Positions 1 to 64,000 of a stretch of 64,000 nt of DNA are shown here, piece after piece (positions within the stretch are counted from its first letter, which is position 1; each line of letters starts with the position of its first letter). This DNA is from Gammaproteobacteria bacterium. GTDB taxonomy: Bacteria > Pseudomonadota > Gammaproteobacteria > Pseudomonadales > Ketobacteraceae. The stretch spans positions 124,001-188,000 of the forward strand of contig JABLXQ010000006.1 of assembly GCA_013178375.1 (NCBI GenBank), written 5' to 3'. The notes beneath the pieces are model-generated. The model was given only the letters and a program-made list of their open reading frames with translations, was not told where the DNA came from and did no database searches. Position numbers and translations under genes: made by a program.

Positions 1-125
1 AGGGGCAGAAGATCGGTCTGGTGGGTTCCAGCGGCCGTGCCACCGGGCCCCACCTGTGCTGGCGTTTGAACTGGTACCAGTCGCGGCTTGATCCGCAGCT
101 GGTGACGGTTACTCCCAAGCCCTGA
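1..125 (+). CDS. M23 family metallopeptidase, C-terminal fragment
   Basis: The gene enters from the left edge; only the last 40 codons are present, ending in TGA at 123-125. The fragment carries the M23/LytM C-terminal signature (LVGSSGRATGPHLCW, then RLDPQLV), which forms the end of the catalytic domain of cell-wall endopeptidases of the lysostaphin/NlpD class. In most M23 enzymes this motif reads GPHLHW, and the second His of the HxH pair is a zinc ligand; here it is Cys (TGC). Whether the enzyme uses Cys as ligand or is inactive cannot be judged without the N-terminal part. Family assignment is fairly secure; substrate unknown. Confidence 0.75.
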   Translation, partial: GQKIGLVGSSGRATGPHLCWRLNWYQSRLDPQLVTVTPKP

Positions 126-140
126 TTTTTCAGGTGTTCT

Positions 141-1982
141 TTACTGCGGCTGCAACGACTGTGGCTGCAGCCAGCGCCGCACGGTTTCCTCGTCGATGAT
201 GGTGAGGTAGCAGGTATCCAGCGCCGGCTCCGCCAGGGTCACACGGAATTGCATCAGTTCGTCGCGACGGAAGCCGTGCACGTCGATGACGTCGCCGGGC
301 TGGTAGCGGTTCAGCACTTTTTCCAGCGAGCCGTTATCCACCCGCACGTTGTCGATGGCGATCAGCACATCCCCTGCCGAAATGCCGGCGCGGTGCGCGG
401 CGCTGCCGTTCAGCACACGTGTCACGCTGGCGCCGTGGCTGGCACTGCCGGAGCTGATGCCCAGATCCGGCCGTCGGTCCGCATTCTTGCCCGCGCTGCC
501 GCCGCTGTCACTCATCGACACCGACTTGCGCAGCGCGTATTCCACACCCGCGGAGCGCAGCCATTCCTCCAGTTGCAGTTCGGCGCTGGAATAGATCGCG
601 TGCTCGCAAAACTGCTGCAGTAATTCAAGTGCGGCCGGTGCTGCATTTTTTTCCTGCAACAGGCGCGCGCAGGTGTGCTGGATGTCGTGCTCCTGTACCG
701 GAATGCCGGTCAGACCATGGCGTTGCCACAGTGCGCGCATCACCTCGTCGAACGTTACCTGCTGGTCGCTCACCCGGCGCAACAACAAATCCAGTCCCAG
801 CGCCACCAGCGAGCCTTTAGCGTAATAACTGACGATGGCGTTGGCGCTGTTCTCATCCTGTTTGTAGAACTTGGTCCAGGCGTCGAAACTGGAATCCGCC
901 ACTGATTGCTGCAGCCGGCCGGGATTGCGCAGGATGCGGGTGATGGTTTTACCGAGCATGTCGAGATAATCAGTGGGGCTGATCAGGCCGGTGCGCACCA
1001 GCACCAGATCGTCGTAATACGACGTGATGCCTTCAAATGCCCACAGCAGCGGCGTGTGGTTTTCCTGCGCCAGATCATAGGGAATCGCGGGCGCGATCCG
1101 CTTCACATTCCAGCTGTGAAAATACTCGTGGCTGCACAGGCCCAGATAGGTGCGGTAGCAGTCGCTCATGCTGTCGGCATTTTTTGCCAGTGGCAGATCG
1201 TCGCGGCTGCAGATCAGGCTGGTGGAGGCGCGGTGTTCCAGTCCGCCGTAACCATCGCCCACTACCCAGGTGATGAAGACATAGCGTGCAAATGGTGCCG
1301 GTTCGCCGAACAGTTTGATCTGGTATTCGCAAATCACTTTCAGATCGCGGGCGATGCGCTGCAGATCGGCATTGTGCAGGCCGGTGAGGACGAAATCGTG
1401 GGGCACGCCGCAGGCATCGAAACTCACCAGCGAGAAATCCGCGATCTCCACCGGGTGATCGATCAGATCGGCGTAGTTGTCGGCGCGGTAACGGCCGAAA
1501 CCGTAACGCCGCGCACCGGCTTCAGACAGCGACGTTGCCACGCGCCAGTGCTGCGCTTCGGGAATGCGCGGGGGTTCGATATCCAGCGTGCAGGGCTGGT
1601 CTGCCTGCCCTACCACTTCCAGAAAAACACTGGAACCGTTGAAGTAGGCATGCTTCTGGTCCAGATGCGCGGCACGCACCGACAGATCCCACGCATACAC
1701 GGAATAGGTCACGGTGACCGGTGCAGTCAGTGGCGGCAGCTGCCAGGTGCTCTTGTCGATTTTGCGCAGCGCAATCGGGATACCGGCAGCGGCCGCGCTG
1801 ATTTGGGTAATGTTGCGGGCGAAATCGCGGATCATGTAACTGCCGGGAATCCAGGCGGGCAGGCGCAGAAGCTGGCCGGCGGGATCGGGTAGCGCGATGT
1901 CGAGCTGGATGCGGTAAAGATGGGCGTAGGGATCGAACGCGTCGATGCGGTAGTGGATGGCGGCAGTGGCAGATGCGGGCAT
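141..1982 (-). CDS. M61 family glycyl aminopeptidase with PDZ domain
   Basis: The product has about 613 residues, the usual size for bacterial M61 peptidases. From the N-terminus it has a beta-rich M61 domain, then a thermolysin-like catalytic core with the zinc motif HEYFH in SHEYFHSWNVKRI, followed about 28 residues later by the third-ligand region WAFEGITSYYDD. A PDZ domain lies near the C-terminus (GASVTRVLNGSAAHRAGISAGDVLIAID). M61 enzymes remove N-terminal Gly or Ala from peptides. I see no signal peptide, so a cytoplasmic location is likely. The reading frame is open to a TTG at 2018, but the ATG at 1982 is preferred because homologues begin close to the HYRI segment. It ends 15 bases from the M23 gene, convergently. 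Confidence 0.88.
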   Translation of the reverse strand: MPASATAAIHYRIDAFDPYAHLYRIQLDIALPDPAGQLLRLPAWIPGSYMIRDFARNITQISAAAAGIPIALRKIDKSTWQLPPLTAPVTVTYSVYAWDLSVRAAHLDQKHAYFNGSSVFLEVVGQADQPCTLDIEPPRIPEAQHWRVATSLSEAGARRYGFGRYRADNYADLIDHPVEIADFSLVSFDACGVPHDFVLTGLHNADLQRIARDLKVICEYQIKLFGEPAPFARYVFITWVVGDGYGGLEHRASTSLICSRDDLPLAKNADSMSDCYRTYLGLCSHEYFHSWNVKRIAPAIPYDLAQENHTPLLWAFEGITSYYDDLVLVRTGLISPTDYLDMLGKTITRILRNPGRLQQSVADSSFDAWTKFYKQDENSANAIVSYYAKGSLVALGLDLLLRRVSDQQVTFDEVMRALWQRHGLTGIPVQEHDIQHTCARLLQEKNAAPAALELLQQFCEHAIYSSAELQLEEWLRSAGVEYALRKSVSMSDSGGSAGKNADRRPDLGISSGSASHGASVTRVLNGSAAHRAGISAGDVLIAIDNVRVDNGSLEKVLNRYQPGDVIDVHGFRRDELMQFRVTLAEPALDTCYLTIIDEETVRRWLQPQSLQPQ

Positions 1983-2075
1983 GCTGGGTTCAACGCAGGC
2001 AGAGGGACATGGCGTCAAGCATACTCAACTTTGCACCATTATCCCACCGCTGCAATCCCGCCGGCGCGGGTGGCT

Positions 2076-2582
2076 TCAGCTTTGGCCCAGATAATCCATC
2101 TTGCCGATTTCCACGCCGCAATGACGCAGTATGGAATAGGCGGTGGTGCAGTGGAAATAGAAATTCGGTTGCGCAAAACCCAGCACGTAATTCATGCCCT
2201 TGAACTCGAAGGTGCTGTTGGGGAATTTCAGCACGATCTGCTTGTCTTCGCTGCCATCGATCTGTTCCGGTGTCAGTGTCTTCAGGAATTCGATGGTTTT
2301 CAGCACGCGCTGTTTCAGTTCCGGCAGCGTTTTTTCATTGTCGTCGAATTTGGGCATGTCCACGCCGGCGAGGCGTCCGCCGCAGCCTTTGGCGGTGTCG
2401 CACGCGATCTGGATCTGGGAGGAAAACGGCAGCATGTCCGGTGCCAGGCGGTAGCCCGCCAGCACGGCGGTATCGATGCGCTTGGATTCGGCGTACGCGA
2501 TCGACTTATCGATGATGCGGCCCAGATTGCCCAGCATGCGGATGAATACCGGCACAGTGGCCTGGTACATGGAAATTTGCAT
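2076..2582 (-). CDS. DUF1993 family protein
   Basis: The 168-residue product matches the DUF1993 family over its whole length: MYQATVPVFIRMLGNL at the start, a Cys-containing CDTAKGCGGRLAGV centre, and NFYFHCTTAYSILRHCGVEIGKMDYLG at the end. The family belongs to the DinB/YfiT-like four-helix superfamily, but its reaction is unknown. The ATG at 2582 has a strong ribosome binding site (AAAGGAGAG, 5 bases upstream). The gene lies upstream of the M61 gene on the same strand with a gap of about 90 bases and could be cotranscribed with it. The 244 bases upstream, up to 2826, hold no gene that I can support. Confidence 0.85.
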   Translation of the reverse strand: MQISMYQATVPVFIRMLGNLGRIIDKSIAYAESKRIDTAVLAGYRLAPDMLPFSSQIQIACDTAKGCGGRLAGVDMPKFDDNEKTLPELKQRVLKTIEFLKTLTPEQIDGSEDKQIVLKFPNSTFEFKGMNYVLGFAQPNFYFHCTTAYSILRHCGVEIGKMDYLGQS

Positions 2583-2826
2583 GGTGTCTCTCCTTTAAGA
2601 GTTGGTCCTGAAAATGAGTTCTGAAAAAAGTAAGGGGGAATCCCGGTGTGGTACAACGAAATATTGGCAGTGGCAGCTTAACAGAGGGCTAACAGGATTT
2701 GGGAGTGCCAAAAACGCCGCATCGCTGCCACCGTCCCGGGCGGATGCCCCGGCCTTATTTTGGGTGAATCATAATAGTTGGCTATAACGGCTTCTGCTGT
2801 TGGATCTTACGCTATTATTTTACTGC

Positions 2827-4782
2827 ATGAATTCCCGCAAATTTCCGTTTCGTTCTTCAGGCGCAGGACTGCTGCGCACATTGCTGGCCCTGCTGCTGAT
2901 TCTGATGTCCCGCATGGCCTTTGCGTCCCTGGTGCTGGTGCAGGATGGCACGCTTCAGCTGGCCAGTCCCGCCCACGGCAGTCAGGTGCCCCCTGCGGCT
3001 GTCCGATTCTTGCTGGAAGACCAATCCTTCGATGCTGACCGGATGCTGGCGCCGGAGCAGGACGCCCTCTGGCAGCCCCTGCCCAGAAAAGGGCTGAATT
3101 TCGGCATGCTGGACCGGGCCGTGTGGCTGCGGTTCAACGTGCACAATCCTTCGGCGCAGGCCGGCCGCTGGTTGCTGGTGATTCCCTGGTCCCAGCTCAA
3201 TCGCATCGAATTCGGTGTGCGCCAGGGCGATGGTCGCTGGAGCGAGCAGTTCGAAGCTGGATACGACGTGCATTATTCCCGGCGCTACGGCCAGCATCGT
3301 CTGTTCCAGTTTCCATTGGCGCTGGCAGCGGACGAGCAGGCCACGGTGCTGATCCGGGTGGAGGCGAAATACATCACGTTCGTACCGTTGCTGGTGTGGA
3401 CGCCGGAGGCATTCCAGCAGCAGGATTTCAGCGACAACATGGTGTATGGCATTGCCTTCGGCGTGTTGCTGGCAATGTTGCTCTACAACCTGTTGCTGTC
3501 GATGGTGCTGCGGTCCAGCAGCTACTTCCTGTATTCGGCCTATGTGTTTTCCATCATTCTGTACGAGCTGGCGGTGAGCGGGTATGGCAGCCGCTATATC
3601 TGGGCCGATTCCGCTCTCATGCAAGGCAAGGCGTTTTCGCTGTTTGCCGGGTTCAGTTTTTTTTGCGCCGGTCTTTACGTGCGCAATTTCCTGCGGCTGA
3701 AAAAGCGCGGCGGCTGGTTGCTGCATCTGAATACCTGGATCACCGGTTACTGGCTGCTGTCCTTCCTGCTGACGCTGTTTTTCACACCGTTGCTGTTGCG
3801 CAAGCTGGGCGATCCGATGGCGCTGGTCACCTGCGTCGCGGCGCTTACCACGACCATTCACCTGTGGCGCAGGGGCGATGTGTCAGCGCGCTATTTCACC
3901 ATTGCCTGGGGCCAGCTGATCCTGGCCACTATGGCGGTAGTGCTGATGTTCGAAGGCGTGCTGCCCTACGATCATTTCACGGAAAAAGCCCAGGTGGCGG
4001 GTTTCGTGCTGGAAACCCTGCTGCTGTCCTTCGCCTTGGCGGAGCGCATCAACCGTGAACGCCACCAGCGCGAGCTGCTGCAGCAGACAGCGCTGGACAT
4101 GACGCGGCAGGCCAGCGAGGAGCGGCGTGCGAAACTGGAAGCGCAGGCCGATGCCCTGGCGTTGCAGCAGCGCCACACCGATGAGCTGGAATTGCGCGTG
4201 CTGGATCGCACCGCCGAGCTGGAACGCACCATGCGCAATCTGGAACTGGCGAATCGCGAGCTGGCGAAACTGAGCGTGACCGATCCGCTCACCGGTCTGC
4301 ACAACCGCCGTTATTTCGATGAAGTGCTGGCCAGCGAAATCCAGCGTGGCCAGCGCCAGCAATCACCGGTGTCGCTGATACTGGTGGATGTGGACCATTT
4401 CAAGCGCATCAACGATACCTATGGCCACCTGATCGGTGACGAGTGCCTGAAACTGGTGGCGGCCACCCTGCGTCAGGTGGTGGTGCGTGGCACGGATCTG
4501 GTGGCCCGTTACGGTGGAGAGGAGTTTGCGGTGATCCTGCCGGGAACATCGGATGAGGACGCGCGGCTGGTGGCGGAACGCATTCGGGTCGCCATCGAAA
4601 AAACGCAGTTCATTCACGGGGGGAAACGGATTTCGTTGAATGCCAGCCTGGGCATTGCCGGGCGGATTCCAGTACAGCATGAATCCAGTGCCCGTCTGAT
4701 TGCGGCGGCGGATGAAGCGCTGTACCGGGCAAAGGAAACCGGACGCAACCGCGTGGTGGTGGCGGATCTCGCGCAGCGTTAG
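2827..4782 (+). CDS. 7TM-DISM diguanylate cyclase
   Basis: The product has 651 residues. A signal peptide (FRSSGAGLLRTLLALLLILMSRMAFA) leads into a periplasmic 7TMR-DISMED2-type beta domain, then seven membrane helices (about residues 205-400), a coiled coil (about 410-490) and a C-terminal GGDEF domain. The active-site motif is intact as RYGGEEFAVILPG. An inhibitory I-site, RGTD, lies exactly five residues before it. It should therefore make c-di-GMP from GTP under product feedback, responding to an unknown periplasmic ligand, often a carbohydrate in this class. The frame is also open to a TTG at 2800, but the ATG at 2827 starts directly at the signal peptide. It is convergent with, and 3 bases from, the next gene. 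Confidence 0.92.
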   Translation: MNSRKFPFRSSGAGLLRTLLALLLILMSRMAFASLVLVQDGTLQLASPAHGSQVPPAAVRFLLEDQSFDADRMLAPEQDALWQPLPRKGLNFGMLDRAVWLRFNVHNPSAQAGRWLLVIPWSQLNRIEFGVRQGDGRWSEQFEAGYDVHYSRRYGQHRLFQFPLALAADEQATVLIRVEAKYITFVPLLVWTPEAFQQQDFSDNMVYGIAFGVLLAMLLYNLLLSMVLRSSSYFLYSAYVFSIILYELAVSGYGSRYIWADSALMQGKAFSLFAGFSFFCAGLYVRNFLRLKKRGGWLLHLNTWITGYWLLSFLLTLFFTPLLLRKLGDPMALVTCVAALTTTIHLWRRGDVSARYFTIAWGQLILATMAVVLMFEGVLPYDHFTEKAQVAGFVLETLLLSFALAERINRERHQRELLQQTALDMTRQASEERRAKLEAQADALALQQRHTDELELRVLDRTAELERTMRNLELANRELAKLSVTDPLTGLHNRRYFDEVLASEIQRGQRQQSPVSLILVDVDHFKRINDTYGHLIGDECLKLVAATLRQVVVRGTDLVARYGGEEFAVILPGTSDEDARLVAERIRVAIEKTQFIHGGKRISLNASLGIAGRIPVQHESSARLIAAADEALYRAKETGRNRVVVADLAQR

Positions 4783-4785
4783 GTG

Positions 4786-5862
4786 TCAGCGAATGTGGCG
4801 CGCGTTGCGATTTTTGCGGACAGGCGGTAACGCTTGCAGGGATGATGACGTGCGACCGGACGACTGTGCTTCCGGATTGCGTCGCTTGCTCAGGTTGAGC
4901 CGGGCGCTGAGGGGACCAAAACCGGGCAGATGATAGACGGCGAATGTTTTGCCCCGATTGGCGGTGCAATACAGTTGCAGCGCCCGTTGCTGGTTGGGCA
5001 ATTCCAGCTGATCCGCCACATCATCGCCCAGGCAATGGCGCGCAGCGGCGGGCAACAGGTTTGCCGACAGCCGCAACTGGCGCTCAGCCGCCAGAGTGTT
5101 CAGCAATTCCGCCTGTTCCGGTCTGGGCCCGCAACCATAGCGTTGCTGCAGGCGTTGCAGCAGCTGCGCAGCCTGCTCCGGCGTTTCCGCCAGCAGACGG
5201 CCATCCACACCGGACAGCCAGGCGACATAACGGTTGAAATGATGCAGCGCCAGCTGGTCGTCGGGCTGCAGTGCCACGCCCAGCGCCGCCATGCCCTGCA
5301 CGGTCAGCAGTCCGGTCTCCAGCATTTCCAGCGCCAGCGTTTCCTGGTTGAAGGGTTCTCCCAGCGTCAGCAGGTTGCGGCCACGTCCGCGCAGTGCCCA
5401 GCGTTCCATGGCGCGGTTCAGGCGGTGTTCCATCAGCTGGCTGTGGCCCGGTCCGCCCGGCAGCAACGTGGCCGGTTGGTGCAGGCAGTTTTGCAGTTGC
5501 AGGAATTCCGTCAGCCGTTGCCCGGCGTCGATCAGGTGACAGCGAAACAGGGTGCGGATGCGCAGCAGGCCGTTGATCAGCCAGGCCAGCCGGCGTTCGC
5601 TGGCGAAACTCAGTTGCAGCTGGCGGGCGCGTTCCAGTTGGCCGTGATCGATCCAGGCCGGCACGCTGTGCAGATGGTCCAGCCATTCCTGATAAATTCC
5701 GATTTCACTCTTGGCCAGGAAGATGACTTCTTTCAGCAGACTGTCGGCGGGGATCTGGTCGATGCGCAGGGCGACGGCATCCGTCAGCGGATCGGCGCTC
5801 AGGCGCAGGCGGTTGAGCTGCGCGTCGGAATAGGGGTGGGCCGGGCGGTTGACGGCGATCAT
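4786..5862 (-). CDS. MpaB/latex-clearing-protein-like oxygenase (DUF2236)
   Basis: The product has about 358 residues, is mostly helical and has no signal peptide. The region SQLMEHRLNRAMERWALRG followed by LGEPFNQETLALEMLETG resembles the segment of latex clearing protein Lcp and fungal MpaB that holds the haem-ligating His, followed by the typical PxNQxxL helix. Characterised relatives are b-type haem oxygenases that cleave carbon-carbon double bonds of polyisoprenoids. The substrate here is unknown. The ATG at 5862 has GGGA at good spacing; an upstream GTG at 5910 would add 16 polar residues. The C-terminus is rich in Arg, Ser and Lys. Assignment rests on motif resemblance only and is moderate. 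Confidence 0.55.
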   Translation of the reverse strand: MIAVNRPAHPYSDAQLNRLRLSADPLTDAVALRIDQIPADSLLKEVIFLAKSEIGIYQEWLDHLHSVPAWIDHGQLERARQLQLSFASERRLAWLINGLLRIRTLFRCHLIDAGQRLTEFLQLQNCLHQPATLLPGGPGHSQLMEHRLNRAMERWALRGRGRNLLTLGEPFNQETLALEMLETGLLTVQGMAALGVALQPDDQLALHHFNRYVAWLSGVDGRLLAETPEQAAQLLQRLQQRYGCGPRPEQAELLNTLAAERQLRLSANLLPAAARHCLGDDVADQLELPNQQRALQLYCTANRGKTFAVYHLPGFGPLSARLNLSKRRNPEAQSSGRTSSSLQALPPVRKNRNARHIR

Positions 5863-5974
5863 GGAATAGGTCCCGCGATTTTTATTCTGTTTATGGGGCT
5901 TGATAGACACATTAATCGCAATCCCCGGCAGGGCGCAAGCCGTTGGCTGCAGGTTGTCCTAAGCCGGTTAGAAG

Positions 5975-6664
5975 TCATTGCAGGGCCGTGCCCGCGAATG
6001 GATTGCGGGCCGGCTCGCTGAGCTGGGCCAGGGTGAGCTGGTCGGCGCGGGTCTGGCTTTTGCGGATGTGCTGCAGCATGCAGGCTTCCGCCGCCTCGGC
6101 ATCCCGGTTCAGCATCAGGCGGCAGATGTCGTGGTGTTCGGCGTAGGTGTCCTCGATGCTGCTGTAGTCGGGCCAGCCCAGCCGCCGCACCACACGGATA
6201 TGATCGTTTATGTCGGTGAGGTAGCGCACCAGCGCCTCGTTGCCGCTGCCCTGGGCCAGTGCGATATGGAAGGCTTCCTCCGCCAGCTTGATGCGATCGC
6301 TGGATTCAGCGCCGAAAAACAGGTTGGCCGGGTCCCATTGAGTAGCCAGCTCCCGCAGGGCGGCGTCGGGCATGTGCACGCAGGCCAGCCGTACCGCCAG
6401 GGTTTCGATCGCCACCCGCACGTCGTAGTAATCGCGGATGCGGGCGATATCCACCACCCGCACGAAACAGCCCTGCTTGGGGCGGATGGTGATCTGCTTT
6501 TCCACTTCCAGACGCTGCAGCGCTTCCCGCACCGGGGTACGGCTGACCTGAAAATAGTCGGCCACCTGGGTTTCGGTGAAGCGGCTGCCCGGCGCCAGTT
6601 CCAGATCCAGAATCATGCTGCGCAGGGACTGGTAAATGTGCTGGGCGGTCATTTTCGATCGCAC
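5975..6664 (-). CDS. GntR family transcriptional regulator, FadR/FCD subfamily
   Basis: The 229-residue protein has an N-terminal winged helix-turn-helix (ETQVADYFQVSRTPVREALQRLE, the classic GntR recognition helix) and a C-terminal all-helical FCD ligand-binding domain with the expected metal/effector residues (ExxH-like helices and HIRVVRRLGWPDY). FCD regulators bind small carboxylates or related metabolites and usually repress a neighbouring catabolic operon. It is divergent from the biuret/permease cluster that begins at 6986, and a palindrome typical of FCD operators lies between them, so it is the likely regulator of that cluster. GTG at 6664 is preferred: AGGGAG lies 6 bases upstream, while the ATG at 6652 has no good ribosome site. 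Confidence 0.88.
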   Translation of the reverse strand: MRSKMTAQHIYQSLRSMILDLELAPGSRFTETQVADYFQVSRTPVREALQRLEVEKQITIRPKQGCFVRVVDIARIRDYYDVRVAIETLAVRLACVHMPDAALRELATQWDPANLFFGAESSDRIKLAEEAFHIALAQGSGNEALVRYLTDINDHIRVVRRLGWPDYSSIEDTYAEHHDICRLMLNRDAEAAEACMLQHIRKSQTRADQLTLAQLSEPARNPFAGTALQ

Positions 6665-6901
6665 TTCGTTCTCCCTAATGCCTACCTGGATGCCTACGCC
6701 TGAGGGGCGCCGTTGTGGAAACCATGCATTTCCCTTGCCCTTTTTTCAAGCGCAGTTGGCGTCTGCGGGCACCGGTTTTTATCACCCGGCGCCTGGCTTG
6801 CCTGTACCTGTTGCCGGATGCTCCTTCCTATCTTGCTGATTAAAAAGCTATTTCTTTGAATCTGTCGCCGTGGCCGATAGTCTGGCATAGACGATGCAAC
6901 G

Positions 6902-6911
6902 TTGTATACAA
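6902..6911. promoter_or_regulatory. Putative GntR/FCD operator palindrome
   Basis: TTGTATACAA is a perfect 10-base palindrome of the GT-N-AC form expected for FCD-type GntR regulators. It lies 75 bases before the start of the Tsx-like gene, in the 321-base divergent region 6665-6985. That region holds no supported gene. A weak sigma70-like promoter (TTGAAT at 6856-6861, TAGTCT at 6878-6883) sits just upstream, which would place the palindrome near or just after the transcription start, a usual site for repression. Confidence 0.5.
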
Positions 6912-6985
6912 CAGGTGAAAATGCGGGGGCATGTCACCTGGGTCGAGCAGAACCGCACATACCAACCAATGATTCGGGGGAGTAC

Positions 6986-7819
6986 ATGATGAAAACCGGG
7001 CACAGCCGTTCGCATTACATTTTCAACCCTCTTCGCCGCCGGGCCTGGCCCTGTCTGCTGGGTGCCCTGGGCATTCTGGCGTCGGGGGATGCCCTGGCCG
7101 GAATCGCGCAGTGGAGTTCCACCAATTTCCAGCTGCTGTATGGCGACAATTACCAGTCGATTTTTTTCAACGAGGACACCGGCAAACTGGATTCGGTGGA
7201 CGACGTGCGCAGCGTGATCACGGTGGAACACGTGAACGGCTGGAAGTACGGCGACAACTTCATGTTCTTCGACATCACCAACGCCGACCGCACCACCGAA
7301 ACCACCACCAACTACTACGGCGAAATTTCACCGCGTCTGAGTTTCGGCAAGATGACGGGCGCGAACCTGAACAAAGGTCTGCTCAACGACGTGCTGATCA
7401 CCACTACGGCGGAAATCGGCGAAGGCTTCCGCAGCAATCTGTATGGTCTGGCGGTGGACCTGAATCTGCCGGGCTTTGCATTCTTCCAGTTCAATTACTA
7501 CGTGCGCAACGACGTGGAATTCATGGGCGGTCCGGCGCCGAATGACACCGGCTCGCAGATCACGCTGGTGTGGCTGGTGCCGTTCGACATCGGTACCACC
7601 CTGTGGGCGTTTGAAGGCTTTGTCGATTACGCCTATGACGTCGATCCGGGCGAAGACAACATCATCGCTGGGCCGCGTCTGCTGATGGATGTGGGTGAAC
7701 TGTTCGGCGAAAAGGGCGCCGTGCAGGCGGGCGTGGAATACCAGATCTGGCGCAACAAGTTCAGCATCGACGGCATCGATGAGGACGTGGTGCAGGCGAT
7801 GGTGAAATTCATTTTCTGA
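6986..7819 (+). CDS. Tsx-like outer-membrane channel protein (DUF5020-like)
   Basis: The 277-residue protein has a signal peptide (R/K-rich start, hydrophobic LLGALGILASG, cleavage near DALA) followed by alternating beta strands typical of a 12-strand outer-membrane barrel. It ends in Phe (MVKFIF), as outer-membrane proteins do. Its length and the motifs near WSSTNFQLLYGDNYQ and YYGEISPRLSFGKM resemble Tsx-type nucleoside channels and the related DUF5020 group. It is the first gene of the biuret/permease cluster, so I infer that it lets the cluster's substrate across the outer membrane. The ATG at 6986 follows a strong GGGGGAG; a TTG at 6902 in the same frame overlaps the operator and is unlikely. 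Confidence 0.7.
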   Translation: MMKTGHSRSHYIFNPLRRRAWPCLLGALGILASGDALAGIAQWSSTNFQLLYGDNYQSIFFNEDTGKLDSVDDVRSVITVEHVNGWKYGDNFMFFDITNADRTTETTTNYYGEISPRLSFGKMTGANLNKGLLNDVLITTTAEIGEGFRSNLYGLAVDLNLPGFAFFQFNYYVRNDVEFMGGPAPNDTGSQITLVWLVPFDIGTTLWAFEGFVDYAYDVDPGEDNIIAGPRLLMDVGELFGEKGAVQAGVEYQIWRNKFSIDGIDEDVVQAMVKFIF

Positions 7820-7849
7820 ATTTTGACGACCAACAGGAGGATGGCCCCG

Positions 7850-8524
7850 ATGTTGAATCTGCAGGCACAACCGTCGGCACTGTCCATCGATCTGGCACGC
7901 ACTGCGTTGCTGCTGATCGACATGCAGCGGGATTTTCTGGAACCCGGTGGCTTCGGTGAATCCCTCGGCAACGATGTGTCGTTGCTGCGGGACTGCATCG
8001 AGCCTTGTCGCGCCGTGCTGGCGGCAGCCAGGGCTCAGGGCCTGCTGGTAATTCATACCCGCGAAGGCCACCGGCCGGATTTAAGCGACGCGCCGCCGGC
8101 CAAAATCAATCGCGGCGATCCGTCCGTGCGCATCGGCGCGCCGGGGCCGATGGGTCGCATCCTGATTCGCGGTGAACCCGGGCAGGACATCATTCCGGAG
8201 CTGTATCCGATTGCGGGCGAGCCGGTCATCGACAAGCCGGGCAAGGGTTCCTTCTACCAGACGGATCTGGAACTGATCCTGAAAAACCGCAACATCGACA
8301 CACTGCTGGTGGGCGGTGTCACCACGGAAGTGTGCGTGCACACCAGCGTGCGCGAAGCCAATGACCGTGGTTTTCGCTGCGTGGTGCTGGCGGATTGTTG
8401 CGGATCGTATTTTCCGGAATTCCACCGCGTTGCGTTGCAGATGGTAGCGGCGCAGGGCGGTATTTTCGGCTGGGTTTCGGATGGGGAAAAACTGAGGCAG
8501 GCGTTACAACAGGCGGGCGCTTAA
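7850..8524 (+). CDS. Isochorismatase-like amidohydrolase (candidate triuret hydrolase)
   Basis: The 224-residue cysteine hydrolase carries the isochorismatase-like triad: D24 in LLIDMQRDF, K129 in DKPGKGSF and C162 in TTEVCVHTS, with the 33-residue Lys-Cys spacing of biuret hydrolase. It is clearly a paralogue of the biuret hydrolase at 10192, sharing TREGHRPDL, [15 protein letters not shown] and VREANDRG, but it lacks that protein's N-terminal WPYNG segment and has a different loop after GHRPDL. Relatives act on triuret, biuret, guanylurea or ureidoacrylate. Sitting beside a biuret hydrolase, a triuret hydrolase (TrtA-like) role is the simplest guess, not a demonstrated one. AGGAGG lies 9 bases before the ATG at 7850; the ATG at 7841 directly abuts it. 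Confidence 0.8.
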   Translation: MLNLQAQPSALSIDLARTALLLIDMQRDFLEPGGFGESLGNDVSLLRDCIEPCRAVLAAARAQGLLVIHTREGHRPDLSDAPPAKINRGDPSVRIGAPGPMGRILIRGEPGQDIIPELYPIAGEPVIDKPGKGSFYQTDLELILKNRNIDTLLVGGVTTEVCVHTSVREANDRGFRCVVLADCCGSYFPEFHRVALQMVAAQGGIFGWVSDGEKLRQALQQAGA

Positions 8525-8563
8525 ACCAAGCGGGCTCTCACAAAAGCAAGGGGGTAACAACAG

Positions 8564-10162
8564 ATGAACACGACCACATTCAAACCGAAAATCTGGTCGC
8601 AGGGCGACTGGAACGCGTTGTTCGGCTTCGGCACGAACATTCTGGTGAACATGCTGGTGTTGACGGCACTGTTGCGTTTCGTGCTGAAATTGCCGGACGA
8701 AATCGTCTTCGGCCGCATTCTGCCTGCGTGCGGGTTGATGCTGTGCCTGAGCACTATGTACTACGCCTGGCTGGCGTACCGGCTGGCGCAGAAAACCGGG
8801 CGCAACGATGTGTGCGCGCTGCCATCGGGCACCAGTGTGCCGCACATGTTCGTGGTGGTGTTCGTAATCATGCTGCCGATCAGCATCAGTACCGGCGATC
8901 CCATCAAGGGCTGGGAGGCGGGCCTGACCTGGGTGTTCGTGCAGAGCTTCGTGCTGATGCTGGGTGGCTACATTGCGCCCTATATCCGCAGGATCACACC
9001 GCGCGCCGCGCTGCTGGGCACGCTGGCCGGTGTGTCGCTGGCATTTATTTCCATGCGCCCGGCGCTGGAGATGTACATGACGCCGGTGATCGGCGTGGTC
9101 TGCTTCGCCATCATCCTGCTGAGCTGGTTCGGTGGCGTGCGCTATTTCAAGGGCATTCCGGCGGGATTGGTGGCCATCGCAGTGGGCACGCTGATCGCCT
9201 GGAGTTCGCGCGCGGTGGGCCTAGATTACGGTGGCCTGTCGCTGGAAAAACTGATGGGATCGTTTGTGAATTTCGGTTTCGCGGTGCCGCTGCCGGCGTT
9301 TGGTCATGTGTTTTCCGGTTTTGAATTTCTCGGCATCATCCTGATCACTGCAATTCCGTTCGGCATTTACGATCTGGTGGAATGCATGGACAACGTGGAA
9401 AGCGCGGCAGTGGCGGGCGACGAATATCCCACCACGCGAGTGCTGACGGCGGACGGCATCATCAGCCTGATCGGTTGCTGCATGGGCAATCCGTTCATCA
9501 ACGCGGTGTACATCGGTCATCCGGGCTGGAAATCCATGGGCGGCCGCATCGGTTATTCCGCTGCCACGGGTGTTGCGGTGATTCTGCTGGCGTGGCTCGG
9601 CATCATTTCTGTTGTGTCGTCGATTATTCCGCTGGTGGCGATCTCGCCGATCCTGCTGTACATCGGCATGCTGATCGGTGCGCAGGCATTTCAGGAAACA
9701 CCGAAGTCGCATGCACCGGCGATCATTCTCGCGCTCACGCCGCACCTGGCGGCCTGGGGCAAACTGCAGATCGACAGCGCACTGGGTGCGGCCGGTACCA
9801 ACGCGGCGGCGGTAGGAATGGACAAGCTGGCGCAAACCGGCGTGCTGTATGAAGGCCTGCAAGTCATGGCGGGCGGCGCGATCATCAGCGGCCTGGTGTT
9901 GGGTGCCATCGGCGTGTTCATCATCGAGCGGCAGTTGCTGAAAGCGGCAGCATTCGCGCTGGCCGGCGCGGTGTTCACCTTCTTCGGTTTCATGCACGGC
10001 GAAACCATCGGCGTGATGGAATCACCGGCGCTGGCGGTTGCCTATCTGCTGGTGGCGGCATTCATGGTCGGCCTGCACCGCTTCGGCGAGGCCAGCGCGC
10101 CAGTGGCCGAAAGCGTGCCGGAAAAAGCGCCGGAACCCGCGCTGCAGGGTGCATCGGCCTGA
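8564..10162 (+). CDS. NCS2/AzgA-like nucleobase permease family transporter
   Basis: The 532-residue protein has about 12-14 hydrophobic helices. The motifs [11 protein letters not shown] near the first third and [13 protein letters not shown] later fit the NCS2/AzgA nucleobase-cation symporter group, which carries xanthine, uric acid, uracil or hypoxanthine across the inner membrane. A charged region, [30 protein letters not shown], corresponds to the conserved NCS2 substrate/cation-binding helix. The C-terminus is an Ala/Pro/Glu-rich tail. It lies between two isochorismatase-like hydrolases (gaps of 39 and 29 bases), so I infer that it imports their substrate or a purine-derived precursor. 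Family is reasonably sure; substrate is inference. Confidence 0.72.
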
Positions 10163-10191
10163 GCCGGATCGACAGTGGAGGAGAGGACATC

Positions 10192-10884
10192 ATGGGATCA
10201 CGCTTCGTCGATTCGACACCCTACCGCTGGCCCTACAATGGCGATCTGCGACCGGACAACACGGCGCTGATCGTCATCGACATGCAGACGGATTTCTGCG
10301 GCCCCGGCGGCTATGTGGATACGATGGGTTACGATATTTCGCTGACCCGCGCGCCCATCGAGCCGATCCGGCAGCTGCTGGACAGCATGCGGGCGAAAAA
10401 TTTTCTGATCATTCACACCCGGGAAGGTCACCGGCCCGACCTGGCGGATCTGCCGGCGAACAAACGCTGGCGGTCGCGGCAGATCGGTGCCGGCATCGGC
10501 GATCCCGGCCCCTGCGGCAAGATCCTGATTCGCGGCGAGCCGGGCTGGGACATCATTCCGGAACTGGCGCCGCTGCCCGATGAAATCGTCATCGACAAGC
10601 CGGGCAAGGGTTCGTTCTGCGCCACCGATCTGGAACTGATCCTGCGTCTGAAAGGCATCGACAATATCGTGCTCACCGGCATCACCACCGACGTGTGCGT
10701 GCACACCACCATGCGCGAAGCCAACGACCGTGGTTTCGAGTGCGTGCTGGTGGCGGACTGCTGCGGTGCCACCGACATCAACAATCACAACGCCGCCCTG
10801 CACATGATTCACATGCAGGGCGGCGTGTTTGGCGCGGTGACCACTTCGGCAGCGCTGCTGAATGCATTGCAGGAGAATTTCTGA
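10192..10884 (+). CDS. biuH: Biuret hydrolase (biuret amidohydrolase)
   Basis: The 230-residue protein matches rhizobial BiuH along its length, including [29 protein letters not shown] and [11 protein letters not shown]. The catalytic triad is present as D30, K136 and C169, with the spacing known for BiuH (D36, K142, C175). BiuH hydrolyses biuret to allophanate and ammonia in the cytoplasm, the step after ring opening in cyanuric-acid breakdown. No allophanate hydrolase (AtzF/DUR type) and no cyanuric acid hydrolase is in the window, so the pathway must finish elsewhere. The ribosome site is GGAGGAGAGG. The gene is followed with no gap by the cupin gene. Confidence 0.87.
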
Positions 10885-11256
10885 TTGGAGCCACAACGAT
10901 CCATCGTATTGAAAGGGCTGCTGGACCCGGCGACGGATTTTGCCGCGCTGGACTGGCAGCCGCTGCATGCGGGTGTGGAAATCCACGATCTGTTCCCGCC
11001 GGTGGACGGTGGCGCCCGGACGGCATTGCTGCGTTATCATCCGTGCGCCCGTGTCCCCTGGCATGTGCACAGCGGCTTCGAGCACATCCTGGTGCTGCGG
11101 GGTTCCCAGCGTGACGGCAACGGGCATTACCCGGCGGGCACGCTGGTGGTGAATCTGCCGGGTTCCACTCATCTGGTCACCAGCGATGAAGGCTGCATCG
11201 TGCTGGCGGTTTGGCAGCGGCCGGTGGAGCTGCTGGGCGGTGAGGATAGCGGCTAG
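10885..11256 (+). CDS. ChrR-type cupin-domain protein
   Basis: The 123-residue single cupin resembles the C-terminal domain of the ChrR anti-sigma factor: RYHPCARVPWHVHSGFEHILVLRGS, then YPAGTLVVNLPGSTH and EGCIVLAVW. It retains the metal-type His residues (HVH, EH, and a later TH), so a small-molecule or metal-binding role is likely, and no anti-sigma zinc domain is fused to it. The start is a TTG directly after the biuH stop, with AGGAGAA about 9 bases upstream. This implies translational coupling and a role in the same pathway, perhaps as a stress sensor or an accessory hydrolase/decarboxylase. The function is not known. Confidence 0.75.
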   Translation: MEPQRSIVLKGLLDPATDFAALDWQPLHAGVEIHDLFPPVDGGARTALLRYHPCARVPWHVHSGFEHILVLRGSQRDGNGHYPAGTLVVNLPGSTHLVTSDEGCIVLAVWQRPVELLGGEDSG

Positions 11257-11292
11257 CCGCGCAGGGTCCATTTCCGTCCGGGCCCTGGCTTA

Positions 11293-11334
11293 TTGAGATT
11301 GATCAAGATTATTGCGCCCCCAGGGGCCTATGAT
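11293..11334 (+). promoter_or_regulatory. Class II Anr/FNR-type promoter
   Basis: The site TTGAGattgATCAA (11293-11306) matches the FNR/Anr consensus TTGATnnnnATCAA with one mismatch. A -10 hexamer, TATGAT, lies at 11329-11334. A start seven bases after the -10 would be at 11341, putting the centre of the box at -41.5, exactly the class II activator position. It precedes the beta-barrel gene at 11409 and predicts induction at low oxygen. Confidence 0.7.
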
Positions 11335-11408
11335 CGACCGTGCAAACAGCAGGAGCGAGGAAACCGGCGTGGACCGGCTTCCACCAATAACAGCACGGGA
11401 GAGAGCAT

Positions 11409-11987
11409 ATGACATTCCGCATGACAAAACGCATGACTATGATGGCACTGGCGGCGGCGCTGGCCGGAACTGCCGGTCTGGCCCAGGCGGGCGGCGAAAG
11501 CGGTTTTTACCTGGGTGGTTCGGCCGGTAACGCCTCGTTCGACTTTTCTGAAAGCGATCCGGATTTTCCGGTGGAATTCGATGATGACGACATGGCGTAC
11601 AAGCTGTTCGCCGGCTACAACATCGGCGCCGTGCCCATGCTGAACCTGGCGGTGGAAGGTGCCTACGTCAACTTCGGCACCTTCGAAGGGGACATTGGCA
11701 ATACAACCGGCAATGAAATCGACGTGGACGGTTTTATCTTCTCGGGTCTGGTGGGCTTCGATCTGGGCCCCATCGGCCTGTTTGGCAAGGCGGGCGTGGT
11801 GAGCTGGGACACCGATCTGAACACCAATGATTTTGACGATGAATCGGATTCCGGCAGCGATCCTGCTTATGGCGTCGGCGCCAAATTCCAGATCGGTTCC
11901 ATCGCCATACGGGCGGAATACGAGATGTTCGATCTGGATGAAGCGGACATTGATTTCTATTCCTTGGGCGCTGCGTTCACTTTCTGA
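11409..11987 (+). CDS. Outer-membrane beta-barrel protein (OmpA/opacity-like, 8-stranded)
   Basis: The 192-residue protein has a signal peptide cleaved near GLAQA-GGES and then alternating amphipathic strands with Asp-rich external loops (SESDPDFPVEFDDDD, NDFDDESDSGSDP). It ends in Phe (LGAAFTF), the usual outer-membrane insertion signal. The strand pattern GFYLGGSAGNASF, YKLFAGYNIG and YGVGAKFQIGSIAIRAEYEMF is that of small eight-stranded barrels of the porin-family beta-barrel group. Acidic loops suggest cation binding or adaptation to salt. GGGAGAG lies 4 bases before the ATG. An Anr/FNR-type promoter precedes it, recalling the Anr-controlled small barrels of pseudomonads. Exact cargo unknown. 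Confidence 0.8.
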   Translation: MTFRMTKRMTMMALAAALAGTAGLAQAGGESGFYLGGSAGNASFDFSESDPDFPVEFDDDDMAYKLFAGYNIGAVPMLNLAVEGAYVNFGTFEGDIGNTTGNEIDVDGFIFSGLVGFDLGPIGLFGKAGVVSWDTDLNTNDFDDESDSGSDPAYGVGAKFQIGSIAIRAEYEMFDLDEADIDFYSLGAAFTF

Positions 11988-12033
11988 TCCCTGTTTTTCC
12001 TTTTTCCTCCAGTGAAAGGGCGGTGTGCGGATT

Positions 12034-13638
12034 TCAGCCGCCGCCCAGCTTCACCAGCACATAATCTTCGTTCTGGAACACTCTTTCCGCTGCGATTCCC
12101 TCCAGCCTTTGCTCGTCCCCCGTTTTCACAATGATATGGGTGACCGGTGCGTGGGCCTGAATGACAGCCAGCGCCTGCGCAGCGTCGGTGCTGGTGGATG
12201 CCGAGTAAAAATCCCGCGCCAGCTGGATACGTTCGCGCCATTCGATCAGTTCCACATCGCGGTAGGGATGGGATTTCCAGTCGATGAATACCGGCAGCCC
12301 GGCTGTCAGGCGGAAGCTGTAATAGTGCAGTGGCACCAGATAGGTTTGCCCTGCGCTGCCCTGGCGCGCGGCGTGTTGTGCCAGCAGATCCGGCTGGACG
12401 TTAGCGGTGCCAGTGCCGGTGATGGTCTTGTGCAGCCCCAGTGCGCCGCTAAACCCGACAATGCCCAGCGCCAGCACCACGACACCGGTGGTAACAGGTG
12501 CGGCGAGACGCACAGGCAGCGCCTGCAGAACGACCAGCAGGCGCCGGGCGGCTTCTCCCAGCAGAATCGCGGTGCAAACGGGCACCAGCCAGGTGGACAG
12601 CCGCCACGGGAACAGCAGGGCGAACCCGTTGCTGTCGGACACCCACTGCAGCAGGCTGAGCCCAATGCTGATGCCACTGCACAACGCGAGCACCAGCAAC
12701 AGGCGCCGGTTGTGCCGGGCGGCGATGATGCCGGCCAGCACAATGGCCAGCTTCAGCCAGGTGCCCCGGGACAACCACACCGATATCCGGGCGTGATGGG
12801 GAATGCGTTCGTCCACCAGAATGGCGTTCGCCCGGGCCAGCAGCGCGGAGCTTTCCGGCTGCATATTTACCATTACATACAGCAGGATGGGCAGCACCAG
12901 CAGCAGTGCCAGGAGGCCCAGGGGGAGTGCCTGCCGGGACCGGCCTTCGGTCATCAGCACCAGCATGTAGACGATGGTGAGAATGCCGGCATGCAAAACG
13001 AAAGTGGGATGCAGGCTGGCCGCCACGACGGCGCAGACGATGGCTGCGTATTCCCGCCGCAGCAGAAAGCAGGCGATGCTGGCCAGCAGGAATACGCCAA
13101 AGCTGGAGGGCTGCAGGTAGTGTCCCAGAATGGACTGCCCGGCCACGCCGCTGCTCGCCAGACTGGCCAGCCGTTGAATGAGGGCGACGGGATCGGCGCC
13201 ACCCACGCTGACGTTTCGCAGCGGGGTCAGCAGCCAGGTGCCATGCAGCAGGGTCAGCAGGGCCAGGAACAGGATCAGGTATGACAGCCGGGATTGCCAG
13301 GATTGCGGCGCTGCAGCGGGGCCTGCGGTGCTGGATGCGATCAGAATCAGGGAAGCGGCATACAGGGCGGCCAGCAATCCGAACACAACCTGATATAGCC
13401 ACGGGCTGCCCACGCGGTGCACCTGAGCCACGAGCCAGGAAAACACCGGGATGTGATCGGTCTGGTTGCCGAGCCAGTCACCCGCCAGATAGCCATAGCC
13501 CGCCTGCGCCAGTCCATGCAGAAAATAGGTGTGCTGGTTCACGCTGAACAATGGCAGCTGATAAAAGGTACAGGCAAAAAGAACGCTGGCCGCAACACAG
13601 GTCAGGATCTTGTTGGATGGAAAACGGGCGTTCATCAT
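12034..13638 (-). CDS. Polytopic membrane protein, glycosyltransferase-C-like, unknown function
   Basis: The 534-residue protein has 10-12 predicted membrane helices and a soluble C-terminal part of about 110 residues. The N-terminal segment (HTYFLHGLAQAGYGYLAGDWLGNQTDHIPVFSW) looks like the first periplasmic loop of GT-C membrane glycosyltransferases, where an acidic residue after helix 1 is catalytic. The C-terminal segment contains VFIDWKSHPYRDVELIEWRER, a pattern also present in DUF6798-type proteins. I do not recognise a specific function. It stands alone between the convergent barrel gene and the nifJ unit. Confidence 0.6.
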   Translation of the reverse strand: MMNARFPSNKILTCVAASVLFACTFYQLPLFSVNQHTYFLHGLAQAGYGYLAGDWLGNQTDHIPVFSWLVAQVHRVGSPWLYQVVFGLLAALYAASLILIASSTAGPAAAPQSWQSRLSYLILFLALLTLLHGTWLLTPLRNVSVGGADPVALIQRLASLASSGVAGQSILGHYLQPSSFGVFLLASIACFLLRREYAAIVCAVVAASLHPTFVLHAGILTIVYMLVLMTEGRSRQALPLGLLALLLVLPILLYVMVNMQPESSALLARANAILVDERIPHHARISVWLSRGTWLKLAIVLAGIIAARHNRRLLLVLALCSGISIGLSLLQWVSDSNGFALLFPWRLSTWLVPVCTAILLGEAARRLLVVLQALPVRLAAPVTTGVVVLALGIVGFSGALGLHKTITGTGTANVQPDLLAQHAARQGSAGQTYLVPLHYYSFRLTAGLPVFIDWKSHPYRDVELIEWRERIQLARDFYSASTSTDAAQALAVIQAHAPVTHIIVKTGDEQRLEGIAAERVFQNEDYVLVKLGGG

Positions 13639-13800
13639 TTACCTTGTATGGAGCTTCAAATGCAGTGTCACAGGGCGCCGGCATGGGCGTCCCCAATGCA
13701 TTGCCTACTCTGCCCGTTGTGGTCGCTCACGTCCAGCCGGCCGGTTTAATCTCGCAGCGAAAATCGGCGGCAGGGCAATAACGGAATTACCATGCATTTG

Positions 13801-14856
13801 TTATTCCCTGTGCCGCTTCAGATCCACCTTCAGCAGCGCATCCTGGCCCAGCAGTTCGGCGTAGTTGGCGCGCTCATAGGCGGACGGATTCGCTGCGTGG
13901 CGTTGGCTCAGGCTGCCTTTCAGCTGCTGCACCGAGCTGTATTCCTCCTGTTCCATCCAGGCGGACATGCCGAACAGGATCGTACGCAGGTAGTCCGGGC
14001 CTTCCCGCAGCAGCGCACTGCACACATGCACTACATCAGCGCCCGCCATCAGGCCTTTGAGCACATCTTCATGATTGTGAAAGCCGCCGGTGCCCGCTAT
14101 GCCGAGCCCCACCTGCCCCCGCAGCAGTGCAATCCAGCGGATGCGCAACAGGGCTTCATAGGAATGGGACAGCTGGATGCGCGGCACTACGTGACGGGAT
14201 GCCAGATCGATGTCCGGCTGGTAGAAACGATTGAACAACACTACCCCTTTTACACCCAGATTTTCCAGTTCACCGATGAAATTCACCGGTGAGGAAAACT
14301 GCGCGGACAGCTTCACAGTCAAAGGAATCGACACTACATCGAGCAGTGACTTCACCACCTGCAGGTAACGCGCTTCCACTTCCGCAGCGGTTTCGTCGCG
14401 GCGCGCGGCGATGCCGTAGAGGTTCAGTTCCAGCGCGTCGCAGCCGGCGTCCTGCAGATCCTTGGCGTGGCGCACCCAGCCTTGCGGCGTGACGCCGTTC
14501 AGGCTGGCGATCACCGGAATCGACAGGGATTCCTTGTAGCGCTCGATGCGGGCCACATGCTGGTCCAGTTCGGAAGCGTATTCAGGCAGGTCCGGCAGAA
14601 ACGACTGTGCTTCAGGATGGCCGATGGGCTGGTGATCGAGGAAGCGCGTCATCTGTTCCTCTTCGTGCAGCAGTGCTTCCTCGAACAGAGATGGCAGCAC
14701 GATGGCGGCGGCACCGGCATCCTCCAGCCGGCGCGCGTTGTCGAAATCGCCAGTGAGTGGCGACGAGGACGGCACCAGCGGATTTTTCAGGGTCAGGCCC
14801 AGGTACTCGGTGCGCAGGTCGATTGTGGACGGCGCTTTCATTTGCAGGTCATTCAT
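13801..14856 (-). CDS. Dihydroorotate dehydrogenase-like flavoprotein, coupled to nifJ
   Basis: The 351-residue TIM-barrel protein resembles class 1 dihydroorotate dehydrogenases and PreA: DLRTEYLGLTLKNPLVPSSSPLTG at the FMN end, ALELNLYGI and VKLSAQFSSP in the middle, and GIAGTGGFHNHEDVLKGLMAGADVVHVCSALL forming the phosphate-binding end. This subgroup is usually annotated dihydroorotate dehydrogenase-like and often sits next to pyruvate:ferredoxin oxidoreductase. The electron acceptor could therefore be the same ferredoxin or flavodoxin pool. Its ATG at 14856 overlaps the end of nifJ by 8 bases, which implies translational coupling. An ORF extension to 14901 lies inside nifJ and is rejected. 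Confidence 0.82.
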   Translation of the reverse strand: MNDLQMKAPSTIDLRTEYLGLTLKNPLVPSSSPLTGDFDNARRLEDAGAAAIVLPSLFEEALLHEEEQMTRFLDHQPIGHPEAQSFLPDLPEYASELDQHVARIERYKESLSIPVIASLNGVTPQGWVRHAKDLQDAGCDALELNLYGIAARRDETAAEVEARYLQVVKSLLDVVSIPLTVKLSAQFSSPVNFIGELENLGVKGVVLFNRFYQPDIDLASRHVVPRIQLSHSYEALLRIRWIALLRGQVGLGIAGTGGFHNHEDVLKGLMAGADVVHVCSALLREGPDYLRTILFGMSAWMEQEEYSSVQQLKGSLSQRHAANPSAYERANYAELLGQDALLKVDLKRHRE

Positions 14857-17800
14857 GGGGCTTTTCCTCACTGGCCGCGGCCAGGTGTTCGTAAAAGGCA
14901 AAGCGTTCCTTCACGTCGGCGCGGGCCTGGTCCAGCAGGGAGTCGGCGCGGGTGGGATCGGAGCGCCACAACATGCTGAAGCGGGTTTCGCTCTTGATGA
15001 AATCCGCGTAGTCGATGGACGGCGGCTTGCTGTCGAGTTTGAACGGGTTTTGCCCCTGCGCAATGCGGCGGGGATCGTAGCGGAACAGGGGCCAGTGACC
15101 GCTGTCCACCGCCAGCGATTGCTGCCGGTGATTGTTCGCCAGGTCGACACCGTGGGCGATGCAGGGCGAGTAGGCGATGATCAGCGACGGGCCGTCGTAG
15201 CTTTCCGCTTCCAGGAACGTGTGCAGCGTGTGCACGTCTTTCGCGCCGTAGGCCACGTGCGCTACATAGACATTTTCATAGGTCAGGGCGATGCGGGCCA
15301 GATCCTTTTTCGCCGTGGCTTTGCCGCTGGCGGAAAATTTGGCCACCGCGCCGCGCGGTGTGGCTTTCGAGGTTTGGCCGCCGGTGTTGGAATAGACCTC
15401 GGTATCCAGCACCAGAATGTTCACGTTCATGCCGGACGCCAGCACATGGTCGAGGCCGCCGTAGCCGATATCGTAGGCCCAGCCGTCGCCGCCGATGATC
15501 CACACGCTTTTCTTGCTGAGGGCGTCGATCACGTCCAGCAGCGGTGATGCCAGCGGATTATTTATGCTGGCGAGTTTCCGTTTTGCCGCCGCGATGCGTT
15601 CGCGTTGTTCGTGAATGCCGGCTTCATCGGTTTGATTGGCATTCAGCAAAGCGCTGATGATTTCAGTTCCCAGTTGCGGTTCCAGCTGCTGCAGATAATC
15701 GCGGGCGATGCTGGCCTGCTGGTCCCACGCGATGCGCAGGCCCAGGCCGAATTCGGCGTTGTCTTCAAACAGCGAATTGCTCCAGGCCGGACCACGGCCG
15801 TCGCTGTTTTTGGTCCATGGCGTGGTGGGCAGGTTGCCGCCGTAAATCGACGAGCAGCCAGTGGCGTTGGCGACGATCATGCGGTCGCCGAACAGTTGCG
15901 ACGCCAGACGTATGTAGGGTGTTTCGCCACAGCCGGAGCAGGCGCCGGAAAATTCAAACAGCGGCTGCAGCAGCATGGCGCCTTTCATGGTGGTGGCCTT
16001 GGCGTCGCGGCGGTCGTGATCCGGCAGTGCTGCAAAAAATTCCCAGTTGATTTTTTCCTGTTTCCGCAACGGCGCCTGGGGTGCCATGTTCAGCGCTTTA
16101 TGGTTGGCCTGGCTCTTGTCGCGGATCGGACAGATGTCCACACACAGGGTGCAGCCGGTGCAGTCCTCCGGTGCCACCTGGTAGCTGATGTGCAGTCCTG
16201 GCGGGTAGTCCTTGCCTTTCACCGGCACATGCTTGAATGACGCGGGCGCATTGACGGTGAGTTCCGCCGGAAACAGTTTGCTGCGGATGGCGCTGTGGGG
16301 GCAGACGAATGCGCATTTGCCGCAGTGGGTGCAGAGCACTTCGTCCCACACCGGGATTTCCAGCGCGATGTTGCGCTTCTCGATGGCGGCGGTGCCGGTG
16401 GGAAAGGTGCCGTCCACCGGCATCTGGCTGACCGGAATGCGGTCGCCGCGCCCGGCGATGATTTCGGCGGTGACGTCACGGACAAAGGCAGAGGCGTTGT
16501 CCAGTCCCAGGCCGCGCAGTTCGATGCGGGATGTCACCTGCGTTGGCAGCGGCACCGCCACCAGTGCCTGCAATGTTTTGTCGATGGCGTCGAAATTGCG
16601 CTGGGTGATCTGGCGGCCTTTTTTGCCGTAGGTTTTTTCCACCGCCTTTTTGATTTCGGCGATGGCGCTGTCCTGCGGCAGCACGCCGGAGATAGCGAAA
16701 AAGCAGGTCTGCATGATGGTGTTGATGCGGCGGCCGAGACCGTTATCCTGCGCCACCCGGTAGGCGTCGATGATGTAAAAGCGGATTTTTTTCGCCAGCA
16801 TGTCCTGTTGCAGCGGACGCGGTAGGCTGTCCCACACCTGTTCGCGGCTGGCGCTGGTGTTGAGCAGGAATACCGCTCCCGGCGCGGCCTTTTCCAATAC
16901 GGCGTATTTTTCCAGGAACAACGTCTGGTGGCAGCCGATGTAACGGGCGCGACCATCGCCGATCAGGTAGGCGGAGCGGATCGCGTTATTGCCAAAGCGC
17001 AAGTGCGACACGGTGACAGCGCCGGATTTTTTCGAGTCATAGACGAAATAGCCCTGCGCGTGCAGGCCGGTCTGCTCGCCGATGATCTTGATGCTGTTCT
17101 TGTTGGCGCTGACGGTGCCATCGGAACCCAGGCCGTAGAACACGCATTCGAAGCACTCGCTGTCGCTGAGCGTCGGGTTGGCTGTTTCGTAGATTTCGTA
17201 GGGCAGCGACAGATGGGTGACATCATCCTCGATGCCGACGGTGAAATGATTTTTCGGCGCGGGCTTTTGCAGTTCAGCGAAAACCGCGTGCACCATGGCA
17301 GGCGTGAACTCCTTGGACGACAGACCGAAGCGGCCGCCGACGATTTTCGGCAGCGAAGTGTGCGCGCCGCTATTGAAGGCTTCCATGAAGACGGTGCACA
17401 CGTCCTGATACAGGGGCTCGCCGGCGGCGCCGGGTTCCTTGGTGCGGTCCAGCACGGCGATGGATTTTACGCTGGCGGGCAGCGCCGCCAGAAGATGATC
17501 GGCACTGAACGGGCGGAACAGATGCACCTTCAATACACCGGTTTTGCCGCCACCGGCGTTCAGTTGCAGCACGGTTTCGTGCACGGTCTCGGCGCCCGAT
17601 CCCATCAGCACGATCACCCGCTCCGCATCGGGGGCGCCCACGTAATCGTACAGGTGGTAGGCGCGGCCGGTGCGGGTGGCGAACGCATCCATGCATTCCT
17701 GCAGCAGGACGGGAAAGCGGTCGTAAAACGGATTGCAGGCTTCCCGCGCCTGGAAAAATACATCGGGATTCTGGGCGGTGCCGCGCAGCACCGGATGATC

Positions 17801-18457
17801 CGGCGACAAGGCGCGCCGCCGGTGTTCGGCAATGGCATTCTGGTTGAACGAGCCGTCCAGCAGCGCGCGCAGATCGTCGTCTTCCACCAGATCGATTTTT
17901 GCTACCTCGTGGGACGTGCGGAAGCCGTCAAAAAAATGCAGCACCGGAATGCGGGAACGCAGCGTGACAGCCTGGGTGATGGCGGCGAAATCGTGGGCCT
18001 CCTGCACGGAGTTGGAGGCCACCAGCGCAAAGCCGGTACCGCGCGCCGACATCACGTCGCTGTGATCGCAGAAGATCGACAGCGCGTGCGATGCCAGAGA
18101 CCGCGCCGCGATATGGAACACCGTCGGGGTCAGTTCGCCGGCGATCTTGTACAGATTGGGCAGCATCAGCAGCAGGCCCTGGGACGCGGTGAACGTGGTG
18201 CATAGGGTGCCGCCCTGCAGGGCACCGTGCACGGCACCGGCGGCGCCGCCCTCGCTCTGCATCTCGACGATCTGCGGCACGCTGCCCCACAGGTTGCGGC
18301 GGCCCTGGGCCGACCAGGCGTCGGCGAACTCGCCCATGGCCGACGCGGGGGTAATGGGGTAGATGGCAATGACCTCATTGCATTTGTGGGCGATGAGCGC
18401 CACTGCCTCGTTGCCGTCCAGAGTGGCGGTTTGGGGCGTGGTTTGGGGCGCGGTCAT
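14849..18457 (-). CDS. nifJ: Pyruvate:ferredoxin (flavodoxin) oxidoreductase
   Basis: The 1202-residue single-chain enzyme has the full PFOR layout. An N-terminal pyrimidine-binding domain carries IYPITPASAMGEFAD, followed by the gamma/CoA-related domain. Two [4Fe-4S] motifs follow (CTHCGKCAFVCP and CTGCTLCVDICP). Then come the proximal-cluster Cys (GACSGCGETPY) and the thiamine-pyrophosphate domain (GGDGWAYDIGYGGLDHVL, with SNTGGQTSKATP). It oxidises pyruvate to acetyl-CoA and CO2 and reduces ferredoxin or flavodoxin, in the cytoplasm under low oxygen. The ATG has AGAGGA upstream. A possible Anr half-site lies about 60 bases before the start. The coupled DHOD-like gene follows. Confidence 0.96.
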   Translation of the reverse strand: MTAPQTTPQTATLDGNEAVALIAHKCNEVIAIYPITPASAMGEFADAWSAQGRRNLWGSVPQIVEMQSEGGAAGAVHGALQGGTLCTTFTASQGLLLMLPNLYKIAGELTPTVFHIAARSLASHALSIFCDHSDVMSARGTGFALVASNSVQEAHDFAAITQAVTLRSRIPVLHFFDGFRTSHEVAKIDLVEDDDLRALLDGSFNQNAIAEHRRRALSPDHPVLRGTAQNPDVFFQAREACNPFYDRFPVLLQECMDAFATRTGRAYHLYDYVGAPDAERVIVLMGSGAETVHETVLQLNAGGGKTGVLKVHLFRPFSADHLLAALPASVKSIAVLDRTKEPGAAGEPLYQDVCTVFMEAFNSGAHTSLPKIVGGRFGLSSKEFTPAMVHAVFAELQKPAPKNHFTVGIEDDVTHLSLPYEIYETANPTLSDSECFECVFYGLGSDGTVSANKNSIKIIGEQTGLHAQGYFVYDSKKSGAVTVSHLRFGNNAIRSAYLIGDGRARYIGCHQTLFLEKYAVLEKAAPGAVFLLNTSASREQVWDSLPRPLQQDMLAKKIRFYIIDAYRVAQDNGLGRRINTIMQTCFFAISGVLPQDSAIAEIKKAVEKTYGKKGRQITQRNFDAIDKTLQALVAVPLPTQVTSRIELRGLGLDNASAFVRDVTAEIIAGRGDRIPVSQMPVDGTFPTGTAAIEKRNIALEIPVWDEVLCTHCGKCAFVCPHSAIRSKLFPAELTVNAPASFKHVPVKGKDYPPGLHISYQVAPEDCTGCTLCVDICPIRDKSQANHKALNMAPQAPLRKQEKINWEFFAALPDHDRRDAKATTMKGAMLLQPLFEFSGACSGCGETPYIRLASQLFGDRMIVANATGCSSIYGGNLPTTPWTKNSDGRGPAWSNSLFEDNAEFGLGLRIAWDQQASIARDYLQQLEPQLGTEIISALLNANQTDEAGIHEQRERIAAAKRKLASINNPLASPLLDVIDALSKKSVWIIGGDGWAYDIGYGGLDHVLASGMNVNILVLDTEVYSNTGGQTSKATPRGAVAKFSASGKATAKKDLARIALTYENVYVAHVAYGAKDVHTLHTFLEAESYDGPSLIIAYSPCIAHGVDLANNHRQQSLAVDSGHWPLFRYDPRRIAQGQNPFKLDSKPPSIDYADFIKSETRFSMLWRSDPTRADSLLDQARADVKERFAFYEHLAAASEEKPHE

Positions 18458-18512
18458 GCTGCGTTCCTCTTGGTGAATACCCTGTTTCTACACTGCGCAA
18501 GGGGGCAGGTTC

Positions 18513-18526
18513 TTGATCTGGCACAA
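18513..18526 (-). promoter_or_regulatory. Possible Anr/FNR box upstream of nifJ
   Basis: Read on the minus strand this is TTGTGccagATCAA: one perfect half-site (ATCAA) and one with two mismatches. A TAGAAA hexamer at 18490-18485 would put the transcription start near 18478 and the box centre at -41.5. The spacing is convincing but the sequence match is only fair. Confidence 0.4.
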
Positions 18527-18645
18527 GATCGGGAGTTTTGTCGGGGTTGTCCTGTCAGGCCATCCTCCGCGCCTGGTTGCAGGACGGGCCGGAGTCGGTG
18601 CATGCTGTGCGGCGCTGAATTACCCGGAAACCGAAGGATCCTGTC

Positions 18646-19746
18646 ATGAATGCCCGTTTGCGTCCGCTGTTGCGTCCACTCCTTTGTTCGTTGCTGGTCA
18701 GTCTGCTGACCGCCTGTGGCGGTGGTGGTGGGGGCAACGATAGCTGGAACAGCGGCGGTAGCGATGACAGCGATGACGTCGGCAGTTTCGGCGGCTCCGT
18801 CAGCATTGAGAAACGCATCAGCGCGGCCGAAGCCACCGCCGCCAGCAACAGCGCCTGCACGGCCATCGAACCTTTCTATTGGGAAATTGGCGATCGCAGC
18901 GACCGCATCACCGGCAACAGCGAAGGCGACGGCTCCGTTCTGGCCAGCACTGACATGAAAATCGCCTCCGCCAGCAAGTGGATATTTGGCGCCTATGTGC
19001 TGGAAAAGCGCGGCAATGTGCCGACGGATGAGGATATCAAGGCCCTCACCATGCGCACCGGCTACAGCAATTTTCGTTACGGCCTGTGCATCGAGGGCAC
19101 CGAGGTACAGCAGGATACCCTGACGGTACTGCAGTGCTTTGAAAAATCCGCCAGCGGTGGCGCCAACGACGATTACGTGGCGGGGGACGACGGCAAGTTC
19201 AACTACAACGGCGGCCACTTCCAGCACTGGGCGACGCAGAACGGGCTGGAAGATGAAATCAACAGCAGTCTGGCCATTGAACTGGGCGACCAGTTCGGCA
19301 ATGCCTTCCAGCTGGATTTCGATTCGCCCCAGCTGGCGGGCGGCATGTACATGAATGCGCTGAATTATGCGTTCTTCCTGCGCTCGATCCTCAGCGACGA
19401 TCTGTACATGCATGACCGGCTTGGCACCGAGGCAGTCTGCACCAGCCCCGCCGTCTGTCCCGACACCGCCACCTACACACCTATTCCCGACGACGAAGCC
19501 TGGCACTATTCCCTTGGCCACTGGGTGGAAGACGATCCGGTCGTGGGCGATGGCGCTTTCAGCAGCCCCGGTTATTTCGGTTTCTATCCCTGGATCGACG
19601 CGAACAAAAAATGGTATGGCATCGTGGCGCGGGGAGTGGAGCCGGGCAATTTGCTGGAATTTCTGTTTGGCGACACCGCGATGGAATCCGTTGCGTGCGG
19701 CCGCAAGATCCGCAAGGCCTGGCTGAGCGGACAGCAGCAGAACTGA
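18646..19746 (+). CDS. Serine hydrolase-like lipoprotein (beta-lactamase/PBP fold)
   Basis: The 366-residue protein has a lipoprotein signal with lipobox LLTAC (Cys24), then a Gly/Ser/Asp-rich linker to about residue 50. The rest looks like a beta-lactamase/EstB-type serine hydrolase: SASK at 108-111 fits the SxxK nucleophile motif, KFNYNGGHFQHW is a plausible Tyr motif, GGMYMNALNYAFFLRS matches the esterase segment GGMxxxxxDYAxFL, and HYSLGHWVED with WYGIVARGVE resembles the C-terminal strands. Several Cys residues could form periplasmic disulfides. Being a lipoprotein, it should sit at a membrane face. The substrate is unknown. GAAGGAT lies upstream of the ATG. Motif spacing was judged by eye, so the fold call is moderate. 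Confidence 0.6.
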   Translation: MNARLRPLLRPLLCSLLVSLLTACGGGGGGNDSWNSGGSDDSDDVGSFGGSVSIEKRISAAEATAASNSACTAIEPFYWEIGDRSDRITGNSEGDGSVLASTDMKIASASKWIFGAYVLEKRGNVPTDEDIKALTMRTGYSNFRYGLCIEGTEVQQDTLTVLQCFEKSASGGANDDYVAGDDGKFNYNGGHFQHWATQNGLEDEINSSLAIELGDQFGNAFQLDFDSPQLAGGMYMNALNYAFFLRSILSDDLYMHDRLGTEAVCTSPAVCPDTATYTPIPDDEAWHYSLGHWVEDDPVVGDGAFSSPGYFGFYPWIDANKKWYGIVARGVEPGNLLEFLFGDTAMESVACGRKIRKAWLSGQQQN

Positions 19747-19759
19747 AGCTGATCCGGCC

Positions 19760-22267
19760 TCACATATTGCGTTTGGTTCGGGTGGTGGCGGCAGCGCTGG
19801 CCGGATCATCCGGCCAGAAATGTTTCGGATAACGGCCACGCATGTCCTTCGCTACTTCCTTGTAACTGCCGTGCCAGAAGCCCGGCAGATCCCGCGTCAC
19901 CTGAATCGGCCGCTGCGCCGGTGACAATAATTCCAGCAGAATGCGCTGCCCGTTGGGCAGTGTCGGGTGCACATTCAAACCGTAAAATTCCTGCAGCCGC
20001 GCCCGCAACACCGGTCCGTTTTCCGCCAGATAATCCAGTTCCCGCGTGGTGCCCGCAGGCAGTGTGATAGCAGTGGGTGCCTGCGTGTCCAGCGCCTGCC
20101 ACTGATTCCACTCCAGCCGGTTTTTCAGGGCATCGTGCAGATTGATTTTCTGCAGTTCCGCCAGACTGTAAATATTGTTCAGGAACGGCAGCAGCCAGTC
20201 GTGAAGGGATTCGCTCAATGCCGCGCGGGAACAGTCGGGCCACTGATCCGGCTGTTGCCGGTGCAGCCATTGCAGACGCGCCAGCAGCTGCGTGGTGTTG
20301 GCATTCCACGGCAGATCATCGAGCGCATTTTTTTGCAGTGCCTGCAGTAGGCATTGTTGGGCTGCATCCGGCCAGGGTTGCGGCAGACGGCTGCGCTCCA
20401 GCACCAGCGCGCCGAACTGCAGCTGCCGTTCCGCCTCCACCGCGCCACGCTGTTCGTTCCAGCTGATCACTTCCTGTTGCTGTAAATGGGTGGCCAGCGC
20501 AGATTTCAGTTGCGCCAGTGTCAGTGCGCAGGCCAGCCGCACGCGCGGTTCGTTACCGGCGCCATCGGTTTCCAGAATCACCAGATACTGCGAACCGGCC
20601 AGTGCATCGTGGCGACCCAGCTGCACGCCCTTGCCGTTGGTCATGCGATAACGCGACTGGCTGTCGGCGCGCAGCTGGGCAACACGATCGGGAAAGGCCT
20701 GCGCCAGTGCGCCGGCAATATCGGCGTGATCGACGCTGGCGGGATTCCATTTTGTCTGCACGCGCTTCGCGGTCTGCTGTACCAGTTGCTGGATGCGCTG
20801 CCAGGTGCCGCGCTGCAGCTGGCCGTGACCAACGTTGTGAGGCGACGACGACTGCCACAGCGCCAGCCGCAGATGAATATTCGCTTGCCCGTTGTCGCCG
20901 TCGAAACGCAGCGGATCACCTTCCCCCAGCAGGGCGGCGCAGGCAATCGCTGCGCTGGCGGTGTTGTCGCTGCGCTGGCTCCACACCAATTTCGCCAGGC
21001 GAGGATGCATTCCCAGCGCGGTGAGCTGGCGCCCGAGCGCGGTGATGCGTTGCTGCTGATCCAGCGCATCCAGTTCCTGCAGCAGCTGCACGGCGCGGCC
21101 ATAACGGTCGGCGGGCGGCGGATTCAGCAGCGGCAGCGATGACGGATCGGCGCTGCCCCATTGCGCCAGTTCCAGCGCCACCGGCGCCAGATCCGCGTGC
21201 AGGATTTCCGGATCGGTGAACGCCTGCAACTGGGCCTGTGCCGTTTCACTCCACAACCGATAACACACGCCCGGTTCCACCCGGCCCGCCCGGCCCCGAC
21301 GCTGTTCTGCCGACGCGGCGGAAATGGTCTGGGTTTCCAGTCTTTCCATCGCACTGCGTTCGTCATAACGCGCCACCCGCACCAGCCCGCTGTCGATCAC
21401 CACGCGGATGCCCTCGATGGTGACACTGGTCTCCGCCACATTGGTGGACAGCACAATTTTGCGCACGCCATTTTGTGTCGGTGCGATCGCCTGTTCCTGC
21501 ACATCCTGCGGCAGCGATGCATGCAGCAGAAACACCTGCGCGTTTGCCGGCAATCCACTTTCCTCCAGCCGCTGCTTCACCCTTTGCAGTTCGCGCAGGC
21601 CCGGCAGAAATACCAGCAGGTTGCCGCTGTCATTATTCAGTGCACGCAAAATTATATTGGCCGTGTGCTGCTCGGGCCAGGTGTTGACCGGCAATGGCGC
21701 GTAACGGGTTTCCACCGGAAAACAGCGGCCTTCTGATGCCACCAGCGGCGCATCCAGCCAGTGCGACAGCCGCGCGCCGTCCAGCGTGGCGGACATCACG
21801 AGGATTTTCAGTGGATTGCTTTCGTCGCGCAGCGCGCCCTGCGCTTCCAGCGCAAACGCCAGCCCCAGATCCAGATTTACCGAGCGCTCGTGAAATTCAT
21901 CGAAGATCACCAGGCCGATGCCGGACAGTTCCGGGTCCGACTGGATCTGGCGCAGGAAAATGCCTTCGGTGATGACTTCGATGCGGGTGTCGGCACTGAT
22001 TTTCTGGTCGTAACGGGTGCGGTAGCCGACCTGTCCGCCAGGCTTCTCGCCCAGCATGAACGCCATGCGCCGGGCCGCGCCGTACACCGCCAGCCGGCGT
22101 GGCTGGATCAGCAGGATTTTGCCCGCAACCCAGGGCTGCTCCAGCAGGGCCAGCGGTACCCGCGTAGTCTTGCCCGCACCCGGTGGCGCCTGTACCACCA
22201 GACGCGGGTGATCCTGCAGGGACTGCAGCAGGGGGGCAAGGACGGATTCGATGGGCAGCACGGGCAC
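19760..22267 (-). CDS. hrpB: ATP-dependent helicase HrpB
   Basis: The 835-residue protein is the typical length of HrpB. It has Walker A (APPGAGKTTRVPLALL), DEFH in VIFDEFHERSVNLDLGLA, SAT as VMSATLDG, and motif VI (QRRGRAGR), then the helicase-associated and HrpB-specific C-terminal regions ending RGRYPKHFWPDDPA. HrpB is a DExH-box RNA helicase of proteobacteria with a poorly defined role, mentioned in connection with mRNA processing and ribosome assembly. The start is GTG at 22267 with GGAG 5 bases upstream. It is convergent with the lipoprotein gene. Confidence 0.96.
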   Translation of the reverse strand: MPVLPIESVLAPLLQSLQDHPRLVVQAPPGAGKTTRVPLALLEQPWVAGKILLIQPRRLAVYGAARRMAFMLGEKPGGQVGYRTRYDQKISADTRIEVITEGIFLRQIQSDPELSGIGLVIFDEFHERSVNLDLGLAFALEAQGALRDESNPLKILVMSATLDGARLSHWLDAPLVASEGRCFPVETRYAPLPVNTWPEQHTANIILRALNNDSGNLLVFLPGLRELQRVKQRLEESGLPANAQVFLLHASLPQDVQEQAIAPTQNGVRKIVLSTNVAETSVTIEGIRVVIDSGLVRVARYDERSAMERLETQTISAASAEQRRGRAGRVEPGVCYRLWSETAQAQLQAFTDPEILHADLAPVALELAQWGSADPSSLPLLNPPPADRYGRAVQLLQELDALDQQQRITALGRQLTALGMHPRLAKLVWSQRSDNTASAAIACAALLGEGDPLRFDGDNGQANIHLRLALWQSSSPHNVGHGQLQRGTWQRIQQLVQQTAKRVQTKWNPASVDHADIAGALAQAFPDRVAQLRADSQSRYRMTNGKGVQLGRHDALAGSQYLVILETDGAGNEPRVRLACALTLAQLKSALATHLQQQEVISWNEQRGAVEAERQLQFGALVLERSRLPQPWPDAAQQCLLQALQKNALDDLPWNANTTQLLARLQWLHRQQPDQWPDCSRAALSESLHDWLLPFLNNIYSLAELQKINLHDALKNRLEWNQWQALDTQAPTAITLPAGTTRELDYLAENGPVLRARLQEFYGLNVHPTLPNGQRILLELLSPAQRPIQVTRDLPGFWHGSYKEVAKDMRGRYPKHFWPDDPASAAATTRTKRNM

Positions 22268-22392
22268 GGTTACTCCGGAAGCAGGGCCCGTAGTGTAGGC
22301 AATTGGATAGAGGCTGGGAAAGCCCGACCTGTCTTAACGTGTGACAACTGGTTTGGTCAGAATTCAGCGCGGGACGTGGCACCTGAGCACTG

Positions 22393-24270
22393 TCACAGGT
22401 GTTCAAATTCCGCCGGCCAGTGCTGCACCACCCAGAGTGAGCCGCCCAGCGTCAGGTGGCCGTAGTCCCAATGCAGATACTCACCGGTGGGGGTTGTGTG
22501 TACGCAACTTCCTTGCGGACAGATAGTGTCGGTCATCGACACATAGTAGATGCCTTCCTGCGCCGCAAACTCCTGCATCGCCGCATTCAGTTCGAAGCGA
22601 TCGGAGCGCATTTTTTGCGCCAGGAATCCGCTTTCACCATGGACGGCATAAAGCTCCGGAAAAATGCCGTGGTATTCCACCGATGGTCCCACCAGGATCA
22701 GGTGGTCCGTGTGGGGTTTCAGCCAGGCGACGGTCGCTTTCAGTTCTTCGATATCGGACGCTTTCCACTGCGCCGCCAGAATGACTTTCTGCCAGTGCCG
22801 GGACGTCAGCGCCTTGTCGAACCAGTAGGAATGAACGAACTTGCAGCTTTCGCTGTTCTTGGTGACCTTGTTCAGCAGAGGGCGACATCCCGCCGCACTC
22901 AGGAACGAAATCGGCGCGGAACTCCACTGCGTACTGAGGCCGGGATACAGGTGAGCGGAGTGCGAATCGCCGATCAGAAGATTGCTATTTTGCGTGGAGT
23001 CGCCGATGCAATGGCTGACATCCGAATTCCGGTACGGGCGGGCCGTATCAAAAAAGCAGTCGCCCCAGCGGTATTTTTCCTTCGCCACACCGCGCACCTG
23101 CTCCACTCCGGCGTAAAAGGACGAATCCAGGCCATAACGTCCGGGCATGCCATGGGTGGTCATCAGCACCACTGTCACGGCCGTCAGCGCAGCCATGGAT
23201 ATGGCGCCATAGGTGAAGGCCGATTTGCGCGTTGCGACCAGCCGCTTTTTGCGAAAGGGTGTTTCGACAAATTTCAGTGACAGCATCGACAGGATTACGG
23301 CAACCAGCACCGCGGCGGCCAGCGGCCAGGAGAATTGGTCTTCCGACGGAAACACATAGTTGGTGAAGACGATGAGTGGCCAGTGGAAAAGGTACAGCGA
23401 ATACGAAATCAATCCGATCTGGACCATGGGCGGCAGCGACAGCAATTTGCTGGCCGACGTGGCCCTGTCACCGCTGCCGGAATAGATCAGCAGTGCCGCG
23501 CCCAGGCAGGGGGGCAGGGCGTTGTAGCCGGGAAAGGGTGTTTCATCCGTGAAGCTGAAAATGCTGTAGCCGATCAGTGCCAGTCCCGTCCAGGCCAGTA
23601 TTTCGTTCAGCGCCAGCGGCAGATTCTGCCTGCGCCGCTGCAATGCCAGCATCGAACCCAGCAGCAATTCCCACGCCCGTGTGGGCAGCAGGAAAAACGT
23701 TTCGACCGGATATTTCTGCAACGTCCAGCAGCTCAGCGCCAGCGAAAAAACGAAGATGGCGGCAACGGTGGCCATGGGGCGCAGCTTGAGCCTGAACAGC
23801 GCCAGCAACAGCAGCGGAAAGAAAACATAAAACTGTTCCTCCACCGACAGCGACCACATATGCAGCAGCGGATTCACTTCCGACTCGGTAGCGAAATAGT
23901 CCGCTTCCTTGAGAAACTTGATATTCGACAGGAATACCAGCGTGGCCAGCATGCGCTTGCCATAGCTGGTCAGTTCCGACGGCGCCATCAGCAGTAACGC
24001 CAGCACGGTGGACAGCAGCAGCACAGTGAACAACGCGGGAAAAATTCGCCGGATGCGGCGTTCATAAAATGAGGCAATGGAAAAAGTGCCCGCCTGCATT
24101 TCCGCAGCGATGATCTGGGTGATCAGGAAGCCGGAGATGACGAAGAAAATATCAACACCCACGAATCCGCCGGAAATAAAGCCGATATGAGCGTGAAATA
24201 ATACGACGGGCAAAACGGCAATGGCGCGCAGGCCGTCTATATCCTTGCGATAGGTAACGCTGGTCCCCAT
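22393..24270 (-). CDS. OafA/YrhL-type membrane acyltransferase with SGNH domain
   Basis: The 625-residue protein begins with an acyltransferase-3 domain of about 10 membrane helices (YRKDIDGLRAIAVLPVVLFHA, then FVGVDIFFVISGFLIT) that carries the conserved His and Arg of the family. The C-terminal periplasmic part is an SGNH-hydrolase-like domain with LLIGDSHSAHLYPGL and, near the end, DYGHLTLGGS, which supplies the Asp/His pair. Such fusions O-acetylate surface polysaccharide or lipopolysaccharide sugars; the membrane part moves the acetyl group and the SGNH part transfers it. It stands alone, with no polysaccharide genes beside it, so the glycan target is unknown. AAGGAA precedes the ATG. 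Confidence 0.9.
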   Translation of the reverse strand: MGTSVTYRKDIDGLRAIAVLPVVLFHAHIGFISGGFVGVDIFFVISGFLITQIIAAEMQAGTFSIASFYERRIRRIFPALFTVLLLSTVLALLLMAPSELTSYGKRMLATLVFLSNIKFLKEADYFATESEVNPLLHMWSLSVEEQFYVFFPLLLLALFRLKLRPMATVAAIFVFSLALSCWTLQKYPVETFFLLPTRAWELLLGSMLALQRRRQNLPLALNEILAWTGLALIGYSIFSFTDETPFPGYNALPPCLGAALLIYSGSGDRATSASKLLSLPPMVQIGLISYSLYLFHWPLIVFTNYVFPSEDQFSWPLAAAVLVAVILSMLSLKFVETPFRKKRLVATRKSAFTYGAISMAALTAVTVVLMTTHGMPGRYGLDSSFYAGVEQVRGVAKEKYRWGDCFFDTARPYRNSDVSHCIGDSTQNSNLLIGDSHSAHLYPGLSTQWSSAPISFLSAAGCRPLLNKVTKNSESCKFVHSYWFDKALTSRHWQKVILAAQWKASDIEELKATVAWLKPHTDHLILVGPSVEYHGIFPELYAVHGESGFLAQKMRSDRFELNAAMQEFAAQEGIYYVSMTDTICPQGSCVHTTPTGEYLHWDYGHLTLGGSLWVVQHWPAEFEHL

Positions 24271-24466
24271 GACGGATTTCCTTACCGCAGGTGCTCAATG
24301 GCATGCCGACGGTTTACAGTGCGTGATCTTTTAATGCCAAATCAAAGCAAGGTTCAAACCAACTCTGCCCGGAATGCCCGGCTGGACAAGCTCGTGGCGC
24401 CGGGCCCTCATGATATCGGGCGTTCACAACGTCGAATTATCGCCGTCGGCTCAGGGCAGCCCAGCG

Positions 24467-24472
24467 TATAAT
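24467..24472 (+). promoter_or_regulatory. Consensus -10 hexamer before the methyltransferase gene
   Basis: TATAAT is a perfect sigma70 -10 element, although no good -35 is visible. It overlaps the upstream ATG at 24471, so transcription would begin near 24479. This favours the ATG at 24501 as the true start of the following gene. Confidence 0.5.
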
Positions 24473-24500
24473 GCATCGTCCCCATCCGATTGAACATCCC

Positions 24501-25697
24501 ATGTACCTGCGCGACCACTTTGCAGAACTGACCCGCCAGCTTAAAAATTACGCATCCTTCTGGCGCCCCTTTCCCTTCCATGAGCCCCGCCCACCCTGGA
24601 CGGAAGCCCATCCGGATCTGGTGCGTCAGCTGCTGGCGTTGCCGGATGCTGACCTGCACCGCCTGGCCACCATCCCGGAGGAACTGACGGCCTTTCTCAC
24701 TCCGCATCTGCCCTTTGCATCCGACCTGGCGCAGTTGTGCCAGCTGCCGCAATTTACGCAACAGGCCGTGCCGCTGATCTCTCCCCGGCTGCTGGCCGGC
24801 ATTCCCGGTCGCAAGTGGCAGCAGATCGAAGCCTTTGTCGCAGCGCTGCCGCCGGCTCCAATGCCGATACTGGAATGGTGTGCCGGCAAATCCCATCTTG
24901 GCTTTGTGCTGCAGCATTGCAGCGGTCAGCCGGTGACTGCGCTGGAATGGAACGCGGCGCTGGTGGGACAGGCCAACGCGCGGGCGCAACAGTGGCGGTG
25001 CGATCTGCATTCCCACACCATGAATGTTCTGACCCCGGAGGTGGACGCTTTTATTCATCCCGATCAACGGATTGTCGCGCTGCATGCCTGTGGCGATCTG
25101 CATGTGAAATTACTGCAACTGGCCGCGCGCAAGGGCGTGCAGCAAGTGCAGCTGGCGCCCTGCTGCTATCAGAAAACGGCAGACGCGCAGTATCAGCCGC
25201 TGTCACAGACGGCGCGGCAACAACCATTGCCACTGAGCAAACAGGAACTGCATCTGGCAGTGACGGAAACTGTGACGGCGGGCGAATACCAGCAACGCCA
25301 GCGTTTGCGCCTGCAGGCCATGCGACTCGGTTTCGATTGCCTGCAGCGGGACGTGCGTGGCCAGGATGAATTCCTGCCGGTACCGTCGCTGCCGGGGGAG
25401 TGGGCGCGGACGGATTTCAAAACCTTCTGCGAACACTGTGCACAACTGAAATCCCTGACATTACCGGATCAGGTGAATTGGGCCCACTACGAACAGCGTG
25501 GACAACAGCGCCTGCGGGAAGTATCCGCGCTGGATCTGGTGCGCTTCCTGTTCCGGCGGCCACTGGAAATCTGGCTGGCCCTGGATCGCGCGCTGTTTTT
25601 GCAGGAACAGGGTTATCAGGTGGAAATCGGCACTTTTTGTCGCCGCAGCGCCACACCACGCAACATCCTGATTGTTGCAGCGCGCTGCAAACCATAA
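24501..25697 (+). CDS. SAM-dependent methyltransferase (Methyltransf_32-like)
   Basis: The product has about 398 residues. After an N-terminal helical region of about 120 residues it has a Rossmann methyltransferase core: ILEWCAGKSHLGFVLQ is motif I (SAM-binding ExxxGKG-type loop), VTALEWNAALVGQA is motif II, and ALHACGDLH followed by QLAPCCYQ is the catalytic region. The APCCY motif with HACGDL is characteristic of the Methyltransf_32 group, relatives of eukaryotic GSTCD and METTL25, whose substrates are thought to be RNA or protein. A final segment of about 120 residues has several Cys. The earlier ATG at 24471 overlaps a -10 element. It stands alone. Confidence 0.78.
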   Translation: MYLRDHFAELTRQLKNYASFWRPFPFHEPRPPWTEAHPDLVRQLLALPDADLHRLATIPEELTAFLTPHLPFASDLAQLCQLPQFTQQAVPLISPRLLAGIPGRKWQQIEAFVAALPPAPMPILEWCAGKSHLGFVLQHCSGQPVTALEWNAALVGQANARAQQWRCDLHSHTMNVLTPEVDAFIHPDQRIVALHACGDLHVKLLQLAARKGVQQVQLAPCCYQKTADAQYQPLSQTARQQPLPLSKQELHLAVTETVTAGEYQQRQRLRLQAMRLGFDCLQRDVRGQDEFLPVPSLPGEWARTDFKTFCEHCAQLKSLTLPDQVNWAHYEQRGQQRLREVSALDLVRFLFRRPLEIWLALDRALFLQEQGYQVEIGTFCRRSATPRNILIVAARCKP

Positions 25698-25782
25698 CAT
25701 TTTGAAACGCGGGCTGACTGCGATGGCATGATATAGTCACGCCAAATTGTCTTGCCGTTTGCAGTCAGCGAGTTTCGTTTTT

Positions 25783-26619
25783 ATGCCCATCCCGTTGGTC
25801 ATCTTTCACAGCAATTGCCTTGATGGATTTGGCAGCGCTTACGCCGCCTTCACGCATTTTGATATCAAGCTGGGCACCAGCGCGGAATATTTGCCGGCCG
25901 CTCATGGAGATACGCCTCCGGATGCCAGTGGACGCACTGTTTACCTGCTGGATTATGTGTATAAGCGTTCGACCATGGAAACCCTGTGCCGGCAGGCGGA
26001 ACGGGTGATCGTGCTGGTTCACCATATCAGCGCGGTGGAGGATCTGGCCGGACTGGACCAGGAATTCAACAACCTGGAACTGAATCTGGACATGAACCGC
26101 TCCGGCGCGGTGATCACCTGGGAATACTTTCACACGGAGCCCGCGCCCCTGCTGCTGGCCGGTGTGCAGGATCGCGACCTGTGGCGCTTCGAAGTGCCGG
26201 GCAGTCATGATCTGAACGCAGCACTGATGTCGCATCCGTTTTCCTTTCCGGCCTGGCACGAATGGGCCAATGATCCGGTGGCACTGCAGGCACTGATCGA
26301 CGAAGGCAAGGCCATCAACCGTTATCGCGACCAGATGATTGCGCAACACAAGCGCGGTGCCGTGATGGGCAACATTGCCGGCTTCCGCGTACCCATCGTC
26401 AACTGCCCGCGCGCGATTGTCAGCGAATTGCTGGGGGAACTGGCCAAGGGCCAGCCTTTCGCGGCCGGTTACACCGACAAGGGTACCCGCCGTGGCTGGT
26501 CATTGCGGTCCGATGTCGATGGCGAGGATGTGGCCCGCATTGCGGCCGGCTTCGGCGGCGGTGGCCACAAACATGCTGCGGGATTCATGACGGAAACGTC
26601 CGCGCCTGATCTGGGTTGA
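25783..26619 (+). CDS. DHH/DHHA1-family phosphoesterase with altered DHH motif
   Basis: The 278-residue protein has the DHH-family motifs in order: I, FHSNCLDGFGSA; II, LLDYVY; III, LVHHISA; then a DHHA1 domain ending GFGGGGHKHAAGF. Family members are manganese-dependent phosphoesterases or nanoRNases (NrnA-like). The third motif, normally DHH, reads VHH here (V79-H80-H81, codon GTT in place of GAT), so one metal-ligand Asp is missing. The protein may be inactive, use a different ligand, or have a different role. The ATG at 25783 is chosen over an earlier TTG at 25747 because the domain starts at once after it. No operon partner. Confidence 0.75.
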   Translation: MPIPLVIFHSNCLDGFGSAYAAFTHFDIKLGTSAEYLPAAHGDTPPDASGRTVYLLDYVYKRSTMETLCRQAERVIVLVHHISAVEDLAGLDQEFNNLELNLDMNRSGAVITWEYFHTEPAPLLLAGVQDRDLWRFEVPGSHDLNAALMSHPFSFPAWHEWANDPVALQALIDEGKAINRYRDQMIAQHKRGAVMGNIAGFRVPIVNCPRAIVSELLGELAKGQPFAAGYTDKGTRRGWSLRSDVDGEDVARIAAGFGGGGHKHAAGFMTETSAPDLG

Positions 26620-26759
26620 ATCCGGTTCGCAGTAACGCAGGCAATGCGTTGAGGCTGCCGGTTTGCTGACAGCCTGCTACAGTGTCCCCTGATGAGTGAC
26701 AAGGCCGTGCCGCCGCACAAGATGTCCGGTGGCCCATTTGCTTCAGCAGGGTGAATCGC

Positions 26760-27572
26760 ATGTCCCATTCCATTGCACCTGTTTTATACCTGCCTCACGG
26801 CGGTGGCCCGATGCCGTTGTTGGGGGAACCGTCGCATCAGGCGCTGGTGGAATTCCTGCAGGACATTCCGCGCCAGCTTGGCCAGCCTGCTGCGATTCTG
26901 CTGGTCAGCGCGCACTGGGAAACGGCGCAGCCGACTCTGACCAGCGCCGCGCAACCGTCGCTGTTTTACGATTATTACGGCTTCCCGCCGCAGTCCTACT
27001 CGATCGAATACCCCGCACCCGGCGATCCTGCGCTGGCGCAGTCCATCCAACAACTTTTACAGAGCGCCGGATTCGACGCGCAACTGGACGACCAGCGCGG
27101 CTTCGACCACGGCATGTTTATTCCGCTGAAACTCATGTATCCGGCGGCGACCATTCCCGTGGTGCAATTGTCGTTGCTGCACAGCCTCGATCCCGCCGCT
27201 CATATTGCGCTGGGCCGCGCCCTGGCCAGCCTGCGTGAACGCAATGTGCTGGTCGTGGGCTCCGGCATGTCGTTCCACAACATGCAGGCGTTTTTCCATA
27301 CCGCCGCGTCCGAGCAGGGGCGCTGGGCGCGGGAATTCGATGCCTGGCTGCTGGCCACCTGCTGCGATCCGCAGTTGCCGGTGGCGGAGCAGGAGCAACG
27401 TCTTGCGCACTGGGAGCAGGCACCCCACGCCCGCTACAACCATCCCCGCGAAGAGCATTTGCTGCCCCTGCAGGTCTGTTTCGGCGCGGCATCAGTGGCA
27501 TCGCCGGTGGCGGAAGCCGTGTTCCACGCCGAAGTGCTGGGCAAGACGGTGGCCGCGTTTTTGTGGCGCTGA
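26760..27572 (+). CDS. LigB/YgiD-family 4,5-DOPA-extradiol-dioxygenase-like protein
   Basis: The 270-residue protein fits the LigB (class III extradiol dioxygenase) fold in its YgiD/DODA branch: APVLYLPHGGGPMPLL (first His metal ligand), ILLVSAHWETAQPT, GFDHGMFIPLKLMYP and VVGSGMSFHNMQAF, with the late HNPRxEHLLP-type segment YNHPREEHLLPLQV. Plant relatives convert DOPA to betalamic acid; the bacterial substrate is unknown. The ATG at 26760 follows AGGGTGA closely; a GTG at 26751 is possible. It is single, with the DHH gene 140 bases upstream on the same strand. Confidence 0.87.
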   Translation: MSHSIAPVLYLPHGGGPMPLLGEPSHQALVEFLQDIPRQLGQPAAILLVSAHWETAQPTLTSAAQPSLFYDYYGFPPQSYSIEYPAPGDPALAQSIQQLLQSAGFDAQLDDQRGFDHGMFIPLKLMYPAATIPVVQLSLLHSLDPAAHIALGRALASLRERNVLVVGSGMSFHNMQAFFHTAASEQGRWAREFDAWLLATCCDPQLPVAEQEQRLAHWEQAPHARYNHPREEHLLPLQVCFGAASVASPVAEAVFHAEVLGKTVAAFLWR

Positions 27573-27746
27573 TTTGCCTTGGTTTCACGCTCCGCCGCCC
27601 ACAAATCACAATTCGTCATAATCGGACCGGTATCATGCCGCATTCCCCTTGCACACTATCCTCATTCCTGGTGGTGATGGTTTGAAGGAGAATGAGCGCC
27701 TCACTCCATACCCCAGGTTCCTGCTTCAATTAAACGGAGAATTGCC

Positions 27747-27974
27747 ATGAAACGCGTTGCCCTGTCGGTCCTGCTGCTGTCCGTATCCACGGCTTCCTTT
27801 GCTTTCAAACCCTGCGACGAACTGAAATCGGAAATCCAGACCAAGCTGGATGCGAAAGGCGTGGTGAATTACGCGCTGGAAGTGGTGGCCGCAGCGGATG
27901 TGGGCGAGCAGAAAGTGGTGGGCAGCTGCGAAGGTGGCAGCAAGAAAATCGTGTACAGCCGCACCCAGCAGTAA
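27747..27974 (+). CDS. DUF1161 small periplasmic protein
   Basis: The 75-residue protein has a signal peptide ending near TASFA, followed by a short mature part FKPCDELKSEIQTKLDAKGV and two conserved Cys (PCDEL and GSCEGG) that probably form a disulfide. This is the DUF1161 family, of unknown function, represented by short secreted proteins in enterobacteria and pseudomonads. AACGGAG lies 7 bases before the ATG. It ends just before a strong bidirectional terminator. Confidence 0.85.
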   Translation: MKRVALSVLLLSVSTASFAFKPCDELKSEIQTKLDAKGVVNYALEVVAAADVGEQKVVGSCEGGSKKIVYSRTQQ

Positions 27975-27990
27975 GGGTTGCGGACAATCA

Positions 27991-28028
27991 AAAAGGGCGG
28001 GGTGCCTGATGCACTCCGCCCTTTTTTT
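27991..28028. terminator. Bidirectional rho-independent terminator
   Basis: An 11-base stem (GGGCGGGGTGC / GCACTCCGCCC, one G-T pair) with a 5-base loop is flanked by four A on the left and seven T on the right. It can end both the DUF1161 transcript and the opposing ygiQ transcript, which stops at 28045. Confidence 0.85.
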
Positions 28029-28044
28029 GCTTTTCAACAGCCTG

Positions 28045-30393
28045 TTAGCGCGGCTTTTTCCCTTTCGGGTTGCCAGGGCCGCGTTTTCCGGCTGACGCCG
28101 GCGCCAGTTTTTCGCCCCGTTTACCAACCGGTTTTGCGTTTGTGCCCTGCCGCGGTGGCAGGCCGGTATGTTGCGTCAGGATCTGGCCACGGCGGGGTTG
28201 ATCACTGCGCCCGGTGCGTTCCCCGCGCATGACTTTTTCAGTGCGCATCACTTTTTCCCCACGCACGTTTTTTTCGCCACGTTTGGCCTGGTCGCCTTGT
28301 AACGCAGGCTTGCGCTTGAAACCATCCGCACCGGTTTGTGCCGACGGATGATTGGCCGGCTGTGTCGGGGGCACCAGATGCTTCTTGCCGAAACCAATCA
28401 GATGCGCCTTGCCCATTTTTATCAGCGCCTCGCGGATCATCGGCCAGTTGTCCGGATCGTGATAACGCAAAAACGCCTTGTGCAACCGGCGCTGTTTCAG
28501 TCCTTTCGGAATGAACACCTTGTCCGATTTGTAATTCACCCGGTGAATCGGATCTTTCTGGGTGTGGTACATGGTGGTGGCCATGGCCATCGGCGACGGA
28601 TAGAACGTCTGCACCTGATCCGCGCGGAAACCGTTGTTCTTCAGCCAGAACGCCAGGCTCATCATGTCTTCGTCGGTGGTGCCTGGATGCGCGGCGATGA
28701 AATAGGGAATCAGGAACTGTTCCTTGCCCGCTTCCTTCGAAAACTGGTCGAACATTTTCTTGAATTCATCGTACGCGCCCATGCCCGGCTTCATCATTTT
28801 CGACAGCGGGCCGTTCTCGGTGTGCTCCGGTGCGATTTTCAGATAGCCGCCCACATGGTGCGTCACCAGTTCGCGCACGTATTCCGGATCGAGCACCGCC
28901 AGATCGTAACGCAGGCCCGACGCCACCATCACCCGTTTCACGCCGGGCAGGGCGCGGGCGCGGCGGTACAGTTTCGTCGTCGGCGATTGATCGGTGACGA
29001 GATTTTTGCAGATGGTGGGAAACACGCAGGACAGGCGGCGGCAATTGGCGTGGATTTCCTCGCTCACGCAATTGAGCTGGTACATGTTCGCGGTGGGGCC
29101 GCCCAGATCGGAAATAGTGCCGGTGAAGCCGGGGGTCTTGTCGCGGATGCTTTCGATCTCGCGGATGATGGAATCTTCCGACCGGCTCTGGATCACGCGG
29201 CCTTCGTGTTCGGTGATGGAACAGAACGAGCAGCCGCCGAAACAGCCGCGCATGATGTTCACAGAGAAGCGGATCATTTCGTACGCCGGAATGCGCGCGT
29301 CGCCATAGGCAGGATGGGCAATGCGCTGATACGGCAATTCAAACACGTCGTCCAGTTCCTGGGTGGACAGCGGAATCGCCGGCGGGTTGATCCATACATA
29401 ACGCTCGCCGTGCTTTTGCACCAGCGTGCGCGCATTGGCAGGATTGGTTTCCAGATGCAGCACGCGGGAGGTGTGCGCATACAGCACCGGATCGTTGCTG
29501 ACTTTTTCAAACGACGGCAGCAGCACGAACTGTTTTTTCGCGCCCGGCGATGGCCGGATATGGATCACGTTGCTGATCGCGGGCACCACGGGATTTTCCC
29601 CGGTCGCGCAGGGGGCGGCTTTTTCTTCGGCCTCGCCTTCCCAGTGGTAGGGGTTCTTGTGCGGGTCGACGCGCCCGGGGGTGTCGATGCGGGTGGAATC
29701 CTTCACCTCCCAGTCGGTGGGCAGTTCCTGCAGCAGGCAGGCAGTGCCGCGCACGTCGCGGATTTCCTTCATTTCCTGCCCGGCGGCCACCCGGTGGGCC
29801 ACTTCCACCACGGCGCGCTCGGCGTTGCCGTACACCAGGATGTCGGCCTTGGCGTCCATCAGCACCGACCGGCGCACCTTGTCCGACCAGTAGTCGTAAT
29901 GGGCAATGCGGCGCAGGCTGGCTTCGATGCCGCCCACCATCACCGGCACGTCTTTATAGGCTTCGCGGCAGCGCTGGCTGTACACGATCACGGCGCGGTC
30001 GGGGCGTTTGCCACCTTCGTTGTTCGGGGTGTAGGCGTCGTCGTGACGCAGTTTCAGGTCGGCGGTGTAGCGGTTGATCATGGAATCCATGTTGCCCGCC
30101 GACACCGCAAAAAACAGGTTAGGCTTGCCCAGGGCGCGGAACGGCTCGGCGGAATTCCAGTCTGGCTGGGCGATGATGCCCACGCGAAATCCCTGTGATT
30201 CCAACAACCTGCCGATCACCGCCATGCCAAAGCTGGGGTGATCCACATAGGCGTCGCCGCTGATGATGATGACATCGCAGCTGTCCCAGCCGAGGATTTC
30301 CATTTCCCGGCGTGACATGGGCAAAAACGGTGCAGTGCCGAAGCACTCCGCCCAGTAGCGCGGGTAGGTGAACAGGGATTTGGCTGCATGCAT
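28045..30393 (-). CDS. ygiQ: YgiQ family radical SAM protein
   Basis: The 782-residue protein is the expected size. The N-terminal part has a B12-binding-like Rossmann region ([31 protein letters not shown]). The radical SAM motif is [19 protein letters not shown], CxxxxxCxxC-like as in YgiQ. The long C-terminal tail is Arg/Lys/Gly/Gln-rich ([13 protein letters not shown]) and may bind nucleic acid. YgiQ is widespread but its reaction is not established. It starts at ATG 30393, divergent from the Anbu gene, and shares the terminator at 27991. Confidence 0.93.
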
Positions 30394-30575
30394 AAGAAGG
30401 ACGACGACTGCGCGGTGAAAAAACAGCGCAATTCTAGCGGATTACTCGGGTATTCACCAATGCAGCCTGTGTTGGCTTAATTTTTGTAAGGACACTGCCC
30501 GCCCGGGAAAGTGTTTAGTGGGGGGTGAGGGGCTGGTGTAAAATCACCGGCCTGCCTAAGGAAGAGTGAATCGAA

Positions 30576-31310
30576 ATGACATATTGCGTGGCCATGAAAC
30601 TGGATAGCGGCATGATTTTTCTGTCGGATTCCCGCACCAACGCCGGCGTGGACCATATCGCCACCTTCCAGAAAATGTATTTCTTTACCAAGCAGGATGA
30701 ACGGGTGCTGGTGATGATGAGCGCCGGCAATCTGGCGACCACGCAAAGTATCGTCAGCCTGCTCAATGCCCGCATCAAGGATGCCGAGTACAACATCCTC
30801 ACGGTGAAATCCCTGTATGAAGCCGCCGAGATGGTGGGCCAGACCATGCGTGAAGTGGTGGCCCGCGATGCCCAGGGCCAGCAGTCGCAGGGCGTGGATT
30901 TCAGTTGCTCGCTGATCCTGGGCGGGCAGATCCGTGGTGAAGGCATGCGGCTTTTCAATATCTATCCGCAGGGTAATTTCATCGAGGCCACCTGCGACAC
31001 GCCCTATTTCCAGATTGGCGAATCCAAGTACGGCAAGCCGATTCTCGACCGCGCGCTGCGTTTCAACACGTCGCTGGAAGAAGCGCTCAAGTGCGGGCTG
31101 ATTTCATTTGATTCCACCATGAAGAGTAATTTGTCGGTGGGATTGCCGCTGGATATGGCGGTGTACCGGGTGGACCAGTTTGCGTTGCATGTGCGCCAGC
31201 GTCTGTACGAAGACGACGGTTATCTGACGAACCTGCGCCAGCAGTGGAGCGAGGGCCTTAAAAACCTGATGGCCTCGCTGCCGCCGCCAGCGCTGAACCG
31301 GCTGGACTGA
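30576..31310 (+). CDS. Anbu, proteasome-related N-terminal-nucleophile peptidase
   Basis: The 244-residue protein begins MTYCVAMKLDSGMIFLSDSRTNAG, the Anbu signature. Thr2 becomes the N-terminal nucleophile after Met removal, and the DSRTNAG segment is a conserved helix-strand of the HslV/proteasome beta fold. Anbu assembles into large dodecameric rings or lock-washers. In most genomes it is encoded with a circularly permuted ATP-grasp protein, an alpha-E protein and a transglutaminase-like protein. None of these is in the window, so it appears to be an orphan. A ribosome site (AAGGAAGAG) precedes the ATG. Activity and substrate are unresolved. Confidence 0.92.
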   Translation: MTYCVAMKLDSGMIFLSDSRTNAGVDHIATFQKMYFFTKQDERVLVMMSAGNLATTQSIVSLLNARIKDAEYNILTVKSLYEAAEMVGQTMREVVARDAQGQQSQGVDFSCSLILGGQIRGEGMRLFNIYPQGNFIEATCDTPYFQIGESKYGKPILDRALRFNTSLEEALKCGLISFDSTMKSNLSVGLPLDMAVYRVDQFALHVRQRLYEDDGYLTNLRQQWSEGLKNLMASLPPPALNRLD

Positions 31311-31344
31311 ACCGGTTGGGCTGAATTGGCCGGACGGACGCGGA

Positions 31345-32625
31345 TTATTTTTCCTCGTCCAGCCGGCGAATACCCAGCAGGCGCAGCACATATTTTTCAT
31401 AGACCGGCTCACTCGAGCCGGTTTTCATTTTGTGGATGAAGTATTTCTCGAACGCCACTTTCGCCCAGTGTACCCACATGCCCTTGCGGAACCAGGTGAC
31501 GTTGCGCGGTGGAATCTGCGGAATGGCGACGAAGGCGGCGCCGGTGTCACCCATGTCTGCCAGACACAGCGCCGCCAGGGTGCCGCGATGGCTGGGTTGG
31601 CCACCCGCCAGCACGTCGCGGATGTTGTGCACGATTGCGGTCACCATGGATTCGATCATGTAGCCGGTTTTCGGCGTGCCGCAGGGCACCGGCGTGGTTT
31701 CCACCGGCGGAATCGCCACGCACACGCCGGCGGACCAGATCTCGGGAAATTTCGGGCTCTGCTGGAAATCGTTGATGATGACGAAGCCTTTCGGATTGCA
31801 CAGCCCTTCGGCCTGCGCCACTGCATCGACGCCGGTAAATGGCGGAATCATCATGCTGTGCACGAAAGACAGTTCGTGCTGCTGTTTCAGTTTGCCGCTG
31901 TCGTCGAGCTCGTCGACGAACATCTTGCCGGCTTCCACTTTGGTGGTCTTCGCGTTGGTGATCCACTTGATGTGGCGGGTGCGGAATTCGCTTTCCAGCA
32001 TGCCTTTGGAATCGCCCACGCCGCCCAGGCCCATGTGACCGATGTAGGGTTCGGCGGTGACGAACAGGATTGGTACCTTGTTGCGGATCTTGCGTTTTTT
32101 CAGTTCGGTATCGAGGATCAGCGCGTATTCATAAGCCGGGCCGAAGCAGCTGGCGCCGGGCAGGGCACCGACGATGACCGGGCCGGGATTCTGCGCCAGC
32201 TTTTCAAAATCAGCATGGGCCAGTTCGGCGTGATCCAGCGTGCAGACCGACTGGGTATGGCCGCCGTGGGGTCCGGCGCCGGGGATTTGGTCGAAGGCCA
32301 AGCGCGGGCCGGTGGTGATGATCAGGTGGTCGTAGTTGAGCGTCTGGTCGCCGGCGCAGTGCAGGGTTTTCGCCACCGGGTCGATGCGTTCGGCGCGCGC
32401 TGCCACGAAATCGATGCCTTTTTTCGCCAGCGCCGGGCCGATGGGAAAGCTGGTCTGTTTGCGCTGGCGGGTGCCAAGGGCAATCCAGGGATTCGAGGGC
32501 ACGAACTGGAAGTCCGGCCGCTCGTTCACCACGGTGACCTTGTGCTCCTTGCCCACGGCCGCGCGCATTTCATAAGCCGCCGGCATGCCGCCCAAGCCGG
32601 CGCCGAGTATGACGATATGTGCCAT
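31345..32625 (-). CDS. sqr: Sulfide:quinone oxidoreductase
   Basis: The 426-residue FAD protein begins with a Rossmann fingerprint (HIVILGAGLGGMPAAYEMR). It has Cys128 (TQSVCTLDHAE), Cys160 (GASCFGPAYEYA) and Cys354, matching the active-site and structural Cys of Acidithiobacillus SQR (128, 160, 356). VPCGTPKTGYMIESM is the quinone-site region. It oxidises sulfide to polysulfide or persulfide at the inner membrane and passes electrons to quinone. The ATG at 32625 has GGGAG 6 bases upstream; the ORF extension to 32688 is rejected. It is last in the csoR-like, DUF2892, sqr series on the minus strand. Confidence 0.9.
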   Translation of the reverse strand: MAHIVILGAGLGGMPAAYEMRAAVGKEHKVTVVNERPDFQFVPSNPWIALGTRQRKQTSFPIGPALAKKGIDFVAARAERIDPVAKTLHCAGDQTLNYDHLIITTGPRLAFDQIPGAGPHGGHTQSVCTLDHAELAHADFEKLAQNPGPVIVGALPGASCFGPAYEYALILDTELKKRKIRNKVPILFVTAEPYIGHMGLGGVGDSKGMLESEFRTRHIKWITNAKTTKVEAGKMFVDELDDSGKLKQQHELSFVHSMMIPPFTGVDAVAQAEGLCNPKGFVIINDFQQSPKFPEIWSAGVCVAIPPVETTPVPCGTPKTGYMIESMVTAIVHNIRDVLAGGQPSHRGTLAALCLADMGDTGAAFVAIPQIPPRNVTWFRKGMWVHWAKVAFEKYFIHKMKTGSSEPVYEKYVLRLLGIRRLDEEK

Positions 32626-32785
32626 GGTGCATCTCCCGCACGCATTTCGCGTACTGTTGTAGTCATGATCCGGTGGATCTGAAACCACGTTCGATGCGGC
32701 ATTCGCTAGCGGGGGACTGCACTGCTCTCCGGGTTGAAAGCGCCGCTGCCAGTCAAACGTTCAGTATAGGACGCCGGCACGCCAT

Positions 32786-33016
32786 TTATTTGCAGCAGGC
32801 GTCGCCGCCATCCACCGGCACTTCCTTGCGGAAACCGGCCTTGCCCAGCATCCACATGGCCGGACACCAACCAGTGAAAGCGCTTTGCAGCAGGTTCAGG
32901 CCGACAAAGGCAGTGAACAGATAGAAGCCGGGGTGTATGTACCAACCCAAGGCTACGCTGAGCAGTACGAAAAAGCCGGCCATGGCGCGTAATCCCTGGT
33001 TGATGGTCATTTTCAT
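32786..33016 (-). CDS. DUF2892 small inner-membrane protein
   Basis: The 76-residue protein has two membrane segments (MAGFFVLLSVALGWYIH and FYLFTAFVGLNLLQSAFTG) and the DUF2892 signature GWCPAMWMLGKAGF. DUF2892 also forms the membrane part of YgaP rhodaneses, which act in sulfur transfer. Its Cys-Cys-Lys C-terminus and the Cys in GWCP are candidate persulfide-handling residues. It lies between the CsoR-like repressor and sqr on the same strand, so a sulfur role is likely. GGAGA precedes the ATG. Confidence 0.88.
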   Translation of the reverse strand: MKMTINQGLRAMAGFFVLLSVALGWYIHPGFYLFTAFVGLNLLQSAFTGWCPAMWMLGKAGFRKEVPVDGGDACCK

Positions 33017-33073
33017 GGTGCGGTCTCCTGGTCTGGATTGCGGTGTTCCGGTTGCAGCCCGGGCATTGTTGCC

Positions 33074-33346
33074 TCAGGCGTATTTGCTGAGCAGGTCGCG
33101 GATCTGCGCCATCTGCCGGGTGGCGTCAGCCTCGTCCCGCTGTTTAAGCACGTCATGCTCGATCATGCAGGCCAGCATTTCGTGAAAGGCCTTGTCCAGT
33201 GCCTTGCGGGCGGCGGCCATCTGCTGTGCGATCTTCTCGCAGTCCGCTTCCTCGTCGATCAGGCGGCGGATGCCACGGATCTGGCCTTCGATACGCGCCA
33301 GACGGTTATTGACCCCGGCGCGGGTGGTGGTGTCATGGCCTTGCAT
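33074..33346 (-). CDS. CsoR/FrmR/CstR-family (DUF156) repressor
   Basis: The 90-residue all-helical regulator has the DUF156 signature NNRLARIEGQIRGIRRLIDEE. Cys36 sits at the usual first position, but the second thiol is Cys60 in EMLACMIEHDV: positions 61 and 65 (His and Cys in copper sensors, Cys at 65 in CstR) are Met and Asp. His64 is a third possible ligand. It is therefore neither a standard copper sensor nor a standard CstR. With sqr and DUF2892 downstream, a persulfide sensor is the best guess. The ATG at 33346 is used; the ORF extension to 33463 crosses its own promoter and is rejected. Confidence 0.87.
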   Translation of the reverse strand: MQGHDTTTRAGVNNRLARIEGQIRGIRRLIDEEADCEKIAQQMAAARKALDKAFHEMLACMIEHDVLKQRDEADATRQMAQIRDLLSKYA

Positions 33347-33378
33347 ACGCACGCTGGCTCCATAAAGGTAATATTTTA

Positions 33379-33407
33379 ATACTATACCCGGTAGGGTATA
33401 TTGGCAA
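33379..33407 (-). promoter_or_regulatory. Promoter with embedded CsoR-type operator
   Basis: On the minus strand, TTGCCA (-35, 33407-33402) and TAGTAT (-10, 33384-33379) are separated by exactly 17 bases. The inverted repeat ATACCC-N4-GGGTAT (33384-33399) fills the spacer. Such GC-tract palindromes with flanking AT are typical of DUF156 operators. A bound repressor would block RNA polymerase directly, so the csoR-like gene is probably self-regulated, and the divergent HPP-CBS gene may be affected too. Confidence 0.7.
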
Positions 33408-33506
33408 GGCGTGGGTACCCCCGCTAACCCTTCGGAGGCATTGGCCGCCGGCGCAGTGGCCACTACCGTAGAGTCAGGCCCTGACTGCGGTACGGAACCT
33501 CATGCC

Positions 33507-34673
33507 ATGACGAATTACCTGCGCGCCCTGTTCGCCCGCTGGCCCAGCACCCTGTCGCGACGGGAACAGTTCATCACCTCCCTGCTGACCTTTGTGGCAA
33601 TTCTGATCGTGGGCCGTGTGGGGCAGCAGTTTGTGCATCCTTACCAGCATCTGGTACTGGTGGCGTCCATGGGCGCCTCGGCGCTGTTGCTGCTGGTGAT
33701 TCCCAACAGCCCGCTGGCGCAGCCCTATCCGTTCGTGGCCGGGCATCTGGTGCCGGCAGTGATTGGCGTGGCGTGCGCGCAGGCCGTCGATGATTTTTAC
33801 CTGGCCGCCGCCCTCACCGTGAGCCTGAGCCTGGGCGCCATGTATTTACTGAACTGCCTGCACCCGCCCGGTGGTGCTGCGGCGCTGGTGCCCATCATCG
33901 CCCGCGACCAGCAGGTGCTGGATTATTCCTATGTGGTGTTTCCCGTGCTGATCAATGTGATCACCATGCTGGGGATCGTGCTGGTGGCGCATAAATGGAT
34001 TCTGAAAAAGGAATACCCCGTGAAACCCATGGCGCGTGCGGATGTGCGCCACCACCACGACGATCCCAGCCCGCTGGCGCGGCTCGGCATCAGCGGGCAT
34101 GACCTGCAGGAGGCGTTGAAGGAATACGGCGCATATCTCAACGTCACCGAAAACGATCTGACCCGCGTGTACCTGCAGGCGCAGCAGAAGGCCCACGTGC
34201 GCAAGTTCGGTGAAATCCGCGTGCGCGACATCATGTCGAAGGACGTGATCACGGTGGAATACGGCACGGATCTGGAAGAGGCCTGGGCACTGTTGCGGCT
34301 GCACAAGGTGAAGATCCTGCCGGTGATCGACAGGGCGCGGCGGGTGATCGGCGTGCTGTCGCTGGTGGATTTTCTGAAGCGGGCGGATCTGAAGACGTAT
34401 CGCGGTTTTGCCGACAAGCTGATTGAATTCGTGCGCCGCTCCACCACCGTGCACACCCACAAGCCTGAGGCAGTGGGGCAGATCATGGCGCATCCCGCGT
34501 TCACGGTGAATGAAAATGATCTCATTGCGTTGCTGGTGCCGCTGCTGTCGGACAAGGGGCTGCACCATGTGCCGGTGGTGAACGACGAGCGGCGGCTGGT
34601 GGGAATCGTCACCCAATCCGATCTGATCGCGGCTTTGTTTGTGGGGGCGGTGGAAATGCAGGAAGCGGCCTGA
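33507..34673 (+). CDS. HPP family membrane protein with tandem CBS domains
   Basis: The 388-residue protein has an N-terminal HPP domain with four membrane helices (FITSLLTFVAILIVGRVG and on), the conserved NCLHPPGGAAAL motif, and a C-terminal pair of CBS motifs (VRDIMSKDVITVEYGTDLEEAWALL and QIMAHPAFTVNENDLIALLV). HPP proteins have been linked to nitrite transport in plants, and CBS pairs sense adenine nucleotides. The frame is open upstream to 33411, but ATG 33507 begins at the expected amphipathic N-terminus. It is divergent from the CsoR-like gene across the 160-base operator region. Confidence 0.86.
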   Translation: MTNYLRALFARWPSTLSRREQFITSLLTFVAILIVGRVGQQFVHPYQHLVLVASMGASALLLLVIPNSPLAQPYPFVAGHLVPAVIGVACAQAVDDFYLAAALTVSLSLGAMYLLNCLHPPGGAAALVPIIARDQQVLDYSYVVFPVLINVITMLGIVLVAHKWILKKEYPVKPMARADVRHHHDDPSPLARLGISGHDLQEALKEYGAYLNVTENDLTRVYLQAQQKAHVRKFGEIRVRDIMSKDVITVEYGTDLEEAWALLRLHKVKILPVIDRARRVIGVLSLVDFLKRADLKTYRGFADKLIEFVRRSTTVHTHKPEAVGQIMAHPAFTVNENDLIALLVPLLSDKGLHHVPVVNDERRLVGIVTQSDLIAALFVGAVEMQEAA

Positions 34674-34708
34674 TTTTTGGTGCGCGGCTGTCTGTCGAAC
34701 GATGCCTG

Positions 34709-35170
34709 TCAGATGATGCCGGCTTCCAGGCTGGCGGCCATGGTCATGCCCAGTTGTTCGCACTGCTCCAGAAAACTGTCCTGCCAGGCGCCACGGCAGA
34801 GCAGGGGTTCCTGCACGCAACGCCAGCGCAACCCGGTGGTGATGGATTCGATGGCGCGACGGGTGCCGGTGCCGTCGTGGCCGGCACGGATGTAGAACGC
34901 GAACGGCTTGCCCTGAGTCTGTTCCAGGCAGGGGTAATAAATCCGGTCGAAAAAATCCTTCAGCGCCCCGCTCATGTAACCCAGGTTTTCCGTGGTGCCC
35001 AGAATCAGCGCATCGGCCTGCAGCACGTCGTCCGGCTGGGCCTGCAGCGGCGGCACATGGCGCACCGACACGCCGGTGATATCAGGATGGCGGGCGCCTG
35101 TGAGCACTGCCTCCACCATGCGTTCGGTGTTGGGCGAGGGGGCGTGAGCAACCAGCAGTAGGTTTTTCAT
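34709..35170 (-). CDS. Flavodoxin-fold NAD(P)H reductase
   Basis: The 153-residue protein starts MKNLLLVAHAPSPNTERMVEAV, a flavodoxin/NADPH-dependent FMN-reductase phosphate-binding loop, and continues with ALILGTTENLGYMSGALKDFFDRIYYP, the FMN ring-binding loop of this class. Such proteins carry FMN and reduce quinones, azo compounds or similar. The third ATG of the frame (35170) has GGAAA about 9 bases upstream. Two earlier ATGs (35176, 35200) lie in poor context. Cys residues occur in YYPCLEQ and the C-terminal half. Confidence 0.8.
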   Translation of the reverse strand: MKNLLLVAHAPSPNTERMVEAVLTGARHPDITGVSVRHVPPLQAQPDDVLQADALILGTTENLGYMSGALKDFFDRIYYPCLEQTQGKPFAFYIRAGHDGTGTRRAIESITTGLRWRCVQEPLLCRGAWQDSFLEQCEQLGMTMAASLEAGII

Positions 35171-35361
35171 CGGCATTTTCCGTTCGTGATGCATGGTCAA
35201 TGGGGCCTGAAACGTACCTGTCCCGGAAGATGGGGCATACTGGCGATGGGGGGCGGCTGTTTTAATTGTGGCCTTGCTGAGCCGCAGTATATTATGAGCC
35301 GGTTTTCACCCGCCTTGTATTTCAATTCAGGTTATTCCAATTCAGTCACGGAGACGGTTTC

Positions 35362-35718
35362 ATGCTGGAAAATGTTGCACTGGGAATTCTCGTTTTTGCG
35401 GGGATAGTGCTGTTTTATGGCGTTATTGCCATACACGATATTCCCTATGATATCGCCAAGCATCGCCGCCATCCGCATCAGGATGCGATCCATGTGGCGG
35501 GCTGGGTCAGCCTGTTGACCCTGCATGTGATCTGGCCGTTCCTGTGGATCTGGGCCACGCTCTACCGCGAAGACCGTGGCTGGGGGTTTGGTGGTACGGG
35601 GGTGGCGCAGCCGGATGCCAATTTGAAGGAAGAGCTGGCGGCGCTGCGCGCACGGGTGGAAGCGCTGGAGAAACCGCCTGCCACTGCCGCTGCTGCTGAA
35701 CAGGGAGGTGCCAGCTGA
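35362..35718 (+). CDS. yiaW: DUF3302 (YiaW-like) inner-membrane protein
   Basis: The 118-residue protein has two membrane helices (GILVFAGIVLFYGVIAIHDI and VSLLTLHVIWPFLWIWATL) and the DUF3302 signature HDIPYDIAKHRRHPHQDAI. A short coiled coil (LKEELAALRARVEALEK) follows before the C-terminus. In enterobacteria YiaW is encoded beside the HlyD-like YiaV, as here, where the stop and the next start overlap by one base. A membrane-fusion/efflux accessory role is inferred from that pair. Confidence 0.88.
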   Translation: MLENVALGILVFAGIVLFYGVIAIHDIPYDIAKHRRHPHQDAIHVAGWVSLLTLHVIWPFLWIWATLYREDRGWGFGGTGVAQPDANLKEELAALRARVEALEKPPATAAAAEQGGAS

Positions 35719-36677
35719 TGGATCTGTTACTGATTCTGACCTACACCGCCATTTGCGTTGCCGTCTTCAAAATTTTCCGAATTCCCCTCAACAAGTGGAC
35801 CGTACCCACCGCATTCCTGGGTGGCGTCGTGTTGATCGGCACATTGATTTTCCTGATGAACTATAACCATCCGTTCTCGGAAATCAGCCGCAACTATTTC
35901 GTCAGCACGCCGATCGTGGCGCCGGTGAAGGGTATCGTCACCGAGGTGCCGGTGCAGGCCAACCAGTTGCTGGAAAAAGGCGATGTGTTGTTCAAGATCG
36001 ATCCGGTGCCTTACCAGAACACCGTGGCTTCGCTGAAGGCGCAACTGGTGTCGGCCAAGCTGGATCTGGATCGCGCCAGGCAATTGGTTGCCAGGGGCGC
36101 CGTGGCCCAGCGGGATTATGATCAGGCCAAGGCACTGGTGGATCGTCTGACACCGGAGCTGGCCAGCGCGGAATACGATCTGAGCCGCACCACCGTGACC
36201 GCGCCGTCGAAGGGCTATGTGTTCCAGCTGATCGCACGCCCCGGCCTGATGGCGGTGCCCATGCCGCTGCGGCCGCTCCTGGTGTTCGTGCCTTATGAAT
36301 CCCACTACACAGTGGCCTGGTTCCGTCAGAACAGCCTGCTGCGGCTGGTTCCCGGCGATGAAGCCGAAGTAACGTTCGATGGTCTGCCGGGGCTAGTGTT
36401 TGCCGGCAAGGTGGAGAAGGTGCTGCCGGTGATGGCGGAAGGTCAGGTACAGGCCAGCGGAAACCTGATTTCGCTGATCGGGCCCGTCGTGCCGGGCAGG
36501 GTGCCGGTGCAGATCGTCATCACCGATCCGGCCTTTGAACCCTACATCAATCAGTTGCCCGGCGGTTCCTTTGGCCAGGCGGCGGTGTACAGCACGCACT
36601 TCAAGCATGTGGCCGTCATGCGCAAGATTCTGCTGCGGATGGCATCCTGGATGAACTACCTGTTCCCGTTCCACTGA
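35718..36677 (+). CDS. yiaV: HlyD-family membrane fusion protein (YiaV-like)
   Basis: The 319-residue protein has two N-terminal membrane segments (LLLILTYTAICVAVF and AFLGGVVLIGTLIFLMNY) and then a biotinyl-lipoyl half-motif VSTPIVAPVKGIVTEVPVQANQLLEKGDVLFKID, a coiled coil (about residues 100-150), and the second half-motif TVTAPSKGYVFQL. This is the HlyD/EmrA layout. The C-terminal MRKILLRMASWMNYLFPFH is unusual and conserved in YiaV. No matching inner-membrane pump is adjacent, apart from YiaW. ATG at 35718 overlaps the yiaW stop (TGATG). Confidence 0.9.
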   Translation: MDLLLILTYTAICVAVFKIFRIPLNKWTVPTAFLGGVVLIGTLIFLMNYNHPFSEISRNYFVSTPIVAPVKGIVTEVPVQANQLLEKGDVLFKIDPVPYQNTVASLKAQLVSAKLDLDRARQLVARGAVAQRDYDQAKALVDRLTPELASAEYDLSRTTVTAPSKGYVFQLIARPGLMAVPMPLRPLLVFVPYESHYTVAWFRQNSLLRLVPGDEAEVTFDGLPGLVFAGKVEKVLPVMAEGQVQASGNLISLIGPVVPGRVPVQIVITDPAFEPYINQLPGGSFGQAAVYSTHFKHVAVMRKILLRMASWMNYLFPFH

Positions 36678-36691
36678 GGGCGGTGTTCTGC

Positions 36692-36731
36692 GGGAACCGT
36701 TCCAGCCGGGGCGGTTCCCCGTTCCTTTTCT
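36692..36731 (+). terminator. Terminator after yiaWV
   Basis: GGGAACCG and CGGTTCCC form an 8-base stem with a 12-base loop, followed shortly by a T-rich stretch (CCTTTTC). It lies in the 57-base gap between the convergent yiaV and ferritin-like genes. Confidence 0.55.
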
Positions 36732-36734
36732 GCT

Positions 36735-37187
36735 TCAGAAATCCTGAATCCGCAGAGCCGAACGCACCATGCGGTGTTGTTCGCTTTCTTCCATGGCCAG
36801 GAGATTGTCCAGTACCTTTTTCAGGTCGGGAGTTTCCGCCTCTGCTGCCAGGGTGCGGTAGAAACTGATGATGGCATTGTCCATCTCCACAGCCCATTCG
36901 ATCACGTCATCCACCGTGCTGGTGGCGCTGAGCGCATGCTGGTCGAGGCGCGGCAGGGCGTTGGTGGGAGCATTGCGAAACCAGGTGGCGAGGATCTTTT
37001 CGCGGGCCTGGTTTTCGTAGGATTGCAGGGCTGCCGCCAGATGGGTTTCGTGGCGGCCGACGTAATCCAGCAACAGCCGGACCCGTTCGTCCTGGTTGAG
37101 GCGGGCGGTCTGGCTGCAGTGTTGCGCCAGTTGGCGGTGAAACTGGCTGACCAAGTCGATCAGGCTGTGGGTGGTGGCAACGGTCAT
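36735..37187 (-). CDS. Ferritin-like/rubrerythrin-type four-helix protein
   Basis: The 150-residue all-helical protein ends with EMDNAIISFYRTLAAEAETPDLKKVLDNLLAMEESEQHRMVRS, a rubrerythrin-like pair of helices with ExxH-type residues (EESEQH) able to bind a di-iron site. The first half (HSLIDLVSQFHRQLAQHCSQTARL... YVGRHETHLAAALQSYE) resembles stress-related ferritin-like proteins that regulate iron or peroxide. The function is not known in detail. The ATG at 37187 has AGGAG about 8 bases upstream. A much longer frame (to 38450) is an antisense shadow of hisC. Confidence 0.65.
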   Translation of the reverse strand: MTVATTHSLIDLVSQFHRQLAQHCSQTARLNQDERVRLLLDYVGRHETHLAAALQSYENQAREKILATWFRNAPTNALPRLDQHALSATSTVDDVIEWAVEMDNAIISFYRTLAAEAETPDLKKVLDNLLAMEESEQHRMVRSALRIQDF

Positions 37188-37313
37188 GGCTGATGCTCCT
37201 GCGGCTGATAGTCGGAAAGCTAGTGGTTCCCGGGGCTCAGGGTGTTGAGCTGCGTCACGGGATGGTATGCTGGCCAGCTTTCCAAGCCACATTTGCCCTG
37301 CGAGATTGTTGCC

Positions 37314-38372
37314 GTGAGTGAATTCTGGAGCCCGGTGGTGCACAGCCTGAAACCCTATGTGCCGGGCGAGCAGCCGAAGCTGTCCAACCTGATCAAGCTG
37401 AATACCAATGAAAACCCCTATGGCCCGTCGCCCAAAGTACTGCAGGCGCTGCAGGCCGAGGTGGCCGATTCCCTGCGCCTGTACCCGGACCCCACCGGCG
37501 CCGAACTGAAAGCGGCAGTGGCACGGCGGCACGGACTGACCCCGCAGCAAGTGTTCGTCGGCAACGGGTCGGACGAAGTGCTGGCCCACACGTTCCAGGC
37601 GCTGCTGAAGCATGAGAAGCCGCTGCTGTTTCCCGATATTTCCTACAGCTTCTATCCGGTCTATTGCCAGCTGTACCAGATCGATTTCCAGACCATTCCG
37701 CTGCGGGACGATTTCTCCATTGCGCTGGAGGATTACGCCCGGCCCAATGGCGGCATCATTTTCCCCAATCCGAACGCGCCCACCGGCAAACTGCTGGCGC
37801 TGGATGCCATCGAGCAACTGCTGCAGACGCACCCGCGCTCGGTGGTGGTGGTGGACGAAGCCTATGTGGATTTCGGTGGCCAGAGCGCGATTCCGCTGGT
37901 GGAACGTTACCCGAACCTGCTGGTGGTGCAGACCTTTTCCAAATCCCGTTCTTTGGCCGGCCTGCGGGTGGGTTTTGCGGTGGGCCAGGAAAAGCTGATC
38001 GAAGGGCTGGAGCGGGTGAAGGACAGTTTCAACTCCTATCCGCTGGACCGTTTTGCGTTGAAGGGCGCGGTGGCAGCGCTGGAGGACGATGCCTATTTCG
38101 TTTCCACCTGCGAGCGGATCATGCAGACGCGGGCGGTGCTGGTGCAGCAGCTGGAACAACTGGGTTTTGAGGTGGTGCCGTCGGCGGCGAATTTCGTGTT
38201 TGCCCGTCACCCGCGCCACAGTGCCGACAAAATCGCGGCGGCGCTGCGGGAGAAATCCATTATCGTGCGCCACTTCAAACTGCCGCGCATCGACCAGCAT
38301 TTGCGGATCACGATTGGTACCGATGCAGAGTGTGCCGCGCTGGTAAAAGCGCTGGTGTCTATTGTGGCATGA
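37314..38372 (+). CDS. hisC: Histidinol-phosphate aminotransferase
   Basis: The 352-residue fold-type I PLP enzyme has [14 protein letters not shown] at the N-terminal substrate loop, [20 protein letters not shown] (PLP-ring Asp) and [14 protein letters not shown] with the Schiff-base Lys210. It converts imidazole-acetol phosphate and glutamate to histidinol phosphate in histidine synthesis, and often also acts on aromatic amino acids. The GTG at 37314 begins at the typical HisC start; the ORF upstream to 37242 overlaps the promoter region. It stands alone here, away from a his operon. Confidence 0.92.
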
Positions 38373-38479
38373 GGGGTGTTGCTTGAGGGATGTGGCTTGA
38401 AGCGGGCCGATAGGCGGCCGGTTGAGTTGCGTTTTTCGCACTACACTCAAGAGCAGGTCAATCCATCAAGGAGCATGCA

Positions 38480-38947
38480 ATGAGCAATGTGTACGGTTCG
38501 CCTGGCGCGGATCTGAATCAACCCCTGCAGGACGTTGAATACGTCGGTTTCTGGATGCGGGTGGTGGCGTCCATCATCGACAATATCTGGATGTTCGTGC
38601 TGTTTTTCATCCTGGCATTCGTGGTGGTGCTGGCGACCGGACTGGATGAAAGCGTGCTGGACAGCCTGGTCGGCACCTTGCTGCAAATAGTGCTGCCGTT
38701 CGTGATCATCGTGGGTTTCTGGGTGAAGTATGCGGCCACGCCGGGCAAGATGGTGTTCCGGGCGAAAATTCTGGATGCCAACACGCTGGAGCCGGTGCCG
38801 GCGGGCCGTCTGGTATTGCGCTATATCGGCTATTTTGTTTGTGTGCTCACACTGTTTATCGGCTTTATCTGGGTGGGTATCGACAAGCGCAAGCAGGGTT
38901 TGCACGACAAGATTGCCGGAACCGTGGTAGTGCGGGAAAAACAGTAA
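38480..38947 (+). CDS. RDD family membrane protein
   Basis: The 155-residue protein has an RDD domain: VEYVGFWMRVVASIIDNIWMFVLFFILAF carries the typical R and D residues, with a second pair of hydrophobic segments at LVGTLLQIVLPFVIIVGFWVKY and LRYIGYFVCVLTLFIGFIWVGID. The late motifs TPGKMVFRAKILD and RKQGLHDKIAGTVVV are diagnostic. Function is unknown; some RDD proteins have been suggested to act as Na+/H+ transporters. AAGGAG lies 7 bases before the ATG. Confidence 0.92.
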   Translation: MSNVYGSPGADLNQPLQDVEYVGFWMRVVASIIDNIWMFVLFFILAFVVVLATGLDESVLDSLVGTLLQIVLPFVIIVGFWVKYAATPGKMVFRAKILDANTLEPVPAGRLVLRYIGYFVCVLTLFIGFIWVGIDKRKQGLHDKIAGTVVVREKQ

Positions 38948-38974
38948 GCGTCCTTAGTAGTGGTGCCCGGCAAC

Positions 38975-39032
38975 AAAAAGCCGCACTGACAGCCACGAGT
39001 TCGCGGCAGGAGGCTGTCAGTGCGGTTTTTGT
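38975..39032. terminator. Strong bidirectional terminator between RDD and fmdB
   Basis: A perfect 14-base stem (38981-38994 with 39012-39025) has a 17-base loop, is preceded by AAAAAG and followed by a T-run. It can end the RDD transcript rightwards and the long fmd operon leftwards. Confidence 0.9.
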
Positions 39033-39052
39033 TTTTTTCAACACGGCAACTT

Positions 39053-39409
39053 TCAGTGGCTGATCATCCAGGGCCGCATCGACGGAAATACCTTGCTGCC
39101 GTCGGCGGTGTACAGCAGGTTGGATTTGCGTTGCTGCGCGTGACAGCCGCAATCCTTGCCGTGTTTGTGCTTGCTGGCCTCCTCCCGTATTTCCTTGTTG
39201 GAAAACACCGGTTCGTGCCGCGCCTTTTCGTTGGTGGCGAACGCCTTGCGCCGTTCCTCCGCCATCGCCAGAAACTGGGGCGAGAACAGGATCACCCGGG
39301 GTGACAGCGTGCCGCATTGTGGGCACGCGCAGGGTTGGTCGAAGGCCGCCAGTGGCACCAGTTCCTGGAACACGCCGTGGCTTGTGCATTTGTAGTCGTA
39401 CAGGGGCAT
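39053..39409 (-). CDS. fmdB: FmdB-family zinc-ribbon protein
   Basis: The 118-residue protein starts MPLYDYKCTSHGVFQELVPL, the FmdB signature, and has CxxC pairs (PCACPQCG) forming a zinc ribbon with the N-terminal Cys. The C-terminal half is charged and has CGCH. FmdB is described as a putative regulator of the formamidase genes of Methylophilus. It is the last gene of the operon, 33 bases after fmdA. GGAGGA lies before the ATG. A conserved-context regulatory or chaperone role is likely but not proven. Confidence 0.9.
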   Translation of the reverse strand: MPLYDYKCTSHGVFQELVPLAAFDQPCACPQCGTLSPRVILFSPQFLAMAEERRKAFATNEKARHEPVFSNKEIREEASKHKHGKDCGCHAQQRKSNLLYTADGSKVFPSMRPWMISH

Positions 39410-39442
39410 GAATTGTCCTCCGTCTGCTTATTTCAGATTCTT

Positions 39443-40675
39443 TTATTTCAGATCGGGAGCCAGCGGCACGTCGATGCTGCCGTCGAGATATTTCTTCGGC
39501 CCGTCGACATTGGGCTTCACATCGAACTCGAAAATATCCGTGGGCAGCCAGAGGGTGGCGCAGGCGTTGGGCACATCCACCACACCACTGATATGACCCT
39601 GCACTGGCGCGGTGCCCAGAATCGCGTAGGCCTGCGCGCGGCTGTAACCGAACTTGGTGAGATATTCGATCGCGTTCAGACAGGCCTGACGATAGGCGAT
39701 GTGCACGTCGAGATAATGCTGCTTGCCCTGCTCATCCACCGAGATGCCTTCGAAGATCAGGTAGTCGTCATATTTCGGCGTGATGGGGCTGGGTTTGAAA
39801 ATCGGATTCTTGATGCCGTATTTCTTCATGCCGTCCTTGATCAGGCTGACCCGCAGGTGAATCCAGCCCGCCATTTCGATAGCGCCGCAAAACGTTATTT
39901 CGCCGTCGCCCTGACTGAAGTGCAGATCGCCGACGGACAGCCCGCCGCCTTTGACATAGACGGGGAAATACACTTTCGAACCGCGCGACAGATCCTTGAT
40001 GTCGCAGTTGCCGCCGTGTTCGCGCGGAGGCACGGTGCGCGCGCCTTCGGCCGCCGCCACCGCTGCATCTTCTTTTTTCATCTTGCCCATGTGCGCGGTG
40101 GGTGCGTAGGGCAGGTTGGCGAGGCCAGGCACGCGGGTGGGATCGGTGTCGAACAGTTCCTTCTCGCGCTTGTTCCATTCCGCCAGCATTTCCTTCGACG
40201 GCAGGCAGCCGATCAGGCCGGGGTGAATCAAGCCGGCGAATTCCACGCCGGGCACGTGGCGGGATTTGGTGAACATGCCGTTGAAATCCCATATCGATTT
40301 CTGTGCCTCGGGAAAATGTTCGGTGAGGAAACCGCCGCCGTTTTTCTTCGAGAAAAATCCGTTGAAACCCCACAGGCTTTCTTGAAAGGCGCCGATGTCG
40401 AGAATGTCCACCACCAGCAGATCGCCGGGCTCGGCGCCTTCCACGCCCACCGGGCCAGACAGGAAATGCACCTGCGACAGATCCACGTCGCGCACATCGG
40501 CAGCGTCGTCATTGTTTTTGATCTGGCCGCCGGTCCAGTCGTAGCACTCGATAATGAAATCATCGCCGGGCTTGACCATCGCCGCCATCGGAATATCCGG
40601 ATGCCAGCGGTTGTGGATGGTGTCCTGTTCGTAGGGCGATTTCTTCAGGTCGATTTTGATGATGGTCTCAGCCAT
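39443..40675 (-). CDS. fmdA: Formamidase/acetamidase family amidohydrolase
   Basis: The 410-residue protein matches the FmdA/AmdA family: IHNRWHPDIPMAAMVKPGDDFIIECYDWTGGQI at the start, HFLSGPVGVEGAEPGDLLVVDI in the first third, and YSRAQAYAILGTAPVQGHISGVVDVPNACATLWLP near the end. Length equals the roughly 407 residues of Methylophilus FmdA. These metal-dependent enzymes hydrolyse formamide and short amides to carboxylate and ammonia in the cytoplasm. It sits directly downstream of the urtABCDE-like transporter genes, which should supply the substrate. GAGGTGA precedes the ATG. Confidence 0.93.
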   Translation of the reverse strand: MAETIIKIDLKKSPYEQDTIHNRWHPDIPMAAMVKPGDDFIIECYDWTGGQIKNNDDAADVRDVDLSQVHFLSGPVGVEGAEPGDLLVVDILDIGAFQESLWGFNGFFSKKNGGGFLTEHFPEAQKSIWDFNGMFTKSRHVPGVEFAGLIHPGLIGCLPSKEMLAEWNKREKELFDTDPTRVPGLANLPYAPTAHMGKMKKEDAAVAAAEGARTVPPREHGGNCDIKDLSRGSKVYFPVYVKGGGLSVGDLHFSQGDGEITFCGAIEMAGWIHLRVSLIKDGMKKYGIKNPIFKPSPITPKYDDYLIFEGISVDEQGKQHYLDVHIAYRQACLNAIEYLTKFGYSRAQAYAILGTAPVQGHISGVVDVPNACATLWLPTDIFEFDVKPNVDGPKKYLDGSIDVPLAPDLK

Positions 40676-40745
40676 TGCATGTCACCTCTAGCCGTTTTTG
40701 GGATGATACTGCTGTTGAACTGCGTGCCCGACTGCCGGTTAAACC

Positions 40746-41435
40746 TCACACCGACAGGTAGGCCGCGATTTTTGCCTCGTTGACATTGGCGCGCTCTTCC
40801 TCCGCCACGATGTCACCTTTTTCCAGCACCAGAATGCGATCGGCAATATCCAGTGCGAAACTCAATACCTGTTCGGACACGATGATCGACAAACCTTTTT
40901 CATCGCGGATGCGTTTCAGCGTGCGCGCCATTTCGCGAATGATCGACGGCTGGATACCTTCAGTGGGTTCATCGAGCAGAAGCAGTTTGGGCCGGCTCGC
41001 CAGCGCGCGGGCAATGGCCAGCTGTTGCTGCTGGCCGCCGGACAGATTGCCGCCGCGTCGGGATTTCATTTCCAGCAGCACGGGAAACAGGTCGTACAGA
41101 TCCTGCGGAATTTTTTTGTCTTTCACCGTGGTGAGTCCGGTTTCGATGTTTTCCTTCACGGTCATGGTGGAAAAAATCATGCGGCCCTGGGGCACGAAAC
41201 CGACGCCACTGGCCACGCGCTGGTGGCTTTTCATCGACGTGAGATCGGTGCCATCCAGTTTCACGCTGCCCTTGCGGCTGGGCAGGATGCCCATCAGGGA
41301 TTTCATCAGCGTGGTTTTGCCCATGCCGTTGCGGCCCATGATGGCGACGATTTCCTTCGGTTTGATTTCGAAATTCAGGTTGTGGATGACTTCGCTCTGG
41401 CCATAGGCCACCTGATATTGCGATACGGAAAGCAT
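40746..41435 (-). CDS. urtE: Urea/short-amide ABC transporter ATP-binding protein UrtE
   Basis: The 229-residue ATPase has Walker A (GRNGMGKTT), the ABC signature (LSGGQQQQLAIARAL) and Walker B (LLLLDEPTEG), followed by the UrtE segment IQPSIIREMARTLKRI. It powers import together with UrtD. The true start is the ATG at 41435 (GAGGAG upstream), 10 bases after the urtD stop; the ORF extension upstream is a urtD shadow. Close relatives in Methylophilus are fmd genes for amide uptake. Confidence 0.93.
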   Translation of the reverse strand: MLSVSQYQVAYGQSEVIHNLNFEIKPKEIVAIMGRNGMGKTTLMKSLMGILPSRKGSVKLDGTDLTSMKSHQRVASGVGFVPQGRMIFSTMTVKENIETGLTTVKDKKIPQDLYDLFPVLLEMKSRRGGNLSGGQQQQLAIARALASRPKLLLLDEPTEGIQPSIIREMARTLKRIRDEKGLSIIVSEQVLSFALDIADRILVLEKGDIVAEEERANVNEAKIAAYLSV

Positions 41436-41445
41436 GGTGTGCTCC

Positions 41446-42210
41446 TCAATGGCCCAGATAAACTTCGACGACTTTGGGATCGGTCTTGACCCGTTCCATG
41501 GAGCCTTCCGACAACACCTTGCCCTGATGCAGCACGGTGACGCGGTCGGCGATGTCTTCCACAAACTGCATGTCGTGTTCGATCACGATTACGGAACGGT
41601 TCTTGGTGATGCGATGCAGCAGTTCGGCGGTCTGTTTGCGTTCGGCGACCGACATGCCGGCCACCGGTTCATCGAGCATCAACAGGTCGGGGTTCTGGAT
41701 CAGCAGCATGCCGATCTCCAGCCACTGTTTCTGGCCGTGGCTGAGCAGGCCCGCTTCCTTGCCGAGCAGATCCTTGAGAAAAATCATTTCCGCGATTTCC
41801 TCCACCTTCTCGATAACTTCCCTGTCCCGCTTGAAGGTGAGCGCGCCCCACACATTGCGTCCTCTCGGATAGGAAATTTCCAGGTTCTCAAACACCGACA
41901 GATCTTCGTAGATCGACGGATTCTGGAACTTGCGGCCGACCCCGGCGTGCACGATCTGGTGCTCCTTCATTTTGGTAAGTTCCTTGCCGCGGAACTTGAT
42001 GGAGCCCGTGGTGGCTTTGGTGCGGCCGCAGATCAGATCCAGCACTGTGGTTTTGCCTGCGCCATTGGGGCCGATGATGACGCGGATTTCGTTTTCATCG
42101 ACGTAGAACGACAGATCGTTGACCGCCTTGAAACCGTCGAAGGAAACCGTGAGCCCTTCCACTGCGAGGACGAAATCCTTGGCGCCAATGCTTACGTTGG
42201 AAATGGTCAT
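41446..42210 (-). CDS. urtD: Urea/short-amide ABC transporter ATP-binding protein UrtD
   Basis: The 254-residue ATPase has Walker A (IGPNGAGKTTVLDLICGRT), the family signature LLSHGQKQWLEIGMLL (a SHGQ form usual in UrtD), and Walker B (LLMLDEPVAGM). The FDGFKAVNDLSFYV segment before Walker A is typical of UrtD. It is paired with UrtE and is the fourth gene of the transporter set, 3 bases after urtC. AGGAG is 6 bases before the ATG. Confidence 0.94.
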   Translation of the reverse strand: MTISNVSIGAKDFVLAVEGLTVSFDGFKAVNDLSFYVDENEIRVIIGPNGAGKTTVLDLICGRTKATTGSIKFRGKELTKMKEHQIVHAGVGRKFQNPSIYEDLSVFENLEISYPRGRNVWGALTFKRDREVIEKVEEIAEMIFLKDLLGKEAGLLSHGQKQWLEIGMLLIQNPDLLMLDEPVAGMSVAERKQTAELLHRITKNRSVIVIEHDMQFVEDIADRVTVLHQGKVLSEGSMERVKTDPKVVEVYLGH

Positions 42211-42213
42211 GGT

Positions 42214-43353
42214 TCAGCTCCTGGATTCCAGCGGATTGGTGGTGAGCGGTCGCGGGGTTTTCAGATTGGCGAGCCATTTGTCGACGCGCGGTGCCACCCA
42301 GGTCTGATACAAACCGGCCAGACCGTTGGGGAAAGCCAACACCACTGCGATGAACAAACCGCCCATGGCCAGCAACCACAATTCAGGAAAACTTTCCGAG
42401 AAACTGGTTTTGGCCCAGTTCACCAGCAGCGTGCCGTACACCGCGCCGAGCAGTGAAAGGCGGCCGCCGACGGCGCAGAAAATTACCATTTCAATGGACG
42501 GCACGATGCCGACGAAGGACGGCGACATGAAACCCACCTGCAAGGTGAACATGGCGCCACCGATGGCAGAAAATGCGGCGCCGAGGCAGAACACGAAAAT
42601 CTTGAAATTGGAAACGTCGTAGCCGGAGAAGCGCACGCGGTCTTCCCTTTCGCGCATTGCTACCAGCAGGCGGCCGAGCTTGCTCTTGCGCACGTACTGC
42701 GCCGCGAACAGACACAGGAACAGTATGGCCACGTTGACGAAGTACAGAATGTATTTCGCTTCGTCGGAGCGGATGTCCCAGCCTTTCAGCGTACGCAGGT
42801 CGGTGATGCCGTTGACGCCGCCGGTGTAGCCCTGCTGGCCGATGATCAGGATGGTGAGGATCGCAGCAAGTGCCTGGGTGATGATGGCGAAGTACACGCC
42901 GCCGACACGACGCTTGAACATGGCCACGCCGATGAAGTAGGCGAAGATGGATGGCACCACGATCACCGCAATCAGGGTGAAGGTCAGGCTGTGGAAGGGT
43001 TGCCAAAAAAATGGCAATTCGGTGAGCTGGTTCCAGTCCATGAAATCCGGAATGCCCGGGGTGGACTGGATTTTGGTGGCTTCCGGATTGGAGGCTTCCA
43101 GTTTCAGGAACATCGCCATGCAGTAACCGCCGAGGCCGAAGAACACGCCCTGACCCAGGCTGAGAATGCCGCCATAACCCCAGCACAGCACCAGACCCAG
43201 CGCGACAAACGCGTAGGTAAGATATTTGCCCACCAGATTGAGGCGGAAAATATCCATCGACAGCGGAAAGATCACCAGCAGCAGTATCGCCAGCAGCGCG
43301 AAGCCGAGCAGATCCTGTTGCGGAAGGTAGGATTTGAAACCGTGATATGACAT
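42214..43353 (-). CDS. urtC: Urea/short-amide ABC transporter permease UrtC
   Basis: The 379-residue permease has about 9-10 membrane helices and the LivM/UrtC-family motifs WGYGGILSLGQGVFFGLGGYCMAMFL near the N-terminus and FSAIGGAMFTLQVGFMSPSFVGIVPSIEMVIFCAVGGRLSLLGAVYGTLLVN later, the EAA-like coupling region. It forms the channel with UrtB. The ATG is preceded by AAGGAGA. There are 32 bases from urtB. Confidence 0.94.
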   Translation of the reverse strand: MSYHGFKSYLPQQDLLGFALLAILLLVIFPLSMDIFRLNLVGKYLTYAFVALGLVLCWGYGGILSLGQGVFFGLGGYCMAMFLKLEASNPEATKIQSTPGIPDFMDWNQLTELPFFWQPFHSLTFTLIAVIVVPSIFAYFIGVAMFKRRVGGVYFAIITQALAAILTILIIGQQGYTGGVNGITDLRTLKGWDIRSDEAKYILYFVNVAILFLCLFAAQYVRKSKLGRLLVAMREREDRVRFSGYDVSNFKIFVFCLGAAFSAIGGAMFTLQVGFMSPSFVGIVPSIEMVIFCAVGGRLSLLGAVYGTLLVNWAKTSFSESFPELWLLAMGGLFIAVVLAFPNGLAGLYQTWVAPRVDKWLANLKTPRPLTTNPLESRS

Positions 43354-43385
43354 CGTGTGTTCTCCTTACTGCGTTGCCAGGATGC

Positions 43386-44312
43386 TTAGCGACGAATCTT
43401 CAGTGCGAACAGACCTTGTGGCCGCAGCATCAGGATGCCGACCACCACCAACAGCGTGAGCACTTTCGCCATGGAACCGCTGAGGAAAAATTCCATGGTG
43501 GATTGCGCCTGCGAAATGGTGAACGCCGATGCGATGGTGCCGAGCAGACTGGATGCGCCGCCGAACACCACCACCAGGAAGGTGTCGACAATATAGAGCT
43601 GACCGGACGTGGGGCCGGTGGAACCGATCATGGTGAAGGCGCTGCCCGCGATACCGGCGATGCCGCAACCCAGCGCGAACGTCATGCGGTCGACTTTTTC
43701 GGTGTTGATGCCTACCGCGCCGGCCATGGTGCGGTTTTGCACCACGGCGCGCACCTGGCAACCCCAGCGCGAGCGATACATCATCAGGGCAACACCAACG
43801 GCGATGATCAGGGTGAGACCCATGACGAACAGACCATTGATGGGGATTTCGATGGATTCACTGAGTGCGACGGAACCCATCAGCCAGTCCGGCAAGGTGA
43901 CGCCGACTTCGCGGGCACCGAATACCGAACGGTAAATCTGTTGCAGGATCAGGCTCAGACCCCAGGTGGCCAGCAGCGTGTCGAGCGGACGCTTGTACAG
44001 GTGACGGATCAACCCCCATTCCACCAGCGCCCCGAGCGCAAAGGTGACGATGAAGGCGAGTATCATCGCCACGAAAAAATAGATGTCGAAAAGATTCTGT
44101 GCATACTCGGAAAAAATATGGGACGTCAGATAGGTGATATAGGCGCCCAGGATCATGAATTCGCCGTGAGCCATGTTGATCACGCCCATCTGGCCGAAGA
44201 TGATCGCGAGTCCCAGCGCCATCAGAACGAAAACGGAAAACAGAATGAGTCCGGCAAATGCCTGCATCGCGAAGATGGATGTCAGTTCTGCCATGCTGTA
44301 GTCGGCGAACAT
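43386..44312 (-). CDS. urtB: Urea/short-amide ABC transporter permease UrtB
   Basis: The 308-residue permease of the LivH/UrtB group has about eight helices, GLAIIFGQMGVINMAHGEFMILGAY near the start and GGASSLLGTIASAFTISQAQSTMEFFL near the end. It lacks the long N-terminal extension found in some UrtB proteins. The ATG is preceded by AGGAGG. A 268-base gap with a large inverted repeat separates it from urtA, so expression of the binding protein and the permeases can differ. Confidence 0.93.
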   Translation of the reverse strand: MFADYSMAELTSIFAMQAFAGLILFSVFVLMALGLAIIFGQMGVINMAHGEFMILGAYITYLTSHIFSEYAQNLFDIYFFVAMILAFIVTFALGALVEWGLIRHLYKRPLDTLLATWGLSLILQQIYRSVFGAREVGVTLPDWLMGSVALSESIEIPINGLFVMGLTLIIAVGVALMMYRSRWGCQVRAVVQNRTMAGAVGINTEKVDRMTFALGCGIAGIAGSAFTMIGSTGPTSGQLYIVDTFLVVVFGGASSLLGTIASAFTISQAQSTMEFFLSGSMAKVLTLLVVVGILMLRPQGLFALKIRR

Positions 44313-44416
44313 TGAGGCCTCCTGAGACCGGTGGTAATGAGTGGTGCTGTGTTGCGTACTGCATGCGTGCTACGAACGTGCTACGAAAGTACAGCGGGAT
44401 CGAAAAGTGGCAGGGA

Positions 44417-44526
44417 GCAGCTGGTCCGGGATCGGATTCAGGACCGTCTGCGGCCATGGATGGCCGCAGACGAGCCTACAGGGATGTACTTGTGGCGTGT
44501 CCTGAATCCGATCCCGGACCTGCTGC
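44417..44526. repeat. Compound inverted repeat between urtA and urtB
   Basis: Outer arms of 28 bases with one mismatch (22 of them perfect, 44423-44444 with 44499-44520) enclose an inner perfect hairpin of 12 base pairs with a 4-base loop (44445-44472) and an asymmetric spacer (44473-44498). It resembles an intergenic palindromic (REP/MITE-like) element. In RNA it would form a very stable structure between the binding-protein and permease cistrons. It has no T-run, so it is more likely a stabiliser or partial block than a standard terminator. The rest of the gap 44313-44580 holds no gene. Confidence 0.85.
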
Positions 44527-44580
44527 GGTACATCCCGGCTACTGCCAACTTAACCAACTTTCATCGATCCAAAACCAACC

Positions 44581-45843
44581 TCACTGATAACCTTCCGGAA
44601 ACGGATCGGGCTCCATCAGCTCCTTGGTTTCGTACACCACTTTGTACTGCCCATCCAGCTGCGCGTGACCGATGCGGGTTTTCGACCACAGGTGATGATT
44701 CGGGTGAATCTTCACGTAACCTTCCGGCGCGGTCGTCAGTTCAATACCCGGAGACGCAGCCTTGATCTTGTCGATATCAAACGACCCGGCTTTCTCCACC
44801 GCCGCCTTCCACAACCAAGGCCCCAGATAAGCCGCCTGCGTCACATCGCCGATCACAATGTCCTTGCCCCACTTCGCCTTGAACGCTTCAACAAATTTCT
44901 TGTTGTTGTCGTTGTCCAGACTCTGGAAATATTTCATCGACGCGTAGGCACCCACCATGTTCTCGCCACCGATCCCCAGGATCTCGTCCTCGGTCACAGA
45001 AATGGTCAGCACCAGCGGTTTTTCCTTGGTCATGTCGATACCGGCAGCTTTCAGCTGCTTGTAAAACGCCACGTTGGAACCACCCACCACAATTGCGTAG
45101 ATGACATCGGGCTTTTTCAGCTTGATCTTGTTGATCACCGAGTTGAACTGCGTGTGGCCCAGCGGGTAATACTCCTCACCCACCACTTTCAGACCCAGCT
45201 TCTCGATGTGCTTGCGTGCAATCTTGTTGGAAGTACGCGGCCAGATATAATCCGAGCCCAGCAGATAAAACGACTTGGCGCCTTTCTCCTTCACCACCCA
45301 GTCGATGCCGGCCAGAATCTGCTGCGTGGCTTCCTGGCCGGTGTAAATCACGTTGGGTGATTCTTCCAGACCTTCATAAAACGTCGGGTAATACAGCATG
45401 CCGTTGTACTGCTCGAACACGGGCAACACCGCCTTGCGCGACGCTGAGGTCCAGCAGCCGAACACTGCCGCCACCTTGTCGTTCACCAGCAATTTTTTCG
45501 ATTTTTCTGCGAAGGTCGGCCAGTCGCTGGCGCCGTCTTCCTGAATGAATTCAATCTTGCGACCCAGAACGCCCCCCATGGCGTTGATCTGGTCGATGGC
45601 GAGTTTTTCCGCCTGCACCGATCCGGTTTCGCTGATCGCCATGGTGCCGGTGACGGAATGCAGAATGCCCACTTTCACGGTGCTGTCGGTTACCGCCAGG
45701 CCGGTGGTGTTCACCTCGGCGGTGGACGCCGCCAGTGCGGAATGGCTCAGCAGCATGGCGGCCGGCAGCGCGAGCATGCCCTGCAGTATCCGCCGCCGCA
45801 GCGACGAGTGTGGTTTTTTGGAGCCAGGGAATTTTGTCAGCAT
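44581..45843 (-). CDS. urtA: Urea/short-amide ABC transporter substrate-binding protein UrtA
   Basis: The 420-residue periplasmic protein has a signal peptide with a twin-arginine-like start (SSLRRRILQGMLALPAAMLL, cleavage near ALA). Then comes the type I periplasmic-binding fold of UrtA/FmdD/AmiC: VKVGILHSVTGTMAISETG, FGCWTSASRKAVLPVFE, LYYPTFYEGLEESPNVIYTG and NSYAxxK-type late segments. The binding-site segments are shared by urea and short-amide binding proteins, so the ligand cannot be settled; fmdA downstream favours amides. Start ATG 45843 with GAGAGG. It is first in the operon and divergent from the sensor kinase. Confidence 0.93.
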   Translation of the reverse strand: MLTKFPGSKKPHSSLRRRILQGMLALPAAMLLSHSALAASTAEVNTTGLAVTDSTVKVGILHSVTGTMAISETGSVQAEKLAIDQINAMGGVLGRKIEFIQEDGASDWPTFAEKSKKLLVNDKVAAVFGCWTSASRKAVLPVFEQYNGMLYYPTFYEGLEESPNVIYTGQEATQQILAGIDWVVKEKGAKSFYLLGSDYIWPRTSNKIARKHIEKLGLKVVGEEYYPLGHTQFNSVINKIKLKKPDVIYAIVVGGSNVAFYKQLKAAGIDMTKEKPLVLTISVTEDEILGIGGENMVGAYASMKYFQSLDNDNNKKFVEAFKAKWGKDIVIGDVTQAAYLGPWLWKAAVEKAGSFDIDKIKAASPGIELTTAPEGYVKIHPNHHLWSKTRIGHAQLDGQYKVVYETKELMEPDPFPEGYQ

Positions 45844-45959
45844 GGTACAACCTCTCAGGCAATCGGATCGGAATGGGACACCGTGTGTCGGGACCGAGTA
45901 TTGATTGCCTGCCCGCGCGCGCCAATTCGGGAAATGCCCCAGGGCGTCGCGTCGAACTA

Positions 45960-45971
45960 CGTCAAATGACG
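45960..45971. promoter_or_regulatory. Inverted repeat in the urtA/sensor divergent region
   Basis: CGTCAaaTGACG is an inverted repeat (5-base arms) near the middle of the 287-base region between urtA (45843) and the sensor (46131). It is a candidate binding site for the adjacent REC-LuxR regulator. Nearby GCGTCG repeats may add sites. The region has no gene. Confidence 0.35.
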
Positions 45972-46038
45972 CATAGGGCTGGCAGGGTGGACGGGGTATT
46001 TTGCGTAGGTAGCCGGCCTTCCATTAACCGGCTTCGGC

Positions 46039-46054
46039 TGGTATGCAACTTGCC
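46039..46054 (+). promoter_or_regulatory. Sigma54-like -24/-12 promoter before the NCS1-kinase gene
   Basis: TGGTATGcaacTTGCC fits the sigma54 consensus TGGCAC-n5-TTGCA in the GG and GC dinucleotides with exactly 10 bases between them; only minor positions differ. Transcription would start near 46065, 66 bases before the ATG. A sigma54 promoter would tie this signalling unit to nitrogen status. Confidence 0.5.
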
Positions 46055-46130
46055 TTTCCTGCAATGCCCCTAGCCATTGTCCCGCTCAGGCCAATCCGGA
46101 AGCACAGCAGAAGTAGACCCGAACCCGACC

Positions 46131-49100
46131 ATGACCGCTCGCCAGCAGATTTTTCGCGTCCGCCGCAACTACAACCAGTGGGTGGCCAACCAGACCCTGG
46201 AGGACTACGCCCTGCGCTTTACTGCCAAGCGGGCGCGGCGCTGGTCGCTGGCGCGGGTGGCAAACACGGCGCTGGGGGCGATTTCATTTCTGGCGCTGGA
46301 GGCCATCGGCGGCGCGGTCACCCTCAGCTACGGCTTCGACAATGCCGTGGTCGCCATCATGGTGGTGGGGCTGATCATCTTCCTCACCGGCATGCCCATC
46401 GCCTTTTATGCTGCAAAATATGGCATCGATATAGATTTGCTCACTCGTGGTGCAGGCTTCGGCTATATCGGCTCCACCATCACGTCGCTGATCTACGCGT
46501 CGTTTACCTTTATTTTCTTCGCGCTGGAAGCGGCCATCATGGCCATGGCGCTGGAAATCCTGCTCGGTATTCCGCAGACCATCGGCTATCTGCTCAGTTC
46601 GCTGCTGGTGATTCCCCTGGTGACCCACGGGATTACCTTTATCAGCCGGTTCCAGCTGTGGTCGCAGCCGCTATGGATGGCGTTGCAGATACTGCCGTTC
46701 GTGTATATCGCGCTGCACGACATCGGCTCGGTGCAGGACTGGACCCAATATGAAGGCCTGCACGGTCACGGCGCGGGCGGCTTGAATATCCTGCTGTTCG
46801 GCGCCGCGTCGTCGGTGATTTTTTCCCTGATCGCGCAGATCGGCGAGCAGGTGGATTTCCTGCGCTTTTTGCCGCCGCCACAGGAAGGCAAAAAACTGCG
46901 CTGGTGGCTGGCGATGCTGGCGGCGGGGCCGGGCTGGATCATTGTCGGTACTTTGAAAATTCTCGCGGGCTCTTTCCTGGCGGTGCTGGCGCTGAAACAC
47001 GGTGTGCTGGCGGACGATGCCGCCGATCCCACCCGCATGTACAGCATTGCGTTTGGCTACATCACAACGTCGCCGGATTTTGCGCTGGCGCTGGCGGGCA
47101 TTTTCGTCATCCTGTCGCAGCTGAAAATCAACGTCACCAATTCCTACGCCGGTTCCATCGCCTGGTCGAATTTTTTCTCGCGGCTCACGCACAGCCATCC
47201 CGGCCGGGTGGTGTGGCTGGTGTTCAACGTGGCGATCGCGCTGCTGCTGATGGAGCTGGGCATCTACCGCGCGCTGGAAAGCATTCTCGGTGTGTACGCG
47301 ATTGTGGCAGTGGCCTGGGTGGGCTCGCTGGTGGCGGATCTGGTGATTAACAAACCGCTGGGATTCAGCCCGCCGCAGATCGAATTCAAACGCGCGCATC
47401 TGTATGACATCAACCCGGTAGGATTCGGCTCCATGATTCTGGCGTCGCTGCTGGGCATCAGCGCGCATCTGGGCTCGTTCGGTGAAGTGCCGCAGGCGCT
47501 GTCGCCGTATGTGGCGCTGGGTTCTGCGTTCGTGCTGGCGCCGCTGATTGCCTGGTGGACCAAGGGCCGCTACTACATCGCCCGCATGCCCGAGACGATT
47601 TTCTGCAGCGGCGAAACCGTCACTTGCTGTATCTGCGAACACGCCTTCGAGCCGGAAGACATTACCACCTGCCCGGCCTACGGCGGCCACATCTGCTCGC
47701 TGTGCTGTTCGCTGGATGCCCGCTGCCAGGATCTGTGCAAACCGGATGCGCGCCTGTCGCGCCAGATCATCAGCCTGTTACGCGGCGTGCTGCCGGACCG
47801 CATCACCGACGCCCTCAATTCAAGGCTTGGCCATTTCCTCGGTCTGCTGCTGCTGATCGGTGGCTGCATCGGTCTTCTGCTCACCCTGGTGTATTACCAG
47901 ATTCCCGTCACCGATGCGGCCACGGCCAACCTGATCGGTACCGTGCTGTGGAAGGAATTTTTCATTCTGCTGATCGTGGCCGGCGTGGTGGCCTGGCTGT
48001 TTATTCTGGCGCACGAAAGCCGGGAGGTGGCGCAGGAGGAATCGCAACGGCAAACGCGCCTGCTGGAAGAAGAAATCATCGCCCACGAACGCACCGATCT
48101 GGCCTTGCAGAAAGCGAAGGAAGTGGCGGAAGCGGCGAACCATGCCAAGAGCCGTTACCTCACCGGCATCAGTCACGAATTGCGTACACCACTCAACGCC
48201 GTACTCGGGTACGCGCAACTGCTGGAACAGGACGACGAGATTCCGCATTCCCGCCGCGAAGCCATTTCCACCATCCGCCGCAGCAGCGAACATCTGGCGG
48301 ATCTGATTGAAGGCCTGCTCGATATTTCAAAAATTGAAGCGGGCCGACTCGATCTGCACCGCGACCAGGTGCGCATCCGTTCGTTGCTGGATCAGATCGT
48401 GCAAATGTTCCGACTGCAGGCGGAAGCCAAGGGCGTCCTGTTCGAATATCACAACGAAGGTTTCCTGCCGGAATACGTGGCCACCGATGAAAAGCGCCTG
48501 CGCCAGATCCTGATCAACCTGCTGTCGAACGCCATCAAGTTCACCGAGTGGGGCGGTGTGTCATTCAGCGTGCGTTATCGCAGTCAGGTGGCCGAGTTCA
48601 CCATTCGCGACAGCGGCGTCGGCATTCACAAGGACGATATTGAACGCATCTTCCGGCCCTTCGAACGGGTGCGTAAATCCGGCGCCAATCCCGTGCCCGG
48701 CACCGGGCTGGGCCTCACCATCACCCGCCTGCTCACCGACATCATGGGTGGCGACATCGCCGTGCAGAGTGAGCCCGGTGTCGGCAGCACCTTTACCGTC
48801 AGCCTGATGCTGTCGCGCATCGACACGCCCTGTGAAGCACCCGTGGTGGAAAAACAGATTCGCGGCTACCAGGGCGCGCGCAAGTTGCTGATGGTGGTGG
48901 ATGATGATCCGTCCCACCGCGGCCTGATCAGCGATCTGCTCACGCCGCTGGGTTTTGGTGTGGTGGAAGCGGCGTGCGGTGCCGATTGTCTGACGCTGGC
49001 TCGGCAGTGTCACGCGGATGCTTTTCTGCTGGATGTGTCCATGCCCGGCATGACGGGCTGGCAACTGGCCGAGACGCTGCGCAGCAATGGCGTGATTGCG

Positions 49101-49508
49101 CCCATCGTGATGATTTCCGCCGACGCCCGCGAAGGCCAGCGCGACCAGCACGATGCCGATGCACCGCCACGCTGGCACGACGACTACGTGGTGAAACCAG
49201 TGCGCCTGCAGATGCTGCTGGAAAAACTCGGCGTACTGCTGCGGCTCACCTGGTTCTACGAACGCGAGCAGGCGGAATTCGAGCCGGTGCCACAGCGCTT
49301 TCCACCGGAGCAGCTGCCGTCCGCGCAAGTGCTGCAGGAACTGCGCACGCTGGCGGAAATCGGCTACGTCAATGGACTCAAGCAGAAAATCCAGCAACTA
49401 CGCCAGGAGGGCAGCGCCACACCGGAATTCATTGCCGTGCTGCAGAATCTCACCAGCCAATTCCGGTTCGACCGCATCATCGAAATTGCACAAACGGTGA
49501 AACCATGA
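46131..49508 (+). CDS. NCS1 transporter-fused hybrid sensor histidine kinase
   Basis: The 1125-residue protein has, in order: an NCS1 (purine-cytosine permease-like) domain of about 12 helices (residues 12-482; RRNYNQWVANQTLEDYALRF at the start); a Cys-rich module with ten Cys in 45 residues (492-536, CCICEHAF and HICSLCC, zinc-ribbon-like); two more helices; a coiled coil; HisKA (SRYLTGISHELRTPLNAVLGY, His682); HATPase_c (LLSNAIKF, DSGVGI, GTGLGL); and a receiver (VDDD, Asp968 in LLDVSMPG, Lys in VKPVR). It resembles CbrA-type transporter-kinases, but with NCS1 in place of SLC5. It probably senses, and may transport, a nitrogen compound. The frame is open to TTG 46077; no strong ribosome site decides. 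Confidence 0.9.
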   Translation: MTARQQIFRVRRNYNQWVANQTLEDYALRFTAKRARRWSLARVANTALGAISFLALEAIGGAVTLSYGFDNAVVAIMVVGLIIFLTGMPIAFYAAKYGIDIDLLTRGAGFGYIGSTITSLIYASFTFIFFALEAAIMAMALEILLGIPQTIGYLLSSLLVIPLVTHGITFISRFQLWSQPLWMALQILPFVYIALHDIGSVQDWTQYEGLHGHGAGGLNILLFGAASSVIFSLIAQIGEQVDFLRFLPPPQEGKKLRWWLAMLAAGPGWIIVGTLKILAGSFLAVLALKHGVLADDAADPTRMYSIAFGYITTSPDFALALAGIFVILSQLKINVTNSYAGSIAWSNFFSRLTHSHPGRVVWLVFNVAIALLLMELGIYRALESILGVYAIVAVAWVGSLVADLVINKPLGFSPPQIEFKRAHLYDINPVGFGSMILASLLGISAHLGSFGEVPQALSPYVALGSAFVLAPLIAWWTKGRYYIARMPETIFCSGETVTCCICEHAFEPEDITTCPAYGGHICSLCCSLDARCQDLCKPDARLSRQIISLLRGVLPDRITDALNSRLGHFLGLLLLIGGCIGLLLTLVYYQIPVTDAATANLIGTVLWKEFFILLIVAGVVAWLFILAHESREVAQEESQRQTRLLEEEIIAHERTDLALQKAKEVAEAANHAKSRYLTGISHELRTPLNAVLGYAQLLEQDDEIPHSRREAISTIRRSSEHLADLIEGLLDISKIEAGRLDLHRDQVRIRSLLDQIVQMFRLQAEAKGVLFEYHNEGFLPEYVATDEKRLRQILINLLSNAIKFTEWGGVSFSVRYRSQVAEFTIRDSGVGIHKDDIERIFRPFERVRKSGANPVPGTGLGLTITRLLTDIMGGDIAVQSEPGVGSTFTVSLMLSRIDTPCEAPVVEKQIRGYQGARKLLMVVDDDPSHRGLISDLLTPLGFGVVEAACGADCLTLARQCHADAFLLDVSMPGMTGWQLAETLRSNGVIAPIVMISADAREGQRDQHDADAPPRWHDDYVVKPVRLQMLLEKLGVLLRLTWFYEREQAEFEPVPQRFPPEQLPSAQVLQELRTLAEIGYVNGLKQKIQQLRQEGSATPEFIAVLQNLTSQFRFDRIIEIAQTVKP

Positions 49509-50416
49509 ATGATCTCCGGCAAGAACGTGATCTGGTGTTGGTGGTGGATGATTCGCCCGACACCCTCGGCATGCTCAATCACGCGCTGGACCAGGCCGGC
49601 TTCACCGTGCTGGTGGCGCTGGAAGGGCTGCAGGCGGTGAGCATCGCCCGCAAAATGTTGCCGGATATCATTTTGCTGGACGCAGTGATGCCGAACCTGG
49701 ACGGCTTCGCCACCTGTCGCATTTTAAAACGCGAACCGGATCTGGCGGACGTGCCGGTGATTTTCATGACCGGCCTCACCGACACCGACGACATTGTGAA
49801 AGGTCTGGAAGCCGGCGGCGTGGACTATGTTACCAAGCCGGTGAAACCGCAGGAGCTGATCGCCCGCATCCGTGTGCACCTGAGCAACGCGCGCCTAACG
49901 CAAAGTGCACGCACGGCGCTCGACACCGCCGGCCAGTTCCTGTTTGCCACCACCCGCGACGGCCAATTCCTGTGGGCCACGCCGCAGGTACATCACTTGT
50001 TTGAAAAATCCGGTGCCGACCGTTTCTGGCTCGACCAGCAACTCACACCGCAATTGCGCGCGGGTTTTCCGGCGCAGGCACTGCCCGGCAGCAATCTGCA
50101 ACTGGAGGGGCTTTCACAGCCGCTCAAGGTCAGTTATCTGGGGGAACCGGCGCCGGGGGAGCGTCTGCTGCGCCTGACCGATCCGGAACGGCCATCGGAA
50201 ACCGAAGCGCTGCGCAAGCATCTTGCGGTTACCGAGCGCGAAGCGGAAGTGCTGGTGTGGATCGCCCACGGCAAAACCAATCGTGAAATCGGCCAGATCC
50301 TCAGCATGAGTCCGCGCACGGTGAACAAACATCTGGAGCAGATCTTTCGCAAACTGGGCGTGGAAAACCGCACCACGGCGGCGGCAATGGCGTTACGGCA
50401 TCTGGGCACGGATTGA
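49505..50416 (+). CDS. REC-LuxR response regulator, partner of the NCS1 kinase
   Basis: The 303-residue protein has a receiver domain (VLVVDDSPDT, phosphoacceptor Asp59 in ILLDAVMPNLDG, Lys in VTKPVKP), then a middle region of about 100 residues of PAS-like appearance (TAGQFLFATTRDGQFLWATPQVHHLFE), and a C-terminal LuxR/FixJ helix-turn-helix (TEREAEVLVWIAHGKTNREIGQILSMSPRTVNKHLEQIFRKLGV). The start codon overlaps the kinase stop (ATGA), so the two are translationally coupled. The probable targets are urtA and its own operon, inferred from the divergent layout only. Confidence 0.94.
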   Translation: MNDLRQERDLVLVVDDSPDTLGMLNHALDQAGFTVLVALEGLQAVSIARKMLPDIILLDAVMPNLDGFATCRILKREPDLADVPVIFMTGLTDTDDIVKGLEAGGVDYVTKPVKPQELIARIRVHLSNARLTQSARTALDTAGQFLFATTRDGQFLWATPQVHHLFEKSGADRFWLDQQLTPQLRAGFPAQALPGSNLQLEGLSQPLKVSYLGEPAPGERLLRLTDPERPSETEALRKHLAVTEREAEVLVWIAHGKTNREIGQILSMSPRTVNKHLEQIFRKLGVENRTTAAAMALRHLGTD

Positions 50417-50434
50417 AACGGAGTGGCAGTGTGA

Positions 50435-51709
50435 TCAGGCGGGCGCGACGCGGGAACCGTTGCCCGCATTCAGCTGCTTGTGTTTTTGTTTCTGCACCTG
50501 CATTGCCCGTTCGGCGCTGGTGATGAACGCCGACGCATCCCGATGCACTTCGGCCTGATACAGCGTGGTGCCTACGCTGGCGCTTACTTTCACCATGCCG
50601 TCTTCCAGCGTGAAAGGATTGTGCAGCAGGGAGGCGATCTTGTCGGCCAGATGCAGGGCTTTCGCTGATTGCTCCACTTCCGCCAGCACAAAAAATTCAT
50701 CGCTGCCGATGCGGGCGATGAAATCGCAGGCCCGCAGCAGGGTGCGCAGCCGCACCGACATGTGCCGGATCAGGTCGTCGCCCACATCGTGGCCGTGGCG
50801 TTCGTTCACCAGGTGGAAATCGTTCAGATCGATGAAGTAGCCCGCCAGCACCTGCTTGCCGCGTCCTGCGCGGGACATTGCGCGCTTCAATTCCTCCTCC
50901 AGATAGCCGCGGTTGGGCAACCCGGACAGGAAATCGAATTTCGCCATGCGCAGCAGATGATCTTCATGCTCCTTGCGTTCGGTGATGTCCTTGGCCACTG
51001 CATACAGGATGCCTTCCTCGGTCGACGCCGGCGTACTCCAGGCCAGCCAGCGCCAGCTGCCGTCTTTGCAGCGGTAGCGGTTTTCGAAATACAGCGAGTC
51101 CACGCCACTGCGCAGCTTGCGGATTTCTTTCAGGGTGGAGTCCACGTCGTCCGGATGAATGAATTCCAGGAAGGTGGTGCGTTGCAGTTCTTCCCTGGTG
51201 TAGCCCAGCACGCGGGTGAAGGCCGGATTCACCTCCAGGAAATAACCCATGGTGTTGGCCACGCAGAGCAGATCGTTGGACAGCGAGAACAGGCGTTCGT
51301 AATGTTGCTGGCTGGCATCGTAGCCGGTACGGTCGCCCAGATTCTGCACCAGGCAATAATAATCGCCACCGGGATTGGTGCCCTCGGCGCGACACAGGTT
51401 CACATAGAGGTACAGCGTGGCGCCGCTGGCATTCGCTGTGCGCAGGACGGCATGGCCCTGGCCCGCGCTTTCCAGCTGTTTCATGGCGGCATCGATGCGA
51501 TTGCGGTCGAAGGGATGAAACAGACTGAACCAGGAGCGTCCCTCCAGCTCGTTTACAGGAATATCCAGCAGCCGCGAGATGCCCTCGTCTGCGTAGAGAA
51601 TGTCGCTGTTGCCTGTTACTTGCAGTGACCCGTCCAGCAGGTTGCGGACTGGGGGCTGCGGTCGGCTGGATCCTTCCATCCGGTCTGTTTCCATCCGGGT
51701 TTGCTTCAC
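50435..51709 (-). CDS. PAS-PAS diguanylate cyclase-like protein with GSDEF motif
   Basis: The 424-residue soluble protein has two PAS domains (about 20-125 and 135-245, ending DITERKEHEDH) and a GGDEF domain (FDFLSGLPNRGYLEEEL onward). The active site reads ARIGSDEFFVL: the second Gly of GGDEF is Ser. An intact I-site RACD lies five residues before. Such variants range from active to c-di-GMP-binding only, so the output is uncertain. It is convergent with the REC-LuxR gene, 18 bases apart, and has no HTH or EAL domain. Confidence 0.9.
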   Translation of the reverse strand: MKQTRMETDRMEGSSRPQPPVRNLLDGSLQVTGNSDILYADEGISRLLDIPVNELEGRSWFSLFHPFDRNRIDAAMKQLESAGQGHAVLRTANASGATLYLYVNLCRAEGTNPGGDYYCLVQNLGDRTGYDASQQHYERLFSLSNDLLCVANTMGYFLEVNPAFTRVLGYTREELQRTTFLEFIHPDDVDSTLKEIRKLRSGVDSLYFENRYRCKDGSWRWLAWSTPASTEEGILYAVAKDITERKEHEDHLLRMAKFDFLSGLPNRGYLEEELKRAMSRAGRGKQVLAGYFIDLNDFHLVNERHGHDVGDDLIRHMSVRLRTLLRACDFIARIGSDEFFVLAEVEQSAKALHLADKIASLLHNPFTLEDGMVKVSASVGTTLYQAEVHRDASAFITSAERAMQVQKQKHKQLNAGNGSRVAPA

Positions 51710-51834
51710 GTTGGTTTGACGGCTGTGGTGGGTTACCTGTTCCAGTCTAGCACAGCCTGATAACGGGTGAAGTCAGGTGCAGTGTCGACTGAAGATACCG
51801 GCGCGGCATGGGTTGCCGCGCCAGGCGGGTGTGG

Positions 51835-52455
51835 CTACTTGCGGATGCCTTCCACGGAAATATAGATCTGGGCCGACTGGGCGGAGGGGCCCAGGTTGTA
51901 ATCGATGCCGAAATCCTTCAGCACGATTTCTGTTGTGGCTTCAAAGCCTTGGCGATGGCCGCCCCAGGGATCATCGCCGCCGCCAATGTAGGTGGCCGCC
52001 AGAACGACAGGCTTGGTGATGCCCTTGAGCGTCAGGTTGCCGTGAATGTTGGCGGTCTTGTCACCGGTTTTTTCAACCTTGGTGCTGGCGAATGTTGCTT
52101 TGGGAAATTTTTCCACGGCGAAGAAATCATCGCCGCGCAAGTGCTTATCGCGCTCGGCGTGGTTGGAATTCAAGCTGGCCACGTCGATGTCCACACTGAC
52201 GCTGGAACTTTCGATCTTGTCCTTGTCCAGGGTGAACTCGCCCTTGAAGGTGTCGAAGCGGCCCAGCAGCCAGCTGAATCCCAGGTGCTTGATCTTGAAC
52301 TGGACAAAAGCATGGACGTTCTCGGTGTCGAGTACGTATTTTTCCGGCGCTGCCTGGGCGGGCGTGCTGATCAGTAGTGCAGGCAGCAGGGCGCCGGGCA
52401 GCAGCAGGGCCGAGGTCAGGGCGGTGATGCGGGCGGTCTTGAGCAGGGTTTTCAT
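51835..52455 (-). CDS. yceI: YceI family periplasmic protein
   Basis: The 206-residue protein has a signal peptide ending near STPAQA and a lipocalin-like YceI barrel: KYVLDTENVHAFVQFKIKHLGFSWLLGRFDTFKGEFTLD, then SVDIDVASLNSNHAERDKHLRGDDFFAVEKFPKATF, and ends with AQIYISVEGIRK. YceI binds isoprenoids such as polyprenyl compounds in relatives. It follows the cytochrome b561 gene on the same strand, a common pair in proteobacteria. ATG at 52455 has AAAGGA 7 bases upstream; the larger frame to 53082 is an out-of-phase overlap with the b561 gene. Confidence 0.92.
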   Translation of the reverse strand: MKTLLKTARITALTSALLLPGALLPALLISTPAQAAPEKYVLDTENVHAFVQFKIKHLGFSWLLGRFDTFKGEFTLDKDKIESSSVSVDIDVASLNSNHAERDKHLRGDDFFAVEKFPKATFASTKVEKTGDKTANIHGNLTLKGITKPVVLAATYIGGGDDPWGGHRQGFEATTEIVLKDFGIDYNLGPSAQSAQIYISVEGIRK

Positions 52456-52529
52456 GGGCGCGTCCTTTGATGTTGTTGCGGAAACGGTTGGTTGCTTTTT
52501 CCGGACGGGAACATAGCATGAATTGAGAT

Positions 52530-53099
52530 TCATTTGCATCCAGGCGACAGCATGCGTTTCAGGGTGGCATCGTGCTGGATGAAATGGTGCAGCAGGGCAG
52601 CGCCGCTGTGCAGCAGGATCAGTGCCCCCAGGCCGTAGGCAATCCAGCGATGCAGAAAGCCCATCGGTTCGGCAATGGCGGTGGGCCAGCTGCGCAGGGC
52701 GGGAAGCTGCCAGCCGAAAACCAGGTCGATGGGCTTGCCCTTGGCGGTGGTGATCACATAGCCGGTCACGCCCAGTGCCAGCAGCGTTATATAAAATGCC
52801 AGATGCACCAGCCTGGCCGACCACTGCTGCCAGCGCGGCGCCGGCAGGGGCGCGGGGTGAGGGTTGAGCAGATTCCACAACAGGCGGCCGACAGTGATCA
52901 GCACGATCGCCACCCCGGCGACTTTGTGCCAGTGGGGCAGGGTGGTATAGAGCGGATCGTAGTAGGTGAGGGTCACCATATAAATGCCCTCCACCAGCAG
53001 GAACAGCACCAGCACAAAGGAAATCCAGTGCAGCAGAATGCTGGTCCAGCCGAAACGGTCCCGGGTATTGCGCCATGTCCACTCCATGCCTAATTCCAT
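52530..53099 (-). CDS. Cytochrome b561 family protein
   Basis: The 189-residue membrane protein has four helices: FGWTSILLHWISFVLVLFLLVEGIYM, PHWHKVAGVAIVLITVGRLLWNLLNPHP, LVHLAFYITLLALGVTGYVIT and MGFLHRWIAYGLGALILLHSGAALLHHFI. The helix His residues are the haem b ligands. It moves electrons from the quinol pool, perhaps to YceI-linked reactions or superoxide defence. The start is uncertain: ATG 53099 or 53087; the frame is open to 53261. Confidence 0.88.
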   Translation of the reverse strand: MELGMEWTWRNTRDRFGWTSILLHWISFVLVLFLLVEGIYMVTLTYYDPLYTTLPHWHKVAGVAIVLITVGRLLWNLLNPHPAPLPAPRWQQWSARLVHLAFYITLLALGVTGYVITTAKGKPIDLVFGWQLPALRSWPTAIAEPMGFLHRWIAYGLGALILLHSGAALLHHFIQHDATLKRMLSPGCK

Positions 53100-53333
53100 C
53101 GCTCCATGCTGTCGTACCACCTCTTCACTGTAGTGTCCGGATCTGTGTGCGACCAGCGGAGCAGGCTGAAGGTTCAATTGCCCCTCACACCGGCCGACTA
53201 TACTGGTCGTGTTGCCAACTCCCGCAAAACCGGATCGATTTTTTCCTGAACATTTATCCATTCAAAAATTAAGGCTATAGTTTGATTTCAGTGAACGGAC
53301 GCACGCAGCCAGCGAACTCCACAGGGAATCTCT

Positions 53334-54821
53334 ATGGATAACGCTTTGCCCGGATTTGATTATTCCTGGCGCGCATTGATGGAATCGATGCCCGTCGCTG
53401 CCTGCATGTACGATCCGGAAGGCCATATTTTCTGGTACAACAGCGCCGCAGTGCGACTGTGGGGCCGACATCCTGATCCCAGGCGGGATCGCTGGTGCGG
53501 TTTCGTGCGCCATTACTGGCCCGACGGGGAGCTGATGCAGCCGGATGAATCTCCGTCCGCCCTGATTCTGCAGGGCAAGGCCATGGAGTCCGGTTTTGAG
53601 GCAATGGGCGAGCGTCCGGATGGCAGCAAGGTGTATTTCATTCCCCAGCTGCTAGCGTTGCATGACCGGCAGGGTAGCGTGGTCGGTGGCGTGAGCATGC
53701 TGCTGGACATTACCCCGCGGCGGGAAATGGAAGCCGCACTGCGCAGCCGGGAAACCGAATTTCGCGCCATCATCGAAAATTCGCCCGATGACATTGCGCG
53801 TTACGACCGGAATTGCCGCCGCATCTATGTGAACCCGTCGCTGGTGGCCTCGGTCGGCAAAACGCAACAGCAGCTGCTTGGCAGAACCATTCTGGACGAC
53901 TGGGACACACCCAGCGCCCGCCGCTTTCAACAGCACCTGCTCCGGGTGCGCGACAAGGGTGAAGGCGTGGGCTTTGAACTGTCCTGGCCTGCGGCAGCCA
54001 GCGGTGAAGTGCTGCATCGCTACGTGCGGATCGTGCCGGAATTCGACACTGAAGGTCAGGTGCAGAGCATGCTGGCCGTTGGCCGCGACATCGGCGTGAT
54101 CAAACAGACGGAACAGTACCTGCGCCACTCCCGCGCTCTGCTGCGGGATCTGGCGGAGCGGCGGGAAGCCTTGCTGGAAGCCGAGCGCAAACGCATCGCC
54201 CGGGAAATTCATGATGAACTGGGGCAACTGCTCAATACACTGCATTTCAGCAACGCGGCCCTGCGTGCCAGGCTGGAGCAGGACAATCCGGCCCTGGTGG
54301 AAAAATCCGATGCGATGGCCGGCCTGATCCGGCGCGCGGTCGACGAATTGCGTAACGTGGCGACCAGCCTGCGCCCGGCAGCACTGGATGCCGGAATTGT
54401 CTGCGCTCTGGAATGGCTCACGCAGGATTTCAGCCAGCACACCGGTATTGTGTGCCGTTTCGCCAGTGAGCAGGACGAGGTCGACCTGCCGGAGTTTCTG
54501 GCCGTTGCCCTGTTCCGCATCGTGCAGGAATCCCTGACCAACGTGGCGCGCCATGCGGGCGCCAGCAAGGCCACGGTGCAACTCAGCGCGCGCCCCGACC
54601 AGCTGATGGTGGAGGTGCGCGATAACGGCAAGGGTTTCGTGGTGACAATGCCCGGCCGACGCAATTCGCTGGGGCTGGTGGGTATGCAGGAACGCGCCCT
54701 GGCGCTTGCCGGCCGCCTCGACATCACCAGCGAGCCGGGGCTGGGTACCTGTGTGCGGGCCACGATTCCACTGCTGCAAACCAGGACAAATGTGAATGAT
54801 CAGAATTCTGCTGGCGGATGA
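53334..54821 (+). CDS. PAS-PAS histidine kinase of the NarX/HisKA_3 type
   Basis: The 495-residue soluble kinase has two PAS domains (residues about 10-125 and 135-255), then a HisKA_3 dimer domain with His293 in RIAREIHDELGQLLNTLH, and a C-terminal HATPase_c (FRIVQESLTNVARHAGAS, VRDNGKGF, GLVGMQERALALAG). No membrane helices are seen, so it senses a cytoplasmic or diffusible signal. It overlaps the next response-regulator gene by 26 bases. Confidence 0.93.
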   Translation: MDNALPGFDYSWRALMESMPVAACMYDPEGHIFWYNSAAVRLWGRHPDPRRDRWCGFVRHYWPDGELMQPDESPSALILQGKAMESGFEAMGERPDGSKVYFIPQLLALHDRQGSVVGGVSMLLDITPRREMEAALRSRETEFRAIIENSPDDIARYDRNCRRIYVNPSLVASVGKTQQQLLGRTILDDWDTPSARRFQQHLLRVRDKGEGVGFELSWPAAASGEVLHRYVRIVPEFDTEGQVQSMLAVGRDIGVIKQTEQYLRHSRALLRDLAERREALLEAERKRIAREIHDELGQLLNTLHFSNAALRARLEQDNPALVEKSDAMAGLIRRAVDELRNVATSLRPAALDAGIVCALEWLTQDFSQHTGIVCRFASEQDEVDLPEFLAVALFRIVQESLTNVARHAGASKATVQLSARPDQLMVEVRDNGKGFVVTMPGRRNSLGLVGMQERALALAGRLDITSEPGLGTCVRATIPLLQTRTNVNDQNSAGG

Positions 54822-55428
54822 CCATACCCTGTTTCGGGCCGGGCTGAAGCAGCTGCTGGAACAGCACGACGATATCAGGATTGAGGCCGAAGCCAGTACC
54901 GGTGGTGAGGTGCTGGAACAATTGCGCCATCAGGAATACGACCTGTTGCTGCTGGACATCAGCATGCCGGGCGTCAGCGGCAGTGACCTGATCGGCCGCG
55001 TGCGCACCCGCTGCCCGCAATTGCCGATTCTGGTGCTGAGCATGTACAACGAACCGCAACTGGCCCGGCGCAAACTGAAGGCGGGCGCTGCCGGCTACAT
55101 CACCAAGGACACCGATGCAGCGATGCTGGTAAGCGCCATTCGCAAGGTGGCGGCCGGCGGCCATTTCATTGCGCCGGATCTGGCGGAGCAGATGGTGTTT
55201 CAGGATGATGCCGTCACCACCCCCAGACCGCACACCCTGCTGACGGAACGTGAATTGCAGATACTGCGCATGCTGGTGAAAGGCAAGGGGTTGAACGAGA
55301 TCGCCAGCGAACTCACCATCAGCAACAAGACCGTCAGTACCCACAAGGTGCGCATGATGCGCAAGATGAATATCACATCGAACGCCGAACTGATCCGCTA
55401 TGCGATCACCCATGGCATCACTCCATAA
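54796..55428 (+). CDS. NarL/FixJ-type response regulator
   Basis: The 210-residue protein has a receiver (ILLADDHTLFRAGLK, Asp54 in LLLDISMPGVSG, Lys in YITKDT) and a LuxR helix-turn-helix (LTERELQILRMLVKGKGLNEIASELTISNKTVSTHKVRMMRKM). It is the evident partner of the overlapping kinase. The start lies inside the kinase gene. A GGDEF-EAL gene follows 12 bases later, so the three may form one operon. Confidence 0.94.
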   Translation: MIRILLADDHTLFRAGLKQLLEQHDDIRIEAEASTGGEVLEQLRHQEYDLLLLDISMPGVSGSDLIGRVRTRCPQLPILVLSMYNEPQLARRKLKAGAAGYITKDTDAAMLVSAIRKVAAGGHFIAPDLAEQMVFQDDAVTTPRPHTLLTERELQILRMLVKGKGLNEIASELTISNKTVSTHKVRMMRKMNITSNAELIRYAITHGITP

Positions 55429-55440
55429 GGTTGAGCAGTA

Positions 55441-57564
55441 ATGGAAGGAGACATGAAGCGCGACACTGAGTCTGTCCAGGTTGATGCATTGTTCTGGCGT
55501 CACTTTCTGCAACATTCCCCGGATGTCGTGCTGGTTGTGAACAGCAGTGGCGTGATCGTCAGCGCCAATCCGCAAACCGAAAAGCTGCTGGGTTTCAGCA
55601 GCGCGGAACTGGTTGGCCAGACGGTGGAATTTCTGGTGCCCGAGCCATTGCGCGAGGCGCATCAACAATTGCGGCACCAGTTCCTGCAACGGCCGGAAGG
55701 ACGCCGGCTTGATCAGAAGCTGGATTTTGCCTGTCGTTGCCGGGATGGCAGCCAGCGACATGTGGAAATCAGTCTGGCACCGGTACGGATGGGTGATGAA
55801 GTGCAGATCATCACCATGCTGCGTGACATTGCCGAACGCAGGCAGGCGCAGCAGCAGTTGCAGAAGAGCGAAGCCCGCCTCAAGGAAGCCCAGCGCATGG
55901 CGCGGATCGGCAGCTGGGAGCTGGATCTGGTCAGCCAGGACCTGCACTGGTCCGACGAGGTCTTCCGGCTGTTTGAAGTCAATCCCGCCAGTTTTACGCC
56001 CAGCTATACTGCCTTCCTGCAGCTGGTGTACCCCGACGACCGCCAGGCGGTCAATGATGCCTACACGCAATCGCTGGCCAACCGGGTGCCCTACCAGATC
56101 GAACATCGCATGCAGATGCCTGATGGCCGCCTGAAGATTGTCGTCGAACAGGGCAAGACGTTTTATGACGCCAGCGGTACTGCCTTGCGCTCGCAGGGAA
56201 CCATCCAGGACATCACCCACCTGAAGGAATATGAAAAGCGGCTGGACCGCCAGATCACCTGCGACCCGCTGACGGAACTGCCCAACCGCGATCACTTCCA
56301 GCAGCAGCTGAACCAGGCGCTGGAGCGCGCGCGGGAAATGGGCCAGCGCCTGACCCTGATGTTCATCGACCTGGATAATTTCAAGGATATTAATGATGTC
56401 CACGGCCATCGCATCGGTGACCGTCTGCTGAAAGACATCAGCGAACGCCTGCGCAAATGCCTGCGCGACGGCGACATCATTGCCCGCCTGGGTGGCGACG
56501 AATTTGCAGTGCTGATCGAGGCCCCGGCGCTGGAGGATTACGATCGCGGCGTGGCCGAGCGGTTGCTGCTGGAAGGCGCCAAACCCTGTTTCATCGACCA
56601 GATCGAATTTTTTGTCAGCTGCAGCATCGGTATTACCCGCTATCCAGCCGACGGCAACGACGCCGACACGCTGCTGAGCAACGCCGACGCAGCCATGTAT
56701 AACGCCAAGTCCGAGGGCAAGAACTGCTATTGTTTCTATGCCTCTGAAATGAACCAGTCGCTGCGGCGACGCATGAGCATTGCCAGCAATCTGCGGCGTG
56801 CCGTGAGCAACGGCGACTTCCTGTTGCACTACCAGCCAAGGGTTGAATTGAAACACGGCAGGATCGTGGGGGTGGAAGCGCTGATCCGCTGGCAGGATGG
56901 CGAGCGCGGCCTGGTGCCGCCAGTGGAATTCATTCCGGTAGCGGAAGAAAACGGCCTGATTGTGCCCATCGGCGAGTGGGTGCTGCAAACGGCCTGCGTG
57001 CAGACCCAACATTGGCGGACGCAGTTCCAGCGGGATATCAGTGTGGCAGTCAACCTTTCTGCCCGCCAGTTCCGCACCTGCGATCTGGTCAGCCTGGTGC
57101 AGCAGGTGTTGCGCGACACCTGCTTGCATCCGTGTGCGCTGGAACTGGAACTGACAGAATCCATGCTGATGCATGATGTGAAACGGGTACAGCTGGTGCT
57201 GGCCGGTTTGCGTGCGCTGGGAATCAGCCTGGCTGTGGATGATTTTGGCACCGGCTTTTCTTCGCTGAATTATCTGAAAAGTTTTCCGCTGGATGCACTC
57301 AAGATCGATCGGTCCTTTGTCACGGATATTGCGCAGGGTGCCAATGATGAAGCCATCGTCCGGGCCATCATTGCGCTGGCGCACAGCCTGAATCTGCGCG
57401 TGGTGGCGGAAGGGGTGGAGACCGCTGAGCAGATGCGGTATCTGCTGCAACAGGGTTGTGATGAAGTGCAGGGCTACTATTTCAGCCGGCCGCAGACCGT
57501 GGACCAGATCAGCCTCATGCTGCAGCAGCAATCCGTACTGGAGCTGACGCAATTGCGGGCCTGA
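55441..57564 (+). CDS. PAS-PAS-GGDEF-EAL c-di-GMP turnover protein
   Basis: The 707-residue protein has two PAS domains (about 22-135 and 145-265), an intact GGDEF (RLGGDEFAVL at 349-358, with I-site RDGD before it), and an intact EAL domain (GVEALIRW at 477-484, ELELTESMLM, DDFGTGFSSLNYLKSFPLDALKIDRSF). Both synthesis and hydrolysis of c-di-GMP are possible; in many such proteins one activity dominates. It is soluble. It lies 12 bases after the NarL-type regulator. The second ATG at 55453 is an alternative start. Confidence 0.94.
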   Translation: MEGDMKRDTESVQVDALFWRHFLQHSPDVVLVVNSSGVIVSANPQTEKLLGFSSAELVGQTVEFLVPEPLREAHQQLRHQFLQRPEGRRLDQKLDFACRCRDGSQRHVEISLAPVRMGDEVQIITMLRDIAERRQAQQQLQKSEARLKEAQRMARIGSWELDLVSQDLHWSDEVFRLFEVNPASFTPSYTAFLQLVYPDDRQAVNDAYTQSLANRVPYQIEHRMQMPDGRLKIVVEQGKTFYDASGTALRSQGTIQDITHLKEYEKRLDRQITCDPLTELPNRDHFQQQLNQALERAREMGQRLTLMFIDLDNFKDINDVHGHRIGDRLLKDISERLRKCLRDGDIIARLGGDEFAVLIEAPALEDYDRGVAERLLLEGAKPCFIDQIEFFVSCSIGITRYPADGNDADTLLSNADAAMYNAKSEGKNCYCFYASEMNQSLRRRMSIASNLRRAVSNGDFLLHYQPRVELKHGRIVGVEALIRWQDGERGLVPPVEFIPVAEENGLIVPIGEWVLQTACVQTQHWRTQFQRDISVAVNLSARQFRTCDLVSLVQQVLRDTCLHPCALELELTESMLMHDVKRVQLVLAGLRALGISLAVDDFGTGFSSLNYLKSFPLDALKIDRSFVTDIAQGANDEAIVRAIIALAHSLNLRVVAEGVETAEQMRYLLQQGCDEVQGYYFSRPQTVDQISLMLQQQSVLELTQLRA

Positions 57565-57607
57565 TACCGGCCGCCGGTTTCAGAACAGGGATTTCAGGGC
57601 AGGCATT

Positions 57608-58414
57608 TCAGGGAAGGGATTTCTGGTAAATCGACGGCGCCACCGGCTTCAGTGCGCCGGACACGCCGTTCAAACTCTCCGAATGACCCACCATCATGTA
57701 ACCACCCGGCTTGAGCTGCTGGATCACGCGCGCAACAATCTGCTGTTTGGTGGGCATGTCAAAATAGATCATTACATTGCGCAGGAAGATCACATCGAAA
57801 CTGCCCAGACTGCTGAGATCGCCTTTCAGGTTGGCGTGACAGAAACGGGTGCGCTTGCGCAATGTGTCCGCAACAAGAAAGGTGCCCTCCTGGCTGCCTA
57901 CACCTTTGAGGCAATAGCGGGTGAGCAGCGGGCGCGGAATGTTTGCTGCACGCTCAAGCGGATATTGTCCGCGCTGGGCTTTTTCCACCACGCGGGAACT
58001 GATATCGGTGCCGACAATTTCCCAGGCGTCCGTGCGCGCGTGTTCCGCCATCACCATCGCCAGGGTGTAGGCTTCCTCGCCCGATGAACTGGCGGCGCTC
58101 CACAGCCGGCGCATGCCGCCATCCCATTGCGGCAGCACGCGGTCGCGCAGAAAATCAAAATGCTTCTGTTCGCGGAAGAAGAATGTCTCATTGGTGGTGA
58201 GCAGGTCGACTGCGATCTGCATTTCAGTGCTGCCCGGCTTTTTCAGCAGCTTGAAATAATCGCCGTAGCTGCCCACTCCAAGCTGCTTGATCCGCCTTGC
58301 CAGTCGCCCGCTCACCAGCGTCTTCTTCACTTCCGTCAGGTGAATGCCGGTCACGTCGTACATCATTTTCTGGAACAGCGTAAATTCGCTGTCACTCAGG
58401 GTAGGATGGTCCAT
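57608..58414 (-). CDS. cheR: Chemotaxis protein methyltransferase CheR
   Basis: The 268-residue enzyme has an N-terminal helical CheR domain (FTLFQKMMYDVTGIHLTEVKKTLVSGRLARRI) and a C-terminal SAM-dependent core (FFFREQKHFDFL, SAASSSGEEAYTLAMVM, FDVIFLRNVMIYFD). It transfers methyl groups to Glu residues of the receptor. It is the last gene of the STAS-cheA-mcp-cheW-cheR operon, 12 bases after cheW. No cheB is present to reverse the reaction in this cluster. Confidence 0.95.
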   Translation of the reverse strand: MDHPTLSDSEFTLFQKMMYDVTGIHLTEVKKTLVSGRLARRIKQLGVGSYGDYFKLLKKPGSTEMQIAVDLLTTNETFFFREQKHFDFLRDRVLPQWDGGMRRLWSAASSSGEEAYTLAMVMAEHARTDAWEIVGTDISSRVVEKAQRGQYPLERAANIPRPLLTRYCLKGVGSQEGTFLVADTLRKRTRFCHANLKGDLSSLGSFDVIFLRNVMIYFDMPTKQQIVARVIQQLKPGGYMMVGHSESLNGVSGALKPVAPSIYQKSLP

Positions 58415-58426
58415 TCCGTGGCAACC

Positions 58427-58966
58427 CTACCCGGCCTGGGCCGTTTCGCTGACCTGGCCCAGCATGGCCAGTTCATCCACCGACAGCACCTTGCCCACGT
58501 TGAGGATGATCACGAATTTGCCATCGATCTTGCCCATGGCGTCGATGAAATCAGCGCGGATGCGCGCGCCAAAGGCAGGCGCTGGCTCGACGTCGCTGGC
58601 GGGAATATCCAGCACGGCCGATACCGAATCCACTACCACGCCAATATCCTGTTGTCCGTCGTCGCTGCTGACTTCCATGATGACGATGCAGGTGCGCTTG
58701 CCAATGTCACAAGGTTTGCCGCCGAAGCGCGCCCCCAGATCCACCACCGGAACCACGGAACCCCGCAGGTTGATAACGCCCCTGATGAATTCCGGCATCA
58801 TCGGCACGCTGGTCAGCATCCCGTATTCCAGGATTTCCTTGACGTTCAGAATGCCGATGGCAAACATTTCGTTGCGCAGCAGGAACGTCAGATACTGACT
58901 GTCCTGCGGGTGGGCGCGGCGTGCAGTGGCGCCATTCGTCGTCGCCAACATTGAGGTTCTGGTCAT
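58427..58966 (-). CDS. cheW: Chemotaxis coupling protein CheW
   Basis: The 179-residue protein has the CheW SH3-like fold: QYLTFLLRNEMFAIGILNVKEILEY, VPMMPEFIRGVINLRGSVVPVVDLGARFGG (the conserved NLRG loop), then IVMEVSSDDGQQDIGVVVDSVSAVLDI. It links the receptor and CheA. It lies 10 bases after the mcp gene; AGGAGG precedes the ATG. Confidence 0.95.
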   Translation of the reverse strand: MTRTSMLATTNGATARRAHPQDSQYLTFLLRNEMFAIGILNVKEILEYGMLTSVPMMPEFIRGVINLRGSVVPVVDLGARFGGKPCDIGKRTCIVIMEVSSDDGQQDIGVVVDSVSAVLDIPASDVEPAPAFGARIRADFIDAMGKIDGKFVIILNVGKVLSVDELAMLGQVSETAQAG

Positions 58967-58976
58967 GCTCTGCCTC

Positions 58977-60590
58977 CTAGAAGTTGACGAATTCGGAGGA
59001 ATTCAGCGCGGCCTGCGGATGCAGCCGTTCAGCGTTGGCTTTTTTGCGCGGTGTTTCCTGTCTGGCGACGGCGGCGGCATTCGTCGCGGCGACCTCCAGC
59101 TTGAAGAAGCCCATCAGTTGCTGCAGCTGCTCGGCCTGGCCACTCATTTCTTCGGCGGTGGCGGCCAGTTCTTCCGAAGAGGACGCGCCCATCTGGGTAA
59201 CCTTGTTGAGCTGTTCCATCGCGATGTTGATCTGGGTTGCGCCGGAGGATTGCTCTTCCGAGGCGGCGCTGATCTCCTGCACCAGATCCGATGTCTTCTT
59301 GATGGACGGCACAATCTCATCCAGCAGCTTACCGGCTTTTTCCGCCAGGTTCACGCTGCTCTGGGCCACTTCGCCGATTTCCTGCGCGGCGACCTGTGAA
59401 CGCTCTGCCAGCTTGCGTACCTCCGCTGCGACGACTGCGAAGCCCTTGCCATGTTCGCCGGCGCGTGCGGCTTCGATGGCGGCATTCAGTGCCAGCAGAT
59501 TGGTCTGATAGGCAATATCGTCGATGATGCCCACTTTATCGGCAATGATCTTCATGGCCTGCACGGTTTCCTTCACGGCGCGGCCGCCTTCATCCGCTTC
59601 ACGCGCTGCCTTGGATGCCATGCCGTCGGTGACTTTGGCATTTTCGGTATTCTGGCTGATGGACGCCGACATCTGCTCGACCGAGGCCGACGTTTCTTCC
59701 ACGCTGGCGGCCTGTTCGCTGGAGCCCTGGCTCATGGACTGCGCCGTGGCGGACACTTCTTCCGATGCGGATGACAGTGCCGAGGCGGCACCGCGCACTT
59801 CGCCGATGATCTGCGCCAGCTTGCCCACCATGTTCTTCATGGCAACCAGCAATTGGCCAACTTCATCCTTGCTGGTAACGTCGATGCGTGCCGACAGGTC
59901 GCCGTTGGCCAGCTGGTTCGCCACCGCCACCGCTACATTGACCGGACGGGTGATGGAACGGGTCACCCAGAAGGCAGCGCCGGCGCCAATCGCCAGTGCC
60001 GCCAGGCCGACGGCAATCATCAGGTTGCGTCCATGCAAATAGGTTGACGCGGCATCCTGGCCGGATTTTTCCATCAGGCGACCCTGCAACAGAATCAGGT
60101 CGTTGATGGCGCCCATGAAAGTATTCAGGGCTGGCAGGGTCTGGCTGATCATCAGTGCGCTGGCTTCTTCGGTGCGGCCTTCATCCAGCAGTTTCACCAC
60201 GGTCTTGAAGGATGCAACGTAGGGCTTGCGCACTTCCTTCATGGTGGCGAGAATTCTTTTGCCTTCCTCGGCGTAAATCAGTTTTTCCAGCAGCGCCACC
60301 TTGTCATTGATGGTGTTGACGTTGTTGCCGATGCGCTCCTTGGTGGCCGCTATCATGGCCGGATCGCGCAGCAGGAAAATTTCGAAGCTGGCGCGGGCGT
60401 TGTCGTTGGCCAGATCCACAATCTCGTTGGCCACCACAGCCTTGGTCCAGTCCTGCGTCACGATGCGGTCGGTTATTGTGTTGACCGACATGAGCCCGTT
60501 TACACCGGTGCCAATGATGACGGTCATCAGCAGTAGCACGACTGCGAAGCTGATGCCAAGCCGCATACCAATTTTCATGTTGTTGAACAT
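58977..60590 (-). CDS. Methyl-accepting chemotaxis protein
   Basis: The 537-residue receptor has a membrane helix ([20 protein letters not shown]), a periplasmic four-helix-bundle (4HB_MCP) sensor, a second helix ([22 protein letters not shown]), a HAMP domain (about 205-260), and a signalling hairpin with [45 protein letters not shown]. No C-terminal NWETF-like tether is seen. ATG at 60590 has GAGGAG upstream; the upstream frame overlaps cheA and is rejected. The ligand is unknown. Confidence 0.94.
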
Positions 60591-60621
60591 CGTTTTCTCC
60601 TCAGGTTTTGCGTTTGCAATG

Positions 60622-62814
60622 TCAGGCGCGCGCACGGGCGGCCTGATATTCCAGTGTTGATACATGCTGAACCAGATCCGGCACGTCGATGATCAGCGCC
60701 ACTTCACCGTTACCCAGAATGGTGGAGCCGCTGATGCCGCGTACGTGGCTGAATATTTTCCCCAGCGGTTTGATCACGGTCTGGAATTCACCCAGTAACT
60801 GATCCACCACCAGACCGGCCTTGTTGCCGCCGTACTGCACCACCACCACATTTTCCCGGCGTGGTGGCTGGCCGCGGACAGCAAACAGGTCGCGCATGCG
60901 GATGAACGGCAGAACCTCGCCGCGCAGATTGATGTAGTCGCGCTCGGCCGCGTTGCCAGAGTCAGCTTCGTTGAGTTCGACGCACTCCAGCACCATGTCC
61001 AGTGGCACCACGTAAGACGATTTTTCCACGCCCACCTGGAAACCATCGATGATGGCGAGGGTCAGTGGCATGCGCACCCGGAAGGTGGTGCCCTGGCCCG
61101 GCTTGGTGTCCAGCTCGACCGTGCCACGCAGCGCGGTAATGTTGCGGCGCACGACATCCATGCCAACGCCGCGCCCAGACAGATTCGTCACGGTCTCGGC
61201 GGTGGAGAAGCCCGGTTCGAAAATCAGGTTGCAGATCTCCTGATCGCTCAGGGACTGGTCCGCGCTCACCAGGCCGCGCTCGATGGCTTTTTGCAGAATG
61301 CGGATGCGGTCCAGCCCGGCGCCATCATCGGACACTTCAATCACGATGCTGCCGGAATCGTGATACGCATTCAGACGCAAAATCCCTGCTGCCGGCTTGC
61401 CTGCGGCGCGGCGCACATCCATGGGTTCAATGCCGTGGTCGATGGAGTTGCGCACCAGATGCATCAGCGGGTCACTGATTTTTTCCACCACGGTTTTGTC
61501 CAGCTCGGTTTCGGCGCCGGTAATGACCAGTTCGATTTCCTTGCCCAGCTCGGCAGAAATATCCCGCACCACCCGCTGGAAGCGGTTGAAGGTGGAGCCG
61601 ATCTGTACCATGCGCAGACACAGGGTGGAATCGCGCACTTCCTCCACCAGCCGGGTGAGGGTGGAAAAGGATTCGATCAGCGCGGCATCACCGCTGGTGC
61701 GTGCGCGCATGGCGGACCCGGCACTGGAGATGACCAGTTCGCCGATCAGATTGATCAGGTGATCCAGCTTGTCTGCATCCACGCGCACCGAATGGTTTTC
61801 CCGGGTCTTGTTCTCGCGCACGCGGGACTGTTTTTCGATGGCGGCATCGAGCACGGGCTGGGATGTCATGCCACCTTCCACCACGATGTTGCCCAGTGGC
61901 CGGTTCATTTCAAGCGCGCGCAGGCTTTCCTGGATGCGCAGTGCTTCGTTCAGCTCGGTGCCGGTGAGGGAACCGCAACGTACCAGAATGTCACCGAGTC
62001 GCATGTCTTCTTCCGGCAGGGCCTGGATCAGATCGATGTAATCGGCAATGCGGCTGCGGGGTGGCAGGATGCGGACGTGGCTGTCTTCGCGGACAAATTC
62101 AAAGGCGTCCTGGATGGTTTGCTTGTTGGCGTCACTGCTGAAGCTGATCTCAAAACCGAGGTAGCAACTTTCCGGGTCCATTGCGTCGGCGGGTGGAATG
62201 GCATCGTCCAGCGTGGTGATGCTGACGATATTGCCGATGCTGCCGAGGTAGCGCAGGAACGACATGGGGTCCATGCCGTTACGCAGCAGATCGGGGCCGA
62301 AGCGCAGCGAGATATGCCAGTTGTCGTTTTCCACGCAACCTGCTTCCAGTCGCTCGATCACGGGTTGCGATGCATCGGCGCGGGCAGCTGGCAGCAGGCC
62401 GTTGTTGTCGTCGGCATGGGCGCCGACGCCGTATTGCTGCAGTTGCCGGGTCAAGTCCGCGCCACACACGCGGTGGTCGTCGCTGGCGCTGGTGTTGCCC
62501 TGGGCCATGTGCTCCACGAGATCGCCGATGTGATCGCGGCAGGCCAGCAGCAGTTGGGTCAGCTGGGCGTTCATTTCCATGCTGCCATTGCGCAGTGTAT
62601 CGAGCAGGCTTTCAACCCCATGGGTGAAATGCACAATGTCATCCAGCCCGAACAGACCGGCAGAACCCTTGATGGTGTGCGCGGCCCGGAAAATCGCGTT
62701 CAGATGTTCCTGCTTGTCCTGCTCGTGCTCCAGGTGCAGCAGTTTGTGCTCCATTTCTTCCAGCAATTCACGGCTTTCCGCAATATAGGTGTGCAGTGCG
62801 GAATCAAGATTCAT
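60622..62814 (-). CDS. cheA: Chemotaxis histidine kinase CheA
   Basis: The 730-residue kinase has an N-terminal Hpt domain ([17 protein letters not shown], His46), an unusual region of about 240 residues in place of the standard P2 (contains [19 protein letters not shown]), then the dimer domain ([19 protein letters not shown]), HATPase ([42 protein letters not shown]) and a C-terminal CheW-like domain. The lack of a visible CheY in the operon leaves its output unclear. It overlaps the STAS gene by 11 bases. Confidence 0.96.
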
Positions 62815-63139
62815 GCTGGCCTCCGGTTGCTTTGGTCATTACCACGGGATCATTGAACCAGCTCACCAGGCCGAGCAGTTCGAACGCATCCAGAACGGCT
62901 GCGCTGTGATTGGTCAGCACCAGCGCCTGCTTGCGTTGAGTGCGTTCCTTTTTTGCCAGCATCAGCAGCTGAACGCCGGCGCAATCAATTTCAGTCACCT
63001 GCGACAGATCTATTTCCAGGCTGCGTTTGTCACTCAGTGCGGCTGTCATGTTTTCTTTCAGGCTGCGGGCGTTGTAGATCGTCATCTCGCCGTCGATGTA
63101 GGCGCGACATTTGCGTTTTTGCGGTTCAGTTCTGAACAT
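62804..63139 (-). CDS. STAS-domain protein of the chemosensory operon
   Basis: The 111-residue STAS protein has the core RAYIDGEMTIYNARSLKENMTAAL and EIDLSQVTEIDCAGVQLLMLAKKE. In anti-anti-sigma factors the motif is D-S/T-S-G with a phosphorylatable Ser; here it is DCAG, so regulation by Ser phosphorylation is not expected. Such STAS genes often open alternative che operons. The ATG at 63139 has AGGAG about 5 bases upstream. It is first in the operon and overlaps cheA. Confidence 0.9.
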   Translation of the reverse strand: MFRTEPQKRKCRAYIDGEMTIYNARSLKENMTAALSDKRSLEIDLSQVTEIDCAGVQLLMLAKKERTQRKQALVLTNHSAAVLDAFELLGLVSWFNDPVVMTKATGGQHES

Positions 63140-63597
63140 GATTGCTCCTGTTCGTGGTGCAAGTGTCACCATTCTGCAGACAACACTGATCCGTTTCCGG
63201 CAGTGGTTTGCCGGTTACGTGGATATGAATAAATCAATATGTGTCAGTGCGTTCTCGCCAGCGGATAAAAAACGCATGACATTAACCTGTCACCGACAAT
63301 ACGGTACGCGCTACGGCTGCAATATGTAATCAGATGTAATTGGACTGTATAGAGTGAGTATGGCTGGGTGAGCAATTGTTGCGCGTAAGGGAATTCCCGG
63401 CTTTGGGTAGGATAATTCCGACAACAGGCAGTGGCGCTGAAGGCGGGCGGGCCAGGTCGGGCTGGCCCGCCATCCACTTTTCCAATCAGTTCATGGGCTT
63501 GCCAGCAGTGCATCCTGTGGTGCAGCGTTGCGTTGCTGTTGGGTGAAGGAGCAAACGGATATAACGGCGCGCGGAAGGCGCATTCGATTACCGATAT
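63140..63597. other. Intergenic region with a GC hairpin, no gene seen
   Basis: This 458-base stretch between the STAS gene start and the desaturase end holds no coding region that I can support. It includes the promoter region of the STAS-che operon. A perfect 10-base stem with a 6-base loop (63446-63471) is followed rightwards by CTTTT; it could be a weak terminator, but its orientation does not suit the leftward desaturase gene. Confidence 0.6.
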
Positions 63598-64000
63598 TTA
63601 TTCCCAGAGCCGGGGACCGCCTTCCATCCAGCGCCTCAGAAAATTCGGCAGCGACAGCGTGCGTCCGCCTTCATGGGCGTGCAGCGCGGGCAAACGGTCC
63701 GGTGCATCGAACCAGCGCGTGCGCGGCCACACATGATGCACCCGGTGCAGATTGCGGTTCAGCATCAGATGGGAAAGCCACAGTGGTACGCGAATGTCAT
63801 ACGACAGCTGCGCCACATCCGCCTTGTTGTTTTCGTTTCTGATGGGCGCGGCGTAATGCTCGGCCTGGCTGAAAAAGAAATCGAACCAGGCGAACACGCA
63901 GAATGGCAACAGATACGCGGCGACGAAAATCTGCGGTGCCGTGAAGGCCAGCAGTGCCAGGCTGCTCATGACCACCAGCAAAATGAAACGGCAACGTTGC
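63598..64000 (-). CDS. Fatty-acid desaturase family protein, C-terminal part
   Basis: The gene runs off the right edge; the last 133 codons or so are visible, and the true start is outside. Two hydrophobic segments (LVVMSSLALLAFTAPQIFVAAYLLPFCVFAWFDFFF) are followed by a QAEHYAAP box and the histidine box NLHRVHHVWPRTRWFDAPDRLPALH, typical of integral membrane desaturases with a di-iron site. It introduces a double bond or hydroxyl into an acyl chain or related lipid; substrate unknown. Confidence 0.85.
   Translation of the reverse strand, partial: QRCRFILLVVMSSLALLAFTAPQIFVAAYLLPFCVFAWFDFFFSQAEHYAAPIRNENNKADVAQLSYDIRVPLWLSHLMLNRNLHRVHHVWPRTRWFDAPDRLPALHAHEGGRTLSLPNFLRRWMEGGPRLWE

Follow-up and report, generated by a model that had tools for sequence, protein, structure and literature searches.

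A hybrid histidine kinase with an NCS1-fold transporter domain is linked to urt-fmd and urt-ure operons and is a candidate receptor for urea and short-chain amides

How bacteria sense extracellular urea and simple amides is, to our knowledge, largely open. Among sensor kinases with a fused transporter, the ammonium sensor is named Ks-Amt5, and its transporter has the Amt/Rh fold, which is unrelated to NCS1. In the available text on this sensor, a histidine kinase that responds to a nitrogen compound carries a fused transporter fold (PMC5764959). As described in the available parts of the reports on CbrA, CrbS and RpuS, a whole LeuT-fold transporter stands before a histidine kinase, and a partner regulator governs nutrient uptake or use (PMC13022988, PMC9100948, PMC5715377). 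The fusion described here, found in a window of 64,000 nucleotides (the whole stretch of DNA that was analysed) from a gammaproteobacterium of the family Ketobacteraceae, shares the first of these features and would share the second. Among the papers listed by our literature searches, covered largely by title and the opening of the abstract, none describes an NCS1-kinase fusion. We propose that it is probably a kinase of the transceptor type, with urea or short-chain amides as its signal and their uptake and hydrolysis as the processes that it switches on; that the kinase and its partner regulator control the neighbouring urt/fmd or urt/ure operon is very likely.

In the window, a single open frame (46131-49508, + strand) encodes a hybrid kinase of 1125 residues. 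Along this protein lie, in order, an NCS1-fold transporter-like domain (residues 1-485; 46131..47585, +), a cysteine module (residues 499-536; 47625..47738, +), two further hydrophobic transmembrane (TM) segments (residues 562-628; 47814..48014, +), and the Pfam domains HisKA (residues 672-738; 48144..48344, +), HATPase_c (785-894; 48483..48812, +) and Response_reg, the receiver (921-1033; 48891..49229, +). For conservation, 175 fusions were reduced to 140 non-redundant ones at 95% identity and to 95 at 85%; eight loci below 800 aa, cut or standalone, had been dropped from the count (L078, L082, L094, L135, L165, L166, L167, L246). The phospho-acceptor His682 was kept in 140/140 and the receiver Asp968 in 138/138 of the fusions carrying that column, so that HisKA with its histidine, HATPase_c and a receiver with its aspartate make the protein a hybrid histidine kinase. 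An HPt domain was absent from the fusion, no column of the tail behind the receiver having a histidine in more than 37 of the 140 sequences, which speaks against a multi-step phosphorelay inside this one protein. N-terminal of HisKA, no Pfam or NCBIfam domain passed its cut-off in the window protein, and the NCBIfam kinase matches shown were all below cut-off and started at residue 628 or beyond. That a permease-like domain, a histidine kinase and a receiver are joined in one polypeptide, as originally predicted, is real.

Because of its predicted structure and a profile comparison, the N-terminal domain was assigned to NCS1; the window protein has no match to Pfam PF02133 and is not filed under this family despite its NCS1 fold. 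The AlphaFold2 model of the domain had a pLDDT of 77.4 and a pTM of 0.81. With this model, Foldseek returned only CodB and Mhp1, all NCS1, at ranks 1-5, and VIA gave Z scores of 32.7 for CodB (rmsd 3.5, 396 aligned) and 25.4-27.6 for Mhp1, the next unrelated row being at 23.2. Aligned by hhalign to CodB and six PF02133 relatives, the domain reached a probability of 98.2 (E 3.4e-14, 388 columns). PF02133 does detect a standalone homologue that shares 30% identity with the domain, at 36.4 bits (cut-off 23.5). A profile search of PDB sequences with the N-terminal domain found neither CodB nor Mhp1, and its best row, at E 0.72, was unrelated. Taken as a fold family, the NCS1 superfamily is where model and profiles place the domain, and the NCS1 identity claimed for it survived. 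An SLC5 identity was rejected, NCS1 structures outranking SLC5 folds in the Foldseek and VIA lists.

The core residues Q236, E239, Q240, D242, K332, N334, N337 and Y339 of the domain were each conserved in 140/140 fusions. In CodB, the side-chain ligands of the Na2 site are T278 and T279, according to the available text of the source (PMC9379551). The column of T278 holds K332 in 140/140 fusions and that of T279 holds I333 in 139/140, with one Val, so neither ligand is conserved and sodium coupling of the CodB kind is unlikely. The superfamily includes proton-coupled members, as stated in the part of the source available (PMC13390362). These residues bear on a version of our explanation in which the NCS1 domain works as a permease and the kinase is driven by flux rather than by binding. 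The transporter core is full-length and highly conserved, and the SLC5 part of CbrA is reported, in the available text, to import histidine (PMC13022988), both of which would suit a permease; but both Na2 side-chain ligands are changed, proton coupling being still conceivable, and an ABC transporter for the same substrate class adjoins the fusion. We regard flux as the driver as rather unlikely. CodB has two stacking aromatics, and one of them aligns to Leu in the fusion. Because of this replacement and of the operon content, a nucleobase, which had been offered as one option for the ligand, is disfavoured.

The original prediction described a ten-cysteine module. Ten cysteines are indeed present between residues 492 and 536 of the window protein, but only eight are kept in 140/140 fusions, C492 being found in the window copy only and C500 in 64/140. 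Between the module and HisKA, the two added hydrophobic segments were found in 140/140 fusions, and in the model the second runs on as a long helix toward HisKA. The module had no significant sequence or fold match: fold searches with the module and the hairpin gave none at E of 0.001 or below, their best VIA Z (7.0) covered helices only, and in Foldseek searches with the module RING, PHD and LIM chains appeared solely at E of 1.6 or above. The one standalone homologue that keeps the module region, from Tsukamurella, has lost most of the cysteines, so the conserved cysteines may go with the kinase. An invariance of eight cysteines that goes beyond a plain linker's needs, together with their loss in Tsukamurella, would suit another reading: the operon would still be under the pair's control, but the kinase would respond to nitrogen status, or to metal or redox state at the module, and the NCS1 part would be no more than a membrane scaffold or an uptake route. 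We consider this improbable, as the transporter core is equally invariant over the residues listed above, sensor and operon class switch together, and genomes with two operon classes retain two sensors. In the reading we prefer, the module would instead relay what the NCS1 domain senses.

Partner and putative target genes lie on either side of the divergent promoter region. A response regulator of the LuxR/NarL type (REC + GerE, by Pfam Response_reg and GerE; 49505..50416, +) follows the kinase, whose stop overlaps the regulator start as ATGA at 49505-49508. The regulator adjoins the kinase on the same strand in 166 of the 169 loci with at least 1 kb downstream, and in 132 of these 166 its estimated start lies no further downstream than the last base of the kinase stop codon; one locus (L134) failed the spacing rule, and a regulator match nonetheless lies there at +3.4 kb. 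Transcribed divergently from the pair, the urtABCDE-fmdAB genes, all on the - strand, encode a substrate-binding protein of the amide-associated class (urtA, 44581..45843; TIGR03407, 559 bits), the permeases UrtB (43386..44312; TIGR03409, 408 bits) and UrtC (42214..43353; PF02653), the ATPase UrtD (41446..42210; PF00005, PF12399) and the probable ATPase UrtE (40746..41435; an ORF whose start is an ATG inside the listed ORF and whose relatives adjoin urtD in other loci), a formamidase (fmdA, 39443..40675; NF045496, 788 bits, PF03069) and an FmdB-like zinc-ribbon protein (Zn_ribbon_8; 39053..39409; PF09723, 41.6 bits). A scan of the window intergenic region for sigma-70-like promoters and terminators found none. 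The divergent amide operon and the ATGA coupling to a LuxR-type regulator were both borne out, and the observation of a kinase-transporter fusion with a LuxR partner beside a urt-fmd operon is confirmed.

We then looked at how far the fusion and its neighbours are conserved. In even samples of the order and of the phylum, the domain lay in long fused frames in 46/194 order genomes (47 with G013, whose copy is truncated at the end of its contig) and the fusion in 52/398 phylum genomes; the fusion is therefore more than chance. Genera with the fusion include Bradyrhizobium, Sinorhizobium, Marinobacter, Alcanivorax, Pseudomonas and Halomonas. A named set of loci (L083-L162) comprises the 80 best among at least 593 relatives, which biases it to close ones, and the locus sets overlap (L104 with the G023 locus and L096 with the G136 locus, each pair on contigs of the same length). 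Genes in the fetched loci were located by tblastn. In 163 of the 175 fusions, urtA, fmdA or ureC lies within the fetched stretch (122 amide-type and 41 urea/urease-type operons), so homologues of the fusion do neighbour amide or nitrogen genes; for 5 of the remaining 12, a urt operon was found on looking further. The phylum draw gave 47 newly fetched fused loci, 46 with one of these three genes within about 10 kb and the 47th beginning at a contig end. With this tabulation, the predicted tie of the fusion to amide/urea uptake and hydrolysis genes survived. Kinases are common, the window genome having 73 HisKA matches at E of 0.001 or below, and one might merely stand beside urtABCDE in a lineage; but the linkage is conserved in many Gamma- and Alphaproteobacteria, in a Burkholderiales genome (L143) and on plasmids, which makes chance neighbourhood a negligible explanation. 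In Sinorhizobium meliloti 1021, a urea-type copy (L163) is carried on pSymB. In two loci (L241, L242), where the kinase layout differs, the same sensor again lies near fmdA; an actinobacterial standalone homologue is separated from fmdA by two small genes.

Operon class tracks the sensor tree, with 3 changes over the 87 labelled rows of 95, and where a genome has two hybrid copies, one stands at each operon class (5/5 such genomes). One locus is mixed (L223), with ureC nearby and yet urtCDE 61-71% identical to those of the window. Among conserved positions, none separated amide-linked from urea-linked sensors; only variable positions did so. The ligand thus cannot be read from the sequence; both kinds could share one ligand, or it could be another compound. 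It seems to us probable that the NCS1 domain reads urea or a short-chain amide. A ring-free guanidine compound is taken by MetT, another NCS1 member, in the account available (PMC13390362).

A palindrome, TACGTCAWWTGACGYA, with the consensus TACGTCA-WW-TGACGYA, was found before urtA and before some separate fmdA genes. In the window, motif search placed a candidate operator, TACGTCAAATGACGCA, in the divergent promoter region (45958..45973, no strand assigned), and this is the single site of the window genome at one mismatch or fewer. From 93 loci with a divergent gap of 60-900 bp, cut to 56 non-redundant intergenic regions at 80% identity, 37 had the palindrome at no more than 2 of 14 mismatches (0.04 expected), the shuffle controls here and for the held-out set moving two-base blocks and not being strict dinucleotide shuffles. 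At the same threshold of two mismatches, it was found in 12/21 urea-type urtA promoters held out of the discovery set, some of them kin of discovery loci; seven of the other nine had no site better than 4 mismatches. It was also found before 12/19 fmdA genes lying more than 600 bp from urtE; for most rows of these two sets, distances were measured from 20 bases inside the gene. Of the 88 loci holding any such site, 86 carry at least one in the 700 bp that precede urtA, fmdA or the fusion. In three loci (L055, L058, L077) the site is 1.2-1.5 kb from urtA. The palindrome is, judging by sequence, a plausible switch before urtA and some separate fmdA genes.

Among the 194 order genomes, which include those used for motif discovery, the palindrome was present in 40 of the 47 having the domain (contig-cut G013 included) versus 27 of the 147 others, four of which have weak, standalone or fragmentary matches (G032, G039, G146, G169); this 40/7/27/120 split, 67 genomes with a site in total, was counted by hand from the table (Fisher P 1.3e-16). 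The reversed-pattern control gave 5/47 versus 22/147 (Fisher P 0.63). Within the fetched stretches, 23/47 order loci had a site with no more than one mismatch in the 500 bp preceding urtA, fmdA or the fusion; seven further sites were placed before urtA, and the remainder of the 40 are without placement. In G111 and G152 the sites lie elsewhere, and in G111 and G048 the urt operon is about 20 kb from the fusion, with no good site there. In G193 a perfect palindrome precedes a urt-ure operon on a different contig from the fusion. At two mismatches or fewer, the palindrome was absent from 54/121 amide and 21/41 urea loci as fetched. Some site-less loci carry the variant TACGCA-N4-TGCGTA (18/93 divergent regions) or have urtA outside the stretch, and no site was present in L231, L236, L237, L239 and L243, five loci in which ureC adjoins the fusion.

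The HTH residues of the regulator were compared by alignment. Helix residue 274 was N in 53/55 loci with TACGTCA half-sites and D or T in 15/18 loci with TACGCA half-sites, the exceptions being 2/55 and 3/18; independent contrasts between this residue and palindrome class had at most two informative pairs and were not significant given kinship. The palindrome might then belong to another urt/fmd regulator, the pair controlling something else. The loss of significance fits such a view, as do the many loci that have the pair and lack the palindrome, and the palindrome, an operator candidate by sequence, associates with the locus as a whole. However, it tracks the presence of the domain across the 194 genomes; a member of the window's family (G151) has urtA (491 bits) and neither fusion nor palindrome; and two loci whose regulator has a divergent recognition helix (L043, L047) have no TACGTCA-type site at 3 mismatches or fewer. 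We hold another regulator to be quite improbable.

Our preferred explanation, a receptor for small amides, would work as follows. From the outer side of the inner membrane, the NCS1-fold domain would bind its ligand, which would be urea, formamide or a different amide of short chain, and the effect of binding, or of a transport cycle, would reach the HisKA helix by way of the cysteine module and the added pair of helices. The kinase would phosphorylate, perhaps directly, the LuxR-type regulator that is translated along with it, and its own receiver would serve as a modulator. The regulator would bind TACGTCA-WW-TGACGYA before urtA, and before fmdA when this is a separate unit, and would activate high-affinity uptake by UrtABCDE as well as hydrolysis, by formamidase or, in urea-type relatives, by urease. 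A wider reading joins these points into a widespread proteobacterial family of amide/urea receptors built from an NCS1 permease. The invariant lysine would fill the sodium site, the lost stacking aromatic would let a small ring-free ligand fit, an eight-cysteine metal module would pass the change to the hybrid kinase, and the regulator would use one palindromic operator; duplicate copies would have specialised, one for amides and one for urea, and the family would have spread to Klebsiella plasmids. Taken as a whole, this reading is tentative, and we put it somewhat short of an even chance.

In comparison with known systems, the urt-fmd operon of the window is of the same class as the formamidase-linked Urt cluster blr0968-blr0973 of Bradyrhizobium japonicum, for which amide, not urea, cargo was proposed in 2010, in the text available, where no regulator is discussed (PMC3098086). 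The listing of operon III (urtABCDE) of Ectopseudomonas guguanensis G3 includes a hybrid HK and a regulator of the LuxR family, an annotation that, in the part of the source available, proposes no NCS1 domain, operator or function (PMC13296017). In Klebsiella ST307, what is called a 'urea transport system' on a plasmid may be a regulated amide system. The fusion would provide many genera with a candidate urea/amide receptor whose regulator and DNA site are both predicted. CodB and Mhp1 have the fold of its N-terminal domain, but these two and MetT are permeases without a kinase, and the fusion lacks both side-chain ligands of the Na2 site that CodB uses. Ks-Amt5 is also a transporter-kinase fusion, with an Amt/Rh fold where ours has NCS1. 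Compared with CbrA, CrbS and RpuS, the fusion has NCS1 instead of SLC5 and is linked to urt/fmd or urt/ure genes, and the region that in CbrA is taken up by STAC and PAS appears in the fusion to hold an eight-cysteine module and two TM segments instead. It is a new variant among transporter-kinase fusions, in which a second LeuT-type transporter family, besides SLC5, is joined to a kinase by what seems a different connector, which helps to ask how a transporter cycle drives a kinase.

The sensor kinase was encoded by a single open frame of 1125 residues (46131-49508, +), and the gene for a LuxR-type response regulator (49505-50416, +) started within an ATGA overlap with it. The genes urtA, urtB, urtC, urtD, urtE and fmdA and that of an fmdB-like zinc ribbon lay divergently from the kinase gene. 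The single polypeptide, the coupling to the regulator and the divergence from an amide operon, as described in the original prediction, were thus all found in place. The protein comprised a transporter-like domain (residues 1-485), a Cys module (residues 499-536) and two hydrophobic segments (residues 562-628), followed by a long helix, HisKA, HATPase, a receiver and a tail lacking a conserved His. Pfam matched HisKA, HATPase_c and the receiver in the C-terminal half; N-terminal to HisKA, no Pfam domain of the window fusion exceeded the cut-off. In the neighbourhood (window 50435-57564), Pfam also detected a protein with PAS and GGDEF domains (50435-51709, -) and another pairing of a kinase with a LuxR regulator (53334-55428). 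Other open frames there presumably encode proteins resembling YceI, a b561-type cytochrome and a PAS-GGDEF-EAL protein.

The NCS1 assignment of the window fusion had no support from Pfam, which gave no match. Residues 1-546 were modelled with AlphaFold2 from 20 input sequences (pLDDT 77.4, pTM 0.81), and the top five Foldseek matches of the model were CodB and Mhp1 only (E 1.3e-10 to 2.9e-7). A second structural alignment gave Z scores of 32.7 for CodB, 25.4 to 27.6 for Mhp1 and 23.2 for the next LeuT-fold row. Profile comparison with CodB and six PF02133 relatives yielded a match of 98.2% (E 3.4e-14) over 388 columns, and a standalone homologue with 30% identity to the domain passed the PF02133 cut-off. 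Structure model, profiles and this homologue together place the domain in NCS1, as had been proposed, and mark it as an outlying branch.

We then looked at the distribution of the domain. Even draws of genomes contained it in 51/194 cases for the order (46 as long fused frames, one truncated at a contig end and four weak, standalone or fragmentary) and in 56/398 for the phylum, 52 of them fused. Species genomes yielded at least 593 relatives, the best 80 being retained, and 532 of 72,556 plasmid records matched, including 342 from Klebsiella and 78 from Sinorhizobium. Where at least 1 kb of downstream sequence was available, a LuxR-type regulator directly followed the fusion on the same strand in 166/169 loci, the exceptions being L241 and L242, of another layout, and L134, which failed the spacing rule.

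Loci were labelled amide-type when fmdA was near or urtA was at least 55% identical to the window urtA, and urea-type when ureC was near or urtA was below 55%. The expected association with amide or nitrogen genes was borne out, since 163 of the 175 fused sequences were near an amide-type (122) or urea-type (41) operon, 12 having neither in the fetched stretches. All five of these 12 that were followed further (G126, G193, G030, G111, G048) had a urt operon farther off or on another contig, and five others (L088, L120, L141, L162, L244) came from stretches starting at or near a contig end. Around the L065 fusion neither operon class was found in the fetched stretch. In L093 (Bradyrhizobium), the fusion faced an amiF-like gene at 0.3 kb (38% over 284 residues against the plasmid amiF), and urtABCDE was not found in the stretch. 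One locus, L223, was mixed, with ureC close by, yet urtCDE near the amide class. The phylum draw supplied 47 additional fused loci, 46 of which had urtA, fmdA or ureC no more than about 10 kb away; the 47th began at a contig end.

Operon class changed along with the sensor. In a tree built from 95 sensor domains, three label changes sufficed for the 87 labelled rows. Five genomes had two hybrid copies (G065, G150, G397, G418, G547), and in all five one copy was amide-type and the other urea-type. No conserved residue separating amide- from urea-linked sensors was found. In L241 and L242, the sensor is joined to a shorter kinase without receiver (893 residues read in L242) and partnered by a REC-HisKA-HATPase protein; fmdA lay within 5 kb of the sensor despite this different output. 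A standalone NCS1-like protein of Tsukamurella (L165:7947-9635), 43% identical to the window domain, was separated from fmdA by two small genes and kept a recognisable Cys module with the majority of its Cys missing. Of two Rhodococcus standalone homologues (L166/L167), one adjoined hydantoinase genes and a PucR regulator and the other an amidase.

Counting dyads in 56 non-redundant divergent intergenic regions showed TAC-N10-GTA to be present in 31, where 1.8 were expected (z 17.6; highest z among 12 shuffled sets, 6.0). The full element, TACGTCANNTGACGTA, was matched at best with 0, 1 or 2 mismatches in 6, 22 and 9 regions, while 0.04 regions were expected within two. The window palindrome, TACGTCAAATGACGCA (45958-45973), is centred 123 bp before urtA and is the only site of its genome at up to one mismatch. 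Nine further sites with two mismatches are at chance level, since the reversed pattern yielded 19 sites at up to two. With a site defined as at most one mismatch to TACGTCAWWTGACGYA, 40/47 order genomes with the domain had one versus 27/147 without (Fisher P 1.3e-16), the reversed control giving 5/47 versus 22/147 (P 0.63). Some sites of these 40 genomes were not placed relative to urtA, fmdA or the fusion; 23/47 order loci carried one within 500 bp before one of these genes in the fetched stretches, and seven more were placed (G126, G193, G030, G183, G161, G065 and G150). In G111 and G152 the palindrome sat elsewhere.

In loci whose urtA was 1.7 to 9.8 kb away from the fusion (L148, L153, L163, L222, L224, L226, L234, L075, L233), the site was still before urtA, and G193 had a perfect palindrome before a urt-ure operon on a contig other than that of the fusion. 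Urea-type urtA promoters carried a site at up to two mismatches in 18/28 cases (12/21 outside the discovery set). When fmdA was over 600 bp from urtE it had its own site in 12/19 loci, about 95-168 bp upstream, versus 6/60 when adjoining urtE. Overall, 88/174 loci had a site at up to two mismatches, and 86 of these had one no more than 700 bp upstream of urtA, fmdA or the fusion; it was absent from the fetched stretches of 54/121 amide, 21/41 urea and 11/12 unlabelled loci. A variant, TACGCA-N4-TGCGTA, took its place in 18/93 divergent regions. Five urea-type loci in which ureC adjoins the fusion (L231, L236, L237, L239, L243) lacked the palindrome in the fetched stretch, and their regulator may use another site.

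The natural candidate for binding the palindrome is the LuxR-type regulator. Residue 274 of its recognition helix was N in 53/55 loci whose half-sites read TACGTCA, and D or T in 15/18 with TACGCA half-sites; mapped on the tree, this gave no more than two informative independent contrasts and was not significant. L043 and L047, with a divergent helix, had no TACGTCA-type site at up to three mismatches. In G151, of the window's family, urtA scored 491 bits, slightly below the family cut-off, and neither the fusion nor a palindrome at up to one mismatch was found.

In CodB, the Na2 site is reported to be formed by the main chain of G29, F32 and N275 and the side chains of T278 and T279, and the substrate to be contacted by Q105, W108, F204 and, via water, N280 (PMC9379551). 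By profile alignment, T278 and T279 correspond to K332 and I333 in the window fusion, and W108, F204, Q105 and N280 to F129, L233, T126 and N334. Among 140 non-redundant fusions, K332 and N334 were invariant, I333 occurred in 139, F129 in 128 (Leu in 12) and L233 in 135 (Met in 5). We infer that a lysine takes the place of sodium, and the loss of one stacking aromatic would suit a small, ring-free ligand. CbrA is reported as proton-driven, in a paper that devotes a section to K196 protonation (PMC13022988). The K332 column held Arg in both Rhodococcus standalone homologues.

The order of parts suggests a mechanism in which ligand binding in the NCS1 core would shift its cytoplasmic end, the eight-Cys module and two-helix hairpin relaying the movement to the HisKA helix. 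Phosphate would then go to the LuxR-type regulator, perhaps directly, because no HPt was seen in the window fusion. From operon content, the ligand would be urea or a short-chain amide; activation, not repression, is assumed.

An amide was proposed in 2010 as the likely cargo of a formamidase-linked urt cluster (PMC3098086), and one genome paper names such a kinase and regulator at annotation level (PMC13296017). On a Klebsiella pneumoniae plasmid (L164, CP024516.1), amiF-urtEDCBA, with amiF as the formamidase, faces a fusion and regulator, with a palindrome at one mismatch. Its urtA product is 79% identical to the amide-class UrtA of the window, urease-linked ones being at about 36-44%. This cluster has been termed a urea transport system (PMC5506382, PMC13060141), and a word search of the main text of both papers returned neither 'histidine kinase' nor 'two-component'. 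Among transporter-kinases, the SLC5-STAC kinases (CbrA, CrbS, RpuS) and one Amt kinase are already known, and no description of an NCS1-kinase fusion was found in the literature searched, mainly open-access; the NCS1 version would therefore join the known transporter-kinase fusions as a new type.
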